The notes beneath the pieces are model-generated. The model was not told the origin of the DNA and did not search any database. It was given only the letters and a program-made list of their open reading frames with translations. From a virus, in the IMG/VR virus record IMGVR_UViG_3300009151_003179, positions 106,964-170,963 of that record: a stretch of DNA of 64,000 nt; one strand, 5' to 3'. Positions 1 through 64,000 of the stretch are shown one piece after another; within the stretch, counting starts at the first letter, position 1; each line of letters begins with the position of its first letter. The position numbers were made by a program, and so were the translations under genes.

Positions 1-2038
1 CAGTACCAGAACTAGACAGTACTACAGGATTATAAGCAAACAAATTACGGGTAACTACTATACCGGTGCCACTATTAGATTGTTGCTGAGTTTCAACCTC
101 TAGTGTGGTAGGTGGTTTTAATATAACAACTTGTGTTGATTGCGTTTCTTGTTGTAGTACTGGAGGGATATACACAAACTGCGGAGTTTGTATTACATTG
201 ATAGAATGTGATAATGCTTGTTGTGAATCCTGTTGTTGTACTTGAGGACCTGCTCTACTTCCCTGTTGTTGTGTTTGCATACTATTTTGCGTAGTTTGTT
301 GTTGATTAAATTGTGTTGATGATTGTATACTCGTTTGTGTTGATTGACTAGCAAATGTAGCGGATGTAGTTGCGCTACTAGCACTCATATCTTGGTTCAT
401 ACTAACTAAAGCGTTACTAGTAGCTTGTGAACTTTGCATTGTATTTTCTAATGTTTTTGCGGCATTAGATACTGCGACATTTTGTGTAGCTTTATCTTTA
501 TCTTGTGAAGATTTAACGACACTCATTGCTAACTTACTAGGGCCAGCGCCGCCACCTGATTGTTGTTGATTTGATGATCCGGATGCTTGAGTTTGTGCTG
601 GACCACCTGCAGGTCCGGGTGATCCTGTTGGTGCAGGTTGTGATGGATCTGATTGTGCCACTGCTGTTTGCTGATTTGAATCTTGTGGTGGACTTGATTG
701 TTGCTGTTGTTGCTGTTGCGATTGTTGTTGAGTTTGTTCTGGTTGTGTATTACCCTGATTTTGATCTAGTTGTCCAGTATTAGCAGACATTGAGGTTCCA
801 CCTGAGGATACAATAGCACCTGAGGCACTAGCAACTGTTGATCCTAATAACATATTCTTAGCAAACGCAACAGCATATCCAGAACACGATGCATTATACA
901 ATGGATTAGATACACACGGATCTGCTGTATAGACTAAACTTGCTGAAAAATTACCTACAGATGATCCTGTACCTGAAGTGTTGCCAGTAAGGCTTACTCT
1001 GCCTAACGATATTTGATTCAAACTAGTTGGCAACAAATACTGTCCACTTACTGATCCACTAGTTCCATCACCGGATAATGTATTACTTTTTGAATATATT
1101 GTTTGATTATTACTATTAGTAAGTCGTGCCGTAGCACTTACTTGGGCTGGAATATTCATATACCAACTACAAGAACCATCTTGGTTAGTAGCTGTACAAC
1201 CGTACCAACTTTGTCCTACATTGTAATCAAAACCATAATTAAAGCCGTGTACAGTAGCACCAATACCGCCGTTCTTTAATGCTGTATTGATAGCAAATGA
1301 TTGATTTACAGCACTACCCCATACATTACTATTGAAAAGATTGTCACCGGTCGCAACTGTACTAAACTTAGGACAAGTTGTACTATAAGCAGGATTGAGG
1401 GCACATGGATCAACACGATATTTTAAACTGAAGCTGACATTATAAATTTCAGGACCATAGTTTCCAGCCCAGAAGTTTGTATCTCTACCTACAAATCCTA
1501 CTTGTGCGTTAGTATAATTTGATGCGGCAACTGGGTTAGCAAATGTTTCACTGAAGTTAAAGTTAGTCCAGTTATATTTTCTATTGGTTTGGTTTGTATA
1601 ATCATAGTTAGCCATTAGACCCGAACTGCCATATAACTTAACATAAGCGGCTAGGTAATCTTGTTGGCCGTTATCCCACCCATTGCCGTTCTTGGCTGTA
1701 AACCCAAAGTTGAATCCACTAAGTTGTACACCATTACCGCCGGCAGCCAATGCTTTGTTTATGTTAACCACTTGATTTAAATCTACTTGGCCATAAGAAT
1801 AGTTAATATATCCTCCGGGTCTAACACTGGGGTTTGGCCCGCAATTGCCTGCACCACCGGCACCAAAACATACTTGATTAACATAGACGCCATTATTCCA
1901 AGTGCTGGTTGTATCCGTAGCAGAATTACCGTAATTTATTAAATTACCGGTAGTACTATCTACTTGACTATTACTTGAAAGCGTTATGAATGAGAACGCC
2001 AAGCAAAGCGCCAAAGCCAACTTTCTTGTAAGTGTCAT
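1..2038 (-). CDS. Secreted Gln/Ser-rich protein, 3' end outside window
   Basis: The frame is open from the ATG at 2038 to the window edge, about 679 residues, with no stop seen. The N-terminus (MTLTRKLALALCLAFSF...) is a Sec-type signal peptide with a basic start and a hydrophobic core; cleavage is likely near SNSQ. The next part holds two related copies of a Cys-containing module, marked DPCALNPAYSTTC and DPCVSNPLYNASC, each preceded by a Gly/Asn/Tyr-rich beta-type stretch with NFGF or NYGF motifs. From about residue 430 the protein becomes Gln/Ser/Thr-rich with polyglutamine runs and no obvious fold. Its first 68 bases overlap the end of the upstream secreted Asn-rich gene in another frame, so the pair is probably translationally coupled. 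Function is unknown. An envelope-targeted or virion-associated surface role is only a guess from the signal peptide. Confidence 0.75.
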   Translation of the reverse strand, partial: MTLTRKLALALCLAFSFITLSSNSQVDSTTGNLINYGNSATDTTSTWNNGVYVNQVCFGAGGAGNCGPNPSVRPGGYINYSYGQVDLNQVVNINKALAAGGNGVQLSGFNFGFTAKNGNGWDNGQQDYLAAYVKLYGSSGLMANYDYTNQTNRKYNWTNFNFSETFANPVAASNYTNAQVGFVGRDTNFWAGNYGPEIYNVSFSLKYRVDPCALNPAYSTTCPKFSTVATGDNLFNSNVWGSAVNQSFAINTALKNGGIGATVHGFNYGFDYNVGQSWYGCTATNQDGSCSWYMNIPAQVSATARLTNSNNQTIYSKSNTLSGDGTSGSVSGQYLLPTSLNQISLGRVSLTGNTSGTGSSVGNFSASLVYTADPCVSNPLYNASCSGYAVAFAKNMLLGSTVASASGAIVSSGGTSMSANTGQLDQNQGNTQPEQTQQQSQQQQQQQSSPPQDSNQQTAVAQSDPSQPAPTGSPGPAGGPAQTQASGSSNQQQSGGGAGPSKLAMSVVKSSQDKDKATQNVAVSNAAKTLENTMQSSQATSNALVSMNQDMSASSATTSATFASQSTQTSIQSSTQFNQQQTTQNSMQTQQQGSRAGPQVQQQDSQQALSHSINVIQTPQFVYIPPVLQQETQSTQVVILKPPTTLEVETQQQSNSGTGIVVTRNLFAYNPVVLSSSGT

Positions 2039-3362
2039 CTATTTCTTCCTTTTGAAGTTTTGGTAACTTATCTGGATTTGCTTCCCAAGCTGCCTTAGCT
2101 TGTTCACCGATCTTACCTTCGTATGGGCAAGGGGTACCTGCAGCCAACATAGCATCAAATACTCTTCGGTCTTGACACATGGTAGCAACAGCGGCTACTT
2201 TCATACCCATGTCATATAGTGTTTTAGATAACTTTAATCGTTCACAATTTAAATCACGACTAGTACTACCTGCACCAACACCAAATATTTGTGTTTGAAT
2301 ACTACCACTTGTACCAGTACTACATAAATCAGCATTACCACCACTCATCATTGCTGGAGCCACCGCAGTTGGTGGAGGTTGAATAACTTTCTGTGTGACC
2401 ACACTTTCGTTTTTATTAATATTAGTCACTTCACCGCTGTTAATGTTTTGATTGACATTAGCATTTTGATTAACATTAGTGCTTGTACTAGTATTGTTGT
2501 TGTTATTTGTCATAGTACCGTTGTTGGTATTTTGATTAATGTTAGTCATTGTACCACTATTGATGTTAGTGTTTGTGTTACTTGTTGTAGCCGTAGTGTT
2601 ATTGATATTACGGTTAGTCATATCACCGGTATTAACATTGTTATTAGTATTTGTACTTGTGCTAGTGTTAACATTGTTGTTATTGTTAGTCATTGTACCA
2701 TATTGATAATTTGTGTTAGTACTTGTGCTAACGTTATTGTTGTTATTAGTATTAGTGCTTGTGCTAACATTATTGTTATTGTAAGTCATTGTACCACTAT
2801 TAATATTGTTATTTGTATTAACTGATGTACTTGCTGATGTACTGTTATTATTATTGTTAAACGTTTGAGTTCCGCTGTTTACATTATTGTTAGTATTAAC
2901 ATTGGTGCTCGAACTAGTGCTGGTATTAACATTGTTATTGTTGTTGGTCATAGTACCAGTATTAACGTTGTTATTGTTAAACGTTTGTGTTCCACTGTTG
3001 ACGTTGTTATTATTGTTTGTATAGGTAACACTACCACTCATAACGTTGTTATTGTTATTGTTGTTGGTCATTGTGCCACTGTTAACATTGTTATTGTTGT
3101 TGGTGTTAGTTGTGCCACCTGTTAAGTTGGTATTATTGTTATTAGTAATAGTTCCGCTGTTAACATTGTTAGTGTTAACTGTACTTACACTATTACTGGT
3201 ACTGTTAGTATCAACCAAAGATTTACTATCATAAGTACCCTGATTAATAACCGTACTTGTTCCGGTAGTTGTTCCACCAGTAGAACCTGATGTAGTAGTA
3301 GTTTGTGCTTGCGTAGTGAATGCCATACCCAGCATGGCAACTATAGCGAGAATCTTTTTCAT
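1971..3362 (-). CDS. Secreted Asn/Thr-rich repeat protein with Cys C-terminal domain
   Basis: The ATG at 3362 gives 463 residues beginning MKKILAIVAMLGMAFTTQAQ, a textbook Sec signal peptide with an AQA-type cleavage site. An in-frame ATG at 3374 is less likely because it abuts the AGAGG ribosome site. Residues of about 30-330 are low-complexity tandem repeats built from NNNNVNSGTMTNNNN units. The last roughly 125 residues form a different, compact-looking domain with four cysteines (DLCST, LNCERL, ATMCQD, TPCPYE) and a Lys/Glu-rich tail. The long Asn/Thr stretch suggests an extended, possibly beta-solenoid or disordered spacer. A candidate late promoter (AATAAATA, 3388-3395) lies just upstream. 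The downstream secreted gene starts inside this one. I do not recognise a function; periplasmic or cell-surface placement is inferred from the signal peptide only. Confidence 0.8.
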   Translation of the reverse strand: MKKILAIVAMLGMAFTTQAQTTTTSGSTGGTTTGTSTVINQGTYDSKSLVDTNSTSNSVSTVNTNNVNSGTITNNNNTNLTGGTTNTNNNNNVNSGTMTNNNNNNNVMSGSVTYTNNNNNVNSGTQTFNNNNVNTGTMTNNNNNVNTSTSSSTNVNTNNNVNSGTQTFNNNNNSTSASTSVNTNNNINSGTMTYNNNNVSTSTNTNNNNNVSTSTNTNYQYGTMTNNNNNVNTSTSTNTNNNVNTGDMTNRNINNTTATTSNTNTNINSGTMTNINQNTNNGTMTNNNNNTSTSTNVNQNANVNQNINSGEVTNINKNESVVTQKVIQPPPTAVAPAMMSGGNADLCSTGTSGSIQTQIFGVGAGSTSRDLNCERLKLSKTLYDMGMKVAAVATMCQDRRVFDAMLAAGTPCPYEGKIGEQAKAAWEANPDKLPKLQKEEIDDTYKKVGFGALLGVLIHNAFK

Positions 3363-3387
3363 TTTTATTATCATCCTCTAGAGATAA

Positions 3388-3395
3388 TATTTATT
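3388..3395 (-). promoter_or_regulatory. T4-type late promoter (AATAAATA)
   Basis: Reads AATAAATA on the minus strand. If its last base is -6, as in T4 late promoters, transcription starts near 3382, giving a 20-base leader that begins TCTAGAGGATG with the ribosome site near its 5' end. This favours the start at 3362. Confidence 0.55.
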
Positions 3396-3471
3396 TGTTT
3401 TTTAGTTGAGAAATATCAAGCTTTATTAAATAGGAAAGGCTCTTAGAGCCTTTCGTTTTGACTTTGATAAA

Positions 3472-4410
3472 TTATATACTATAATTTGAGGCGGCTAGTG
3501 CATATCTAGCAGTACCAACACCAGTAACGTCATTAGCAACTACACCGGTGTTTGATACTAGGTTAGTTATTGCTGTTACACTTGCAGGTGAAAGTATCCT
3601 TCCATATCCAAATATTGCAGTATCTAAACCATAACCTGCGGCTGCTAGAATATATCTAGCGGTACCAACACCAGATGTATTAGTTGCAACTACACCTGTA
3701 TTTGATACTTTATTGGTTATTGAAACATTTGGATTTCCACCATAACCAAAAATAGCTTTATCTGTGCCATAAGTTGCGGCTGCTAATTGAGTTCTGGCAG
3801 TACCAACACCTGCAGTATCAGTAGCAACTACACCGGTATTACTTACTAGATTGGTTATTGAAACTGGACCAACTGCGCCGTCTTCTCCAAATCCAAAAAT
3901 TGCTTTATCTGTACCATAACCTGCGGCTGCTAGTGCATATCTAGCAGTACCAACACCGGAAACGTCGGTGGAGACTACACCTGTGTTACTTACTAGGTTA
4001 GTTACTGCTGAGTAGGAGTAGGTATATCCATATCCAAATATAGCTTTATCAGTACCATAACCTGCCGCTCCTAGTTGACTTCTAGCAGTCCCTACTCCCG
4101 TAGTATCTGTAGCAACTACCCCTGTATTACTTACTAAATTGGTCATTGATACAAGTCCGGAGTTGTTAAATCCATATCCAAATAGTGCTTTATCAGTACC
4201 ATAGCCCGCTGCCGCTAGTTCATCTCTAGCAGTACCGACTCCTGTTGTATCGGTTGCAACAACCCCAGTGTTACTTACTAGATTAGTTATTGATATATAT
4301 GATGGGCTGGAATATCCATATCCAAAGATTGCTTTATAAGAGGGTGGGGGAGGTGCTGTAATTGCAAATCCACCACTGAAATTTACACCTGAAAAAATTA
4401 TGTCTGCCAT
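3472..4410 (-). CDS. Fibre-like protein with six tandem repeats
   Basis: 312 residues. After a short lead (MADIIFSGVNFSGG...) and a Pro run, the protein consists of six repeats of about 45-50 residues. Each starts with YGTDKAIFGYG or a variant and ends with SNTGVVATDTTGVGTAR. The middle of each repeat varies in length and sequence while the flanks are nearly invariant. This is the pattern of repetitive tail-fibre or receptor-contact proteins, and six repeats would fit a six-bladed beta-propeller, though the fold is an inference. No enzymatic motif is seen. The gene has its own late promoter at 4430-4437 and a leader that begins with the ribosome site AAGGAT. It is separated from the tmRNA by a strong terminator. 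Confidence 0.7.
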   Translation of the reverse strand: MADIIFSGVNFSGGFAITAPPPPSYKAIFGYGYSSPSYISITNLVSNTGVVATDTTGVGTARDELAAAGYGTDKALFGYGFNNSGLVSMTNLVSNTGVVATDTTGVGTARSQLGAAGYGTDKAIFGYGYTYSYSAVTNLVSNTGVVSTDVSGVGTARYALAAAGYGTDKAIFGFGEDGAVGPVSITNLVSNTGVVATDTAGVGTARTQLAAATYGTDKAIFGYGGNPNVSITNKVSNTGVVATNTSGVGTARYILAAAGYGLDTAIFGYGRILSPASVTAITNLVSNTGVVANDVTGVGTARYALAASNYSI

Positions 4411-4429
4411 ACTATATTATCCTTTAATG

Positions 4430-4437
4430 TATTTATC
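4430..4437 (-). promoter_or_regulatory. T4-type late promoter (GATAAATA)
   Basis: GATAAATA on the minus strand, 19 bases before the ATG at 4410. The predicted start near 4424 gives a 14-base leader beginning AAGGAT. It directly follows the U-tract of the tmRNA terminator, so one transcript ends exactly where the next begins. Confidence 0.7.
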
Positions 4438-4466
4438 AAAAAGAATAGGCTCCGAAGAGCCTATTC
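4438..4466 (-). terminator. Rho-independent terminator with UUCG loop
   Basis: On the minus strand a perfect 10-bp stem (GAATAGGCTC / GAGCCTATTC) closes a C(UUCG)G tetraloop and is followed by five Ts. It lies just after the coding piece of the tmRNA and is the strongest intrinsic terminator in the window. Confidence 0.9.
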
Positions 4467-4810
4467 TGCTATTTTCTGTTACGAGGGATAACTCCCCTAG
4501 CTGCCTTTATCAGGCCGCAATGCTAAACTGTGAGTCGTTTGCGGTTACTTTTTTTGCTTCTACGACCGGGTTGCCCCAATCCTACGGCTTCTGCTTTGCC
4601 GAGCTGTCCACTCTGTTACTTGTTGCCCTGTCGAAACTTTTCAGGCCCATCATAAAAAGAATATTAAAAAAACCAAAATAATAACACTCAATATTCCACA
4701 TGTATATTGATATTTTACTTCAGGATCCATATTGTCTCCTTATGGTGGACCTGGGGAGATTCGCACTCCCGTCCAGAACACCTTTCCCGTTACTTCATAC
4801 AGCAATAACT
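4467..4810 (-). ncRNA. ssrA: Circularly permuted (two-piece) tmRNA
   Basis: Read on the minus strand, the part that is normally the 3' end comes first. It has a T-arm (GGGAG / CTCCC around loop TGCGAAT, 4754-4770), then CAGGTCC, A and an encoded CCA (4743-4753). An AT-rich spacer of about 95 bases follows (4649-4742). Then comes the normally 5' part: GGGCCTG (4642-4648), a tmRNA-like TTTCGACAGGG segment, and the tag reading frame. GGGCCTG pairs with CAGGTCC over seven positions, with G-U at the third pair, the alanine identity element. The tag reads ANDSQFSIAA and ends in tandem stops TGA TAA. The wording around the resume codon (CGCAAACGAC) and the 3' part (GGACGGGAG...CTCCCCAGGTCCACCA) closely resemble E. 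coli ssrA. The mature RNA should be two pieces after spacer removal, rescuing stalled ribosomes. The 5' boundary (about 4808) is approximate. One oddity: T-loop position 55 is G, not U. Confidence 0.88.
4510..4542 (-). other. tmRNA proteolysis-tag reading frame
   Basis: The resume codon GCA at 4540-4542 opens an 11-codon frame encoding ANDSQFSIAA, then TGA followed in frame by TAA. Length, the AND start and the AA end match proteobacterial SsrA degrons (E. coli ANDENYALAA), so tagged proteins would be expected to be substrates of host ClpXP-type proteases. The sequence upstream in this frame (AAA AAA GTA ACC) is also open but is read as the pre-resume segment by alignment with E. coli. Confidence 0.85.
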
Positions 4811-7800
4811 TCAATTGTATTTAGCATTGAAATACTTTTTTAACCAAGGCCAATCATAACTTAGACGCAATTTGCCTAACTCACCATTGACTTGTTCAAC
4901 ATATTCTACAGCATGTTTTGCACCATCGATACTATATTGGGCATAGTCACCCTCACCCACAGTTGACCATATCTTTAATCGTTGTTTGCTATCAGGACTA
5001 TCATCTAGTTTTAACTTGATAACTTCACGGAAACTGGTACGCCATGTACTAAATTCATCAGTGTTATATCGTGCTACACCCGAATTAATCTCTACAACTT
5101 CATGCTCATTGTCTAATGTAAAGTCCAAACCTTTACCCATATTACTTAACGTAATCTGTTTATGGTATGCAATCATAGCTTGGTGACCATACACTAATCC
5201 ATTTACAGGGTTACTTGCGTAGAAGATATAATGTTTAGGTATCTGTAATCTATCTGGTTGCCATGTAAAATCAAATTTACTATTGATACGTAACTTAGCA
5301 AACACTGTAAACATCCAAGGTGTTTCACTAGCTGTTGCGGCTGCATGATAAGCCTGAACACGACCATTTACACCATCAACACGAACAACACGATTAGGCA
5401 ATCCTTTAGTCACGTTTAGTAAGTGTTCATAGTTCTCATCAGCTCCAACTTCACCGTTGCTAAGGAAAACTATATCCAGTGGCTTAGACTGTATTAGTTT
5501 ATCAGCTTTACTGATGTATGGATAATCATACAACTCTTTCTTAACATATTCTTTAGCTTCTTTCGGCACAATAATACGTGTGCCACCGGTAGTAGTAATT
5601 AATATGTTTTTAGATTCTTTAGACCATAAACTTATTGGTTCATTGTCAACAACTTTTATTTCTTTGTTGTCTTCCGTGACAAACGTAGCATAAGGCCAAT
5701 TAAAATCAGTATTAGTAATAGAGACATGTGTATCGCTTTCAGTTATAAAGTTTGGAGCAGGTAAACGCTTTACTCTTTGATGTTGGTTAAAGTTAATTTT
5801 CTCAATTTTTTCTAAATTATCTAATTCTTCTATCAGCATACGTAATTTATTGACATTGATAAAGAATGTATCACCAAACTTTTGCAAGTTACTAGGGAAT
5901 ACATGCAATTGTTCCAGTGAAAACGGATCACATATGTATGTAAAATCAAAATTAGTATAGTCACATATAGAACTACATACCCAAACATAATGTTCTTTTT
6001 TAATACCTAACTCATACAACATATTTTTTAATGTAGTTAGGTAATCATTATCATATTTAATAACTTCAACATTCTTTTTAGTTTTATTTTCTAATAATGA
6101 TGTAATATTATCAGTAGTATCATTACCGTAATCAATCAAATAAACGTCATACAAGCAGTTACTAGCGACCGCTCGCTTTGTTTTTACAAAGTTAAGATTA
6201 CTTAAATGTTCTATAATTTTAATATGTTTAGTATCTTCTATGAATGTTTCTTTATTGACCATAAAGGTAGTTCCCCAATGGCTCCATTGTGTTCCAAATA
6301 TATGAACCATTTTCATTTGCCATGGGCTAGGATAATAGTCAAATGTAAAATTTGTATAATCTAATTCACTATTCAGTATCCAACATACTTCAGTTTCAGA
6401 CTTGTTAAGACAACGATTAATAGTATCAACCCAGCTATTTAAATAACGTGTTTTTTGTATTTTTGGATAGCGTTGTTTTAATTCTTCGAATCTTTGTTGG
6501 CTTTCATTGTTGTTCTTATCAACAAAAAACATTGATAGGTTACTGTCGATTTCCACTGTTTGTTCTTCAACATAGTTAAATTCTCTATGACCCATAGTGT
6601 ATAATGGTCCGTTAACATAATAAGTTTGTGTGTTCTTACTATATTCGTTACCAAATACATTTATGTGCCTAAAGTTTTCACTATTTGGTCTCCAGTTAAA
6701 ATCAAATTTATCATAATTTAAGTCAGGGTTGATGACCCAAAATACTTCATCCGGATGTTCTGCAATCAAATCCTCAAGTGTTGTTTTAAGTTTATAACGA
6801 TTAACTGTATTACGGTTTGTAGTAATTGTAGTTTCTGTTCGTTCCATCAACACAACTTCAGTTGCGCCTGGCACAGTGTATCTAGGACCATTATCTGCCC
6901 ACTGGTAAATTTGAGGAGGACTATGTGGATTAGGTCTCCAACTAAAATCAAATGTATTGTAATCGTCTACATTACTCACATGCCAATTTTTTAATTCTGG
7001 TTTAGTAATAGCAACAATGCTTTTAACATATTTTCGTTCTGATGCCCCATAAGTCCAATATTCTACTGTAGGTTCTACTGTAGCGTCATTCCATTTGTTA
7101 CCAAAAACATATACATATGGTGGACTTTTGGGATCAGGTCTCCATGAATAATCAAAATTGTCAACAGGTATTACTACTAGCCACTTGTTCATATCAGGTA
7201 ATGTAGTTGCTACTACATCATCCATATATTTAAATTCAGTAGCACCTGGACAAGTGTAAGTGATAGTAGGTTCACGTACAGCATCGTTATATTTGTTACC
7301 CCATACATAGATATACGCAGGTTCACGCGGATCAGGTCTCCAGCTAAAATCAAATGAAGATTTATCAACTGGTATAAGAGTTTCCCATCTATTAAGCTGT
7401 GGCTTTACATCAACTATACCTACATATTTGCGTTCTGTTGCACCTGGTACATGATATTCTAATGTAGGTTCTACTTCTGCCGGAACATATTTGTTTCCCC
7501 ATGTATATATGTAGGGTTTTTCAGTCTCATCGGGATGCCAACTAAGTTGGTCTTCTACTACAGCCTGATGTATAACCCAATTATCCTTTGTAGGCAGTGC
7601 TTTTGCTCTGGTTGCGTCAATATATTTTACAGCACTGTTCTCATTTACACCGTCTGCATAATATACAGGGCCGCCCGTCTTTTGCCATTGTGTTCCAAAT
7701 TTATATATGTATGGTATATCTTCGATATCAGGATGCCAACTAAAATCAAACTCGGATGTGTCAATACTATCCGGTGTGAACCAACTTGCCATGATATTAT

Positions 7801-9154
7801 GTTCGGGCATTATCCAATTTTTCATATTAGGTAATGCTTTTGCTTTGACCTCATCAACATATTTTACATGACTATATTCATTTGCACCTTCAGAATAATA
7901 AATAGGTCCGCCTATCTTTTGCCATTGTGTTCCAAACTGATACTTATATGGTCTATCTTCAATGCCGGGGTGCCAACTAAAATCAAATTCAGATACATCC
8001 ACACCATCAGGGATAGACCAATTAGTCATGTTTGATAATGCTTTAGCTACAGGGTAATCAATATATTTTACATCTGTTGCATTGTTGACAACATAGCGAG
8101 GACCACCTGCTTTACTCCATTGGTCGGGGAATTGATATATAAAATCAGGTTCATTTGGTTTTGGTTCCCAACTATAATCAAAAGTAGATGCATCAATATA
8201 TGAAGGTACTATCCAATTATCTTTAAACTGTTTACGTGTTAATCGGTATTCATCTATATATTTGTATTGTGTTGCACCTTCAACAGTGTATGTTGCAGAA
8301 ATCTTATCTTCTGCTTTAGTCCATTGATTACCCCATGCATAGATAAATGCGGGTTCACGTGGATCTGGTCTCCAACTAAAGTCAAATTCATTTTTGTCTA
8401 TATCATCAGCAATGACCCAACGATCCCATTTGGGTTCTAGTGCTACTTCATCTGTCATATATTTTATAATAGAAGAACCTTCAGTATGATATTCCAATAC
8501 ACTTTTAACTTCTACTGGGAAGAATTTGCAACCCCAATGATAAATGAATGCAGGTTCACGTGGATCTGGTCTCCAACTAAAGTCAAATTTGTTCTTGTCT
8601 ATATCATCAGTAATAACCCAACGATCCCATTTGGGTTCTAGTGCTACTTCATCTGTCATATATTTTATATTGATAGCACCGGGCACACGATATTCTATTA
8701 CATTTTTAACTTCTACTGGGAAGAATTTGCAACCCCAATGATAAATGAATGGCGGATCAGTTGGATCAGGATGCCATGAAAAATCAAATTTAGTTTCATC
8801 AATTAAATCATGTAAGATCCATCTATCATTTTTTTCGTTGTGTCTAAGTACTGGTTGTACATCAGCACGATAAATTGTTAATGGTAATTTATTATCAGCA
8901 TTACACAACCATGTGCCGCTGTCTTTCTGATGTTGACTTGGCCAAATATTATCATGTTCATATGCCCATACATCTTCATCCGGCAAGAATTCAAAATCAA
9001 AATCCCAATCAAAATTTCGATAATCACAGTACTCGTTGATTATCCAAAAATGTTCTGTTGTGGCTTGTTTTCTGGCCTCGGCTAGATTACGTGCTTGTTT
9101 TTCTCTGGGGTGGGCGTTTGGTTTATTACCAAAATAAAATACATCTCTTAGCAT
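4811..9154 (-). CDS. Giant repeat protein with C-terminal GT-A-like domain
   Basis: 1447 residues. From about residue 36 to 1100 it holds some 14 degenerate copies of a unit with the pattern [N/R]W-hydrophobic-x-x-D-[I/V]-D...FDFSWRPDPREPxYIYxWGxKW; a fifteenth copy is embedded in the C-terminal domain. Spacing is about 65-75 residues in the middle. Linkers often read PGATExKY. Residues of about 1190-1447 align by eye with the 317-residue GT-like protein at 21187-22140 over its whole length (NPVNGLVYG vs NSINGLRYG; TWRTSFREVIK vs AWRAGFREGVK; LKIWSTVGE vs LTIWHNIGR). The repeat therefore looks like a multiplied metal/nucleotide-sugar segment of a GT-A fold. The paralogue's DGDN is missing here (WMFTVFAKLR), so the terminal domain may be inactive. 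No signal peptide is present. Role is unknown: a glycan-binding or synthesising scaffold, or a substrate of the neighbouring radical-SAM enzymes. Confidence 0.8.
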   Translation of the reverse strand: MLRDVFYFGNKPNAHPREKQARNLAEARKQATTEHFWIINEYCDYRNFDWDFDFEFLPDEDVWAYEHDNIWPSQHQKDSGTWLCNADNKLPLTIYRADVQPVLRHNEKNDRWILHDLIDETKFDFSWHPDPTDPPFIYHWGCKFFPVEVKNVIEYRVPGAINIKYMTDEVALEPKWDRWVITDDIDKNKFDFSWRPDPREPAFIYHWGCKFFPVEVKSVLEYHTEGSSIIKYMTDEVALEPKWDRWVIADDIDKNEFDFSWRPDPREPAFIYAWGNQWTKAEDKISATYTVEGATQYKYIDEYRLTRKQFKDNWIVPSYIDASTFDYSWEPKPNEPDFIYQFPDQWSKAGGPRYVVNNATDVKYIDYPVAKALSNMTNWSIPDGVDVSEFDFSWHPGIEDRPYKYQFGTQWQKIGGPIYYSEGANEYSHVKYVDEVKAKALPNMKNWIMPEHNIMASWFTPDSIDTSEFDFSWHPDIEDIPYIYKFGTQWQKTGGPVYYADGVNENSAVKYIDATRAKALPTKDNWVIHQAVVEDQLSWHPDETEKPYIYTWGNKYVPAEVEPTLEYHVPGATERKYVGIVDVKPQLNRWETLIPVDKSSFDFSWRPDPREPAYIYVWGNKYNDAVREPTITYTCPGATEFKYMDDVVATTLPDMNKWLVVIPVDNFDYSWRPDPKSPPYVYVFGNKWNDATVEPTVEYWTYGASERKYVKSIVAITKPELKNWHVSNVDDYNTFDFSWRPNPHSPPQIYQWADNGPRYTVPGATEVVLMERTETTITTNRNTVNRYKLKTTLEDLIAEHPDEVFWVINPDLNYDKFDFNWRPNSENFRHINVFGNEYSKNTQTYYVNGPLYTMGHREFNYVEEQTVEIDSNLSMFFVDKNNNESQQRFEELKQRYPKIQKTRYLNSWVDTINRCLNKSETEVCWILNSELDYTNFTFDYYPSPWQMKMVHIFGTQWSHWGTTFMVNKETFIEDTKHIKIIEHLSNLNFVKTKRAVASNCLYDVYLIDYGNDTTDNITSLLENKTKKNVEVIKYDNDYLTTLKNMLYELGIKKEHYVWVCSSICDYTNFDFTYICDPFSLEQLHVFPSNLQKFGDTFFINVNKLRMLIEELDNLEKIEKINFNQHQRVKRLPAPNFITESDTHVSITNTDFNWPYATFVTEDNKEIKVVDNEPISLWSKESKNILITTTGGTRIIVPKEAKEYVKKELYDYPYISKADKLIQSKPLDIVFLSNGEVGADENYEHLLNVTKGLPNRVVRVDGVNGRVQAYHAAATASETPWMFTVFAKLRINSKFDFTWQPDRLQIPKHYIFYASNPVNGLVYGHQAMIAYHKQITLSNMGKGLDFTLDNEHEVVEINSGVARYNTDEFSTWRTSFREVIKLKLDDSPDSKQRLKIWSTVGEGDYAQYSIDGAKHAVEYVEQVNGELGKLRLSYDWPWLKKYFNAKYN
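8347..8746 (-). repeat. Near-identical 201-bp tandem duplication inside giant repeat gene
   Basis: Two adjacent blocks offset by about 201 bp (67 codons) are almost identical in DNA as well as protein, for example the stretches around 8405-8465 and 8606-8666. They encode repeat units three and four. Other units of the gene are much more diverged, so this is a recent duplication. Confidence 0.8.
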
Positions 9155-9159
9155 TATTA

Positions 9160-9167
9160 TACTTATG
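9160..9167 (-). promoter_or_regulatory. Late-promoter-like box (CATAAGTA), leaderless geometry
   Basis: CATAAGTA sits exactly five bases before the ATG at 9154 with no ribosome site between. Under T4 late-promoter spacing the first transcribed base would be the A of the start codon. The box differs from NATAAATA at one position. Confidence 0.4.
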
Positions 9168-9226
9168 AAAGTACAGGTATGTTGTAAAGTTTTTAAATTG
9201 ATAATAAATGTTATATATTTTGTTGA

Positions 9227-9234
9227 TATAAATA
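9227..9234 (+). promoter_or_regulatory. T4 consensus late promoter (TATAAATA)
   Basis: An exact TATAAATA match. Transcription is predicted to start near 9240, giving a 37-base leader to the ATG at 9277. It would drive the plus-strand radical-SAM operon and points away from the giant repeat gene. Confidence 0.65.
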
Positions 9235-9276
9235 GTTCGTATGCCTAAAAAGCATTTATCAATAACAGGAACACGC

Positions 9277-10335
9277 ATGAGCAGAACACAATTTGAATTT
9301 ACACCAGGAAAACCAATTAGAACATACGGAGCCAATGGCTCATGGAGAGATTGGAGCACCGATGAACTTGTGGGGGCAAAATTAAATTATCTATCAGGTT
9401 GGAAATGTGGTGCAGGCGTTGATAGCTTATTCATCGATATGGATGGTGGTGTATGGACAGCTAGTTGTCGTGTAGGTGGCAAATTAGGTAGTGTTTGGGA
9501 TGACTTTTCAGTTCCGGAAGATTGGATTGATTGTACTAAAAATGTATGTAGTTGCGGTGCTGACTTGTTTATCCCAAAAACTAGTCTTGTTGAATTCAAG
9601 CCATTACTACGAAAAGGACAAGAATTGCCAACTCAGGGTGAAATGTTAAATGAACAACTAACTGAGTTTGTAGGTATGGAACGAACACACGCTAGTACTC
9701 AAAAACAAATATATTGGGAAATAGGTCGTAGATGTAATTATGATTGTAGTTATTGCTGGCCTTGGATACATAACAATACTGACCCACACAAGCCATTGGA
9801 AGATTTAATGAGAGCTACTCATTTGATTGAGAAAAAATTCACCAAAGGTGAAAGCGTTAACTTCATTATTAGTGGTGGTGAACCCACTGTTAATAAAGAT
9901 TTCTTAGATTGGTTACGTTATTTAAATGCATGCGGACATCATGTGAGCTTGCATAGTAATGGTAGTCGATTGCCTGACTATTACAAAGAAGTTATACATT
10001 ACGGTGATTTGAACTTGAGTGTTCATTATGAGTTCTATAACAGAGAAAAGTTTGTTAAAGTGGTTGAGGCTATTGCAAAAGAAAAATCAGAACACGGTGG
10101 TTGTGGTCACTTAGAAGTTAAGTTTATGATGGCTCCGCACAACCGTGATGAGACATTGAGCTTAGAAGCTGAATTAAAAGAATTACCTCACTTTGTAGAT
10201 TACTGCACCTGGGCTATTGTTCCTATACGAGGAGACATGAATAACAAAATCAGTTCACCTGATACCGGTTCAGGCAGTGAAGTTATGGAAGGCTACACTA
10301 AGGAAGATTACATTTTATTCGGAGATCGTAAATAA
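9277..10335 (+). CDS. Radical SAM protein with N-terminal SPASM-like cluster
   Basis: 352 residues from the ATG at 9277, which has AGGA upstream; the in-frame ATG at 9241 would start at the mRNA 5' end without a ribosome site. Residues of about 40-95 hold an auxiliary Fe-S type motif (GWKCGAGVD, ASCRVGG, DCTKNVCSC; Cys 43, 64, 86, 91, 93). The radical-SAM core follows with CNYDCSYC (Cys 153, 157, 160), IISGGEP and LHSNGS. The same Cys module occurs at the C-terminus of the radical-SAM protein at 20243-21187, so the domain order is swapped between the two paralogues. It should bind a SAM-cleaving 4Fe-4S cluster and at least one auxiliary cluster. First gene of a plus-strand operon; substrate unknown. 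Confidence 0.8.
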   Translation: MSRTQFEFTPGKPIRTYGANGSWRDWSTDELVGAKLNYLSGWKCGAGVDSLFIDMDGGVWTASCRVGGKLGSVWDDFSVPEDWIDCTKNVCSCGADLFIPKTSLVEFKPLLRKGQELPTQGEMLNEQLTEFVGMERTHASTQKQIYWEIGRRCNYDCSYCWPWIHNNTDPHKPLEDLMRATHLIEKKFTKGESVNFIISGGEPTVNKDFLDWLRYLNACGHHVSLHSNGSRLPDYYKEVIHYGDLNLSVHYEFYNREKFVKVVEAIAKEKSEHGGCGHLEVKFMMAPHNRDETLSLEAELKELPHFVDYCTWAIVPIRGDMNNKISSPDTGSGSEVMEGYTKEDYILFGDRK

Positions 10336-10336
10336 T

Positions 10337-12259
10337 ATGGAAAAAGACGAATGGATGGTAGAAACGTTAATACCAAGAAACACCGGTATACGCAAGAAGC
10401 CTAACATACAAGCTGTAACATATTTTAATGCTACTAGAAAAACTAAATTAGTACTAGCTGTAATGGGGTGCTGGGCTATTTGGATGCCACCATATAACTT
10501 AGGAAGACTAGCTTCATTAACTAGATCATCCGGATATGCAACAAAATGTTTTGATTTCAATGTTCAAAGTTATCACGACTTTAGAGAAATGTATCCTGGT
10601 TCTGATTTAGAGGATGCTTGGGGTACAGGTAATTGGTGGTGGTGGAAAGAACGTTATTTTGACAAAATACATGAAAGAAACATTCCACTACTAGAAAAAT
10701 ATGTGGATGAAATATTAGCAGAAGATCCGGATATTGTAGGATTAAGTTTATACTTTACTAACAGATTGCCGTCAGAGTGGGTAGCTAATGAAATTAAAAG
10801 ACGTAGACCAAGTGTACTAATTATATTTGGTGGACCTGAATGCCATTCAGAAGATTACGTTCCGCCCGAATCGGTCGACCACTGGTTTACGGGAGAATCT
10901 GAACAATTACTATTAGATTTTTTAGAGAAATACGAAACGGGTGAGAAGATTACTGAACGTCATTTGGGCAGTTTATATAGTTCTACTAGAATTGATATTG
11001 ATAGTTTACCCTTCCCCGACTATTCTGATTTTGACTTTTCTAAGTATTTAGGACATTTATCAATTAATACTGAAATCAGCAGAGGGTGTATTGCTAAATG
11101 TAGCTTTTGTTCCGAAACATATTATTGGAAATATAGAGATAGAGAAGCACATTCAATATTAGATGAGATAGAGCACCAAGTAAAAACCAACGAAATTGTT
11201 GCTGTTTCATTTGTTGATAGTTTAGTCAATGGCAATCTAAAAAGTCTCAAAGGTTTTGCTGAAGGATTAATTGATCGTAAATTAAACATTAGATGGTGGG
11301 GATATGCCAGATGTGATGGACGTATGGATGGTGCTTACTTTGATTTGCTTCGTGCTAGCGGTTGTGACGGATTCAGTTACGGAGTAGAAAGCGGTAGCCA
11401 AAAAGTATTAGACTTAATGCAGAAAAAAGTTAAAGTATCTGATATTAATGAAAATCTATATCATTCAGGTAGAGTGGGAATGACAGCTAATGCTAATTGG
11501 ATTATCGGTGCGCCCGGAGAAGATATTGAGGCATTAGCGCATAGTATGAACCTTATTTGGAATCATAGAAATAATATACATTCAATTAGTCCAGGCAATG
11601 GTTTAGGTGACACGTTGGGTACTGACTATGATAATAGAGAAAAATACAACATAAACCCTCGTAACAAACCTTTCTTAGGACATTGGTACTCATTAGACTG
11701 GACTAATACTCAATTAAACAGATACATTAGAATGAAACTATTTGTTATTCTTTTAAAGATAGCAAAAGATCATGGAGTGATTGTTAATCTTAATGGTGAC
11801 AAAGGTATAACCTCACATTACGATTTAAAATTTGATGATGACAATTATATTGTTGATAATATTGAATATGAGAATTTTGAATACCATCTATTAAAAACTG
11901 GTTACGGTTTTTTTGCTGACACCGTTGTGAATGAAGTATTTTCTTTGTTCAGAATATTGTGGAGAATTAAAGGTGGTTTTGAAATTACGCTAAACTTTGA
12001 GCAAGAGGTTGATGTTGAGGCATTTGGTGGATTATTAACTCATACACCACATACTTATAATGCAACACATTATTTCAAAATAGATAAAGAGGGTAATTTT
12101 CAATCTAATAATACATATGAGTTTTTTTATGAACCAGAATCTTGGGATAGAATTGAGAATAAGAGTTTTAAATATGAAGGTAATGTTTCAGGTTATTGGG
12201 GTGAAGTAAAGATTGCTCCTGTGAAACGTCACATATGGATAGAGAACAATATAAATTAA
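10337..12259 (+). CDS. B12-binding-type radical SAM protein
   Basis: 640 residues from the ATG at 10337, one base after the previous stop; the in-frame GTG at 10277 would overlap the previous gene by 59 bases. Residues of about 40-210 look like a cobalamin-binding Rossmann domain (VLAVMGCWAIWMPPYNLGRL, DIVGLSLYF, LIIFGGPE, FTGESE), but I see no DxHxxG lower-axial motif. The radical-SAM core begins with EISRGCIAKCSFC (Cys 251, 255, 258) and continues with VSFVDS, YGVESGSQ and IIGAPGE, typical of the BchE-like class B group that often performs methylations or ring chemistry. About 170 C-terminal residues have no recognised domain. It is the only radical-SAM gene of this class here and lies between the SPASM-like and twitch-type paralogues. 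Substrate unknown. Confidence 0.82.
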   Translation: MEKDEWMVETLIPRNTGIRKKPNIQAVTYFNATRKTKLVLAVMGCWAIWMPPYNLGRLASLTRSSGYATKCFDFNVQSYHDFREMYPGSDLEDAWGTGNWWWWKERYFDKIHERNIPLLEKYVDEILAEDPDIVGLSLYFTNRLPSEWVANEIKRRRPSVLIIFGGPECHSEDYVPPESVDHWFTGESEQLLLDFLEKYETGEKITERHLGSLYSSTRIDIDSLPFPDYSDFDFSKYLGHLSINTEISRGCIAKCSFCSETYYWKYRDREAHSILDEIEHQVKTNEIVAVSFVDSLVNGNLKSLKGFAEGLIDRKLNIRWWGYARCDGRMDGAYFDLLRASGCDGFSYGVESGSQKVLDLMQKKVKVSDINENLYHSGRVGMTANANWIIGAPGEDIEALAHSMNLIWNHRNNIHSISPGNGLGDTLGTDYDNREKYNINPRNKPFLGHWYSLDWTNTQLNRYIRMKLFVILLKIAKDHGVIVNLNGDKGITSHYDLKFDDDNYIVDNIEYENFEYHLLKTGYGFFADTVVNEVFSLFRILWRIKGGFEITLNFEQEVDVEAFGGLLTHTPHTYNATHYFKIDKEGNFQSNNTYEFFYEPESWDRIENKSFKYEGNVSGYWGEVKIAPVKRHIWIENNIN

Positions 12260-12269
12260 GGTATATTAA

Positions 12270-13655
12270 ATGAATAACACTAAAACGTTTTGCAACATGG
12301 CATGGGATTATCCTATGTTCTTTATGTTTAAAAATGCAGTAGGTTACTGCTGTAGAACACCTAGAATAGATATTGATAATGAATTACTAGAGGAGATGAA
12401 AGAGGACTTTTGGTCTAATCATCCTAGCTTTGTCAATAGAAGAAAAGAATTAATCAATGGTATAAAAAGTAAAGATTGTGATACCTGTTGGCAATTAGAA
12501 GATGCTGGATTTAAAAGCTCTAGGAATGATGACCACTTCAATATGTTTATGAAGAAAAATTATCCCAATTTTAATGAAAAATTAGACCAGCGTTTATTTA
12601 AATTCTTTCCAGGCATTGAACGTAGTAACTATTCAAATGTAATTGAAATTGTATTGAATAACACATGTGATGCAAAATGTACATATTGTAGTGAACATTA
12701 TAGTACTCAATGGGTAACTGAAAAAAAGAAGTTTGGTGGAATAAGTCCGTATTATACTGACATGAATGACAGAAATCCTAGAGCAGAAGAACTGTTCTGG
12801 TCATGGTATGAAAACAAAGTATTACATACTAATAAACGTTTTGGATTCATTGGTGGTGAACCGTTAATTATTGATGCATTATATGAATGTTTTGATAAAT
12901 TAATTGAAATACATGAAAGAAAACAACTATCAATTCAGTCTGATGCGGATAAAATGGAACTATGTATTACTAGTAATATGAATACACCTCCTGCATATTT
13001 TGAAAAGTTTATGGGGTATGTGAAAAAACTAGAAAAACATTTCAGAATTATCATTCAAGTAAGCGGTGAAAACGTAGGTGACGATTTAGAATATATACGA
13101 CACGGTGTTAAATGGAAACGTTGGTCTAGAAATGTTGAATATTTATTAGACAATACTAACATTACGCTAAACTTTTTACCATGCTTAAGCTTGTTAACTA
13201 TTCCTAGATTTAACGAATACATACAATATGTAAACAAGTTAAACAAAAAATACGGAGTAATGAAAATACATCAAAACATTGTTACATGGCCAGTAGAACA
13301 AAGTCCTATGATAGCTCCTAAAGAATTTTCCCAGTACTTTGATCCATGCATTGACAGTGTGAATGAAATTCTTGCCGGAGAAATTAAGGATCGATTTATA
13401 CGAGGTGAATATGAAAACCTATTATTGTGGCTTACAAAAACACGTGAAGCTATTATAAGCAATCCAAGTGCAAGTGAACCTGTTGAGAATGCTAAAAAGT
13501 TTTATTCTTTTTTTAATGAGTTAGATCGTAGAAGAAATACTAGTGTATTGAAAATATTTCCTGAAATAAAAGAATTTTATGACACAGGTAAACAGTTATA
13601 TGAAGGCACAGTACAACCACGCATTATACCAATTGTAGCTGTGACAAATGAATAA
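12270..13655 (+). CDS. Radical SAM protein with N-terminal twitch domain (copy 1)
   Basis: 461 residues, ATG preceded by AAGG. An N-terminal cysteine module (Cys 8; CC at 27-28; CDTCW with Cys 70 and 73) precedes the radical-SAM core, which has CDAKCTYC (Cys 133, 137, 140) followed by SEHYSTQW and FIGGEP (about 193-198). This is the layout of the N-terminal-twitch radical-SAM family, where the extra cysteines bind an auxiliary Fe-S cluster. It shares the signature C..HYSTQW..E..KFG with the next two genes, showing they arose by duplication. Its stop overlaps the next start by eight bases, implying coupled translation. Likely peptide, protein or small-molecule modification; no precursor peptide is seen next to it. 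Confidence 0.82.
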   Translation: MNNTKTFCNMAWDYPMFFMFKNAVGYCCRTPRIDIDNELLEEMKEDFWSNHPSFVNRRKELINGIKSKDCDTCWQLEDAGFKSSRNDDHFNMFMKKNYPNFNEKLDQRLFKFFPGIERSNYSNVIEIVLNNTCDAKCTYCSEHYSTQWVTEKKKFGGISPYYTDMNDRNPRAEELFWSWYENKVLHTNKRFGFIGGEPLIIDALYECFDKLIEIHERKQLSIQSDADKMELCITSNMNTPPAYFEKFMGYVKKLEKHFRIIIQVSGENVGDDLEYIRHGVKWKRWSRNVEYLLDNTNITLNFLPCLSLLTIPRFNEYIQYVNKLNKKYGVMKIHQNIVTWPVEQSPMIAPKEFSQYFDPCIDSVNEILAGEIKDRFIRGEYENLLLWLTKTREAIISNPSASEPVENAKKFYSFFNELDRRRNTSVLKIFPEIKEFYDTGKQLYEGTVQPRIIPIVAVTNE

Positions 13656-14877
13656 CAATTTACCAAATAGTGCAACATTGTGTACACAATTATGGAATCA
13701 TGCTGTTGTTGATATAGATAAGAAAAAAATCAGAGCATGTTGTAAAACTCCTTCTATACAATTAACAGATAATGATATTGCTACATACAAGCAAGATGCT
13801 TTTATTAATTTACCAGTAATACGTGAAGCAAGAAAAGAAATGCTTGACGGTGAGAAGCCAGCTATGTGCCGCACCTGCTGGGATTTAGAAGCCAAAGGAA
13901 ATTTTAGTTTTAGAACTGGGAATTTTGCTTGGCAAAACTATTTTAAAGATTTAAATTACAGTGATTATACATTATCAAATCATCCAAATGATTTAGATAT
14001 ACAGTTGGATAACTATTGTGATTTAAAGTGTTTATATTGCAATGAAGAATTTAGTAGCCAATGGCAAGCAGAGAAACAAAAGTTTGGTGATATACAGTCT
14101 TTTATCCCTATACAAACAGCACATGATGACTTTGTTAAAATTTTCTTTACATGGTTTAACACAGTAAAAGATAACTTTGAACGTATTGCTTTTTTAGGCG
14201 GGGAGCCATTAATCAGTCCTCGTTTCTATGAGTTACTTGATATGATTCTTGAAGCGTACAATAATAAATTCCCCGATGAATTGGTGATTAATATCATAAC
14301 TAATCTGAATACTACATCAAAATACTTAGAAAAATTTATTGACACTATCAATCGTTATAAAGATAAAGTTAAGTTTAACATAAACATTTCACAAGAAGCA
14401 TATGGGCAGCAAGCTGAAGCTATTAGACATGGTTTAGATTTTAACAGATTTATGTTTAATTTTAATGAGTTAGCCAAAATTAAAGGGATTGTATTAAGCA
14501 CTATAACTACTGTCAATGTATTGAGCCTAAGTACATTGTATAAGTATTTAAAATTTGTGACTGAGATTGAAAAAGAACACAATGTTCACGTTATCATTTA
14601 TCCAAACTTAGTGAGCTTTCCAGAACATTTACAAGTTTCATTAATGGATAAACAGTTGGGTAAAGAATATATTGATTTGGCTATTGAAGCTTTATCCGAA
14701 AAAAATCACCAGGGGTACATTGACTTCTTAAATACATTATACGATAAGTTTGTCTTTGAAGAAATCAGAGATACAGATAACCACAATTCTCTTATAAAAG
14801 AACTAGAAACTCTGTCTGTTAGACGAAACGTAAATTATAAGGAAATATTTAATGAGTACAAATACATCTGGGGATAA
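13648..14877 (+). CDS. Radical SAM protein with N-terminal twitch domain (copy 2)
   Basis: 409 residues. The N-terminal auxiliary-cluster cysteines are at 12, 31-32, 74 and 77 (LCTQLWNH, ACCKTP, CRTCWD). The core motif CDLKCLYC is at 124-131, followed by NEEFSSQWQAEKQKFG and FLGGEP (182-187). It is paralogous to its two neighbours over the full length and slightly shorter, lacking part of the linker between the modules. It overlaps the gene before by 8 bases and the gene after by 26 bases, so the three twitch-type genes form one tightly coupled unit. The sequence does not show what each copy acts on; the divergence suggests different sites or substrates. Confidence 0.82.
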   Translation: MNNNLPNSATLCTQLWNHAVVDIDKKKIRACCKTPSIQLTDNDIATYKQDAFINLPVIREARKEMLDGEKPAMCRTCWDLEAKGNFSFRTGNFAWQNYFKDLNYSDYTLSNHPNDLDIQLDNYCDLKCLYCNEEFSSQWQAEKQKFGDIQSFIPIQTAHDDFVKIFFTWFNTVKDNFERIAFLGGEPLISPRFYELLDMILEAYNNKFPDELVINIITNLNTTSKYLEKFIDTINRYKDKVKFNINISQEAYGQQAEAIRHGLDFNRFMFNFNELAKIKGIVLSTITTVNVLSLSTLYKYLKFVTEIEKEHNVHVIIYPNLVSFPEHLQVSLMDKQLGKEYIDLAIEALSEKNHQGYIDFLNTLYDKFVFEEIRDTDNHNSLIKELETLSVRRNVNYKEIFNEYKYIWG

Positions 14878-16447
14878 CTCAGTTTGGGATTCACTGACAC
14901 ATGAACATGCTGAGTCAGGAAAAGTGTACAACGAAACACTCGAGGTTATAACACCACCATTACAAAACTACATGGATGAACCTACCTTCCCTGCACAAGT
15001 TGATCCAGCTAACGTATCTTGTAAATTCAAATGGGATTATCCTATTGTTAACTTGATGAGCGGTCATAGTAGAACATGTTGCCGTGTACCAAAACAAGTT
15101 ATAACTCAACAAGACCTTGATATGTATGGCATAGATGCTATTCAAAATTTACCATACGAACAAGATAGACGTAGAGAAAAGATTTTAGGTATTACACATG
15201 TTGATTGTGAATCTTGTGTAAGATTAGAATGGAATGGTGCTATTAGCCCTCGTAGTAATATGCAAGGGTTTGTTAATGAGTGGTTAATTACCCATCATAA
15301 TGCATATCCACATAAAGTAAAAAATGTACAGAAATGGCACGTTGACCATATGCCAACAAATGCCAATGACTTACCCTTCAATCATCCATTACTAAGAGCA
15401 GATCATCCTGATATGTTAGAAATTATCTTGGGTAATCATTGTGATTTGAAATGTACATATTGTAGTATTCATTACAGCACTCAATGGCAAACTGAATTAA
15501 TTAAGTTTGGTGATATCAAAAAAGAAGATATTGACCATCATTTTCCGGCAGCGCCTGAAAAATTAGAACCTGTATTCTGGGAATGGTTCTATGATGTTGG
15601 TCGTCATTCTAGTAAAGTTATTAACATTCTAGGTGGCGAGCCTACATATATGCCAAAGTTTTATGATGTTATGGAAAAGTTAACAGCGGCTTACAAAGAC
15701 TTAGGTAAGAAAGATAGACATGTTGAATTAGGTATATTATCTAACATGAACACTAAACAACCACAAATGGATCGTTTTTTAAATCTATTACCTGAACTTA
15801 CTAAGTATCTATTTTTAAGATTACAACCTAGCATTGAAGCTGTTGGTAAGAAAGCAGAATATATTAGATATGGTTTAGATTGGAATCGATTTGAAGGTAA
15901 CATCAAAAGAATATTAGGAGAACGATCTAAGTATGGATTAACTCCTGACAACTTTGGCATGGGATTTCAAATGGCTTTGAATAGCTTTAGTATTTCAAGT
16001 TTACCAGACTTTATTCATTGGTCTAATGAATTGATTAATGAGTTTGACTTTGAAATTGGATTGATGAAAAATGTGGTTAGTTTTCCTAGACACCATAATC
16101 CACACGTACTTACTCCTGACTTTGGTACTTACCTTGAACAAGCACGTGATTATATTGAAATATATGCCGAGCGCAATGATAGACAAATCAGAAGATTATC
16201 AGCATTGCATCATGGTGTCCCCCCTCATGGTAGTTGGGTGAGCTATAATGTAGATTTATTAAACAGTTTAGTAGATTCTGTCAGTAGTGATTATCGCAGT
16301 GAATATGATGTTGAAAGCCGTGGCCATTGGTATCATTTTGTAGAATCTATGAAGCATAGAAGAAATATTGATGTATTAGAATATTATCCTGAAATGACAG
16401 AATTTTATAATTTGTGCAAGAAACATGCACAACATGGTGATAAATAA
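14852..16447 (+). CDS. Radical SAM protein with N-terminal twitch domain (copy 3)
   Basis: 531 residues, the longest of the twitch-type set. A 55-residue unique lead precedes the auxiliary cysteines (Cys 57, 76, 77, 119, 122: SCKFKWDY, RTCCRVP, CESCVRLEW). The radical-SAM core has CDLKCTYC (197-204), SIHYSTQWQTELIKFG and ILGGEP (259-264). AAGGAA precedes the start, which lies inside the preceding gene. A C-terminal extension rich in charged residues (ESRGHWYHFVESMKHRRN) resembles the ends of the other copies (…RRNIDVLEYYPEMTEFY), so the tail is a conserved family element rather than noise. Substrate unknown. Confidence 0.82.
   Translation: MSTNTSGDNSVWDSLTHEHAESGKVYNETLEVITPPLQNYMDEPTFPAQVDPANVSCKFKWDYPIVNLMSGHSRTCCRVPKQVITQQDLDMYGIDAIQNLPYEQDRRREKILGITHVDCESCVRLEWNGAISPRSNMQGFVNEWLITHHNAYPHKVKNVQKWHVDHMPTNANDLPFNHPLLRADHPDMLEIILGNHCDLKCTYCSIHYSTQWQTELIKFGDIKKEDIDHHFPAAPEKLEPVFWEWFYDVGRHSSKVINILGGEPTYMPKFYDVMEKLTAAYKDLGKKDRHVELGILSNMNTKQPQMDRFLNLLPELTKYLFLRLQPSIEAVGKKAEYIRYGLDWNRFEGNIKRILGERSKYGLTPDNFGMGFQMALNSFSISSLPDFIHWSNELINEFDFEIGLMKNVVSFPRHHNPHVLTPDFGTYLEQARDYIEIYAERNDRQIRRLSALHHGVPPHGSWVSYNVDLLNSLVDSVSSDYRSEYDVESRGHWYHFVESMKHRRNIDVLEYYPEMTEFYNLCKKHAQHGDK
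16439..16446 (+). promoter_or_regulatory. Late-promoter-like box (GATAAATA), leaderless geometry
   Basis: GATAAATA lies exactly five bases (AAAAA) before the ATG at 16452. It also encodes the last codons of the upstream gene (Asp-Lys-stop), so chance cannot be excluded. With T4 spacing the transcript would begin at the start codon. Confidence 0.35.
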
Positions 16448-16451
16448 AAAA

Positions 16452-17126
16452 ATGAATATTACATTTACGTTAGATCCAAACAATAGATCGATATACTATA
16501 TCAATTTAGAAGTAAGCCCTGAAATACTCGAAGAACTCAAGCAGGAAAATTGGGTACCTATTACTCCTACTCATTTAGATGAATATTATACAAAACGTCA
16601 TCGTCTAGATGATGGATACGGAATAAAAGGTTTATTAGTACGTAAAGTATACACTTTTATGAGGTCTTCTGAATTTAAAAAAACTATGTTAGACTTGATA
16701 TGGAAAGATATGACATTTCAACATAAATGGGGTCCTCGTCTTAACTATGAAAAAATTAACAATTGTACCATTGTTGAATTTGGTTTTGATAAAGATTGTC
16801 CTGGATTTAGTACAGACCTTCATTTAGAAAATCGTTGTCAAATTGCATTTGGTAAGATTTTTTTTGTACCTGAGGATGCGGAAAATAAAAGCTCATATTT
16901 TTATAGAACAATAAATCGTGATGATCCTTTAAGAGTCCCTGTAGGTATGGGACTAGGTTGGCTATGTGTCAATACACATGAAGGTTGGCATGAAGGTTAT
17001 AACGCTAGTGAGGAAGATAGATATTCATCTAGTATAAATTTTACATTTGATATATTTAACAACGGCCATGTAAAAAGCGATGACGCCACTATTAAATATA
17101 TACGTGGCGAAGCTGCTTCTATTTAA
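16452..17126 (+). CDS. 2-oxoglutarate/Fe(II) oxygenase-like protein
   Basis: 224 residues from the ATG at 16452; an ATG at 16425 overlapping the previous gene is also possible, neither having a clear ribosome site. The C-terminal half fits a jelly-roll oxygenase: a HxE pair in STDLHLEN, then a strand, IFFVPEDAENKSSYF, a distal His in CVNTHEGWHEG and an Arg-Ser pair in DRYSSSINFTF, in the order HxD/E...H...R/S used to bind iron and 2-oxoglutarate. The usual Asp is Glu. Such hydroxylases are common in T4-like marine phages. As the last gene after five radical-SAM enzymes, it probably acts on the same substrate. Its stop codon overlaps the stop of the convergent minus-strand gene. Confidence 0.5.
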   Translation: MNITFTLDPNNRSIYYINLEVSPEILEELKQENWVPITPTHLDEYYTKRHRLDDGYGIKGLLVRKVYTFMRSSEFKKTMLDLIWKDMTFQHKWGPRLNYEKINNCTIVEFGFDKDCPGFSTDLHLENRCQIAFGKIFFVPEDAENKSSYFYRTINRDDPLRVPVGMGLGWLCVNTHEGWHEGYNASEEDRYSSSINFTFDIFNNGHVKSDDATIKYIRGEAASI

Positions 17127-18310
17127 TAATTTATTAATTTCCATAATTCAGGCAAATAGTCTTTCATATCTGTTTGTCTATAGTCATCGTGTAATTTTAA
17201 AAAGTTAATTAACTTAATTCTATATTCTTCTGCATTAGAATATTCATATCCATCATCATTTGGTAGATTAATGAAATTAATGATAAATTCTTTGTGACCG
17301 GTGTCAGGAGATTTTAAATTATACTTACTAAAATCTATCTTATCTATTTTTTCTACTAATTTATTTTTTAATCTTGATGGTAAGTTTTTAAGACATAACA
17401 TTTGTGGATCATGTATTAGATTTGCAAACATAATAAAACAACCATACTTACTTAATTCATCTAATATTTCTTCTAAGTTTAAAATATTTAAAATACTAGC
17501 AGTTGGATAAATACCAACAAAGAAAGGGTGTGGTAATACAGCATATTTTTTGATGTTATCATCTATTTTATTCCATTTTGCTGGCCAACGTTGATATTCA
17601 AATCTAGTACCAATATCATCTATACTCAAAAACAAATTTATTCTTTTAAATTGTTTAAGTAATTCTATTAGTTCATCAGTATATACTGTACCATTTGTAT
17701 TCAGTGTTAAACTAATATTTTTAGCTAAATTTTTATCTACTAAAAATTTAATGTAATCCAATACTTCATCATTGATTAATGGTTCACCGCCGTATATTAA
17801 TAGATATTCAAGATTGACTGACATATCATGCAATGCTTGTAATCGTTCACCTTCAAATTTATCTAATGATACCGTTTCATAGTAATCAGCTGGTATCAAC
17901 GGTATATTTAATTTATTAAATTGTGTTTGCCATAAACTACTTAGATAAGGACTACATATGCGACAAGCCAAATTACATTTATTAGATAGTTTTAAACTAA
18001 GGTAATTTACAACAGGCTTATCAATTCTATACCTGTTGTTATATTGATTTTGTTGACGTAAACTAAAAACTCCGGCTTCTTCTTCAGTCCAACATCTTAT
18101 ACATTCTTCTGGTTTCTCCCCTGCTAAGAATTTCTTTCGTAATGTATTAACATCTTCACTATTCCAAATAGTATCTAATCTATCTTCAAGTATATTATAC
18201 ATCCCGATCTGATCGGGTTTTTTAATTACTTTACGTATTTTACAGCATACTTGACATGAGCCTTCTGGACTTATTTCCAAACTGTTAAAGGGCATTGAAC
18301 AAAAACTCAT
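17123..18310 (-). CDS. Radical SAM protein with N-terminal twitch domain (copy 4)
   Basis: 395 residues. It begins MSFCSMPFNSLEISPEGSC with auxiliary cysteines at 4, 19, 22, 23, 70 and 73 (CCKIRK, CIRCWTEE). The radical-SAM core follows with KCNLACRIC (Cys 112, 116, 119), SPYLSSLWQTQ and IYGGEP (172-177), then NTNGT and FLSIDD, typical of SPASM/twitch relatives. It is the last gene of the minus-strand operon that converges on the plus-strand radical-SAM operon. The two final stop codons overlap by three bases and no terminator hairpin is visible between them. It overlaps the upstream gene by ATGA. Substrate unknown. Confidence 0.82.
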   Translation of the reverse strand: MSFCSMPFNSLEISPEGSCQVCCKIRKVIKKPDQIGMYNILEDRLDTIWNSEDVNTLRKKFLAGEKPEECIRCWTEEEAGVFSLRQQNQYNNRYRIDKPVVNYLSLKLSNKCNLACRICSPYLSSLWQTQFNKLNIPLIPADYYETVSLDKFEGERLQALHDMSVNLEYLLIYGGEPLINDEVLDYIKFLVDKNLAKNISLTLNTNGTVYTDELIELLKQFKRINLFLSIDDIGTRFEYQRWPAKWNKIDDNIKKYAVLPHPFFVGIYPTASILNILNLEEILDELSKYGCFIMFANLIHDPQMLCLKNLPSRLKNKLVEKIDKIDFSKYNLKSPDTGHKEFIINFINLPNDDGYEYSNAEEYRIKLINFLKLHDDYRQTDMKDYLPELWKLINY

Positions 18311-19533
18311 TCTAATAAACCTTTCAGTTCAGGGAACAATTCAATTGTATTTTCTTTTCTAATACCATCTAATAATTTAGTTTCTATTTTTAAATTATCA
18401 ATTTCAGTTTGTGTATCGTCTGAATACATATACTTTATAACCTTATGTATTTCATTTATAGTAACATCAGTAAGAGTATATGATTCACATTTTTTAGCAT
18501 ATTCTAGCCAATGCTGTTCTACTAATTCTTTTTTATCTTTAGGTAAAGATGTAAGATTGTACATTACTGGGTCTGTTAGTATGTTATAATAGATGTTATC
18601 AATATGAATTATACCTTCATCAGCTAAAAACAAATGCATTTTAGGTAAATGAAACGCATTCAATATGCTAATGGTAGGACATAATTGTAAATAGATATCT
18701 GGACAATTTTGTTTAATTGTTCTTAGATTAGATAAGATATTATCCCATGTACTGCCATTGCGTATGATGCTGGCTTGTTCCCAACCAGCATCTAAACTTA
18801 GTGATAGTCGGACTTTCTTAAATAAATTCCAATAATCAGTTACCACATTTTTATCTTTAAATGTTAGGCGTGTACAATTTGTATTGTAACGCAATACCAA
18901 ATCAAATTTCTTATGCTCAACTAGAATATCTAATATTTCGTAATGTTCTGCCAATAGTAATGGCTCTCCACCACAAAAATATATTTCTTCAATACTATCT
19001 AAATTGTTTTTGAAAAACTCAAAAAAATCATTCTTTTCATCAAACGCTTTTTGCAATACAGGAACTTTTCTTTTCAAACTAGATACTGTTTCTTCTGCTA
19101 TGCTACTACTATTGATATGGTCACATGTTCTGCATTTTAAATTACAGAGATTACTAAATCTTACGTCCCATGTGGCTATTTTATTTCCAACAAGATTGTT
19201 ATTTTCATCAAATTCTAGTTTTTTAAATGCATCACCATAATTTCTGTTACTAAACCATCTATAACTATGAGCACCATATGTTTGTTCAGGCAATGAACAA
19301 CGATTACAGGACTCTGGTAATTTAGGTCCATTAATCATTTGTTGTTGCATTTCTGTTAGTTTGACATTAGAATTAGAATATATGTCAGACATTTTTTGAG
19401 TTTTTGTATCACCTAATATATAATTTTGATTGATACAACATGGGATGGCTCTTCCGTCTGTCCAAACACAAGCATGAATAAAAGGAAGAACACAAAAATG
19501 GTTAGAATTAAGTAAATGTTCTTTATCAATCAT
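18307..19533 (-). CDS. Radical SAM protein with N-terminal twitch domain (copy 5)
   Basis: 408 residues. The auxiliary cysteines lie at 14, 22, 32, 33, 76 and 79 (HFCVLPF, IPCCINQ, CNRCSLPEQ). The core motif CNLKCRTC is at 130-137, then FCGGEP at about 187-192, RYNTNCTRL and LSLDAG. It resembles copy 4 more than the plus-strand copies: the start of both proteins is C-x-[LM]-PF near residue 5-18 and the core motif sits closer to the N-terminus. ATGA overlaps join it to the sulfotransferase-like gene before and copy 4 after. The extra Cys22 could give a different auxiliary-cluster ligand set. Substrate unknown. Confidence 0.82.
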   Translation of the reverse strand: MIDKEHLLNSNHFCVLPFIHACVWTDGRAIPCCINQNYILGDTKTQKMSDIYSNSNVKLTEMQQQMINGPKLPESCNRCSLPEQTYGAHSYRWFSNRNYGDAFKKLEFDENNNLVGNKIATWDVRFSNLCNLKCRTCDHINSSSIAEETVSSLKRKVPVLQKAFDEKNDFFEFFKNNLDSIEEIYFCGGEPLLLAEHYEILDILVEHKKFDLVLRYNTNCTRLTFKDKNVVTDYWNLFKKVRLSLSLDAGWEQASIIRNGSTWDNILSNLRTIKQNCPDIYLQLCPTISILNAFHLPKMHLFLADEGIIHIDNIYYNILTDPVMYNLTSLPKDKKELVEQHWLEYAKKCESYTLTDVTINEIHKVIKYMYSDDTQTEIDNLKIETKLLDGIRKENTIELFPELKGLLE

Positions 19534-20246
19534 GTTGGTTGTTTGCTTATTAAAATATTTATATAGTCTTGTACTTCTTTGGCATTCTCTATCATTTCAT
19601 AAGGGTTATCGGGTAATTGTTTTTCTAAACGAATATTAGTAATAATTGGAATTAAAAAATATCTAGTCAAATCATAAACAGCACGTTCATATCTTACAGT
19701 AAAGGTAGTATCCAGTTTATATTCCATAATTAATTTATCAAAATTTATAATTCTATTGTATAACCATGACATATTTGGAAAAAGTTTGGTAGGTATATGA
19801 ATAGGATTATCATGTGTGCCGTGAAGTGAATTCCATTTATTAGTAGAAAGACCAAATACATAACTTACCAAGTGATTTTCTATATTTTCTCTTTTTATAA
19901 TTAGAAATTTAAAATTTAATGCATGTAGCTCATTTAATATCTTTGTTGTAAAAGGTATATTATCTTCAGTTAAAAATAATTTTATTACCAATGATTGATC
20001 TTGATTACCAGTTTTTAAAAGGTTAAGTACATAATCAATCTGCACTTCATGGGAATCGTATTTTGTAAAATCAGAAGGTATTGCACGTAATAAACGATTG
20101 TCATATTGTTCTATACAATAGGGATGTCCAACCGTAAAAGGCTCTGCTAAATTTTTCATGCCTGATCCTATTGATCTAGCTATCAATTCTGAAACATACT
20201 GACTACCAGATCTGGGTAGACCTATCAGACAAATTCTAGTAGTCAT
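19530..20246 (-). CDS. Sulfotransferase-like protein
   Basis: 238 residues. It opens with ICLIGLPRSGSQYVSELIA, a good 5'-phosphosulfate-binding P-loop of sulfotransferases (GLPRSGS at about 8-14). A second segment, FKFLIIKRENIENHLVSYVFG, matches the 3'-phosphate-binding strand-helix (R plus HLVSY). Enzymes of this type transfer sulfate from PAPS to a sugar, tyrosine or small molecule; a PAPS source would have to come from the host because none is encoded here. It lies between two radical-SAM genes with ATGA-type overlaps on both sides. Length is short for the family but the two binding motifs are present. An alternative is a related P-loop kinase-like protein. Confidence 0.6.
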   Translation of the reverse strand: MTTRICLIGLPRSGSQYVSELIARSIGSGMKNLAEPFTVGHPYCIEQYDNRLLRAIPSDFTKYDSHEVQIDYVLNLLKTGNQDQSLVIKLFLTEDNIPFTTKILNELHALNFKFLIIKRENIENHLVSYVFGLSTNKWNSLHGTHDNPIHIPTKLFPNMSWLYNRIINFDKLIMEYKLDTTFTVRYERAVYDLTRYFLIPIITNIRLEKQLPDNPYEMIENAKEVQDYINILISKQPT

Positions 20247-21187
20247 GCTACCTTTGTACTCATTATGTCAAAATTGCAATGGCACATTGTTTTATCACAT
20301 AGTATTGGATCTTTTGGTACTTCAAAATTCTCAAAAATATTCCCAATCTTGTCACCCACTCTACACCATCCTCTATATACATCACCTCTTAGGTCCACAA
20401 TGATTTGCTCTACACCTGCATAACATTTCCAGCCACTCCAGTCATTTGTTTTTTGGCTAATAAATCTATGTGCGCTTGATACAATCTCAGTACCATCTTC
20501 TTGTACCATCTTCATTGCACCACGATAATAATCAAATGATTTGGTGTACTTAATATGTTTAACAATCAATTCATGTTGTTTATCAAATATCTTTTTCTGA
20601 AACTCATCGTAGTCATACAATGTATCACCAAAGTCATGTATCAATGGTTGTAATGCCATACTGATATTACCTATACCTTTAACTTTGTTTGCTATAGCAT
20701 AACAAAAGTCAAATTTTTCAGGACTCATCATAATGTTAACATGAGTTCTAACATCATTATTGATTAATTTAACTACTTGAACAAAGTGGTCAGCATCAGC
20801 AAACTCAGGATGAAAACTTAAACATACGTGGTCAAAGTATTGTTTGTTATCTTCCCACCAACGTAACGTTCTACTACCATTACTGATTAATCCAACTTTA
20901 GCTCCCAACTCAGTGCAATGTTTGCATATCTCTATAAAATGTTTGTATAATGTTACTTCACCACCAGTTAATTCAAAATAAACTTTACGCGGAGCAACTT
21001 GTTCTACTACACGTGAAATAAATTCTTTAACTAAATCAATTTCAGGCCATTTAATACTACCTGAGTGTAAATTATCCGGACAATAACTACATTCAAAATT
21101 ACAAGTGTTGCCTAAACACCAGTTAACTACAAACCATTCTTCATGCTCCGGAGTACTATGTGCTAATTTAATATATTTGTGTTCCAT
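20243..21187 (-). CDS. Radical SAM protein with C-terminal SPASM-like module
   Basis: 314 residues from the ATG at 21187, chosen because AAGGA lies five bases upstream and the codon overlaps the previous stop as TAATG; an ATG two codons earlier overlaps the ribosome site. The core motif CNFECSYC is at residues 29-36, followed by FELTGGE and GLISNGSRT. The C-terminal 65 residues carry GWKCYAGVE, RGWCRVGDKIGN and LCDKTMCHC, the same cysteine module that stands at the N-terminus of the protein at 9277-10335. The two proteins therefore share both domains in opposite order. Likely a peptide- or protein-modifying radical-SAM enzyme. It follows the GT-like gene and precedes the sulfotransferase gene in one operon. 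Confidence 0.8.
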   Translation of the reverse strand: MEHKYIKLAHSTPEHEEWFVVNWCLGNTCNFECSYCPDNLHSGSIKWPEIDLVKEFISRVVEQVAPRKVYFELTGGEVTLYKHFIEICKHCTELGAKVGLISNGSRTLRWWEDNKQYFDHVCLSFHPEFADADHFVQVVKLINNDVRTHVNIMMSPEKFDFCYAIANKVKGIGNISMALQPLIHDFGDTLYDYDEFQKKIFDKQHELIVKHIKYTKSFDYYRGAMKMVQEDGTEIVSSAHRFISQKTNDWSGWKCYAGVEQIIVDLRGDVYRGWCRVGDKIGNIFENFEVPKDPILCDKTMCHCNFDIMSTKVA

Positions 21188-22140
21188 TACCATCCTTCTA
21201 TTTTTCTAATAACATCCATCTCTTTAACTAACGGACCGATGTTATATTTATCAGCTAGATAATGTCGTTTGAAGAACTTGCTTTGTTCTACATCATGCAT
21301 ACACATTGGTAAACCTAACTTATCATGCAATGCTTCACCTAACAAGTTTGCTTCTTTTTGTGGATCTCTATGTGAGTGTTCTTCCCATAATACAGTATAG
21401 TTATCAAACCATTGTACGTTGGCAGGATCCCATTCAGTTAACATAGTCATGTATGTGCCTAATCGTGCACCATAGATAGCCCACTCACCGTTCTCTACAT
21501 CACGACCGATGTTGTGCCAAATTGTTAAGTTGTTTAAATTACGACTAGCAACAGTTTCTTTAAATTCATCAATCGTAGGTCTTGCACCACGATTTAAACT
21601 CATCTTAACACCTTCACGAAAACCTGCACGCCAAGCTTGAAAGGGTGTATGATTGGGATATGTTGTACTGTAACAATCATACATAGACCAATATAAGTTA
21701 TCCTTACTATCTAAGCAAAAGTCAGCAATACGTGATACATCTCCATCTTTCTGATTCTCATGTGTTTGCATATTCATTACATAAGTCTTTGTCCAACTAC
21801 TCATGCCACCATTACCATAACGTAGTCCATTGATACTATTAGTTGCCTTCCAACGATATTGTGCTAAATGATAACTAGGGTCTTTATTGGTGAAATCAAA
21901 TTGCATGTTGAAGAACCTTTCTTCAGGCATATTATCACCGTCAATTAAAATAAAACGTTCAGTGTCACTTGCCATTGCAGCCGCTTTATGCGCGGCATCA
22001 CTACCTTTTATATTATCTACTCGTTTAGCCCAAGGAACCATGTTCTTAATCTTAAGCCAAAATTCTTCTTTCTGCGGCTCGTCATAACTAAGATAGATGC
22101 AATCTAAATCGGCTACATCAATGATATCATTCGAGTTCAT
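21187..22140 (-). CDS. GT-A-like glycosyltransferase domain protein
   Basis: 317 residues. The N-terminal third has a nucleotide-sugar transferase look: DCIYLSYDEP, GSDAAHKAAAMASDTERFILIDGDN with a DxD metal motif (DGDN at about 74-77), then NSINGLRYGNGGMSSW and FQAWRAGFREGVKM. It is homologous over nearly its whole length to the C-terminal 250 residues of the 1447-residue repeat protein at 4811-9154. Unlike that copy it keeps the DxD motif, so it is the likely active member. Acceptor and donor are unknown. It overlaps the small gene upstream by 14 bases and the radical-SAM gene downstream, placing sugar transfer and radical chemistry in one operon. Confidence 0.65.
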   Translation of the reverse strand: MNSNDIIDVADLDCIYLSYDEPQKEEFWLKIKNMVPWAKRVDNIKGSDAAHKAAAMASDTERFILIDGDNMPEERFFNMQFDFTNKDPSYHLAQYRWKATNSINGLRYGNGGMSSWTKTYVMNMQTHENQKDGDVSRIADFCLDSKDNLYWSMYDCYSTTYPNHTPFQAWRAGFREGVKMSLNRGARPTIDEFKETVASRNLNNLTIWHNIGRDVENGEWAIYGARLGTYMTMLTEWDPANVQWFDNYTVLWEEHSHRDPQKEANLLGEALHDKLGLPMCMHDVEQSKFFKRHYLADKYNIGPLVKEMDVIRKIEGW

Positions 22141-22486
22141 ATATGTTTAATTTCCATTTTGTTGTTTTACCGTCATATGAGCTATCAGCTATAATGCTTA
22201 TATCTTCTGCAATGCAATCTACCCCATCATCACTATTGGGCATTAACTTATATACAACTGATTTAGGACCAGCTGTTGATAGTCTACCATCAATAACTCT
22301 TATGTCTGGTCTTGCGGCAGCAAAAGTTTGTGCATCAATTACAATGTAATTGCCAGTCATTGATTTATCACCGGTATAACATACTACCGCCCCGTTTTCA
22401 TCATAATATAATCTAAATTCGGGTGGTTCCATTTTAGGTTGTTCCCATATAACTATATATTCTACTTGGGTATTTTCTATGCTCAT
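22127..22486 (-). CDS. Conserved-looking small protein, unknown function
   Basis: 119 residues starting MSIENTQVEYIVIWEQPKMEPPEFRLYYDENGAVVCYTGDK. It looks like a small, soluble, mostly beta-strand protein with no cysteine cluster, signal peptide or membrane segment. The first strand pair (EYIVIWEQ, EFRLYYDENG) is followed by a segment with NYIVIDAQTFAAARPD and KSVVYKLMP. It is bracketed by the GT-like genes with ATGA and 14-base overlaps, so it is co-translated with them and may be a subunit or substrate-presenting partner. I do not recognise the family. Confidence 0.65.
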   Translation of the reverse strand: MSIENTQVEYIVIWEQPKMEPPEFRLYYDENGAVVCYTGDKSMTGNYIVIDAQTFAAARPDIRVIDGRLSTAGPKSVVYKLMPNSDDGVDCIAEDISIIADSSYDGKTTKWKLNIYELE

Positions 22487-23238
22487 TTCATACTTTCTAA
22501 TATTTTATCACTAAAATTCTTTATATGATAGTGAAAAGGATATCGTTGTGGGACAGTTTGAATTCTAATATGATCCGGTAAACATTCATATACAAATGTA
22601 TCAGTCCAATTTTCAGTTGGTGTTTCATTAATATATTGTTTCATATGCACCATTGACATATCAGTAAACGTTGGCATCATAGTGTTTTCCACACCCATAA
22701 TATGACAAGCAATAGCGTATGCCCAATCAGTTGTTGCTAACTCTTGTGCATTGCATCTTAATGACGATTTGTAATGTACCCAATTTTCAAACACATCTCT
22801 TACAATAGCAAAAAATTGTTTTGCAGTATCAGATTTTTTAAAATATGTAATTGCATTATATGCATCAGGTAAATTATTATCATCTATAAATCTACGATAT
22901 ACTCTATTGTCTGATATGTCTTGTTTGTAATTTCTAATTATACTTGATACTACTATGTCTCTATGTGATAACACATCCCACCAATAGTCAATGTTTTTAG
23001 GAATGTACATATCTGCTTCTAGTTTAATTGTATACTCGTATGGACTAGCATCATATACTTGCCAATCATTTTGTAATTTCCAATTAGTGTCAGGTGCTTG
23101 ATCACCATATGGCAACATGTCTGTAGTTACTATAGTTACATTAGCATTGGGCATTACTCTTTTAATACTTTTTTCTAACACATTAGCACATTTAACATAG
23201 TCATCACCTTGCGCCATAATCACAAAGCCTTTGTTCAT
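22483..23238 (-). CDS. Glycosyltransferase-like protein (paralogue 1)
   Basis: 251 residues. It begins GFVIMAQGDDYVKCANVLEKSI and VTIVTTDMLP, a Rossmann-like start shared with GT-A glycosyltransferases, followed by the acidic strand YTIKLEADMYIPKNI in the place of a DxD motif (ExD here). The second half has VSSIIRNYK, NAITYFKKSD and ATTDWAYAIACHI, matching acceptor-side segments of the neighbouring 266-residue paralogue. The changed metal motif may reduce or redirect activity. It is joined to both neighbours by four-base overlaps. Donor and acceptor unknown. Confidence 0.6.
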   Translation of the reverse strand: MNKGFVIMAQGDDYVKCANVLEKSIKRVMPNANVTIVTTDMLPYGDQAPDTNWKLQNDWQVYDASPYEYTIKLEADMYIPKNIDYWWDVLSHRDIVVSSIIRNYKQDISDNRVYRRFIDDNNLPDAYNAITYFKKSDTAKQFFAIVRDVFENWVHYKSSLRCNAQELATTDWAYAIACHIMGVENTMMPTFTDMSMVHMKQYINETPTENWTDTFVYECLPDHIRIQTVPQRYPFHYHIKNFSDKILESMK

Positions 23239-24035
23239 ACTAACTCCATAAAGTTTTCTTTATTCATAACGTGGCAGTCCATATCTTTAACAATAATATA
23301 TTCTTTACGAATTTTTCCTCGTTGCCAATTATCAAACATCACCGTATATTCAGTATTAAAACTATCATCACTATTTTTATAAACCATAGTATTCTTGCCT
23401 ATGTGAACTAAATTCCAAGGAATTAAATCTTCTACTGAAAGAGTATTGCCATTAGTAATACGTGTTGCAAGAGTGATAGCATAGTCATTGCGATAAGGGG
23501 AAGGAATAAATCCATGTAAATTTGCATAATGTTCATAATTACGTTGAACCATACCCATTGAGTTAAATATCTGTTCTGCTCGTTTAGTTTTATTAAATCT
23601 AATAACTGTGGCCCATAATGTTTTAAATCCATATGGATTTAACATCTCTATTTGGGGGGTATTATACATTAGGAAATGTGTATCTTCGTGACAACAAAAA
23701 TCAGTAGGTAACTCAAATGTCTTTAACAGTTTAGTTGAATTAACTAAGTAGTCTGTATCTATTAATAATGTTTCATCATATGGAGTTAATTCAAATACCC
23801 GATATCTACCCTTATTAATCCATGTTTCTCGATCTCGTTTGTTACTTGTATCCGCAGTAGCGATAATAGTATTATCAAACACATAATCAATATTTTCAGG
23901 TATGGAAGTAGTATCTGTTATAATTGATACCGGTAAGTTTAAAAAGTGATTAATGCGTTTAGCTGTTGCAACAGCCATATCATAGTAGTTGAATTTAGTA
24001 GAGTTAAACGCAAATAGTATTACACCTTTGCTCAT
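23235..24035 (-). CDS. Glycosyltransferase-like protein (paralogue 2)
   Basis: 266 residues. The layout repeats that of the downstream gene: GVILFAFNSTKFNYYDMAVATAKRI, VSIITDTTS, then a proper DxD in YDETLLIDTDYLVN (about 90-103), VIRFNKTKRAEQIFNSM and RNDYAITLATRI. This is consistent with a GT-A fold using a divalent metal and a nucleotide sugar. It keeps the DxD motif that its neighbour has lost, so one may be active and the other regulatory. Its start overlaps the stop of the 101-residue gene. It begins the operon part that leads into the radical-SAM and sulfotransferase genes. Confidence 0.6.
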   Translation of the reverse strand: MSKGVILFAFNSTKFNYYDMAVATAKRINHFLNLPVSIITDTTSIPENIDYVFDNTIIATADTSNKRDRETWINKGRYRVFELTPYDETLLIDTDYLVNSTKLLKTFELPTDFCCHEDTHFLMYNTPQIEMLNPYGFKTLWATVIRFNKTKRAEQIFNSMGMVQRNYEHYANLHGFIPSPYRNDYAITLATRITNGNTLSVEDLIPWNLVHIGKNTMVYKNSDDSFNTEYTVMFDNWQRGKIRKEYIIVKDMDCHVMNKENFMELV

Positions 24036-24337
24036 CGTTTTTTCTCTAGTTCAACCCACTCAGTGTACCATTCTTCCATAGTTGCTTTATAAACTATATT
24101 GAGTTTATTCAATAATGATTTTCTGTTTATTTTAACTGGGTTATTAAAATTATCCACTAGAATAATCTCATCTTCATTAGAAGATGCTAGGAAGTTGATT
24201 GTTGATAGATTAGCACTCCATAAGCCATTTTGTTCAGCTACGATAAGTTTACTTTCGTATTTGTCCTTTAAATATGCTTTTGCGCTATTATGATTGAAGC
24301 GGGCTTTGGCTTCGGTTATTAAAGTCTTGGTATCCAT
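24032..24337 (-). CDS. Conserved small phage protein, unknown function
   Basis: 101 residues, rich in Lys, Asn and Leu: MDTKTLITEAKARFNHNSAK at the start, then LWSANLSTINFLASSNEDEIIL and NNPVKINRKSLLNKLN, ending in a helical EEWYTEWVELEKKR. It looks like an all-soluble small protein with a helical first and last third. I associate this type of sequence with short conserved genes of T4-like marine phages, but no role is known to me. A strong ribosome site (AGGAG) lies at the 5' end of the predicted late transcript. It heads the minus-strand GT/radical-SAM operon, so this whole operon may be expressed late. Confidence 0.7.
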   Translation of the reverse strand: MDTKTLITEAKARFNHNSAKAYLKDKYESKLIVAEQNGLWSANLSTINFLASSNEDEIILVDNFNNPVKINRKSLLNKLNIVYKATMEEWYTEWVELEKKR

Positions 24338-24352
24338 GTAATCTCCTAAGAG

Positions 24353-24360
24353 TATTTAGA
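24353..24360 (-). promoter_or_regulatory. Late-promoter-like box (TCTAAATA)
   Basis: TCTAAATA differs from NATAAATA at one position. With T4 spacing transcription would begin at 24347, giving a 10-base leader AGGAGATTAC whose first bases are the ribosome site, the same geometry as other late genes here. Confidence 0.5.
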
Positions 24361-24384
24361 TGGATACAAAGACTTGTGAAAAAA

Positions 24385-25335
24385 TTATGAACCGGTAACT
24401 GATCCAGATAAAGTAATTGCACCCCAAGTGTTAGCCAAAGTATTGGCTTCTGGGGCTACTGCTGTAAGTGTCACCGTAGAACCAGAACCTACTGTTAACC
24501 CATCTGGAACTTCATCCCAAACTGTATATAACGTAATAACAGAACCAGCATCACCATTAACACCTTGAGTGCCATTTGATTTAGCAACAACACGAATGAA
24601 TGAGTTAACATACGCTGTGGCACCACCTGCTAATTGCGTGAATACATCAACATTACTATTGGTCATTGCAAAGTAACCACTGTTGGTACTGATAGTAGGT
24701 GCACCACCACCTCCACCGATTTTAGTAATACCATTATATGATGTAGATGCAATTGTAATTGTACCTGAAGTTGGTGCGGACATTACAACAGTACCTACAT
24801 TACTTGCCAAACCATTGAATAGTGTGTTGCCGGCTCCGGATGTTGAAGTGTGCGTAGGTACGATTTTTAATTGTCCACCTGCGTTAAAGAAATAACGTGC
24901 GGCGTCTCCATTGGCAAAAGTTACAGTCTGCGTGAAAGTAAGAGCATTAAGCCAGCTACTACCATATGAAACAGCATTAGAACCAGTTGCACCTTGTGTT
25001 GCGGCATTCAATCTACTGTTATAAATTGTTGGTAGATTAGTTGATACAGCAGAAATATAAGTAATAGTTCCACCAGTAACTGGAGCAGATACACTACTAA
25101 TTGATGTGCCTTGATGTGCGGCTGCGCTTGCTGTTTTGTTAATAAGATTAGCCCATTTACTTGCAGTAACACTATCACCTACTGCGACAGTTGCTTCAGC
25201 AGTTTGACCATAACCCGCAGATGTTCCACCAGTCGACCAAACAGTGTTTAGTGTACCAGAAGCTGTATTTGGGTTTGTACCTACTAGACCATTATAATCT
25301 GCGGCTTGTATTGATCCGTATTGTGCGTAAGTCAT
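24385..25335 (-). CDS. Putative tail-fibre or structural protein
   Basis: 316 residues, strongly Ser/Thr/Gly/Ala/Asn-rich and low in charge, the composition of extended beta-structured phage fibre proteins. It opens MTYAQYGSIQAADYNGLVGTNPN, a start typical of virion surface proteins that pack near the tail. Internal stretches (TGGTSAGYGQTAEATVAVGD, VVMSAPTSGTITIASTSYNG) are beta-strand-like with few large residues. It has no enzymatic motif. A ribosome site (AAGGA) precedes the ATG and overlaps the end of the preceding fibre gene region, nine bases away. Probably co-transcribed with the 411-residue gene from the promoter at 26606-26613. Confidence 0.6.
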   Translation of the reverse strand: MTYAQYGSIQAADYNGLVGTNPNTASGTLNTVWSTGGTSAGYGQTAEATVAVGDSVTASKWANLINKTASAAAHQGTSISSVSAPVTGGTITYISAVSTNLPTIYNSRLNAATQGATGSNAVSYGSSWLNALTFTQTVTFANGDAARYFFNAGGQLKIVPTHTSTSGAGNTLFNGLASNVGTVVMSAPTSGTITIASTSYNGITKIGGGGGAPTISTNSGYFAMTNSNVDVFTQLAGGATAYVNSFIRVVAKSNGTQGVNGDAGSVITLYTVWDEVPDGLTVGSGSTVTLTAVAPEANTLANTWGAITLSGSVTGS

Positions 25336-25344
25336 TTATTGTCC

Positions 25345-26580
25345 TTAATTAATTTTAACGAAGGCTTCTACTGTGCCCACATCATCTGTTGTTTTATTCT
25401 CTAATGCACGACCAATTACATTGAATGATGTTGCCTCCCCTGCCAATGCGGCTCGGGCAATTCCTTTTCCTGCACTTACTAATCGTTCACCTTTTTTAAC
25501 TTTACCAGTTACTTTAACTTTAACTCGTCCACCGACTGCAATCGGAGGATGTGTTGCGTCATTACCGGCGGCTGAATTCATTAAGTATGCCGCTGTTGCT
25601 GATACAACTCCAAATACGTCTTCTGATAAATCATACTGGACTGCGGTAATCTCTTTATCTCCGCCCATTTCAACAACAGTACCAGCATCATAATATGCGT
25701 CTGCTTCAAATCTTTCTGCCAAGTCAGCATATGTTGCATTCAATCTTGAACCTGAACTTAGTGACCAGTTACCTGTAATAGTACCTGCTGTGATATTTGC
25801 ACCAGTAGTTAATGTAGTACCATTAAATGTAGCAGTACCTCCGCCTACAGTACCGTTAAATGTTGGTAGATAATTTGCTACTGTAGCATTAGAATAAGTG
25901 CCGCCAAAATTGATTGCGTTACCATTGGCATAATAATAATTATCTGTTCTAATACCAATGTTACCGCCACCTGTAATAACTAAATTACCACCTGTAATCC
26001 ACATACTTGTACCAGCAATCCCATTGGCAGTACCTGCACCATTTTGAGTTAGTACACCAGTTAACGTTACTGCGGTTGATTGTGAACCTGCATTAATACT
26101 TTGAGTAAACAATGATCCAATATTACCAGTACCAATGTTGGCAGTTCCTGAACTGATATTAGCAGTAGAACTAACTGAAATATTAGTGAAAACACCGTTT
26201 GCACCAGTTACATTATTAACGGCAGTGATATTATTTGCTGCCAAATTTCCAGTAACTTGAACTGAACCAAAAGTGGTAGTTGAATTTGCTGAACTTACTG
26301 CTAGTGAAACCCATGCATTTGCGTTTGATAATCCGTCTGTTGGGCAAACATACAAAGTATTAGCATTTGTGTTATACCATAATTGACCAGTTAATGGATT
26401 TGCAGGTGGCGTAGAATTTGAGAAGTTTTCTAATTGATGTACGAAATTTGTGTCTAATTGCTGACCATAACCAGCATAGTTTCTTCCTGGAAGACCAACT
26501 GATGTACTGGTCGTATTTATGGTTCCGTCAGCGATGGTTGTCAGTATAGTTCCATCACTTTTTACAATTGTATATGCCAT
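25345..26580 (-). CDS. Tail-fibre-like protein with conserved C-terminal domain
   Basis: 411 residues. The N-terminal part (residues 1-90) has AYTIVKSDGTILTTIADGTI and YGQQLDTNFVHQLENF, seen in fibre base regions. The middle is repetitive Asn/Thr/Gly beta sequence (NITAVNNVTGANG, ANIGTGNIGS). The last about 130 residues form a charged, globular domain starting YADLAERFEADAYYDAGTVVE and including VFGVVSATAAYLMNS, GRVKVKVTGKVKKGERLV and FNVIGRALENKT. Such domains cap many phage fibres and can be autocleaving or chaperone-like; I do not see enough to say which. The gene has its own late promoter. Likely a host-recognition or fibre-assembly component. Confidence 0.7.
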   Translation of the reverse strand: MAYTIVKSDGTILTTIADGTINTTSTSVGLPGRNYAGYGQQLDTNFVHQLENFSNSTPPANPLTGQLWYNTNANTLYVCPTDGLSNANAWVSLAVSSANSTTTFGSVQVTGNLAANNITAVNNVTGANGVFTNISVSSTANISSGTANIGTGNIGSLFTQSINAGSQSTAVTLTGVLTQNGAGTANGIAGTSMWITGGNLVITGGGNIGIRTDNYYYANGNAINFGGTYSNATVANYLPTFNGTVGGGTATFNGTTLTTGANITAGTITGNWSLSSGSRLNATYADLAERFEADAYYDAGTVVEMGGDKEITAVQYDLSEDVFGVVSATAAYLMNSAAGNDATHPPIAVGGRVKVKVTGKVKKGERLVSAGKGIARAALAGEATSFNVIGRALENKTTDDVGTVEAFVKIN

Positions 26581-26605
26581 CTTGAATTACTCCGGGGTTC
26601 TATTT

Positions 26606-26613
26606 TATTTATC
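26606..26613 (-). promoter_or_regulatory. T4-type late promoter (GATAAATA)
   Basis: GATAAATA lies directly before the end of the 206-residue gene. Predicted transcription start near 26600 gives a 20-base leader with CGGAG ahead of the ATG at 26580. Confidence 0.65.
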
Positions 26614-27234
26614 TTAAATTGTCACTAAGTTTGTTAGTGCTTGTATTCTAACTGTATAATCTATTTGAATCTGTCTATTTAAACTCTTTTGGACTGGGTG
26701 AAAAATAACATGTGTTAACAATCTTGTTACCACATTGCCGTTAGTATCAGTTCCGTAATTTGCCAATAAACCTAATTCGTCAAAAATATAGCTAGAATCA
26801 GTTTGTGTGCTATTATCAAATGCTGCCTGACCTGACGGCTCGCCGTAGTCTAGTAAACATTGTACTAAAATGTCTGTATACACACGGCCTGTCGTGTGCG
26901 ATACAGTCATTTTATTTCTTGTAGGGTCTAGATTAAAAACACTGGTATCATCTACGATTTTAGCGTAGGTTTGATTGTATAGTGCCGCATTCTGCCCTGT
27001 TGTATTTGGGGGTAGATAAGTGATAACTCCGGTTTCGTCAACTGACGCACCACCGTTACCAAATGCCATTTGATAGATTTCTCCGTAACCACGACTGCTT
27101 AATGTGTCAGCAATCGCTTCTGACATATTTTCGTAGTTAATAGCATTATGCTTATCAACAAAAACTTCGCCGTTGTTAGGGTCATATACCTTTAAAAAAC
27201 CCTCTACTTTATATGATAGTGTTATTACTGACAT
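26614..27234 (-). CDS. Putative tail/baseplate-associated structural protein
   Basis: 206 residues: SVITLSYKVEGFLKVYDPNNGEV, then EAIADTLSSRGYGEIYQMAFGNGG, LPPNTTGQNAALYNQTYAKIVDD, and a C-terminal HVIFHPVQKSLNRQIQIDYTVRI. It looks soluble and beta-rich. It sits directly behind the giant baseplate/fibre gene and in front of two fibre genes, which points to a structural attachment role. The start codon overlaps the stop of the 51-residue ORF as TAATG, and its GFLKVYDPN segment resembles GFYFSSFLKITDPN in that small ORF, so the two may share a common ancestor. I do not recognise the T4 counterpart. Confidence 0.6.
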   Translation of the reverse strand: MSVITLSYKVEGFLKVYDPNNGEVFVDKHNAINYENMSEAIADTLSSRGYGEIYQMAFGNGGASVDETGVITYLPPNTTGQNAALYNQTYAKIVDDTSVFNLDPTRNKMTVSHTTGRVYTDILVQCLLDYGEPSGQAAFDNSTQTDSSYIFDELGLLANYGTDTNGNVVTRLLTHVIFHPVQKSLNRQIQIDYTVRIQALTNLVTI

Positions 27235-27389
27235 TAGTTATCACCCCGTGTTTGAACCAATACTTCTTCAGTATTTGGATCTGTAATTTTTAGAAAAGAT
27301 GAGAAATAAAACCCTCCGGACTCATTAGGTTTAACTTCTGCTCTAACCTCAGTTTGAGCATTTTCTGTATTTTCTTGTTTATTATTCAT
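27234..27389 (-). CDS. Small ORF (51 residues) overlapping next gene as TAATG
   Basis: Encodes 51 residues starting MNNKQENTENAQTEV and ending LKITDPNTEEVLVQTRGDN. Its stop overlaps the next ATG (TAATG), a coupling arrangement used repeatedly in this genome. The segment FLKITDPNTEEVLV matches FLKVYDPNNGEVFV at the start of the following protein, which argues it is real and possibly a truncated paralogue. There is no ribosome site; the late-promoter box ends five bases before the ATG, so the message may start at the A of the codon. Too short for a firm call. Confidence 0.5.
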   Translation of the reverse strand: MNNKQENTENAQTEVRAEVKPNESGGFYFSSFLKITDPNTEEVLVQTRGDN

Positions 27390-27394
27390 TTACT

Positions 27395-27402
27395 TATTTA
27401 TC
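27395..27402 (-). promoter_or_regulatory. T4-type late promoter (GATAAATA), leaderless geometry
   Basis: GATAAATA is followed by AGTAA and the ATG at 27389. With the last base of the box at -6, the first transcribed base is the A of that ATG. It drives the 51- and 206-residue genes. Confidence 0.6.
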
Positions 27403-27404
27403 TT

Positions 27405-30400
27405 TCAGGGAACATCGGCATTTAAGAAATTAGCAGGATATGTTGTGCTAATCTGTAAAGGATCACCGTCTACTAGGTTATAGTTGAACGAATTCCAACT
27501 AAATCCGTTATAAACATCAGGTAACACATTTGACGATAATATCCCGTAAACTGTCGTAAATTTAGGAATATATGTTAGTTTTCCGGTACCATTTGCACCA
27601 CGTTGCAATCCAGATAAAGTATTCTCATCAAAATTGACAGTGGTGTAACGTATTTGCTCACCGTTAATATAAATTAAATTACCCAATATTACTGTTACAG
27701 TTAAATTATTCCCTACAATAATTGAAGGACTAGTTGGATCTATATCTATTACTAATACTGGAGCTGTATTCTCTATTACAATACGATATTCTGCAGGATC
27801 AACTAACAAACTTGAGGTATTATTATATACAATAACTTCTGAAATTGTATTCTTATCACCATTGAGTCCTATACTCATTGTATCATCAACTACTACAGGA
27901 GCAGTTTCATTTTGTACAATAGACGCTGTAACTCTGGATACATCTTCTAAATAAATCACATCATCTATATCTTGCAATCCATATGTTAGCCAAGTTCTAG
28001 TTAATGAATTAGAACGGAATATTGATTGTTCATTAGACCTGTTAACATTTTCAATATACACAGTTTCATTAGGTGTAGCAGTTGGTATCATATTTGTAAT
28101 GGTTACTATATCGCCCGGTTGTATAACAGTTAATATACTTAAGTTATTTTGTGGGTTTAGATATAAAGCACTTGATGGGACACGTTTTCCATTTACAGTT
28201 ACCCATAATCTATCAACATTAGTTTGTTCCCACAGTGATACATTCATTGAACCTGTACCAGTTGTTAGTGGGTAAACTGCACCATTACGTACCGCAGTTA
28301 CATTAAATTCATATACACCGATTAAATCATTTACATAATATATAGCTGTAGCAATACCATTACCAAATCCCACACCTGTTGCAACAAATGTAGTTCCTGG
28401 ATCGTTACTTAATGAACCAATACTAGTCCAAAATGTAGTGCCAGTTTCAATAATTTGATAAGTGTTTCCTACAATAAAGCTTCCGGCTGTTACTTGAGAT
28501 TGAATTCCACCAAACACTGTTCCGGTAAACAATACCGGTGTACCGAGTATTAACTGCCTGTTGCTTGATACTGTTATAGCATTATTCAATGTAGTTGTAG
28601 CGGACGCATTAGTTGTTTCTAATGTGAATATTCTATCAAACCAAACATATCCATTTCCTAAATAAGTAGATACTTGTGTTACTGGGTCATTAACATAATA
28701 CAATGTAGGATTGTATGGAGTAAAGTATAGCCCAATTTGTGTAGGATTAATTACTTTTGCATAATATGTATTGTTGTTTAATTCAATTGATCCTAATACA
28801 CCATTGATTCTTACAATATCATTTTCAACCAAGTTGTGTGGTACACCAGTTGTTATTGTGACTGAATTATTTCCACCAACAGACGCAACCATCAAACCAG
28901 TATCTGTTGTCAATTCAAGTGTAGGTCCTGCTACCCCTGCTACTAATGTTTCAGAAATAGTAAATGAGGTTAAATCTGCAACAGATTTAACATAGTATAC
29001 TGTTCCGTCTGCATTAATATTACCAAATCCAATTGGAGTAATATTTCTAAATATAACTGGTTGATTTAGTATGAATCCAGCTGTAGTGCCACATGTAATA
29101 ATATTAGTTGTATCTGTAGTATTGGTCACCGTAGTAACTGCTAATGGTTGATTAATTGAATTGTTGATAGCAGTTATATTAGCAACTGTAGGTGGATTAG
29201 TAATACCGGTCATTGATCCAGACTCTGTAATCAATGTTACGGGTATCCCACCTACATTTTCAGAAACTGCAAACGTAGTAGAATTAAAAATCTCTACAAT
29301 ATAATAAATTTGATTAGCAATAATACCACCTATAGTAGGATCATTGAATTTAATAGCGTCATTAACATTTATTGATGTAGTTGATCCTGAACCTAATGTC
29401 AAATAGTCTGGGCCGGGCGAATAGTAACCTATATCATAATTTAAATCATCAAATCCCGGCTCATGTGTAGCATTGCTAATTGTTAGTACAGTAGTAACTG
29501 ATCCGGTGAAGCTTCCAGCGTATATAGTATTTAAATATTGTCTATCAGTCAAATTATATGAAGTAACTGAAAGAATACTTCCTACAGTAGTAATAATTGT
29601 TAAACTAAGTGTATTAGTTGATGAATTAATTGTATAATCTTTATTATTTGTTAATCTCAATCCATTGTATTCAACAATTGCATTATCTGCATTATCCTGC
29701 CCCACAAAATTTGTTAATGCAAATTCTGTACTGGCGCTTGTTAATGTAAATATTTGTACTTCTGGTACAGTGTATCCATACTGTATAGGAGCTGTTTCCC
29801 CAAATATAGAAAGTACAACAAAGTCATCATTTTGATTATATTGACTAGAGAATACCAACTTTGCAGTAATACCTTGGTCAACAATTGTAATTGCATAATC
29901 ATTTGTCACACATAAAGCAATGCCGGATGCGTTATTCAATATAACGTCTGTGCCGGCTAAAGAGGACGATACTGTAAATTCATCTGTAAATTCATTATTA
30001 ATAATAGAAGTAATGTAATATGATTGTAATGGAATGATACCTGCCAACACTGTTCCAGTACCAGTACCGGTACCAGTAGCTGTAAATATAACTCCCACAG
30101 TATTAGATAATGCACCAATTGCCATGAAGTTAGTTGTCCCTACAGTTGCTATTTTATATAATTGACCTAGTACAAATGAACCAGCTGTTAGTGTGAAGTT
30201 GTTAAATGACATTGCATTACTGAATGTAATTGTATCATTTACTGCATAATTATCGGTCGAGTTAACAACAATGGTATTAGTTCCGCTATTAGTTTCAGAT
30301 ATTATACCTTGTTCACCTAATACAAGATTTGTACCATTGTGTATTACGATAGGATCTGTCCAAACTAATCCGTTTGTTGATTGAATATTAACTAACATTG

Positions 30401-33400
30401 AACCAGTAGCTGATGTAACATCAAATGCAGGACCTGCTATTCCACCTGGATTACTAGTAGATACAGTTATCTTGTTAGTAATATAGCTTATTGTTTTCAC
30501 ATAATATAGTGTATCTGTGGTTATGCCACCAAACACATCACCTTGGAATATGATTGATGAATTGACTACAAAGTAATCAACTGTTTCGCACACAATACCA
30601 TTGTCTAATGCATCTGTTTCAATTGCAATAACTTGTTTAGGATCAGTAGTTGGTCGTATTACACCGGAACCATTAAATCTACTAGCAGAATAATTACAAT
30701 TCAATGGCATTTCAACAAAACCAGTAATCATATTATCTATAAAAGGTATAGCTTGTGAGTTTGATTTTACTAGTTGGTCTCCGTTTCCTACTTCATATAA
30801 ATCTATTCTTAAACCATATGTTGAAGTTACGGGGTCACCTAAGGTAATTATTTTGTTAACCCAATCTACAGTAAAATCATATATTCTAACACTTAGATTA
30901 GTAGAGTAATCAATATCAAACAATGCCATACTAGCAGGATTTTCTACGATCCCATTGAATGAAAATTCAGTTTGATTTGTACTTGGAATTATTTCTGTAG
31001 AAACAACATTAAATCCAACATGACCGTATATAGATGCATTCCAATCAGTTCCCGGTCTAGTAGTAACAATCATTGTTAAATTATCAGATATTAGTCCTGG
31101 TACTAATTCTTCAGGGCCATATCCTGATAAGAAAGGATCACCTTGTACATCATATGCAGTATCTCCAACTGACTCAAAAGCTTTATCTTCTAAGTTAGTA
31201 TCTATCGTATATTGGTCTTCGGGTGCAAAAGCATTACCCAAATATGTTCCATTAGGATAAGTAATACCAGTAACTAGTTGAGTTAAATCTAAACCAGGCA
31301 TGTTAACTGTAGGTTGATAGTATCCAATGATACGATCCAACTCATTAAGTTGTCTATCACCACTATCCATTAGTTCCCATTTACCCAATATAAATTCGTT
31401 ATCATTGTTACTAATGATACATTGCCATACTTTGTTATTGTATTTTACAATACTTTGATTGAAGTAGAATGGCTCAGGCAAGAATACATAATCACCTAAT
31501 TGGTATTCTGTTTCTAATGTTATGCCATTTACCGGAACAGTCATTAATGAATCAGTGTATACTTCACATTCTGTTGCAGTAATAACTTTTAAATAATATT
31601 GATTTACTATACCTGCGGGAGTACCCGAACCAATTACACTTGTAATGTTTCCATCTGATTCTATTGGCAATAAGAAATTATTATCAGGCGAATAAATGAA
31701 ATTAGGATTAGCAATAATTACATCAATACCGGAAACTGTCAACACTAAATCATTTAATGGACTCGTTCCGCCTAAATCAGTACCAGAAATAGTAATAGTA
31801 TTATCAAATGTATAACCTGAACCCTGATTTACTACCTCTATAATGTATCCACCTAGTTTGTTACCAATGTTGAATGTTGGTGGCGAACTTGTATCCGGAG
31901 ATTGTGTAAATACTGTTTCTTTAATTTGATTAACTGTTATTGGTTCAACACTACCGCCTGAACTTGTACTCAGTGTGATATAAGGATTGTCTGCGGTTAG
32001 TGTCATTTGACCATTATCAGTTGTTAGTACAAGGTCACCTCCACCTATTGCATCAGTAATAGTAAATGAGTCACCACCTAAATCATAACTATTAATAAAA
32101 TATGTTACTAATTCAACTACATTACCAAAAACTGCGCCAGAGAACGATATTGGCATACCAATATAGAATCCAGTTGTTAGTGTTCCTGAGGCTAATGTGT
32201 ATTTGTTAGTAGATGAAGATGAGCTTGCAACTTCAACTGATATTGTTCCGTTAGATACTACATAGTATTCGGTACCAGCAGTCAATCCACCAATATTTTC
32301 AGACAATACAAACGGTAAGTTGTTATATATATTTGTTAGGCCACCACTTAGATATCTCAAATATAAATAATTACCATTACTTGTAGCGGCTACGGTATCT
32401 CTTGTTACTAGATTACCATTTGTACCAGTTACTTCAATATATGGTGTGTTATCTAACGTTAATGTTGGGTAGAATGTAAACAATTGACCAGTAACTTGCC
32501 CTGGACTTACTGGTAACCCAACATTCATAGTCATCGAACCTGTTGCAGTTGTTAATTGAACCGCAGTTGTTTGACTTGTCAATGTACAAGAACCTGAAGC
32601 AGTTGTCAACGGTACTGCGCCACCATTAATTACACTAGCAATGGTAATTGTTGTGCCAGAATCAACACTTCTAATATAGTACACTTGTCCTGCATTAATC
32701 CCACCAAAAGTAGTACCAATGAATATAATTGGATCATTTACATTTAATTCCAATGTTGAAGATACTGTAATTAAATTACCAGTAGCAGTAGTAGCAGTAA
32801 CAGATAGTATTAACGGATCAGCTTCAGTTGATATAGTGAATGTTTCAATATCAACAATAGTTATGATATAATATGTTTCATTATCAATGATTCCACCAAA
32901 CACACTGCCAACAAAGTATACTGGTAATCCAACATAGAACCCTGAAGTGCCTCCGGTACCAGTTGGTAATAACGGTGATGTTATAAAGTTAGATGTAGTT
33001 GCCGTTGCAGTTACATTTAATATACCAGGATAAGCAATAGTAACAATAGCAGTATTAGTTACTGCACCTGCATAACATGATAATCCGGCTACACTAATTG
33101 TTTCCGAATTCAATGTAAATGTACTACCACCCACTGTAGCAGAAATAGTAAATTCAGATTCACCAATGATAGAAGCTACATAATAAGTTGTATTATTTAC
33201 TAGATTGGTAGTACCTACCGCCCCGACAAACTTAATTGGCATTCCAATATAGAAACCAATAGTTGATCCAGATGCATTTGGTTCTTCACTACTATATGAT
33301 AATGTAATAATATTAGATGCAACTGTTTCACTTACTGTACGAACAAGTGAAGACCATTGTAATACTTGATTATTAGAAACATCTTGTATTTCAAATGTTG

Positions 33401-36400
33401 CACCTTGTGCGCTAGCTAATATATCAGTAATCGGTGGTTGTGTGGCTTCTAGGGTAATATTAGAACTAGCAATTTGTGTACTATTATTAAATACTCCGGC
33501 GTAGAAACTTCCATAGAAGTTATCAGGTGCCCAGTTAGTAACTCTTGACGTATAAGTTGTTCTATCAAATCTTAATTTAATATTATTTTCTCTAATAGGG
33601 GCAGAAGTAGATACACAGCTTGCTCTTGCACTAACTGCAATATTGTTATTATTACCAGATCCAACATTTGTAAATATTATTCGGTCACGGTCTTGTAACG
33701 CATCAGCATATGTTGTGTATAACGCAACTACATAGAATGGACTAGATTCTAATACTGCCAAATAATAATATTGACCATCATCTAATCCACCAATTGGAGT
33801 TGTATCTGTTCCTACATAATATTTTATTAAATCACCTGTTTGCACAAATTGTGTTTGTAAAGTAATTGTTCTACTAGTCAAATCTACAACCGTACTAGAG
33901 AATGTGATAATTTCACTTGGGTCAATTATTATCTCAGGCAATACTTGATATCCATCACCCGGATCAATTACATCAATTCTAAGAATTGTATCTAAATTCA
34001 TTACGGGCTGTAATATGGCTGCACGTCTTGGAGCCGGATATATAGCGGTATCAATATATGCGATAACCTTAGGAGGTTCAGCATAACCTCTACCACTATT
34101 CAATAATAAGATAGGAGGCAAATCAATTATAATTTGTTCACCTGGAATATGATTTGTTATAGGTGTATCATTAACACCACGTGTTAATCCACTCAAAGTG
34201 CTATAAGCTCTGTCAACACTGCTGTATGCAATTTCTTCAGTACCAATTAATACAACACCGGTTGTTGGGAAACCATATACATTGTCTACTACCATTGCAC
34301 TGCTATTCAATGATACAAAAGAAGATAGAATAGTTATTGGATAATTAGGTACTCCGGTTATACTTAAACCTTGATTGTTGAACCAATTAATATATGATTT
34401 ACTTTGCCATATAGGATCTGTAGGTAAATATTGATTGATACCACTTGGATTAGAATAAACTAACTCAGGTGTAATATACTGTTCATATTGAGTACTGTAT
34501 TCTGCTGGCAAATCAAAATCAGTTATATTTCCTAAATAATTGTCTGATCCTGTATACTTAAATAAGAAATCTTTAATAACAACATGATAAGGCTTAACCT
34601 CATTTAAATATCCAGATAAAAATTCTTGATTATCACTTTGAAATACTTCAAGTGGTAATAATTCACGAATGGTATGCCCTACATCAATAAATGATGTTTT
34701 ATTCAACCATGGTAAATAATTTTGACTTTCAATTGTTTCACTGACAATATATTCAAATAATAAAATCAATGCATCATTTCTATATTGTAACAAACTACTA
34801 GGTAATTCTTCATTCAATGCACGAATAATATAACGTGTTTCTTCACTAGGGAATGTATCATATGGTGTAGTATCAAAAAAGTTGTCACCAAATCCTAAAC
34901 GAGCATCAGCATAATCCCACAATGAACTATTAAATTCTATTGTGCCATTTTGTAAACCAATACGATTCCAATTTACACCATCATATACATAAGTTTCTTG
35001 TAACCCTTCACCATTTTTATTAACTGTGACAATTAATCCTAGTTGGGCATTGATTGTTGCTAAGTCATAATATGATTCTACAAGCAATGAGGCCCTAGTG
35101 TTATTATCATATCCCGGTGCCCACCAATTAATTACTTCCCAATAATCTTGTGTATTATAAAACAATAACGGAGTTCCTGGCCAATTGGGGTTATCTACAG
35201 TAGATGGGTTTATTTCCCCTTTAGTAAACAAGAATTTTAAACTACTAGTTTCTGTTAATGGATACTGTAACAATACTTCATTATAAAATTTTAAATAATT
35301 TTCTAATGCCTTAAATCTATTATAAAAGAAACTTTGACGTGGACGGGTTAATATACCACTCTGCACCGGTTTTGGTAAGTTAGGATCGGGAACAACTCCG
35401 CCGGTTCGATCCACACCACTAAAACTCTCTAACATTTTATTATACAATGATTCCGGTACTATGGTAGTACCTGTCCCAGGTAAACCGGGCAAGAAATCAT
35501 CTGCGTATTTTGAACGAATTAAACTGTACACACTATGTGATACATCATCATTTGTACCAGTTGCAAATCCAATATGTAACACTGTATCACTTGCATTAAT
35601 ATTAGATGCACAATTGTACAAACCAAATACATTTGGTTGTATTGGTGCCATATATGATATACCAGTTGCTAATGGGGTAGAAATATATGACTCACATATA
35701 GTATCTGATAGTGTTTTACCTATCTGATTGAATACAATATTTGTATTTCTTACCCAATAATAATATACAGGTACAATTGAACCAGTACTATTTAATCTAT
35801 ATTGAACTACATAATTCTCAAAGTTATTTGGTGTTCCAGGTCCCGGATAAGCAATAGGTTCAACATCACTTGTGATCCAACTACAAACTTTCACATCACT
35901 TCCTGGGAACACTCGGCCCCACCACACACTATTATAAACCACATCATTACTTTGATGATAGTTTACAAATTTTGTCGTAGATGTGTCAAACCATAACTTT
36001 CCTAATTCTCCCGGCCCCCATACAGCAGAGCCTTTATTTGTTGCGTCAGGACTATTATAATTTGCAGGGTCAGCATTAGATACTATATCTAAATTCTGTC
36101 GCACTGCACCTAATATTTTTCCTTGCAAGGGATCAATATAATCTAAATTGTCTAATGTATTATTTGTTGTTACACTGTATAATTGAGCATTTTGTATTGC
36201 ATCCGTATTAACAATAGGGGCAGAATTACGATACACAGACCAATCTGGATCGCCGGATGTATTATTGTATATCACAACTTGTCCATTGTCATATCCTGGT
36301 CTAAAATTAGGAGTACCAATCATTACATAATTGTTGGTAAATTCTAATGCAGTTCCATAATATGGTTGGCTACCGTAGTCAACATTTAATGCATTAACAC

Positions 36401-39400
36401 TTTGTGCATATACGTAAGCGCCAGGATTATTTACAGTTTCATTGTATACTGACAAATAATCATACATATAGACTGCACCTGCATTAATAAAACTATCTAA
36501 AAACTGTGTTGTATTGTTATCAAACAGTGTATCATTGTTATAATTTTCATCATCACTTGCATCAAATGTAGTTTCTGCGTATCTAGCAGAAACAGGTGCA
36601 CTTACCACAAATGAACCTGCTGAATTGAATTTAATTGTATGACCAAATTCTGTTCTACCCTGGCTGTGCGGATCATTAATCAATTGCGTTTGTGTATATA
36701 TTTTTATACCTAATTGGTCTAATACATCTGCATTTAATACTGATAATGTTAACTTAGCATTGATATATGCCAAATCTATACTAATAACTTGTATGGTTAA
36801 AATATTATCGATTGATGCTGAAGCAGTAACATTTGTAATATTTGCCGCGGCAATTGTATTGGCTACAGTTGTTGCGTTGCCTACAGGTAATGACACTGAA
36901 TAACCATTAAGTAAAATAGTTGCCGGTTCAGTTAGATTACATTCAGCATAACCAGTTATTATACCGTAACTACCGCCACCATATGTATAACGATATACTG
37001 CACCTTCTTGATTTTTATTGTTTATTTCAAAAGGAGCACCTATTAGTATTTCATTTGCATAAGTATCTACGGCTAAACTGTAACCAAAGTTTGTTCCAAC
37101 TTCTGGATTAGAATCCATTGAAGTAAATTCTTGCGTTAATATAAATTCTGATCCACTAACATTTATAATATCACCTGCTGTTAATGAGCTATAGATGCTT
37201 ATACTTGATGTAGATACAGCGTATTCATTATCATCAATTAATGTACCATTAACACTAACAAAGATAGGTTCATCCTGTGCAACCATTGTCATATTACCGG
37301 ATGAGTTATTCAAAGTTACGGTTGAGCCATTTCTAGTCAATGATAGTGTTACAGTAGAACCAATAATTGTTTTGATATAATAAACTTGATTTAATGCTAC
37401 ATTACCATATACATTCCCTGTAAATATTACAGGTGTTCCGTTTACACCTGCAATTAAACCAGTAACATTATTTAATGTGATAGCATTACTTAATATACTT
37501 GATGCAGTTTTTAACAGAATAGTTGGTTGATATATCAAAGTAAATATTTGTGGAGTATCAGGGAAGCTATTATAAGGAGCTTCAAATGTTTGCACTAATC
37601 TTTCAAAAGAATATGCATAACCCAAATCATCAACACCGCTATCTTGGTAAGGTGCACTTATAATAATATTATTTCCATAATAATTAGTAGAAATAGAATA
37701 TCCAAAATTATCACCACCATTTGATACGGTGCCAGTACCTGATTGTGTTGAAGCATTACAAGTAAATTTTATTCCTACTGTATTAGATGATGCTCCTAAT
37801 GCCACAAAGTCAGTAGTGCCTAAAGATTCTATAACGTATATTCCACCTACATTTAAATTACCAACACCAATGATGTCCGGAGTATTAATGATATTTGAAT
37901 ATTCATATTGGCCGGTAAGTTGAGATTTACGATAAACATAAACTAAATTTTGGTCAGATGCAGAAATATACAACCAATTTTGATCTCCGGACAATGCGAC
38001 AGATGAGCCCCAGTTAACTACAGAATTATTGCTAGGTGATTCGATCACTTGATATTCTTGTAATTCATTTATTAACTTATTAATAACTAAATCATAGATA
38101 TATACTTTTCTGTCAGAATAAGATGCACCGGTTGGTTGTGATATTACAAATAAATTATCTGTATAAGAAATAGTAGAACCAAAAGAATTACCATTAGTTA
38201 TTGTTTGTACAATACTAAATGAATTAAACACAGGACTATATGAATAACGATATGCGGCTCCAACTTCAGCATCAGTAACTAAGTATCCTAAATTAGGAGT
38301 AATTGCAACTGCACTACCATATGTTATTGATTCAGTTTTAAATAACTCATCCTCATAAACATAGTTTAAACTCTTGCGATATACAGCCCAAGAGCCGTCA
38401 TTGTTTTCATCTACCCATACTTTATTTTTTACAAATTCACTGTCAAGTAATGGCAATGTATTAATATCTTTAGGTGTCGCAACACGTTGTGATGAGAATT
38501 TAAAAGCTACACCTTGACCAAGAATTGTAGTTACAGACGGTGATAAACTTAATAATATTGTTACTCTAAAATTATCAACAACACTTGAAACAATTCTGTA
38601 ACCATTAACACTATCATTAAAATTAATAATAGCAAATGGTTGATACTTAGTTAAATCATGAGGTGTAGCAAATTGCACAGTTACTGTACCATTCATATTA
38701 TTAACAGCACCTATTACTTGACCAGCACTAGATGGAGTATATACTTGCCATGTACTAAGGTAATCTGCTAACCATACATATTCATTTACGTATAATTTAG
38801 AAAGTGGTGTAACCGCAGTATTCAACCCATTATAATAATATGCTGAAATTTTTACATCATTAAAATTAACGTATCCAGCATCCGGGAACACTGTGTTTGG
38901 AGTATCAGATGGTAATGTAGGCAATACATTAGGGTTATTGATAGGTCTACCATAATTGAATATTGAATATAGAGGAACTTCTTGCTGTACTCCATCAGTA
39001 TATACACCGTTAGTTAAGCCAACAATACTAGGATTACTTGTTAGTAAATTTTGATTCAAACGGAAATCTACAAAGTTATTGTTTAGTACACCACCAAACT
39101 CTCCAGTCTTAATGGCCCAGTTATCATAGATATCATAATCAATTCCACCTTGTGGTAATGCTAATCCTTTAAAATTATTTGCCGCAACTCTTGTGCCTTT
39201 TTCTTTAATAAGATTCTTATAAACATTGACTTGTGTTATATCTGTTAGGTCAGCAAGTGCAAGATAATCACGTGGTCTATATCCAATCAATGACCAACTT
39301 AACAAATCACTATCTTGGTCTAAATTACCTTTATTTGTATCATAAAATAGTGTACTTTCATATGAACGTGTGGAACTATTAGGTAACAATCCCTTTTGAA

Positions 39401-42400
39401 TTTCATTATAATCTGTTACTTTCCAATCTTGTTCTTCAAATATTTCTTTTGCATTTAATACTTTTAATGCAAACCAATATCTATTTTTATACCTAACGAT
39501 ACTGCCACGAGTATATTTTGAATTAGTACTCCATTCTTCTATGTTATCTTGATTTAAAACAAACCCCTGTGCATCAACAGTACCGTTCCATTCAGCAGAT
39601 TTTGTACCTCTGGTTAAAATACGATTTTGTCTTAGTCCGGTAGTCAAATTATATAAAACATCATTAAACACTGTTACGTTATCAAAAACAATACCATGCT
39701 CAAAGTTACTGATATTAAATTGACCATATGCAACAGTATCGCCTTCATTTAGTGGTCTAGCACTAAAGAATGTGCTATCACGATTAATAGACAAATCTAC
39801 ACTTTGTATCGGATAGAAATTTTGATTTAATATAAAGTTTTGTTTTTGTAGTGTCAATGGTTGTACAACATGACTATCTTTATTGATTGTAATTAAATTA
39901 GCGGCTGGATTTAAATTAACTAAACTACCTACTTCCCAACCAGATTGTGACCAATATAATAATTCAGTAATCATTTGACGCCAGTTAACATCTATACCAG
40001 ATTCAATTTGGTCAAATAATACACCTTCAGTTAATAAAAATTGACCGTAACTGGCAACAAATTGACTTAATGATTGTATATCAACAAATTCTGTACCATA
40101 AGGAATTATATTAGTTTTTGTTTCAGTATAATCATTTGAAATTTGTACTGAAATGTCACCTACGGTGATTTTGTTATAGTTACCATTAATTTTAGGTGTT
40201 ACTGTTGTAAAATAAGCCGTGTCTTGTGAATTACCAAAGACTTTCCAACCTGTACTTGTACTTTGTACAATTATACCACTGTATATAATAGTAGTTGTAG
40301 GTATGTTGTCATACAATAGTACACTATAACTTTCATCAGGAATTAACAATGACGCATTTCTACTGTTTGGTGTTCCTTTTTCTACATAGAATCCAAGCAA
40401 ACTCTTATCACTAAATCCAGCAAGTCTATAAATTAACCTTACATCTAAATTATCAAACAAATCAGTAATGTTCTGTGTTGCATTAACACCAACTTGTTTT
40501 TCGTAATCAACAATCCAATTAACATAACTTGTCTTAGCAGTACCAGTACCATATATGGCAACATCACTGATAATCAAATGACTACGATTATTTACTAGAT
40601 ACTGATTAAACTCAGTACTATATTTGTAATTGTCTACATCAAACCCTAAGTTAAAAAATTGAGCAGGTTTAGTAAGGGCAAGAATCTTCATTAAATCAAA
40701 CGGCCAACTACTACTTCTACGATAACTAAATTCTGCAGGGCCAACATCGCCAACTACCCAATCATTACGGAAAGTTCGTTGACTATAATTACCCATGACA
40801 GCATCGAACGGTGATAACAAATTGCCGGCACTGTCTACTGGTATAACTTGTAACAATTCTTCTCTAATAAATTCAGGTAACACAATTGGATTACCGTTAT
40901 TCCAATTAATACCCGCAGACATATCTCCCCATAATATTAAGTTATCACTTGTATAAGGAGCAGGACCGTATCTATTAGTCCACCAACTAGGTTCATCAGT
41001 AAAGCCAATCATTTCCCATGGACTTATATTTGGAGTGCTAGTATCGTAAAAATATTCATATATACCTCTCCAAAAACCTTGTTCAAATGCTTGACCATTA
41101 ATCTTATTACCTGATTGATTATAGTTGTAACTATACTGGTCAGTTGATTGATAAAACTGTTTTTTGTATTCAATACGATTTTGTCCAACCCAGTTTAAAA
41201 AATACTGGCTATATATTTGTAATACTTCATCATATGAATAATCTGTAGTTCTAAAGAATCCAGGTATTACATCATATTTGCTTACTGGAATTAAATCTGA
41301 CAATTTTAAATTATTGTAAATTCTAGTCTCAAACTCTAATAGTGCTTGATCCTTAAAATCAACTAAATATCCATCAATGTAATCACCATACAACTTAGTA
41401 TAAGAACCATCGTGACCTAATATAAAATATGTAGGTTGTGAGTAATTAGGATCTAGTACAACGCCGGGTATAAATGAGGGATATAAACCTAACTTAGTTG
41501 GTGTATTAGGTATATAACTTCCAAATGTTTGATTGTATTCTCTAATAGTTACAATATCCCCTGGTAATAAATCTTTTGTAATAGTTAGTGATGGACTATC
41601 TGTACTTACTATATAATCTTGGTTAATTATTAATTGAATAGTTGAAGTAAAATTATTAACCGTAGTTGTCAAATAAACCAATACACCATAATAATTAGCA
41701 GTGTCAAAATTATATATGCGTGTTAATGGATAGATACTTACATCTAAAGAATTAGCAAAGGTGTATATATTTGTAGCATATGCTGATTTGTTTGGCAACA
41801 TATCACTCCAGAAAAAAGGTTCTGAATCAGTTTTATTCGCAGTAATTTGATCTAATGCATCATCTAATATAGTTGCCGGCGTTTGTCTTGTGGTAAAATC
41901 AGTTTTATCTATTGTATAAACCAACAATGATTTAAAATTTATATATTGTTGACTATTGTATTGTAATGAGTTAAACAAATTGTGATTTGGTGATCTTAAC
42001 AATGATCCTGGTAATGCCAATGAGGCACTGTTCTGAATAATTTTAGTACCCCATGGTACAAGATTTCCCAAATCTCTATAATTGTTTGAACCAAAAATAG
42101 TACCAGTTGTGTTTGGATTATTATAGAAAATACTTTGATACTGTCCGCGTATATCGCCTACATTTATTACAGTTACGTCATTATTGAATGGGTTATTTTG
42201 TAAGTTGATAGGTATTTGATAATATGCAGTAGCACTTACTTGGTCACTTAACAATGTTATTTCAACTACGGTATCAATTAATGGATTAGGTACTGTGAAA
42301 TTTACAATGGTAGAATTGTCTGTAATAGTAAAAGTGTAAGTTGCTGTATCTTGTAATACGTTATTAACATAGACTTGAATATTGGGCCATACTGTATTAG

Positions 42401-45074
42401 TAGCGGCTGCAATATCACATGTATAGGTTGTAGTTGCTTCAGACGCAACATAGTTAAAAGAAAATATTTGATATTGACGGCTTTCTGCAACCGCAGTTTG
42501 CCAACCCAATTGTCTAACTACCGTTGTTCTAGAGGTATAATTATATACATATCCAGTATTAACTTTTTGTGTGATTGGTGATGACCCCTGTACATAATTA
42601 AAAGTAGCACTATTTAAAGGTACGTCAAAACTTATATCACCCACGTTGTTAACTGAACTATAACGAAGTGGAAACCCTAATATAATATCTTTTATACCTG
42701 AACCAATTCCATAGCTGAATAATTTATTTCCTGCAAAAGATGTACCAACATATACCTCTTTATTACCAAAACTAACACCGTCATTGTCAAAAACATCAAA
42801 ATAAGGTGCTTGATTAACAGTTGTTTTTTGTTGTGCTAATAACCAAATATTACCATCAAAGTAAAAATCTTTACCTTGATTGTTATAACCCTTGAAAGCA
42901 AAAGTACATTCTAGTGGTAATACTAATCCATTTTCTACTTCTGTAAGCGTAATTACTTGTGTTCCATTACCTTGTATATCAGAAAATCTCACAACATAAA
43001 TTTTGTCTTTAACACTTGAAGTTGTATCAGCAGAAAATACAATTCTTGCACCATCGTATAATGCATAATTGTCATTAGACAAATCATTAGCAATTAATGA
43101 AGATGTTGTAGTAGATACAATAGTAGTTACATTATTCCATTCTACTGTAAGAATTAAAGTAGTTTCCCCACTGATATTAGTAATTTGTGTATTTCTAGGA
43201 AGTACATTAGTGGTATCACTTATGTATTGACCAATTTGAAAAGCGCCAGTAATATCATCCGTATCTATTGTAATAGTTGTAGTTGTTCCTGTGGCGGCTG
43301 CAATGTGAGCAGTATAAGCTGTATATACTTCAACATCTGGCCAATAGTTTTCTTGTCCAGCCACATACCTAAAGGCATCAGTTGTTCTATCATCAAAGAA
43401 ATCAATTGGTGCTTTACCTATAACACCGTTATTGAATAATCTTAAATTAGGATAAAATTCAATAATAGGGCGTTTAGCTTTATTATCTTGTGTAGCGTAA
43501 ATTGTTGCAATACTAGGATTATTATTATATGTTGCTGTTGCATTAATTACGTCTATGTGGAACCATCTATTACTGCGGCTCCATGCATTCTTATCAATGC
43601 TATTTCTTGATATGGTAATATAATCTTGATATAAAGGAATATATAATGTACTATCAAAATTACCTATATCATATGGCAGTGAATCGTATGGTGTGTACGT
43701 TCCTGTAGTAAAGGGTTCTGGAGCAATAAGAGTAGTAGTATCTAATAATTGAATAGAGGTGCCCACACCTTCTACGTAATATTCACCTTCTTTATAACTT
43801 GTAGGAAAAATATCACCTGAAAAACTTACTTTAAGACCATTTGTAAAAACTACACCATTCGGACTAGTATATTGTTCTCTACCTAATATAGTATTAACAT
43901 CTAATTGATTTGTTGTATTACTTTCAATCAATCTAATAATACCTACTTTGTTTGCGCTAGTACCATCTTGGTAATACAATGTATCTAATACTGCACTTAA
44001 GTAAGGGATAAGGTTAATTGATCCAGAGGTGTTACGATAGAAATTTCTTGCTTTCCATTGTGTTCCATAATTCGCTGTGATTTTTTGATTTGTAGGAATA
44101 CTTCCTGTAGGTTCTAATATCAATAAAATTTCAGATCCTGAAGTATCATATACTATTGTATAGATTGTAGCCGATACATCTACATCGCCGGTGTTGTAGA
44201 ACATCACCGTTAAACCTTGTAAACTTGTTACGCCATCTATGTTGTTAACAGTGCTTAACAATTGACCATTTATTTGATCAAAGGGCGTAGTGGATACTAA
44301 ATCTACTAGATTATTCCCGGGGAAATTATAATCATCTTGTGCATTTTTATATGGAACAGTAAATGTCACTACACCTATTGTGATGCCGTTATTTTCTACA
44401 CCCAATACATCACGTGTCTGTATGTTGGGTTGTTGTGGGTCATATCCAGTTATACCAGGTTTACCTTGAATCCAAAATTCTGATGACTGATTTACATTAA
44501 ATGTATATGTACCGCCACGAATTAATGTCAGTGTTGGGTTCGTTGTACCGGCTAGATTAATATCACTTGAAATATTATAACCATTAGGTAAACTTTCAAC
44601 GGTGTAATCAGCCGCAGTGTAAACAATGTCAGTTGAAATATTAACAACTGGTGCACCAGTTGGCAACCAATAATATTGATTAAAGTTAATAATTTTATCT
44701 AGGTTGGTAAAACTATCCCATGAGTAGAATTCACTATTAAACAATCTATCATTGTTATTTGTTATACCGCCTTCTAAACTTAATGCATCAATTATACCAG
44801 GATAGCTAATGAAATCCTTAGCTGTGCTAGTATTTGTTTTTGTAAATACAACGCCTGGATCTAATTGATAATCTGTTCTTGTTTTAGTAGGTTCAACTAC
44901 GTAACTGTCTTTAGCATTAATACCGTAACCAAATCTGCTACCAACATAGCCTTCAATTCGCATCGTGTTTGGTTGGTCAACAATTTGATCCAGTGTTGCA
45001 CCTAAAAATTGTGCGTTGGTAGGTGTTTGAAATATTTCTGGTAAAAAGCTTAGTGTTCTAATTCGTGCTGCCAT
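27405..45074 (-). CDS. Giant modular baseplate/fibre protein (5889 residues)
   Basis: An uninterrupted 17.7-kb frame. The start (MAARIRTLSFLPEIFQTPTN, then GRFGYGINAKDSYVVEPTKT-like sequence and YYWLPTGAP) looks like a large baseplate-peripheral protein, and it follows the gp6 homologue as gp7 does in T4. Residues of about 2250-2930 hold FG-GAP-like propeller repeats (FGYSLAVD, ILIGAPF, GAVYRY). From about 3620 to 5620 the protein is built of roughly a dozen related modules with the pattern PIxFxGxxFGGIxxGxxYYIxxI...FTIS...LTTxxGSM, some carrying a nested 45-residue insert (GQLYKIATVGTTNFMAIGA...). Hinge-like elements LSGLTRGVNDTP (near 3625) and LSGLQRGANGTG (near 5820) bracket this part. 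No enzyme or membrane segments are seen. Probably combines wedge-attachment and receptor-contact functions that T4 splits among several proteins; the function assignment is inference. Confidence 0.75.
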   Translation of the reverse strand: MAARIRTLSFLPEIFQTPTNAQFLGATLDQIVDQPNTMRIEGYVGSRFGYGINAKDSYVVEPTKTRTDYQLDPGVVFTKTNTSTAKDFISYPGIIDALSLEGGITNNNDRLFNSEFYSWDSFTNLDKIINFNQYYWLPTGAPVVNISTDIVYTAADYTVESLPNGYNISSDINLAGTTNPTLTLIRGGTYTFNVNQSSEFWIQGKPGITGYDPQQPNIQTRDVLGVENNGITIGVVTFTVPYKNAQDDYNFPGNNLVDLVSTTPFDQINGQLLSTVNNIDGVTSLQGLTVMFYNTGDVDVSATIYTIVYDTSGSEILLILEPTGSIPTNQKITANYGTQWKARNFYRNTSGSINLIPYLSAVLDTLYYQDGTSANKVGIIRLIESNTTNQLDVNTILGREQYTSPNGVVFTNGLKVSFSGDIFPTSYKEGEYYVEGVGTSIQLLDTTTLIAPEPFTTGTYTPYDSLPYDIGNFDSTLYIPLYQDYITISRNSIDKNAWSRSNRWFHIDVINATATYNNNPSIATIYATQDNKAKRPIIEFYPNLRLFNNGVIGKAPIDFFDDRTTDAFRYVAGQENYWPDVEVYTAYTAHIAAATGTTTTITIDTDDITGAFQIGQYISDTTNVLPRNTQITNISGETTLILTVEWNNVTTIVSTTTSSLIANDLSNDNYALYDGARIVFSADTTSSVKDKIYVVRFSDIQGNGTQVITLTEVENGLVLPLECTFAFKGYNNQGKDFYFDGNIWLLAQQKTTVNQAPYFDVFDNDGVSFGNKEVYVGTSFAGNKLFSYGIGSGIKDIILGFPLRYSSVNNVGDISFDVPLNSATFNYVQGSSPITQKVNTGYVYNYTSRTTVVRQLGWQTAVAESRQYQIFSFNYVASEATTTYTCDIAAATNTVWPNIQVYVNNVLQDTATYTFTITDNSTIVNFTVPNPLIDTVVEITLLSDQVSATAYYQIPINLQNNPFNNDVTVINVGDIRGQYQSIFYNNPNTTGTIFGSNNYRDLGNLVPWGTKIIQNSASLALPGSLLRSPNHNLFNSLQYNSQQYINFKSLLVYTIDKTDFTTRQTPATILDDALDQITANKTDSEPFFWSDMLPNKSAYATNIYTFANSLDVSIYPLTRIYNFDTANYYGVLVYLTTTVNNFTSTIQLIINQDYIVSTDSPSLTITKDLLPGDIVTIREYNQTFGSYIPNTPTKLGLYPSFIPGVVLDPNYSQPTYFILGHDGSYTKLYGDYIDGYLVDFKDQALLEFETRIYNNLKLSDLIPVSKYDVIPGFFRTTDYSYDEVLQIYSQYFLNWVGQNRIEYKKQFYQSTDQYSYNYNQSGNKINGQAFEQGFWRGIYEYFYDTSTPNISPWEMIGFTDEPSWWTNRYGPAPYTSDNLILWGDMSAGINWNNGNPIVLPEFIREELLQVIPVDSAGNLLSPFDAVMGNYSQRTFRNDWVVGDVGPAEFSYRRSSSWPFDLMKILALTKPAQFFNLGFDVDNYKYSTEFNQYLVNNRSHLIISDVAIYGTGTAKTSYVNWIVDYEKQVGVNATQNITDLFDNLDVRLIYRLAGFSDKSLLGFYVEKGTPNSRNASLLIPDESYSVLLYDNIPTTTIIYSGIIVQSTSTGWKVFGNSQDTAYFTTVTPKINGNYNKITVGDISVQISNDYTETKTNIIPYGTEFVDIQSLSQFVASYGQFLLTEGVLFDQIESGIDVNWRQMITELLYWSQSGWEVGSLVNLNPAANLITINKDSHVVQPLTLQKQNFILNQNFYPIQSVDLSINRDSTFFSARPLNEGDTVAYGQFNISNFEHGIVFDNVTVFNDVLYNLTTGLRQNRILTRGTKSAEWNGTVDAQGFVLNQDNIEEWSTNSKYTRGSIVRYKNRYWFALKVLNAKEIFEEQDWKVTDYNEIQKGLLPNSSTRSYESTLFYDTNKGNLDQDSDLLSWSLIGYRPRDYLALADLTDITQVNVYKNLIKEKGTRVAANNFKGLALPQGGIDYDIYDNWAIKTGEFGGVLNNNFVDFRLNQNLLTSNPSIVGLTNGVYTDGVQQEVPLYSIFNYGRPINNPNVLPTLPSDTPNTVFPDAGYVNFNDVKISAYYYNGLNTAVTPLSKLYVNEYVWLADYLSTWQVYTPSSAGQVIGAVNNMNGTVTVQFATPHDLTKYQPFAIINFNDSVNGYRIVSSVVDNFRVTILLSLSPSVTTILGQGVAFKFSSQRVATPKDINTLPLLDSEFVKNKVWVDENNDGSWAVYRKSLNYVYEDELFKTESITYGSAVAITPNLGYLVTDAEVGAAYRYSYSPVFNSFSIVQTITNGNSFGSTISYTDNLFVISQPTGASYSDRKVYIYDLVINKLINELQEYQVIESPSNNSVVNWGSSVALSGDQNWLYISASDQNLVYVYRKSQLTGQYEYSNIINTPDIIGVGNLNVGGIYVIESLGTTDFVALGASSNTVGIKFTCNASTQSGTGTVSNGGDNFGYSISTNYYGNNIIISAPYQDSGVDDLGYAYSFERLVQTFEAPYNSFPDTPQIFTLIYQPTILLKTASSILSNAITLNNVTGLIAGVNGTPVIFTGNVYGNVALNQVYYIKTIIGSTVTLSLTRNGSTVTLNNSSGNMTMVAQDEPIFVSVNGTLIDDNEYAVSTSSISIYSSLTAGDIINVSGSEFILTQEFTSMDSNPEVGTNFGYSLAVDTYANEILIGAPFEINNKNQEGAVYRYTYGGGSYGIITGYAECNLTEPATILLNGYSVSLPVGNATTVANTIAAANITNVTASASIDNILTIQVISIDLAYINAKLTLSVLNADVLDQLGIKIYTQTQLINDPHSQGRTEFGHTIKFNSAGSFVVSAPVSARYAETTFDASDDENYNNDTLFDNNTTQFLDSFINAGAVYMYDYLSVYNETVNNPGAYVYAQSVNALNVDYGSQPYYGTALEFTNNYVMIGTPNFRPGYDNGQVVIYNNTSGDPDWSVYRNSAPIVNTDAIQNAQLYSVTTNNTLDNLDYIDPLQGKILGAVRQNLDIVSNADPANYNSPDATNKGSAVWGPGELGKLWFDTSTTKFVNYHQSNDVVYNSVWWGRVFPGSDVKVCSWITSDVEPIAYPGPGTPNNFENYVVQYRLNSTGSIVPVYYYWVRNTNIVFNQIGKTLSDTICESYISTPLATGISYMAPIQPNVFGLYNCASNINASDTVLHIGFATGTNDDVSHSVYSLIRSKYADDFLPGLPGTGTTIVPESLYNKMLESFSGVDRTGGVVPDPNLPKPVQSGILTRPRQSFFYNRFKALENYLKFYNEVLLQYPLTETSSLKFLFTKGEINPSTVDNPNWPGTPLLFYNTQDYWEVINWWAPGYDNNTRASLLVESYYDLATINAQLGLIVTVNKNGEGLQETYVYDGVNWNRIGLQNGTIEFNSSLWDYADARLGFGDNFFDTTPYDTFPSEETRYIIRALNEELPSSLLQYRNDALILLFEYIVSETIESQNYLPWLNKTSFIDVGHTIRELLPLEVFQSDNQEFLSGYLNEVKPYHVVIKDFLFKYTGSDNYLGNITDFDLPAEYSTQYEQYITPELVYSNPSGINQYLPTDPIWQSKSYINWFNNQGLSITGVPNYPITILSSFVSLNSSAMVVDNVYGFPTTGVVLIGTEEIAYSSVDRAYSTLSGLTRGVNDTPITNHIPGEQIIIDLPPILLLNSGRGYAEPPKVIAYIDTAIYPAPRRAAILQPVMNLDTILRIDVIDPGDGYQVLPEIIIDPSEIITFSSTVVDLTSRTITLQTQFVQTGDLIKYYVGTDTTPIGGLDDGQYYYLAVLESSPFYVVALYTTYADALQDRDRIIFTNVGSGNNNNIAVSARASCVSTSAPIRENNIKLRFDRTTYTSRVTNWAPDNFYGSFYAGVFNNSTQIASSNITLEATQPPITDILASAQGATFEIQDVSNNQVLQWSSLVRTVSETVASNIITLSYSSEEPNASGSTIGFYIGMPIKFVGAVGTTNLVNNTTYYVASIIGESEFTISATVGGSTFTLNSETISVAGLSCYAGAVTNTAIVTIAYPGILNVTATATTSNFITSPLLPTGTGGTSGFYVGLPVYFVGSVFGGIIDNETYYIITIVDIETFTISTEADPLILSVTATTATGNLITVSSTLELNVNDPIIFIGTTFGGINAGQVYYIRSVDSGTTITIASVINGGAVPLTTASGSCTLTSQTTAVQLTTATGSMTMNVGLPVSPGQVTGQLFTFYPTLTLDNTPYIEVTGTNGNLVTRDTVAATSNGNYLYLRYLSGGLTNIYNNLPFVLSENIGGLTAGTEYYVVSNGTISVEVASSSSSTNKYTLASGTLTTGFYIGMPISFSGAVFGNVVELVTYFINSYDLGGDSFTITDAIGGGDLVLTTDNGQMTLTADNPYITLSTSSGGSVEPITVNQIKETVFTQSPDTSSPPTFNIGNKLGGYIIEVVNQGSGYTFDNTITISGTDLGGTSPLNDLVLTVSGIDVIIANPNFIYSPDNNFLLPIESDGNITSVIGSGTPAGIVNQYYLKVITATECEVYTDSLMTVPVNGITLETEYQLGDYVFLPEPFYFNQSIVKYNNKVWQCIISNNDNEFILGKWELMDSGDRQLNELDRIIGYYQPTVNMPGLDLTQLVTGITYPNGTYLGNAFAPEDQYTIDTNLEDKAFESVGDTAYDVQGDPFLSGYGPEELVPGLISDNLTMIVTTRPGTDWNASIYGHVGFNVVSTEIIPSTNQTEFSFNGIVENPASMALFDIDYSTNLSVRIYDFTVDWVNKIITLGDPVTSTYGLRIDLYEVGNGDQLVKSNSQAIPFIDNMITGFVEMPLNCNYSASRFNGSGVIRPTTDPKQVIAIETDALDNGIVCETVDYFVVNSSIIFQGDVFGGITTDTLYYVKTISYITNKITVSTSNPGGIAGPAFDVTSATGSMLVNIQSTNGLVWTDPIVIHNGTNLVLGEQGIISETNSGTNTIVVNSTDNYAVNDTITFSNAMSFNNFTLTAGSFVLGQLYKIATVGTTNFMAIGALSNTVGVIFTATGTGTGTGTVLAGIIPLQSYYITSIINNEFTDEFTVSSSLAGTDVILNNASGIALCVTNDYAITIVDQGITAKLVFSSQYNQNDDFVVLSIFGETAPIQYGYTVPEVQIFTLTSASTEFALTNFVGQDNADNAIVEYNGLRLTNNKDYTINSSTNTLSLTIITTVGSILSVTSYNLTDRQYLNTIYAGSFTGSVTTVLTISNATHEPGFDDLNYDIGYYSPGPDYLTLGSGSTTSINVNDAIKFNDPTIGGIIANQIYYIVEIFNSTTFAVSENVGGIPVTLITESGSMTGITNPPTVANITAINNSINQPLAVTTVTNTTDTTNIITCGTTAGFILNQPVIFRNITPIGFGNINADGTVYYVKSVADLTSFTISETLVAGVAGPTLELTTDTGLMVASVGGNNSVTITTGVPHNLVENDIVRINGVLGSIELNNNTYYAKVINPTQIGLYFTPYNPTLYYVNDPVTQVSTYLGNGYVWFDRIFTLETTNASATTTLNNAITVSSNRQLILGTPVLFTGTVFGGIQSQVTAGSFIVGNTYQIIETGTTFWTSIGSLSNDPGTTFVATGVGFGNGIATAIYYVNDLIGVYEFNVTAVRNGAVYPLTTGTGSMNVSLWEQTNVDRLWVTVNGKRVPSSALYLNPQNNLSILTVIQPGDIVTITNMIPTATPNETVYIENVNRSNEQSIFRSNSLTRTWLTYGLQDIDDVIYLEDVSRVTASIVQNETAPVVVDDTMSIGLNGDKNTISEVIVYNNTSSLLVDPAEYRIVIENTAPVLVIDIDPTSPSIIVGNNLTVTVILGNLIYINGEQIRYTTVNFDENTLSGLQRGANGTGKLTYIPKFTTVYGILSSNVLPDVYNGFSWNSFNYNLVDGDPLQISTTYPANFLNADVP

Positions 45075-45097
45075 TATAACTCTCTGGTATTATATAG

Positions 45098-45105
45098 TAC
45101 TTATC
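45098..45105 (-). promoter_or_regulatory. Late-promoter-like box (GATAAGTA)
   Basis: GATAAGTA, one mismatch from NATAAATA, placed so that transcription would start at 45092 with an 18-base leader carrying GAGAG before the ATG at 45074. It overlaps the stop of the gp6 gene. Confidence 0.45.
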
Positions 45106-48100
45106 TTATTTGTAATTGCACCGGTGTGAGTGCCGCAATTACTAATACATCATTTGCAGTTGCACCATTTACAAAAATCTCAAACGGTGCTGATTTAATT
45201 TCATATAAATCACCAAAACTCATTGTAGGATCATTTGGTACAAGAACAACTGAACTTACTAAATCACCTAATTGTGCATGTAAGTATGCACTTAATTCTG
45301 AGAAATAGAATGTATCTCCAAATCCCCAATTGTTAATATTGAAATAACTATTCATTGCAGATAATACTGCACTGCGTATTTCACTATCACTTGCGTTGGT
45401 TGATTGAGATTTAATTACCTTAACAGTTCCCTGTAATTGTGTAGGTGCCTTTGTACCAAACAGTGGAAGAAAACGAACACTATTAGGTATTACACTATCA
45501 GTTAACATTTTATATTCATCTAAATTACCATACGCTTGTTGTAATTCATTAATAGTTGGTTCATTTGGTTTTGCAATAGTACCAGTGGTATCTTGAATCC
45601 AATTAGTATACTCAGTGTAATATGCTTGAGTTACCAAATATAAATCAATAATATTTGTTGTAGTAGGATCAATACGTGTGGTATTGTTACTATTATGTCT
45701 ATATTGATATGCTAATTCTTGTCTGCCTGGTTTCATTAAATATTGAGGTTGAATGACTACTATATAATATGGTGTGGTTACTGAAGTATCTTGTACTGTT
45801 GTATAAAATATATTATCACTATATGCGTAAAATATTTGTCCTAATGGATATTCATACTTAATTACTTCAATAGTAGATAATGTAGGATATTGATATACTA
45901 CATCACTTGTAGGTATTAATTGATAACGAGATAAATTAACAGCATCTTCTATCAATTCAAAAAATGTGTAGATACCTGTATTAATTCCACCAGTCACATA
46001 ACCAGTCACAGTTTGAAAAAAATCAGGATCAGTTACAATTTCTTTATTGTTTACATCTATACTTGCTACTTGAACTTCAAAATCATTAACATAACCATCA
46101 CTTTCAATAGTTTGACCAATTACATTAACCAGTACAGGTCTCGCTAATGGATAATTACTAGTAGGTTGAGTATTTGATGGTAATACTTTAATGTAATCTG
46201 CTAATATCTTTCCAGTAAATGGATCATAAACTAATTTACCACTCTCATAATAGAAGCGTGTATCAGCAACACTACCAAAATAATAACGTAATGACCTGTA
46301 TGATATCTGATATCTATTACTACCTACACTATTAAAGTTTACAAACCAACCAGATGCATCATATGCATCAATTGACCAACGGTCTTGAGTGATTAATAAA
46401 GCATTATTAAATTTTAAACTGAAACTTTGATTTAATTCCATTCTAATAACACATTCATTTATTACTATTGTAGGAAGTGTGTTCCCAAATGCGGGAATAA
46501 CTTGAGTAATAATGGCCCCACTAGGTATAAATCCATTTAACGTTATCGGACCCGATCCATTACTAAAGTTACCAGTTCCATTATTATAGCCATCACCTAT
46601 TACACTTAATACAGTTGTCCAATAGAATGTTGTATCACTGGTACTTGCAATACCATATACTAATCTATTGGTTGTGTCAAAATAAGTACCCGGTGGGGCA
46701 GTAACTTTAATCAATGCACCTTTAGTAACATATTTCATGTTATGTGTATTGTATGTACCAGTAGCTATTGGAGTATTAGCTGATCCATCTATATTATAAA
46801 AATAACCTGTATTACTATTTGCATCTACTGTACTTGTATTCCAATATACAACACCATCGCCTGATGCAACATTGATATTATATCGTGGGTAATTCTGTAG
46901 ATAATATTGCTTTGCACGATTATCAGCTAGTGCAAGTGCTAATGAATCTGTTAGAAATTTAATAATATCACCGGTGTTTGTAATTGTTAATAATAGATAT
47001 CCATTATCACCATTTTGATATAGACCACCGTCATTTGCAAATGAATTCGTGCTGGAGTATTTTCCTGTAGGATCAAGTAGGTCTAAGTTTTTAGACACAC
47101 CAATAGAACTGCGATTAATAGCGGCACTTTTAATAATTGAACTGTATAATGTATATGGGAAATTTGTGTAATCTTCACCATTAACCATTCTATTCTGTGT
47201 ATAGTAGCGAGCAGGAGCACGTAGTTTAATGTTTGCTAATGATTCTCTGGCTTGCGCTGTTGAAGCTGGTGTTTGTAATGATAATCCTATAGTGAGTGCT
47301 TCTGTTCGTCCTGCTCTGCTAATATACTGTATTGTTACTTGTATCCCTTGCATTTCAGTTGGATCAATAGTATATGTCAATGCATTACCGCCACGTACAT
47401 ATGCTCTAAAAGTTCCCACTGGTGCTTCGGAAAATACTCCATCACCAAAAGTATAGCTAACTTGGTCGTTGAATCTTGATACAACTGAGAATACTTTTTT
47501 ATAACTAGTCTCTGTTTGTAAATTAGCATTTGCATAAACGCTGTCTACTAGTCTCCAGAGTGTTCTACCACCATTGCTAGAATTTAATTGGTATAACCAG
47601 GTGTCTGTGTTATTGATACCTTGAATATCAATATCAACTACTTGGTTACTAATCTGTTGAGCTAAGTTAAAATCATAACTCTGTAACGTTCCTTGTTTAA
47701 AATAAAAGAAGAAACCTGTATTTGGACTACCGTAACCTAATTTGTCATTACGATACATCATGTTCATCTTACCAGTTGGTGCAGGTGGAATCTCATACAC
47801 AGAATCTTGGTCTAAACTAGTAACACTAACTAATTCAAAATTCATATTTATGGTATCTACTGTACTACTAAATGGTACGATAGGTAAGTTGGCAGGAGGA
47901 ATATTTAATGAATATTCATCCGTCTTTACTCCCAATAATTCTTGGCTATTTCCAGGACGACCAACACGCTGACTGTTAATCAATGCACTATTGATAATTG
48001 TGTTAAACTGCTCTAACCAACCAGCATTTGCAGGATCATTCCAAAGAATAGTTTGATTACTCAAATTGATCCCGTTAACATCTGTGATATTTTCTGTGGT

Positions 48101-48472
48101 ACTAATGTTTATTACTTTCAGATAACCCTGACCTGCAATATTACGCTTAGGATTATAGCTTACTAAGTTAGCTAATTTGATAACACTGTCTCTACGCTCG
48201 GCAGTGTCAATGAAGTTTTCACGGGTGTTTAAGTCATTACGGAAAGCTAAACCCTGTCCCATAAATGCAATAACGTCTAATATTGCAATAAATTCACTAG
48301 ATTCAATATAATCATTAAATGTCTCAGGATAATAAGTACGCAAATAATCTATGAAACTCTTGCGTAGGGTTTCATAATCGTAGCTTTTAAAATCGGCTTC
48401 ACGAAAGGTTTGATAGATTTGTTGCCAATTCTGAACACCAAATATTGCTGATTGTCGGGATGATGTTGCCAT
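45101..48472 (-). CDS. gp6: Baseplate wedge protein gp6-like
   Basis: 1123 residues. The N-terminus carries the gp6 hallmarks: IYQTFREADFKSYDYETLRKSFIDYL, ESSEFIAILDVIAFMGQGLAFRNDLN and AERRDSVIKLANLVSYNPKR. T4 gp6 (about 660 residues) forms the ring of the baseplate wedge and joins gp25, gp53 and gp7; this version is much longer, mostly by extra beta-rich sequence in the middle and C-terminal half (ATGTYNTHNMKYVTKG, TFYWTTVLSVIG). Its neighbours (gp25 upstream, the giant gene downstream) repeat the T4-like order. It has its own late promoter and a 12-base leader starting AAGAG. Confidence 0.88.
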   Translation of the reverse strand: MATSSRQSAIFGVQNWQQIYQTFREADFKSYDYETLRKSFIDYLRTYYPETFNDYIESSEFIAILDVIAFMGQGLAFRNDLNTRENFIDTAERRDSVIKLANLVSYNPKRNIAGQGYLKVINISTTENITDVNGINLSNQTILWNDPANAGWLEQFNTIINSALINSQRVGRPGNSQELLGVKTDEYSLNIPPANLPIVPFSSTVDTINMNFELVSVTSLDQDSVYEIPPAPTGKMNMMYRNDKLGYGSPNTGFFFYFKQGTLQSYDFNLAQQISNQVVDIDIQGINNTDTWLYQLNSSNGGRTLWRLVDSVYANANLQTETSYKKVFSVVSRFNDQVSYTFGDGVFSEAPVGTFRAYVRGGNALTYTIDPTEMQGIQVTIQYISRAGRTEALTIGLSLQTPASTAQARESLANIKLRAPARYYTQNRMVNGEDYTNFPYTLYSSIIKSAAINRSSIGVSKNLDLLDPTGKYSSTNSFANDGGLYQNGDNGYLLLTITNTGDIIKFLTDSLALALADNRAKQYYLQNYPRYNINVASGDGVVYWNTSTVDANSNTGYFYNIDGSANTPIATGTYNTHNMKYVTKGALIKVTAPPGTYFDTTNRLVYGIASTSDTTFYWTTVLSVIGDGYNNGTGNFSNGSGPITLNGFIPSGAIITQVIPAFGNTLPTIVINECVIRMELNQSFSLKFNNALLITQDRWSIDAYDASGWFVNFNSVGSNRYQISYRSLRYYFGSVADTRFYYESGKLVYDPFTGKILADYIKVLPSNTQPTSNYPLARPVLVNVIGQTIESDGYVNDFEVQVASIDVNNKEIVTDPDFFQTVTGYVTGGINTGIYTFFELIEDAVNLSRYQLIPTSDVVYQYPTLSTIEVIKYEYPLGQIFYAYSDNIFYTTVQDTSVTTPYYIVVIQPQYLMKPGRQELAYQYRHNSNNTTRIDPTTTNIIDLYLVTQAYYTEYTNWIQDTTGTIAKPNEPTINELQQAYGNLDEYKMLTDSVIPNSVRFLPLFGTKAPTQLQGTVKVIKSQSTNASDSEIRSAVLSAMNSYFNINNWGFGDTFYFSELSAYLHAQLGDLVSSVVLVPNDPTMSFGDLYEIKSAPFEIFVNGATANDVLVIAALTPVQLQIR

Positions 48473-48489
48473 AGTTATTCTCTTTTAAG

Positions 48490-48497
48490 TATTTATC
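48490..48497 (-). promoter_or_regulatory. T4-type late promoter (GATAAATA)
   Basis: GATAAATA 17 bases before the gp6 ATG at 48472; predicted start 48484 gives leader AAGAGAATAACT, again beginning with the ribosome site. Confidence 0.7.
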
Positions 48498-48520
48498 TTA
48501 AATGAAAACCACGGTTTTTG

Positions 48521-48970
48521 TTATTGTACTGTAGCAGTATTGGTTAAATTATTGAAGAAAACACTTAATATTTCAGCATTGTTAAAGGGTGCAATAGCCA
48601 ACTCTACTTCAAGTAGTATACCATTTTCCTGTGTATAACTCTTTACTGTATTGATGATTAATCTAGGATCATTGTTACCAATTCTACGTATCTCATTTTC
48701 AAGCGTGAATCTAGTGTCGGCATCATTTGGCTCAAAAATATGACTCCAAATAGTAGAACCATATCCTGGATTACCAACTTTCTGTCCTTGTTGAATGTTT
48801 AATGCATTAACAAAATCTCTGATTACCAATGCTTCATCTACAATACGATACTTTTTACCCGGAATAGTTGGCTTTAATACACCGCCTGTACCACCGTCTA
48901 TGCCAGTACTGGCATTAGTTGTTTTTGGTTCATTGGCACCTATTGTTGAAAATCCTATATATGTTGGCAT
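48521..48970 (-). CDS. gp25: Baseplate wedge protein gp25-like
   Basis: 149 residues with the gp25/gpW-type core: VIRDFVNALNIQQGQKVGNP, GSTIWSHIFEPNDADT and ENEIRRIGNNDPRL, then VKSYTQENGILLEVEL. gp25 is the conserved wedge component that nucleates the sheath in contractile tails. The order gp5-like, gp25-like, gp6-like fits T4-type baseplate clusters. An N-terminal extension of about 35 Thr/Gly-rich residues precedes the conserved part. A CATAAATA late box and a leader TAGGATAAAAC support the start. Confidence 0.88.
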   Translation of the reverse strand: MPTYIGFSTIGANEPKTTNASTGIDGGTGGVLKPTIPGKKYRIVDEALVIRDFVNALNIQQGQKVGNPGYGSTIWSHIFEPNDADTRFTLENEIRRIGNNDPRLIINTVKSYTQENGILLEVELAIAPFNNAEILSVFFNNLTNTATVQ

Positions 48971-48986
48971 GTTTTATCCTATAGTA

Positions 48987-48994
48987 TATTTATG
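48987..48994 (-). promoter_or_regulatory. T4-type late promoter (CATAAATA)
   Basis: CATAAATA 16 bases before the gp25 ATG at 48970. Predicted start 48981 gives an 11-base leader containing AGGA. Confidence 0.65.
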
Positions 48995-49012
48995 TTACTG
49001 CGTTTAAGACTT

Positions 49013-52000
49013 TTATAAGGCTTTTAGCTCTTCTCCTAAAGCCAACCATTTATTTCTCAATTCATCAAGTTGAGGATCACCTGCAGGAAGTTCATTTTTT
49101 GCTTTACTATATGCTAATCTAGCCGCTCTGACTTCATCAACTTTTGCTATCAACTTCTGAGTTTTTTCATATTGTTCGTTAAGACTATCTCTGATTTTGT
49201 CAGAGCTTGATGTATCTCCTGTAGTCGCAGGATTACCATTATAATTAGGCAACGGTATCTTACTGCTACCAAATACACTAGCTAATTGGCTTGTCAATGA
49301 TGTACGGTCATTTGTATTGATACCAACAACAGGTAATGTAATTTGTACTGCACCACCTGAACTTAATGATGCAATAGAACTATTTAACTTTGAGGCCAAT
49401 GCGGGACTTAGTCCAATACTTGCTAATGCTTGCAATGATGCTCCCGGAGCTTTTAATTTATCTATTAAACTACTTGCACCACCTGCTAAATTACCAGTGC
49501 TGATAGATGCAGTGACTTGTGATATTGCTCCTGATATACTACTAGCACCCGGTATTGAATTAAGTGCACCTTTTGCACCATTGATAACAGTTGCCACTGC
49601 ATTCTGTGCTCCTGGTAAACCACTTAATCCGGTAGAAGCGTTCCCGGGTAATAATGCCCCAATTGAACTAACTGCATTTTGTGCAAGACTTGCGGCGTTT
49701 GATGCGGCTGCCACACCAGTCGTTACTGCTTTAGTAACACTATCCAATCCGTTAATTGCCGATGACGCGGCTCCTGATGCAATACTTACGGCATCTATTC
49801 CTGAATTTGAGGCTGCAGATTTTAATACTCCGGCAACGTCACTTGCTTCTGTTCCGGATGCTTGTACATCTGCCGCCGCTTTATCGGCAATTTGTTTTAA
49901 GTTCTGAGGTACACCTGCTTTAAGTGCCGGGAATCCTTTAGTAATTGCGGCGAATGCTGATCCAGCAATGCCTTTTGCGCTATCAAATATACCAGACAGT
50001 CCCGGAATACCTCCTTTTGCCAATCCAGATAATGATCCTGCTATTGAACTTAGTCCTCCAATACTTGATTCGGCTAAATTTGCCGCAAAATTACCTGAGG
50101 TTATTGATCCAGTCACACTACCTATTAATCCATTCACCGATTTACCAACTACAGATCCAACATCAGATATACCTTTTCCTAAACTACCAGATGCTGTTTT
50201 CATAAAGTTAACCGTATTAGATAATCCGGCTGTAGCTGTTGCAGTGATTATACCAGCCACTACCCCGGATGATTCTTTACCTGTCATAACACCTGATTGT
50301 GTTAGTTGTGTTTGTGCTTGTTGGAACGTAGAGACCTGTGTTTTAACTTGACTAGTAGTACTAGCTATATAAGCTTGTAAATTCTCTGCATCTGGCATGC
50401 CTGTAAATAAATTGGCAGTCATTGCTTCCTCAACTGTTTTTCCCTGAGAAATTAATGATGCAATCAATACTGCTGATCCAGGTTTTAGTATGCCAGCTGA
50501 TTCCATTTGTTGAGGACTTTGTGCTAATTTACCAACAGCCGCAAATTTACCTGTTGCTGTTTCTACTACACTAGCGCCAATTGCAGTTGCGGCTGCAGCC
50601 GGGCCTGATTGAGCCATAGCCGCTACTTGTCCAACCATAGTTGTTGTAACGTTTTTATCTAATACTTTACTAATTGCACCAGTAACTGGAACTGTCGCAG
50701 ATACACTTGCAGTTACAGGTGTGTTAGGGGTATTAGCTACTTGTGCATTTACTGCTGTGACTGCCGCAGAAGGGGGACTTGGGAAATTGGCACTGGCATT
50801 ATTATCTACCTTAACATCTACTCCCTGATTTGCACTAGACCATGGTGCATGTGCAGGTGCTCTACTTGCAATACTAAACAATGCTCCAGGAGCGGCTGCC
50901 CAACCTTTAGTTGAATCATACAAGGTATCAGTATGTGCTACGACCGTGATTGGTTTGACTTCAGCTGGTACAAGTCCGGCTGAGCCTGTATTTAAATTAA
51001 CTTTACTACCATTAACAAATGCAGCCGCTGTACTAGCAAAACTTGCTTCACCGGCACTTGCTAAACTCATTCCGGCGCCAACTTTTAATGTATATTTACC
51101 TAATGATTGCATACTGTAATCAGTACCAATTCTAAAATCAGTTTTCTTATCACTATTAATTGTTACATTTTCACCATAAAGATTAAAATCTTTTTTGGCA
51201 TGCATATTGATGTTGTTATCAGCATGTAAATTCAAATCACCTTGTGTTCTAATATTAACTGAGTTGGTAGCATACATATCAATAGTACCTTCTTTGCCCA
51301 ACTCTATCCAACTTTGTCCATTAGCGTGAATGATGTGTAAACATTGACCATCATCACTCATTAATATTTGATGACCTAAACTACTACGTATTCTTACCAA
51401 TTGGTCTCTACCTAATAAATCACCATCATCCATTACTACTGAATGACCTACCCTACGTGAAGTTATTTTTAAATTACTTTGTTGACCCTCGCCTGTTGCG
51501 GCATCAGCAATTGTTTCATCTGTAAAGCCACCTTCATATATAGGTCTACCGGGAGTATTAACTCCCCAACCAACACGACTAGGACTTTCACGTTGTGCTG
51601 ATGTACCAATTGTACCTCTAATTGTATCTCTAATTAAACCTTGTTGATTTAATACGCCGGCAAGATAACTGTTGACTGGTTTAGGTTCATTAAAAAATGC
51701 AGGACTACTATTGATTGCATTATTGTTTGTATTGATGTTAGTAACCGGCAATTTCTTTGCACCACCATAACTGTTTGCCTCACCTGAATTAGTAACTACT
51801 GTTTCAGTTGATCCATTTGCTGGCACCATAAACAATGCTTCTGGTTGTGGAACACAACCAATCCAATATCCATAATTAGGGTCACCGTTAATAAAAATAC
51901 ATATTACAGTTGTACCTAAATCAGGTGGACTATTCCACATACCATAACTAACAGGATTCTGTAAATATGTTCCATAACCTGTCTTATCACCTGTACCCCC

Positions 52001-52228
52001 AGTCAATCCATAAAAAGGTGACATATAACTAACTGTAATCCAACAGTTGCTATCAGAAGGATCTACACCTCCCATATCAGCAACATAAACTCGCAAACGA
52101 CCACTTCGTATAGGATCAATATTATCTTTTACTACCCCAAACACAGGCACAGAACTAACTACTGCACCACCTGCACCTAATTTATCTGCGCTTGGTGCGC
52201 CTTTGGGTTTAAAGATATTATTTGCCAT
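49013..52228 (-). CDS. gp5: Baseplate hub/spike protein gp5-like without lysozyme domain
   Basis: 1071 residues. Residues of about 25-140 fit the gp5/VgrG OB-fold (VFGVVKDNIDPIRSGRLRVY, then SNCWITVSYMSPFYG and GTTVICIFINGD). Residues of about 260-420 are a gp5-like beta-helix with strand repeats (MYATNSVNIRTQGDLNLHAD, INMHAKKDFNLYGENVTI). The remaining 600 residues are Ala/Ser/Gly-rich and low-complexity, ending in a charged coiled-coil-like tail (NEQYEKTQKLIAKVDEVRAA). No lysozyme motifs are seen between OB-fold and beta-helix, unlike T4 gp5. It should form the trimeric puncturing spike. The gp27-like gene lies just upstream. No ribosome site is visible before the ATG; AGTAAATA lies just ahead. 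Confidence 0.8.
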   Translation of the reverse strand: MANNIFKPKGAPSADKLGAGGAVVSSVPVFGVVKDNIDPIRSGRLRVYVADMGGVDPSDSNCWITVSYMSPFYGLTGGTGDKTGYGTYLQNPVSYGMWNSPPDLGTTVICIFINGDPNYGYWIGCVPQPEALFMVPANGSTETVVTNSGEANSYGGAKKLPVTNINTNNNAINSSPAFFNEPKPVNSYLAGVLNQQGLIRDTIRGTIGTSAQRESPSRVGWGVNTPGRPIYEGGFTDETIADAATGEGQQSNLKITSRRVGHSVVMDDGDLLGRDQLVRIRSSLGHQILMSDDGQCLHIIHANGQSWIELGKEGTIDMYATNSVNIRTQGDLNLHADNNINMHAKKDFNLYGENVTINSDKKTDFRIGTDYSMQSLGKYTLKVGAGMSLASAGEASFASTAAAFVNGSKVNLNTGSAGLVPAEVKPITVVAHTDTLYDSTKGWAAAPGALFSIASRAPAHAPWSSANQGVDVKVDNNASANFPSPPSAAVTAVNAQVANTPNTPVTASVSATVPVTGAISKVLDKNVTTTMVGQVAAMAQSGPAAAATAIGASVVETATGKFAAVGKLAQSPQQMESAGILKPGSAVLIASLISQGKTVEEAMTANLFTGMPDAENLQAYIASTTSQVKTQVSTFQQAQTQLTQSGVMTGKESSGVVAGIITATATAGLSNTVNFMKTASGSLGKGISDVGSVVGKSVNGLIGSVTGSITSGNFAANLAESSIGGLSSIAGSLSGLAKGGIPGLSGIFDSAKGIAGSAFAAITKGFPALKAGVPQNLKQIADKAAADVQASGTEASDVAGVLKSAASNSGIDAVSIASGAASSAINGLDSVTKAVTTGVAAASNAASLAQNAVSSIGALLPGNASTGLSGLPGAQNAVATVINGAKGALNSIPGASSISGAISQVTASISTGNLAGGASSLIDKLKAPGASLQALASIGLSPALASKLNSSIASLSSGGAVQITLPVVGINTNDRTSLTSQLASVFGSSKIPLPNYNGNPATTGDTSSSDKIRDSLNEQYEKTQKLIAKVDEVRAARLAYSKAKNELPAGDPQLDELRNKWLALGEELKAL

Positions 52229-52243
52229 ATTAATTATTTACTG

Positions 52244-54898
52244 TTATACACCTTCACCGGGTCTTGTTCTAGTATTCAATGTAGTGTTTTGTGTTTCTCT
52301 ACCAGCATCAGGGCTTTGAGCATTAGCAACGCCGGATTGTGTTAATCCTACACTTTGAACACTGTCATCATTTGCTACACCTTGTCTTGTATTTTCTGTT
52401 GTAGTAGTATTTGGTGTACTACTGTATGAAAGTGAAGTATTATCCGCTAGATAGTTAGCGGCTACGGCTGCATCTACTCCGGCAAATTCGTTGTCAGGAG
52501 TATAACCTGATGAAGCTGAGGTAGTGCTTCCTTTACCTGGTGTTGGTCCATCTCCACCTTGATTTGTACTTGTACGTACATCTGATCCTCCTAAGTCTAT
52601 TCTTCTAGGATCGGATGCGGCAAACGCGGATCTTGCATTATTTGCATTTTCTTTTGTTAATGTTACTCCGGTTCTTGCAGCCACTTTATCTGTAATATTT
52701 GCTCTTCCACCAAGTGCCGCCGCTGGAGTACCTAATACTCCAGGGAAATCATTGATACAACAAGTTAATGTTTGCTGGAATTTACCACTTTTAAAACTAT
52801 GTTCTACATCAAGAACCATATAGCTAACACCTTTAACTTTATTAGCTACTGCGGCAGGATAATTCCAAAAATATATAGATTCATTGATACTCATCAATCC
52901 ATCACTGTTGTAATAATCTTGTGCTTCTTTAAAATCTATTTCAATAAAAACATGACCACCGTTTGGATTAATAGTAAATCCATCACTACCGTAAAATTGA
53001 TTGTATACTTGATTAACACTCTGGGGTGTTTCTTGTGACAAATAATCCGGATCACCCATAATGGTAATTTTTGCTTTGGCGTATGCACCCGGGTCGAATA
53101 AACTAGTCATGTAAGCATTTTGTGCTTCCATACCAACATTCAATCCACCCTGAGATTCTATATTTTGTAACTTTCCTGCATATACAGGTACCGTTGCACC
53201 ACCAGCTGTACTAGCTGGATCACCGTCAGGAGACAACGCTACGTTAAAATAAGTATTATCCATAGTCTGCTCATAAGATAGTATCTCACTATTCTTTCCA
53301 GTGAACCAATATTCATATCGTTTATGAGGGCCATAATATTTGCTAGATTTTGTATAAGGAGATTTGGCTGCAGGAGTTTCATATGGTTGTATGACATACG
53401 TAATGTTGTAGGCAAAATCACCCACATTTTCATCAAACCCTAAACATATAATTTCTGGATTTATATTATACCATCTGATAGGTGGTACATCTTTTTTAAC
53501 AGCAACTTCAAGACTACCGGTGTCTTCATCAGGTTCTTCGCTTGCAAGAAATATAACTTTAAGTGCATCAGCCATGTATGAACTTTGTTTAATAATATTA
53601 TTAATTGCCTGTACTATGGGAATACCATATGCAAATGATATTGTTTTTCTAGTTGTGTCTGCTACTGCTTTATTACTAGTTGATTCATTTACTTCCTTAG
53701 AATTATTTGCCCTACTCATTGGTGTTCTAGCTTTATCTAAATCCGCATCAGTAACCATTCTTGCATTTTTTAGTAAATCACTATCACCTATAAATCTAAC
53801 ACTGTATACATTTGGTATTTTAATTCTTTTTTCTCTATATAATGTATTCTGAGTTTCATTTATTGTTTGTAGTAAACTAGTGATACCATTACCATTACCA
53901 ATCAATGCTTCTTCAACCGTTCCGGCCACAATTGGTGTATAATTATCAACTATTCCCCTAGCTGTGCCCATACTAACTGATGTTGATGTTACAGCTCCTT
54001 CTAGATTATAAGTTGTTGCACCACCATTAATCTTAAATTTCATTTTTGTTAACAGTATATCATAAAATCTTTCATATACACCACTAGCATCCGGGCTTGT
54101 ATTTAATGTATCATCTGCAAATACTTGACTCGCATTTGCTATATTTCCGTTTTTATCATACCCTTGAAATCTAATACCTAATACAAAAAATTGTTTACTC
54201 CCGTTAACGGCCTTTTCATAATTTTTTAATTTACTATTTTTAACTAAACTATCTCTTGCTCTTTTTAATTTGGTAATAAAAGAAAAACCATATGGTTCAT
54301 ATATACTAAATGACAGTGTTGTTACGTTAGATTCACTATGAGTGCTTTTAGCATTTGTAGCCGTTTTAATTTTTAAATCATCAATATAAAAATCTAACTC
54401 AAAACCCGGTGCTCTTTTACTTGCAGTATTATTAATGCCTCCTGATTGTGCAATTAAAAACGCACCACCATTTGTTGCTTGCCCACTAGCGTCTGTTGCT
54501 GATAGTGCATTAATATTTTTTCTATTTGATTTTTGAAATGCATTATATGCATCCGGTGTTATCATATACAAGCTTAATTGATATGTATAACTGCTAAAAT
54601 TACCTAATGGGTTTTGTAATCTACTTCCAGGTTTAGCTGTTTTCCCTACACCTTTATCAACTACATCATTTCCTGCAGGAGATTGTGCGTTACCTGCTTG
54701 TGTTTGTCCTGCAAAACTTTTATTGACCGTTTCAACTTCACTACTACCGGTTGCAGTAGCATTATTTTCTTTAGCGGCAACATTTTTAGCTTCTTTTTTA
54801 TCATAACTGGTATCGTCACCTCCTGGAGTACCACCTAAATTATTATTGTCAGGGGTAGAGGATATTATAATACCTAGCTCATCTGTTTCAATTGGCAT
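52244..54898 (-). CDS. Putative baseplate hub protein (gp27-like position)
   Basis: 884 residues. About 100 Asn/Thr/Gly-rich residues precede a globular part with SSYTYQLSLYMITPDAYNAF, LKIKTATNAKS, VTTLSFSIYEPYGFSFITKL and KQFFVLGIRFQGYD, then a middle section with FAYGIPIVQAINNIIKQSSYM and PPIRWYNINPEIICLGFDEN. These beta-rich segments resemble tail-hub proteins of contractile phages, and the position immediately before the gp5-like spike gene matches T4 gp27, though length and sequence differ. The C-terminal tail (about 740 on) is disordered-looking and contains NEFAGVDAAVA, a motif shared with the gp48/54-like protein. Its ATG touches the stop of the gp53-like gene. Confidence 0.55.
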   Translation of the reverse strand: MPIETDELGIIISSTPDNNNLGGTPGGDDTSYDKKEAKNVAAKENNATATGSSEVETVNKSFAGQTQAGNAQSPAGNDVVDKGVGKTAKPGSRLQNPLGNFSSYTYQLSLYMITPDAYNAFQKSNRKNINALSATDASGQATNGGAFLIAQSGGINNTASKRAPGFELDFYIDDLKIKTATNAKSTHSESNVTTLSFSIYEPYGFSFITKLKRARDSLVKNSKLKNYEKAVNGSKQFFVLGIRFQGYDKNGNIANASQVFADDTLNTSPDASGVYERFYDILLTKMKFKINGGATTYNLEGAVTSTSVSMGTARGIVDNYTPIVAGTVEEALIGNGNGITSLLQTINETQNTLYREKRIKIPNVYSVRFIGDSDLLKNARMVTDADLDKARTPMSRANNSKEVNESTSNKAVADTTRKTISFAYGIPIVQAINNIIKQSSYMADALKVIFLASEEPDEDTGSLEVAVKKDVPPIRWYNINPEIICLGFDENVGDFAYNITYVIQPYETPAAKSPYTKSSKYYGPHKRYEYWFTGKNSEILSYEQTMDNTYFNVALSPDGDPASTAGGATVPVYAGKLQNIESQGGLNVGMEAQNAYMTSLFDPGAYAKAKITIMGDPDYLSQETPQSVNQVYNQFYGSDGFTINPNGGHVFIEIDFKEAQDYYNSDGLMSINESIYFWNYPAAVANKVKGVSYMVLDVEHSFKSGKFQQTLTCCINDFPGVLGTPAAALGGRANITDKVAARTGVTLTKENANNARSAFAASDPRRIDLGGSDVRTSTNQGGDGPTPGKGSTTSASSGYTPDNEFAGVDAAVAANYLADNTSLSYSSTPNTTTTENTRQGVANDDSVQSVGLTQSGVANAQSPDAGRETQNTTLNTRTRPGEGV

Positions 54899-55210
54899 TT
54901 ATAATCCTAATACTTGTTTTAACGTTGCAGGATCTGGTAAATATATACTAGTACCTGTAGTAAAATCAAAAAATGGATCAGCTAATGTATTTGGATTTCT
55001 ACTTGAAAATACCCACCATAATTTTGGATTACTGTATAAGTCATATGCTAACATATCAGGACGTAAATTATATGTTTGTGTGATTTCCCAATATCTGTCA
55101 CTACCTAATTTAGGAATAGGTCTATCCACTAGTACATCTAAAAATCTATTATTCACTACACCTGTAGCAAAATAAGGACTTGATGCTGGATATAAACTGT
55201 TATTAGACAT
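54899..55210 (-). CDS. gp53: Baseplate wedge protein gp53-like
   Basis: 103 residues from the ATG at 55210, which overlaps the preceding stop as TAATG and has GGAGG nine bases upstream; the upstream in-frame TTG is not needed. The sequence YWEITQTYNLRPDMLAYDLYSNPKLWWVFSSRNPN is characteristic of gp53, the wedge protein with a LysM-like element that ties neighbouring wedges together in T4. It is shorter than T4 gp53 (about 196 residues), so only the conserved core is present. Placed between the gp48/54-like and hub-like genes. Confidence 0.8.
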   Translation of the reverse strand: MSNNSLYPASSPYFATGVVNNRFLDVLVDRPIPKLGSDRYWEITQTYNLRPDMLAYDLYSNPKLWWVFSSRNPNTLADPFFDFTTGTSIYLPDPATLKQVLGL

Positions 55211-57009
55211 TACCAAATACCTCCGCCCGAACGTTTAGTTCCTCGTAATAATTCACCTGTCGCATACTCTTTAAGACTAAATTTATTGCTGATATCATTT
55301 CGTGTAACAATAGGTAGGCATGTGATTTGTAATTGTAATTTTGTAGGTATATATGTTGCTTCACTGTTAATCATTGTATTTTGTGTTTGAAAGTTTGGAA
55401 CTTTGGGTGATAAACCATTCATTGCAGTTCTCACTACTTTAGGGGCAAACGTATTTAATGCGGGTTTTTGTTGAGATATATTTACTCCCGGTTGATTAGT
55501 TTGACTACCTGCTCGAATGTAATCTACATCGGTTGGAGTAGAATACGTAAAATTAGTTACAACTACTGGATGTGCATCATACGTATATGCTCCAAAACCA
55601 CTCAAATAACACAACGGTGGGGGTACTCCGTTATTTGGATTCTTGTCTTGCCCATAAAACATTTTAGTAACACTACGGAAAAAATGTATCACAGCTAATA
55701 AGTAAGTTGCTTCAATAGTATCCTGTGCAGTAAAATCCGCAGTAATACTAACAGTATCTACACTGCTTCCTTTATATTGATAAATTTTATAATTACTATG
55801 TACTAATTCACTTGTATCATATCCAGCACTGTATGTAACTGAAATTGCCGGGGTGTATGGAAAGATTACGCCATCAGTAGCCATTAATGGTTGTAATATA
55901 CCTGCTTTGCCGTCCGGTACTTTATATAAATAATCAGCACCGGGCGCCAAACTTAATCTTGCTCGCCAATCTGGTTTCTGTTGAAAACTAGCACTATCGT
56001 CTCTGGTAGCTGTACTTTGAGTGTTCTTTAACGCAGTTGATATACCTTTAGGTGCAGCTTGATTTACCGCATCAATTGCAGCCTGTGTATTAGCTTCATT
56101 ACCACGTTCAGCGGCTGCTTGTCTGGCAGCTTCAAATGGATCTTCAGTGGTAATATCAGTAGGTGATGAATTTTGTATCTCTGCACCAATGTTTGTATTA
56201 GGGTCACTGTTAAGACTGATTGTTTGTTGTTTTGCTATTGCTTCATCAACTCCAGCAAAATCACCCATGTCTGCAATTTTCTTTTGTTTAGCAACTTGTT
56301 CATCAACTCCAGCAAATTCATCAATTTCTGTATTTGCCGGTGCTTTTGCTACATTAACGTTTTGAATGTCTGCACCAATATTAGTATTTGGATCACTGTT
56401 TAACCCTATCTCTTGTTGGGGTTGGGGTATATTTAATGTCTGAGTATCATTACCAATATTAGTATTAGGATCAGTATTTGGATCTATAAGTTGTTGAGGA
56501 GACGCATTAGCATCTAGGAAGGCAACGTTTGTAGCCGCGTTTTGTCCAGTAGCAGGTACTGTTGCGTTTTCAATCGGAGGAAGTGGCACTGTAGTAACGG
56601 TGGTATTAGTCTGATTGGGAGTAACAGTTTCAGGCGGAGTAGTTGTGTTTGTGTTTGGAGGTCCAGATGATGCTGTTCCTGCCTGTGTGTTAGCATTATT
56701 TATAGTTGCTCTTAGTTGAAATAGTTGTGATGTTAATGTGGATCTTACATACACCGCTGTTTTGTCTATATTTTGCTTGATAGCGTTTGTTTCTGCCTCT
56801 AGTGCAACTAACACTGGATCTCTAGGATTATAACGGTTACCCTGAGATGTTATAAAGTCACTTATCTTTTGTCCGTTGGCCAGTAATTGCTGTTCCAATG
56901 CAGTAATTTGCGCTTCACCTTGTGTCTTTTGTAGGTTGACCGCATCCAACTGTGCCTGTGCATTGGCTGCAACTTGTTTCCATTCTTCGGTTGTGGTTGG
57001 GTTTGCCAT
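55210..57009 (-). CDS. Tail-tube initiator-like baseplate protein (gp48/gp54 type)
   Basis: 599 residues. The C-terminal 240 residues (DWRARLSLAPGADYLYKV, FPYTPAISVTYSAGYDTSEL, TATYLLAVIHFFRSVTKMFYG-like sequence and PPLCYLSGFGAYTYDAHP) match the tube-initiator proteins that cap the baseplate hub in T4-like phages; gp48 and gp54 are related and cannot be told apart here. The N-terminal part is different: a coiled-coil-like start (ANAQAQLDAVNLQKTQGEAQ), then a Pro/Thr/Asn-rich linker with repeats NSDPNTNIGADIQN and two copies of (E/D)FAGVDE. This extension is unusual for the family. It has its own GATAAATA promoter and a leader beginning AAGGAT. Confidence 0.75.
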   Translation of the reverse strand: MANPTTTEEWKQVAANAQAQLDAVNLQKTQGEAQITALEQQLLANGQKISDFITSQGNRYNPRDPVLVALEAETNAIKQNIDKTAVYVRSTLTSQLFQLRATINNANTQAGTASSGPPNTNTTTPPETVTPNQTNTTVTTVPLPPIENATVPATGQNAATNVAFLDANASPQQLIDPNTDPNTNIGNDTQTLNIPQPQQEIGLNSDPNTNIGADIQNVNVAKAPANTEIDEFAGVDEQVAKQKKIADMGDFAGVDEAIAKQQTISLNSDPNTNIGAEIQNSSPTDITTEDPFEAARQAAAERGNEANTQAAIDAVNQAAPKGISTALKNTQSTATRDDSASFQQKPDWRARLSLAPGADYLYKVPDGKAGILQPLMATDGVIFPYTPAISVTYSAGYDTSELVHSNYKIYQYKGSSVDTVSITADFTAQDTIEATYLLAVIHFFRSVTKMFYGQDKNPNNGVPPPLCYLSGFGAYTYDAHPVVVTNFTYSTPTDVDYIRAGSQTNQPGVNISQQKPALNTFAPKVVRTAMNGLSPKVPNFQTQNTMINSEATYIPTKLQLQITCLPIVTRNDISNKFSLKEYATGELLRGTKRSGGGIW

Positions 57010-57031
57010 AATATGTTGTTATCCTTACACA

Positions 57032-57039
57032 TATTTATC
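57032..57039 (-). promoter_or_regulatory. T4-type late promoter (GATAAATA)
   Basis: GATAAATA drives the minus-strand baseplate genes. Predicted start 57026 gives a 17-base leader beginning AAGGAT. It faces away from the sigma70-type promoter 44 bases to the right. Confidence 0.7.
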
Positions 57040-57082
57040 TACTAAATAAAGTAGTATTTTTACCCTTTCCATCACAAAATAG

Positions 57083-57111
57083 TTGCTATTCTGCAACAAT
57101 AATGTTATACT
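57083..57111 (+). promoter_or_regulatory. Sigma70-type early promoter (TTGCTA-17-TATACT)
   Basis: A -35 box TTGCTA (57083-57088) and a -10 box TATACT (57106-57111) are separated by 17 bp. Transcription should start near 57118, leaving a short leader with GGAGA before the gp55 ATG. The same -35 and spacer recur before the gp47 gene. Confidence 0.65.
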
Positions 57112-57136
57112 TACATCAACATAATAACGGAGAACT

Positions 57137-58042
57137 ATGTCCCTACCCTCACGCAAACCTGTCAACTATTTAAATAATAAAGACATTCTAAAAGAAATTC
57201 ACGAAAGTAAAAACGCTTATTGCTACTTCACCGACCCAAGCTATCATCGCTATGATTTCATTGTAGACATGCCTCAATCTAGTATGGAAGACAGCTTAGA
57301 ATATGCTTTCAAACCAGAAACTATTCAACAAGCAAAAGAAACACGTGCATTACGTCTTAGTTTAGAACAAGGGTCTAAAGATGCTGTTAGTCCGGATTCA
57401 ATTTTAGTTACAGATTTAGTATTTCGTGTAATGACTTGGGATCACGTTCCGGTCGCACCAAAACAGCCACGTAAAACAGTTAAAAAGAAAACAGCGAAGG
57501 ATATCTTTGATTTTGAAGAACCAGATCCAGACGAAATATTTGCTGACTTAGAGGATAATACTACTAAAGCTGAAGTAGATGATATGGTTCATGTTAAGGT
57601 AAACTTTCCACCGTTCCAGCATTACAAAATTGATGAAAATAATACATTCAAATGTGTAGGTAAAAGCCATTGGGACGGTGATTTAGAAACAGGTGTCTTT
57701 AATAAAGAACACGGCAAAATCACAAACAAACTTGCCCGTATGTATATTATGATGTGCGAAAAATATGCAATGAAATATAATTGGCGCGGGTATACTTACA
57801 ATGATGAGATGCGTAATAGTGCCATCTTACAATTAACATACGTTGGTTTACGTTTCAATGAAGCTAAAAGTGCAAACCCATTTGCTTACTACACAGCCGC
57901 TATCACTAATAGTTTCTGTAGAGTATTGAATACAGAAAAACGTAATCAAAACATACGTGATGATATACTAGAAATCAATGGTCTCAATCCTAGTTGGTCA
58001 CGACAGGGTATTGGGTCTAGTTCCACAGTATACGAAGAATAA
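57137..58042 (+). CDS. gp55: Late-transcription sigma factor gp55-like
   Basis: 301 residues. The C-terminal half (ITNKLARMYIMMCEKYAMKY, NWRGYTYNDEMRNSAILQLT, NPFAYYTAAITNSFCRVLNT, EKRNQNIRDDILE) matches the phage late sigma factors that direct host RNA polymerase to NATAAATA promoters. T4 gp55 is about 185 residues; here about 110 extra N-terminal residues plus an acidic/lysine-rich linker (KKKTAKDIFDFEEPDPDEIF) are present. The ribosome site is GGAG. It heads the early-type operon, so the switch to late promoters is encoded upstream of the recombination genes. The many NATAAATA boxes in this window are its likely targets. Confidence 0.85.
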   Translation: MSLPSRKPVNYLNNKDILKEIHESKNAYCYFTDPSYHRYDFIVDMPQSSMEDSLEYAFKPETIQQAKETRALRLSLEQGSKDAVSPDSILVTDLVFRVMTWDHVPVAPKQPRKTVKKKTAKDIFDFEEPDPDEIFADLEDNTTKAEVDDMVHVKVNFPPFQHYKIDENNTFKCVGKSHWDGDLETGVFNKEHGKITNKLARMYIMMCEKYAMKYNWRGYTYNDEMRNSAILQLTYVGLRFNEAKSANPFAYYTAAITNSFCRVLNTEKRNQNIRDDILEINGLNPSWSRQGIGSSSTVYEE

Positions 58043-58049
58043 TTTAACC

Positions 58050-58075
58050 AAAGCCGTTGCTAATGTAACGGCTTT
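58050..58075 (+). other. Hairpin between gp55 and gp47 genes
   Basis: AAAGCCGTT and AACGGCTTT form a perfect 9-bp stem with an eight-base loop, followed by ATTATATAATAG rather than a T-run. It overlaps the -35 box of the internal promoter. A weak attenuator or processing signal is possible. Confidence 0.5.
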
Positions 58076-58085
58076 ATTATATAAT
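58057..58085 (+). promoter_or_regulatory. Sigma70-type promoter (TTGCTA-17-TATAAT) before gp47
   Basis: TTGCTA (58057-58062) and a perfect TATAAT (58080-58085) are spaced by 17 bp. Transcription should start at or next to the ATG at 58092, so this message would be leaderless. Confidence 0.55.
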
Positions 58086-58091
58086 AGACGA

Positions 58092-59108
58092 ATGAGTAAC
58101 CTTTTTAAAAAAGCCGCTGTTTTTACTGATATCCATTTTGGCCTTAAATCAAACAGCTTACAACACAACCAAGACTGTTCCGATTTTGTAGATTGGTTCA
58201 TTAAAAAAGCAAAGAGTGAGGGGTGTGAAACATGTTTCTTCTTGGGCGATTATAATCACCACCGTGCAAGCATTAACATTCATACACTTCAGTTTGGATT
58301 ACAAGCATTGGAGAAACTAAGTGCTAACTTTGATACTGTATATTTTATACCAGGCAATCACGATCTTTATTATCGTGACCGTAGGGACATTCATAGTGTT
58401 GAGTGGGCTAAACATTTACCAAACGTTAAAATCGTCAACGACTTCTTCAGTCAAGGAGATGTAGTTATTGCACCCTGGCTTGTACAAGATGATTACAAGA
58501 AACTACAAAAGATGAGTGGCAAATATATGTTTGGTCATTTTGAACTACCGTATTTCCACATGAATGCTATGGTTGAGATGCCCGATCACGGTGAAATCAA
58601 TGAGGATCAATTGGGTGGTTTTGAAAAAGTATTCAGTGGTCACTTTCATAAACGGCAAGCACGTAAGAACATTTGGTATATTGGTAATGCTTTCCCGCAT
58701 AACTATGCTGACGCAGGCGATGACGCACGTGGCATGATGATATTAGAATGGGGAACTGAGCCTGTATTTTATACATGGCCTAGACAGCCTGTGTTCCGTG
58801 TACACAAACTAAGTGATATCTTAGAAAACCCTGAAGGCTTGTTATTGATTGACAGTCATGTTAGAGTACATCTTGATATTGAAATCTCCTATGAAGAAGC
58901 TAACTTCTTGCGTGAGACATGGATACCAGAACACAAGCTAAGAGAGATGGCATTGATACCTATGAAATTAGAAACAAATGAAAATGGTCAAACAGCAGAC
59001 GGATTAAAGTTTGAAAGTGTAGACCAAATTATCATTGACCAGATTAACAGTATTGAATCAAATAATTTTGATAAAAAGATTCTTTTGGACATTTACAACA
59101 ACCTATGA
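58092..59108 (+). CDS. gp47: Recombination endonuclease subunit gp47-like (Mre11/SbcD type)
   Basis: 338 residues from the ATG at 58092; upstream in-frame codons run back into the gp55 gene and are unlikely. All metallophosphoesterase motifs are present in order: FTDIHFG (D13, H15), FFLGDYNHH, PGNHDLYYRD near residue 87, GHFELP near 147 and SGHFHKRQ near 181. With gp46 it forms the T4 counterpart of Mre11-Rad50, which processes DNA ends for recombination-dependent replication. It overlaps the gp46 start by four bases (ATGA), so the subunits are made in step. Normal length for the family. Confidence 0.92.
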   Translation: MSNLFKKAAVFTDIHFGLKSNSLQHNQDCSDFVDWFIKKAKSEGCETCFFLGDYNHHRASINIHTLQFGLQALEKLSANFDTVYFIPGNHDLYYRDRRDIHSVEWAKHLPNVKIVNDFFSQGDVVIAPWLVQDDYKKLQKMSGKYMFGHFELPYFHMNAMVEMPDHGEINEDQLGGFEKVFSGHFHKRQARKNIWYIGNAFPHNYADAGDDARGMMILEWGTEPVFYTWPRQPVFRVHKLSDILENPEGLLLIDSHVRVHLDIEISYEEANFLRETWIPEHKLREMALIPMKLETNENGQTADGLKFESVDQIIIDQINSIESNNFDKKILLDIYNNL

Positions 59109-61177
59109 TTACACTACAAGACATTACATTAAGGAATTTTTTATCTATTGGTGCAGTAACCCAAGCAGTTGACTTTGATAAGAAAGACTTAACACTTATT
59201 TTAGGTGAGAACTTAGACTTAGGTGGTGACGGTGCTAGGAACGGCACTGGCAAGACAACATTGATTCAAGGTCTTAGTTATGCATTGTTTGGTACACCCA
59301 TTAATAATATTCGTAAAGATAATTTAGTTAATCGTACAAATGGTAAGGGTATGTTAGTTACATTGACATTCAATGTTAATGGAGTTGACTATAAGATTGA
59401 ACGTGGACGTAAGCCAAATATTCTTAAGTTCTATGTTAATGATATTCAGGACAAAGCTTCTGAGGATCAACAAGGAGAGAACAAAGAAACACAGGTAGCG
59501 ATTGAAAAAGTTATTAATATGTCAGCAGACATGTTCCGGCATATCGTTGTACTGAATACATACAGTGAACCATTCTTAGCATTAAAGAACAATGAGCAAA
59601 AAGATATCATTGAACAATTGATGGGTATCACATTATTAAGTGAGAAGGCTGAAGTTATCAAAGAAATGATTCGCCGTAGTAAAGATGATATTCAGCAGGA
59701 AGAATTTAGAGTCAAAGCTATTGAAGAGGCTAACAAACGTGTCAAGGAACAGATTGACGCATTGAAACGCAGACAAACATTGTGGTTGAGAAAACATGAT
59801 GACGACTTAACATCACTCGCCCTTCAATATGATGAACTCAGTAAAATCAATATTGAATTAGAGTTACAAGCACACAAAGACTTGAATGTTTGGACTAAAC
59901 AAAAAGAAGCACAAGATTCATACAATGCACTGGTTGCTCGTAGTACGTCTTGGCAACAAAAACATGACACTGACGTTTCAATAGCATATAAGGCGTACTC
60001 ACTTAAAAATGAGTATGATATTGAAGCTGAACTTAAATCATGGAGTGATTTAAAAGATTGGCTACATGATGAAGCAGAACAAAAATCTATCATAACAATA
60101 ATTGATACTCTAACCAAAAGTATCACAAAAGAAAAAAAATTAATTGATAAGTTGATTCGGGAAGTAAAAGAGCTTGAGGATCACAGGTGTTATGCTTGTG
60201 GACAAGACTTCCATGATGATAAACATTTAGAGGTCACGTTAGAAAAGACTACGGTACTTGAGAGTGCCCGTGCTGAATTAGTTCATTTTGAAACACAATT
60301 ATCAATCAATGAATCATTAGTTACTAAATTAGGTACTAAGCCTATACCATCATATAAAACAGAAGCAGACGCTATTCGGCACAGTGGCGATGTATCTAAC
60401 TTGAAAAAAGTTTGGGAAGATAAGAAACAAGAATCAAATCCGTTTAGTGAACAACTGAGTGAATTGACTTCTATCGTTTTAGGTCCACAACCTGTTACTT
60501 ACTATGATACAGAAGCAGAAGCAATTAAACATTCAAGTGAGGTTGCTAACATTCTTAACCAGATTGATAACAAGTCACAAGAGACTGACCCGTACAGTGA
60601 ACAAGTTGTTGAGATGGAAACACAAGCACTACAAGCAATCGATTTTGAAGCTATCAATAAGTTAACACGTACAATGGAACATCAAAAGTTCTTGTTAGAT
60701 TTGTTAACTAGCAAAGATAGTTTTGTTCGTAAAAAGATTATTGACCAAAACTTAAGTTATCTAAACGCAAGACTAACTCACTACTTAGACAAGATTGGTC
60801 TACCACATCAAGTTATCTTTAAGAATGATTTACAAGTTGAGATTACCGAGCTTGGTCGTGAACTTGACTTTGATAATCTTTCACGTGGTGAACGCAACAG
60901 ACTAATTCTTGGCTTGAGTTTTGCTTTCCGTGATGTTTGGGAATCATTGTATTCACCGATCAACACATTGTTTATTGACGAATTGATTGATAGCGGTCTT
61001 GACACAATGGGTGTTGAGAATAGTTTAGCAATTCTTAAAGATATGAGTCGTAGACGACAGAAAAGTATTTGGCTTGTTTCACATAGAGAAGAATTAGCAG
61101 GGCGTGTGCCCAATGTTCTTAAGGTTGTGAAAGAAAACGGATTTACAAGTTACAATACTGCAGTGGATATAGAATAA
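59105..61177 (+). CDS. gp46: Recombination endonuclease subunit gp46-like (Rad50/SbcC type)
   Basis: 690 residues. It is an SMC-type ATPase: LRNFLSIG at the start, Walker A GARNGTGKTT (43-52), then two long coiled-coil arms (LALQYDELSKINIELELQAH, EKKLIDKLIREVKELEDH) around a zinc hook CYAC at about 361-364, the signature LSRGERNRLILGLS near 593 and Walker B NTLFIDELIDSG near 618, then LVSHREE. It works with the gp47 protein encoded just upstream. T4 gp46 is about 560 residues, so the arms are somewhat longer here. Part of the early-type operon. Confidence 0.92.
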   Translation: MITLQDITLRNFLSIGAVTQAVDFDKKDLTLILGENLDLGGDGARNGTGKTTLIQGLSYALFGTPINNIRKDNLVNRTNGKGMLVTLTFNVNGVDYKIERGRKPNILKFYVNDIQDKASEDQQGENKETQVAIEKVINMSADMFRHIVVLNTYSEPFLALKNNEQKDIIEQLMGITLLSEKAEVIKEMIRRSKDDIQQEEFRVKAIEEANKRVKEQIDALKRRQTLWLRKHDDDLTSLALQYDELSKINIELELQAHKDLNVWTKQKEAQDSYNALVARSTSWQQKHDTDVSIAYKAYSLKNEYDIEAELKSWSDLKDWLHDEAEQKSIITIIDTLTKSITKEKKLIDKLIREVKELEDHRCYACGQDFHDDKHLEVTLEKTTVLESARAELVHFETQLSINESLVTKLGTKPIPSYKTEADAIRHSGDVSNLKKVWEDKKQESNPFSEQLSELTSIVLGPQPVTYYDTEAEAIKHSSEVANILNQIDNKSQETDPYSEQVVEMETQALQAIDFEAINKLTRTMEHQKFLLDLLTSKDSFVRKKIIDQNLSYLNARLTHYLDKIGLPHQVIFKNDLQVEITELGRELDFDNLSRGERNRLILGLSFAFRDVWESLYSPINTLFIDELIDSGLDTMGVENSLAILKDMSRRRQKSIWLVSHREELAGRVPNVLKVVKENGFTSYNTAVDIE

Positions 61178-61197
61178 TTTTATACACAGAAACACAC

Positions 61198-61205
61198 GAT
61201 AAGTA
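61198..61205 (+). promoter_or_regulatory. Late-promoter-like box (GATAAGTA), leaderless geometry
   Basis: GATAAGTA ends five bases before the ATG at 61211 and no ribosome site lies between, so with T4 spacing transcription starts at the A of the codon. One mismatch from NATAAATA. Confidence 0.35.
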
Positions 61206-61210
61206 GTAGT

Positions 61211-61777
61211 ATGCCAAGTCCACAGAAAGCAAAGGGTTCAGGTTTTGAGCGAGAAATCGCTAAATATCTTTCAGAGAAGTATAATGAGTCATTCATTCGT
61301 GCTCCAGGATCCGGTGCTTATATAGGTGGAAAAAATCAATCAAGAACCCAAGTACTGCATGAAGGTCAGATTAGAAGTTTCAAAGGGGACATAGTTCCTG
61401 GACAGACTTTTACTAAAATGAATGTAGAATGTAAGTTTTATGCTGATTTTCCGTTTCATTTATTACTTTCAGGGGAATGTAAAGTGATAGATGCTTGGCT
61501 AGAACAACTCATGGATGTAGCTGATCCAGACGATTGCAATATTCTTTTTATGAAGTTCAATCGTAAAGGTCGTTATATTGCTGTACAAAGCAAACTAACA
61601 TGGGTAACTGACAATTTCTTGTATTATACAAGTCCTAAATTAGGGGACTGGATAATTATGGAATTTGACAATTTCTTCTTAAACAACAGTAAATTATTAA
61701 AAGCATATTCAGGCTCACCAGACACCACGTCAAATCAAACTGTTACAAATAACAATATCCTCACAATAGAAATTTAA
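61211..61777 (+). CDS. PD-(D/E)XK nuclease, Holliday-junction-resolvase-like
   Basis: 188 residues. It begins MPSPQKAKGSGFEREIAKYLSEKY and has the resolvase-type pattern of a conserved Glu (E13), RAPGSGAYIGG, GDI (D60) and ECK (E73, K75), the PD-(D/E)XK catalytic set seen in Hjc-like and phage resolvases. It would cut branched DNA, a sensible partner for gp46/gp47. T4 uses the unrelated gp49, so this may be a non-orthologous replacement. The last 25 residues look disordered. It follows gp46 by 33 bases. A different PD-(D/E)XK nuclease role cannot be excluded. Confidence 0.7.
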   Translation: MPSPQKAKGSGFEREIAKYLSEKYNESFIRAPGSGAYIGGKNQSRTQVLHEGQIRSFKGDIVPGQTFTKMNVECKFYADFPFHLLLSGECKVIDAWLEQLMDVADPDDCNILFMKFNRKGRYIAVQSKLTWVTDNFLYYTSPKLGDWIIMEFDNFFLNNSKLLKAYSGSPDTTSNQTVTNNNILTIEI

Positions 61778-62288
61778 AATAAAAATGTGTTGTCCTGGTT
61801 GCAGGACCTCCTTGAGTTTGTACAGATTGTGCTGTGCTGACGGATCTGGAGTAAGCGTGTATAGCGATATATACGGAATACCGAGAAGGCAATCGACAAA
61901 GCGAACCTTCAACAAGTCTATTGATATTTTGTCTTGAATCAATAGAATGTGCGTTGCTGAATGAAACACAATTGTGCGTAAATTCAACTACAATCCCATA
62001 TACTTTACAGAGCAACCGGTAGCATTTAATAGCATCAAATAGCTAATTGAATGGGGAATAGATAACACTGGATGACGGTCGTGCAAAACAACCTTTACCA
62101 TTGGTAGTGCTGAACAGCACTACCATGGCTTCAAATCGGCAATATAGTCTTTGATAAAAAAGAATTAACAGAATAGATAACCGTAAACAATAAGAACGAA
62201 CGAAGTGAGTTCTTAGATGAACGAAGTTCATCTTTACTAAGAAACAATATAATAACCCGATATGATAAATGAACAGTTACGGGTTTGA
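61778..62288. other. Gene-free stretch rich in hairpins, possible structured RNA
   Basis: No convincing gene here; the ORFs that occur overlap each other and lack familiar sequence. The stretch holds a series of perfect or near-perfect inverted repeats: GTCCTG/CAGGAC (61792-61807); CGTGTATA/TATATACG with a GCGA loop (61856-61875); TCTATTGAT/ATCAATAGA (61917-61946); GGTAGTGCT/AGCACTACC (62103-62124); TTCTTAG/CTAAGAA enclosing GATGAAC/GTTCATC (62210-62243); and AACCCG/CGGGTT (62254-62285). A long-range GTTGCT/AGCAAC pair joins about 61953 and 62010. It is less A+T-rich than most of the window. It lies between convergent transcripts. It could be a large structured RNA, an origin-like region or a set of terminators; strand is undecided. 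Confidence 0.5.
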
Positions 62289-62465
62289 TTAGAAGAATGG
62301 TAGTTGTGATTTCTTAGTAACTTCCATATTACTATCAATAATTTTCTTAATTTCTTCACGTTCCTCAGTGGACATGTTTAATACATCTTCATATGAAACA
62401 CCACCACGCATGTACCAACTCATACTAAGAGCACTTTTCTTAATATCGGTACACTCTTTTTCCAT
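62289..62465 (-). CDS. Small protein downstream of gp26-like gene
   Basis: 58 residues: MEKECTDIKKSALSMSWYMR, GGVSYEDVLNMSTEEREEIK and a tail ending KKSQLPFF. A TGA upstream in frame and lack of other starts fix the ATG at 62465. The SMSWYMRGGVSYEDVLNMS pattern reads like the short conserved genes that follow gp26-type baseplate genes in T4-like phages, possibly a hub-assembly helper. It begins 48 bases after the gp26-like stop, so it is probably co-transcribed. Exact role unknown. Confidence 0.65.
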   Translation of the reverse strand: MEKECTDIKKSALSMSWYMRGGVSYEDVLNMSTEEREEIKKIIDSNMEVTKKSQLPFF

Positions 62466-62512
62466 ATTATCTATCAGCTTCTTTACGCCTTCGTGGTCAA
62501 GGCGCAGAAGCC

Positions 62513-63343
62513 TTATCCGAAAAAATCAGATGTGTTTAAAGTGAAAGGTTGTTCGTAGTCATTTTGACAATGAATGCATTTAATTTTCAGTGGTTTAATT
62601 TCTGTTTGTGCTTTTAAATTTGCATTATAATCTCTAATAGCAATGTAAGTATCTCTATCACAATTCTGTAGGTAATCCAGTATATATTCTCTTTCCTCTA
62701 CAAAAGCACTAGGTGTTTTTACATGAGTAATAGCTTGTGATATAATACGCATTGTAACATCAGTAATAAATTTCAATGCCTGTTGAGTTTTACTTATCCT
62801 AACAGTTTCATCTTCTTCTTTGTCTACCTGAAGAAACATTCGTTGTGCTTCTATTTGTCCAGTACCTGCATCATTCATTTCTTTATATGTCAGTGGTCTA
62901 AATTTAATTGACAGGTCATTTAAAACTAATTCTTTATCATAGTCAGCAGATTTAAGTTGACTTAGTATACCTATCAGATTAACAGCATATTCTGCAATTT
63001 CTTTACAACTTGGGCATTCTGATGCTACACTCATGTCATTACCGCCCGCTGCCGAACGTATTGCTATTAATATAGCATCTAAGTCAATGCTATTAATTGC
63101 CCATGGGTCTTTGATATCAGGAATACAGCTTTTTATAATGTCTACCATTGCGGTTCCGTTATATAGCGCATCTGGTGTTTTTGAGCTAATTTCATCGATA
63201 GCAGTCATTGGATAAACTGCTAGTTCTCCAGACTCTGGTATAGTTAATACAGAAGGTGAATACATTTTACCACCGCTAGGTAATTTCAAATAAATTGAAG
63301 GTCTACGAAAATATTGCTTTAGTGGGTTGTTTTGAATGGTCAT
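62513..63343 (-). CDS. Baseplate hub protein, gp26-like
   Basis: 276 residues: YFRRPSIYLKLPSGGKMYSP, YPMTAIDEISSKTPDALYNG and SCIPDIKDPWAINSIDLDAI form the conserved start of the T4-type baseplate hub family (gp26/gp51 group). Two CxxC pairs (Cys 110/113 in SECPSCKE, and CIHC near residue 260) suggest a small zinc-binding unit. It would act in assembling the central hub. The start is divergent from the tape-measure-like gene, with a short AT-rich gap containing an inverted repeat. The small 58-residue gene follows. Confidence 0.75.
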   Translation of the reverse strand: MTIQNNPLKQYFRRPSIYLKLPSGGKMYSPSVLTIPESGELAVYPMTAIDEISSKTPDALYNGTAMVDIIKSCIPDIKDPWAINSIDLDAILIAIRSAAGGNDMSVASECPSCKEIAEYAVNLIGILSQLKSADYDKELVLNDLSIKFRPLTYKEMNDAGTGQIEAQRMFLQVDKEEDETVRISKTQQALKFITDVTMRIISQAITHVKTPSAFVEEREYILDYLQNCDRDTYIAIRDYNANLKAQTEIKPLKIKCIHCQNDYEQPFTLNTSDFFG

Positions 63344-63376
63344 TGTTATCCTTGATTAAAAATGGGCGTTTGCCCA

Positions 63377-63405
63377 GTACTAAATACTACATAATATTTA
63401 GTAGG
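63377..63405. promoter_or_regulatory. Divergent late-promoter-like boxes (ACTAAATA on both strands)
   Basis: CTAAATA and TATTTAG form an inverted repeat, giving an ACTAAATA box on each strand between the gp26-like and tape-measure-like genes. Each differs from NATAAATA at one base and points to its own gene. Confidence 0.4.
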
Positions 63406-63413
63406 GAAAAACC

Positions 63414-64000
63414 ATGCCACAAAATTTAGATCCAGATGCAATGGAGAAATTCAATGAAACAATACGTGAATTGAATAACACCATGCCCTCATTTATTTTG
63501 GGCATTAATCAAGTGATAGGTGTTGCTTCCGGGTCAGTTAAAGCGTCTGATGCATTAAAAAAATTAGCAGATAGTGCTAAAGAGGGCACTGCATATGAAC
63601 AAGCACAACTAGCCGCAAAAAAGAAAAAAGATATAATAGACGCAAATCGTGAAAATGCACAGACACTAGCAACTAATTCATTGAAACAGTTTGGATTAGG
63701 TTTAGCTAGTACAACTGCTGAATTCTCAACATTTGGTAAAGTTGTAGGTGGCGCCGGAGACGCCGCACTAGCTTGGGGTAAAAACTTAGGTATGCTTGGT
63801 TTGGCAATGGGTGTATTAATTAAAGCTACTACACTAGCCGCAGAAGCCGCAATGAAACAAGCTGATAATGTTTTAAAGGCTAAAGACGAATTATCTAAAA
63901 TGGGTGTAGCTGGTGGAATGACAGCTAAACAGTTACTAGAAATGGGTAATGCAGCCGGTTACTCATCTGAGAAGTTAGGAGTAATAGCTAAAGCTTCAAG
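63414..64000 (+). CDS. Tape-measure-like protein, 5' part only
   Basis: The frame is open from the ATG at 63414 (AGGGA upstream) to the window end, about 195 residues. It starts MPQNLDPDAMEKFNETIREL and continues with long Ala/Lys/Glu-rich helical segments (EQAQLAAKKKKDIIDANREN) and a hydrophobic Gly/Ala stretch (GGAGDAALAWGKNLGMLGLA) that resembles the membrane-seeking part of tail tape-measure proteins. It is next to the hub gene, where T4 encodes its tail-length proteins. Without the rest of the gene a different internal virion protein cannot be excluded. Confidence 0.55.
   Translation, partial: MPQNLDPDAMEKFNETIRELNNTMPSFILGINQVIGVASGSVKASDALKKLADSAKEGTAYEQAQLAAKKKKDIIDANRENAQTLATNSLKQFGLGLASTTAEFSTFGKVVGGAGDAALAWGKNLGMLGLAMGVLIKATTLAAEAAMKQADNVLKAKDELSKMGVAGGMTAKQLLEMGNAAGYSSEKLGVIAKAS

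Follow-up and report, generated by a model that had tools for sequence, protein, structure and literature searches.

We find that the minus strand of the window, as we call the 64,000 nucleotides of viral DNA analysed here, encodes a circularly permuted tmRNA, probably one from a large tailed phage in which the spacer between the two tmRNA pieces is a protein gene and the precursor RNA doubles as an mRNA. The tmRNA itself is of a known kind; the new part is the spacer gene, which recurs among phage contigs.

A permuted tmRNA gene in a phage contig

ARAGORN calls one permuted tmRNA at 4419-4835 on the minus strand, with the tag ANDSQFSIAA and two stops, and two Rfam models match the same strand over their full length, in permuted order and above their cut-offs: RF04321 (tmRNA_permuted) at 4510-4804 (98.9 bits, cut-off 47, E 4.9e-18) and RF01850 (beta_tmRNA) at 4442-4844 (95.4 bits, cut-off 84). 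The minus strand at 4419-4844 is confirmed as a circularly permuted, beta-type tmRNA. The original prediction, which had placed a phage-encoded, permuted tmRNA at 4467-4810, was right in kind and fits the placement by ARAGORN and Rfam, and the details it had given are borne out: the acceptor strands GGGCCTG and CAGGTCC form a 7-bp stem with G-U as pair three, CCA is encoded, and the tag frame ANDSQFSIAA ends in small apolar residues followed by tandem stops. Along the minus strand, the 3' acceptor strand and CCA are followed by a 94-nt spacer, GGGCCTG, the tag frame and a terminator-like hairpin (Table 1). Two terminator-like hairpins lie in the region, counting both strands, against 0.9 expected from shuffles, and a promoter scan near the tmRNA gene found 6 against 3.5 expected.

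The window's source is an uncultivated contig, a virus record of 170,963 bases. The protein at 45101-48472 matches baseplate wedge proteins of jumbo phages such as Xanthomonas XaC1, Escherichia 121Q and Agrobacterium Atu_ph07 with 31-34% identity, and a record of 524,565 bases has an identical neighbouring protein together with a permuted tmRNA that equals the window's in score and tag. The original prediction further suggested that the phage may tag proteins to its own ends; a search of the window's record and two relatives, each possibly a fragment, turned up no SmpB. Within the structural region, 27405-45074 on the minus strand is one reading frame of 5889 codons. The 312-aa protein adjoining the tmRNA (3472-4410, minus strand) has many relatives, with 364 confirmed stretches in viral contigs, several of them in one record.

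Table 1 Features of the permuted tmRNA gene and its spacer in the window
Feature	Position	Strand	Basis
T-arm of the tRNA-like piece (GGAC and 5-bp stem, 7-nt loop)	4754..4774	-	sequence reading, exact match, inside the Rfam matches
3' acceptor strand CAGGTCC, discriminator A and encoded CCA	4743..4753	-	pairs with 4642-4648 over 7 positions
94-nt spacer separating the two pieces; its ends pair as closing stem	4649..4742	-	exact match, pairing analysis
Shine-Dalgarno (SD) AAGGAG; it and the U before it form the closing stem's 5' strand	4736..4741	-	pairing analysis
Putative spacer gene: ATG, 26 codons MDPEVKYQYTCGILSVIILVFLIFFL, stop TGA	4650..4730	-	homologs L704, L726, L727, L729, L730 in permuted tmRNAs
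Closing stem 3' strand CTTTTTA (4653-4659) and linker TGAT (4649-4652, holds the stop codon)	4649..4659	-	
5' acceptor strand GGGCCTG, where the tag-bearing piece starts	4642..4648	-	sequence, Rfam, exact match
Tag frame ANDSQFSIAA with tandem stops TGA TAA	4507..4542	-	ARAGORN, exact match
Terminator-like hairpin, 11 pairs, then T-run	4442..4467	-	terminator scan

A conserved reading frame fills the spacer

The SD AAGGAG and a 26-codon ORF that starts with ATG 5 nt downstream and covers 86% of the spacer were missed by the original prediction; its permuted phage tmRNA stands, whereas its inert AT-rich spacer gives way to comparative evidence for a protein-coding gene. The fit is close: UAAGGAG directly follows the CCA, so that the SD begins one base after it, AUG lies 12 nt in, and after the 26 codons UGA and a single U lead directly to the mature 5' piece. 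The peptide begins with polar residues and is hydrophobic from there on (Kyte-Doolittle maximum 3.25 over 15 residues), and judged by hydropathy alone it is probably a single-pass membrane microprotein.

Taken by itself the ORF is weak evidence, about 0.17 such ORFs being expected in two spacers from shuffles under a looser criterion. It is kept within permuted tmRNAs in three further distinct phage variants (L704, L729 and L730; in L730 the peptide is kept, yet the frame extends beyond the linker), while the L726 peptide is identical to that of L704 and L727, from the 524,565-base record, has the window's own. Across the four distinct members of this family, differences at codon positions 1, 2 and 3 number 21, 3 and 34, and pN/pS is 0.27, a value obtained from non-independent pairs and somewhat lowered because the search pattern for homologs fixed part of the first codons. 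Synonymous changes are favoured among these homologs, as in protein-coding sequence, and on this comparative evidence the window spacer appears to be a protein-coding gene.

The same pattern extends to other spacers. Ten spacer-ORF families have a pooled pN/pS of 0.27, the within-family pairs again being non-independent; the L114 family contributed one short pair because an out-of-frame ATG was taken. In 17 disjoint pairs, 49, 11 and 89 differences fall at codon positions 1, 2 and 3, with a third-position excess (p 3.9e-11) and a second-position deficit (p 4.6e-14). Judged by these substitutions, the spacer peptide sequence is under purifying selection.

Spacer genes exceed chance among viral contigs

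We scored a spacer of at least 60 nt as gene-bearing if an SD-led ORF of 15 or more codons covered at least 70% of it, and compared counts with 300 rounds of dinucleotide shuffles in which the first and last 8 nt were kept. All counts in this paragraph are among the matches listed. Two samples were blind to the spacer. Matches to the T-arm plus CCA (120 stretches, of which 91 were parsed into 89 distinct permuted spacers, 59 of them 60 nt or longer) gave genes in 7/59 spacers against a null mean of 0.74 (maximum 4), and matches to the window's T-arm variant (95 parsed, with 76 distinct spacers, 69 of them 60 nt or longer) gave 16/69 against 0.99 (maximum 4). SD, start and open frame together thus occur beyond chance across the class, and the gene is absent from most spacers of these samples (52/59 and 53/69). 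A 3'-junction sample, which is blind to SD and start and selects for the UUUAUGAU end (60 parsed, with 51 distinct spacers that carry the pattern, 46 of them 60 nt or longer), had genes in 30/46 spacers against 0.88 (maximum 5), or 12/24 against 0.29 once loci from earlier samples were removed. Under the looser criterion of 55% coverage, two samples selected for an SD and an ATG after the CCA (30 and 18 distinct spacers, loci from earlier samples excluded) gave 25/30 and 17/17 against 2.35 and 1.74.

The parser requires GGAC, a T-arm and NCCA, and other layouts are left out (L083, L084 and L086 are unparsed); the samples overlap in loci, and distinct means not identical, near copies being counted separately. 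Their union among the matches listed comprises 224 distinct spacers, 215 from viral and 9 from genome contigs, with 67 genes, all viral; 67/224 mixes blind and SD-selected samples and is not a prevalence. The shortest gene-bearing viral spacer among the matches listed has 81 nt.

Bacterial controls comprised 51 loci above the RF04321 cut-off, the one-piece L568 being excluded, and 47 were parsed (not L809, L817, L818 and L825; L824, L825 and L826 are without an ARAGORN tmRNA call). The beta-type spacers of these 47 are 5-49 nt long, none meets the ORF criterion, and many bacterial spacers are hairpins of the UAAG...CUUA type. On these 47 spacers we reject a layout derived from the host. In a separate bacterial pattern scan, no gene was found in any of the 9 distinct spacers, 4 of which reach 60 nt. 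Among named phages, Bacillus phage G has a one-piece tmRNA; at 10 further loci ARAGORN calls a permuted tmRNA in 9 (not L719), and none of the 9 spacers tested, L719 included, holds a gene, the spacer of L720 being unparsed and known only from the Rfam alignment. L083 and L086, from records with the same neighbouring gene family, keep a short hairpin of the UAAG...CUUA type with no ORF. The simplest history would be that cargo was inserted into the loop of this hairpin.

Diverse products occupy the same slot

At 40% identity the 67 genes among the matches listed fall into 26 clusters, 9 of them TM-like by hydropathy and 17 below the cut-off for TM-like; the largest, with 21 members including the window's, probably merges unrelated hydrophobic peptides. 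Pfam matches above cut-off identify an 84-aa thioredoxin (L424, E 4.1e-21), a CxxCxxCC protein (L153, E 1.3e-6) and a PGDYG protein (L370, E 3.4e-6). Rfam confirmed a permuted tmRNA at 13/13 loci tested, these three included, with 136 bits at L424. In 50/67 genes among the matches listed, the stop lies one base before the mature 5' piece. A relation of L426 to GNAT was dropped, its scores lying below the Pfam cut-offs. No homing endonuclease was matched among the 18 spacer peptides given to Pfam, and tblastn searches of named phages with a 52-aa and a 38-aa spacer peptide gave no match.

A second class is Oxidored-like (PF09791; E 2.5e-12 for the L193 peptide, two peptides tested), with seven similar members (L160, L193, L639, L652, L745, L761 and L764) at pN/pS 0.17. 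Here the spacer is without a start codon, and in 7/7 the frame continues without a stop, upstream across the T-arm, as far as an ATG within the acceptor piece. Either the precursor would have to serve as mRNA before it is processed, or translation would begin at a non-standard start.

Two further observations concern frames and tags at such loci. In L105, L163, L166 and L207, a common motif like EWSRLGMLGPLPPERN stands in one frame that runs through the spacer and both tmRNA flanks, and the frames of two of these four gave no Pfam match. Many aquatic phage tmRNAs have unusually long ARAGORN tags of 24-31 residues with recurring motifs such as ADTFDFSAMSFTGNTV (L161, L167, L192, L353, L358, L368, L371, L378, L461, L514 and others), and some of these may be misplaced resume codons.

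Pairing of the spacer ends takes in the Shine-Dalgarno

Pairing was analysed in 125 spacers of at least 45 nt among the matches listed, 5 of them from genome contigs. The two ends pair in a run of at least 6 pairs in 101/125, compared with 41 when partners are swapped; the best stem lies exactly four bases from the 5' piece in 98/125, and UGAU stands at the spacer end in 103/125. Where the spacer holds an ORF, the SD lies within the 5' strand of this closing stem and the usual stop is the UGA of UGAU. Median predicted SD accessibility (n=56 of 63 gene-bearing spacers among the matches listed) is 0.06 in the excised spacer, 0.00 in the local precursor and 0.82 when the last 12 nt are removed; the corresponding predictions for the window are 0.04, 0.00 and only 0.36. 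The SD masking may be a by-product, because the closing stem occurs in ORF-free spacers too. The position of the SD inside the closing stem suggests that translation and tmRNA maturation may compete, since the stem, which joins the halves, would have to be opened by any ribosome translating the ORF.

Discussion

The model that we favour is one in which a single precursor would be both the mRNA for a microprotein and the precursor of a tmRNA. The closing stem's 3' strand is transcribed only after SD and AUG, so that ribosomes could load. Stem closure would lower access to the SD and bring the acceptor strands together, and tRNA-type end processing would remove the spacer segment to give a two-piece tmRNA that, once mature, would work with host SmpB. 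Cutting of permuted tmRNA transcripts into two pieces by tRNA-processing enzymes is described in the available part of PMC11915505. The spacer slot would serve as a general cargo site. A bolder version, possible but rather doubtful, is that the pre-tmRNA is a dual-purpose switch by which the translation state of the host selects effector or tmRNA, and that the spacer is a standing site for diverse small-protein cargo. Ribosomes loading on the spacer gene would then make a phage effector and keep the precursor open; with few ribosomes, the stem would close and the rescue RNA would mature.

The closing stem and UGAU linker also occur in ORF-free spacers, roughly one in twelve end-kept shuffled spacers passes the looser criterion, and hydrophobic codons arise from T-rich sequence, all of which would suit a phage permuted tmRNA of the usual sort, whose AT-rich spacer is inert and whose ORF is a product of chance, aided by the stem-supplied UAAGG and the linker. 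We consider this very improbable: end-kept shuffles yield 0.74 and 0.99 genes where 7 and 16 were seen among the matches listed, most changes are at third codon positions, the window ORF has homologs, and a thioredoxin in the slot cannot be chance. At the level of the class, the counts above shuffles and the homologs of the window ORF lead us to reject it.

Two other readings grant the ORF a role. The spacer could be a type I toxin-like module, with the tmRNA a mere carrier of a membrane-active peptide whose SD is masked by end pairing and freed by RNA processing. Short hydrophobic peptides, and an SD that pairs with the segment's own 3' end, are what such a module would have, but soluble products occupy the same slot and 17/26 clusters among the matches listed are below the TM-like cut-off; we regard the module as unlikely, and it is just as unlikely that a released peptide would damage or lyse the cell. 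The frame could alternatively be regulatory in the manner of a leader, its translation opening or holding the stem and timing tmRNA maturation while the peptide itself is useless. Given that the amino-acid sequence is conserved and that entire domains, thioredoxin for one, are found among the products, we find this improbable too, even though SD and stem strand coincide and many products have just 22-26 residues.

As we read the field, what lies between the two pieces of a permuted tmRNA is generally treated as a spacer to be thrown away. If spacers encode proteins in many phages, they hold a set of small phage proteins unannotated so far, and one RNA would be both mRNA and rescue-RNA precursor. 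The question of why phages carry permuted tmRNAs would then turn to the tmRNA gene as a carrier, and perhaps a timer, of cargo genes. Our full-text literature search found no description of a protein gene in a tmRNA permutation spacer, although mention elsewhere is possible.

Phage-borne permuted tmRNA is not new, because it is already published (PMC9004378). The available part of that paper describes a two-piece tmRNA in phage Melnitz and counts, with ARAGORN, 53 two-piece tmRNAs among 133 unique tmRNA structures in phage genomes; that of PMC11915505 counts 79 phage tmRNA sequences, all forms together. The window's tmRNA shares piece order, acceptor stem, tag frame and phage carriage with the permuted tmRNAs of Melnitz, RF04321 and RF01850, and it differs from Melnitz in that its spacer holds a conserved SD-led protein gene; the part of PMC9004378 available has a predicted glutamine riboswitch in the ssrA gene and does not mention a spacer protein.

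Bacterial type I toxin mRNAs encode a short hydrophobic peptide behind a masked SD. They share with the spacer gene the short hydrophobic peptide and an SD that pairs with the RNA's own 3' end, whereas here soluble proteins also use the slot. Intron-form tmRNAs with homing endonuclease genes, as described in the available part of PMC11915505, likewise have a protein gene within a removable segment of the tmRNA gene; those segments are self-splicing group I introns with LAGLIDADG genes, whereas here the segment is the permutation spacer and would be removed by end processing, and Rfam at the gathering cut-off gives only tmRNA matches in the window and no group I intron with a homing endonuclease. 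Finally, the permuted tRNA genes of algae and archaea likewise have their halves in reversed order, with 1-74 bp between them that are cut out, possibly by RNase P and tRNase Z; the part of PMC3978253 available mentions no protein gene in that interval. The halves of such tRNAs are, on that account, ligated into one RNA, unlike those of a two-piece tmRNA.
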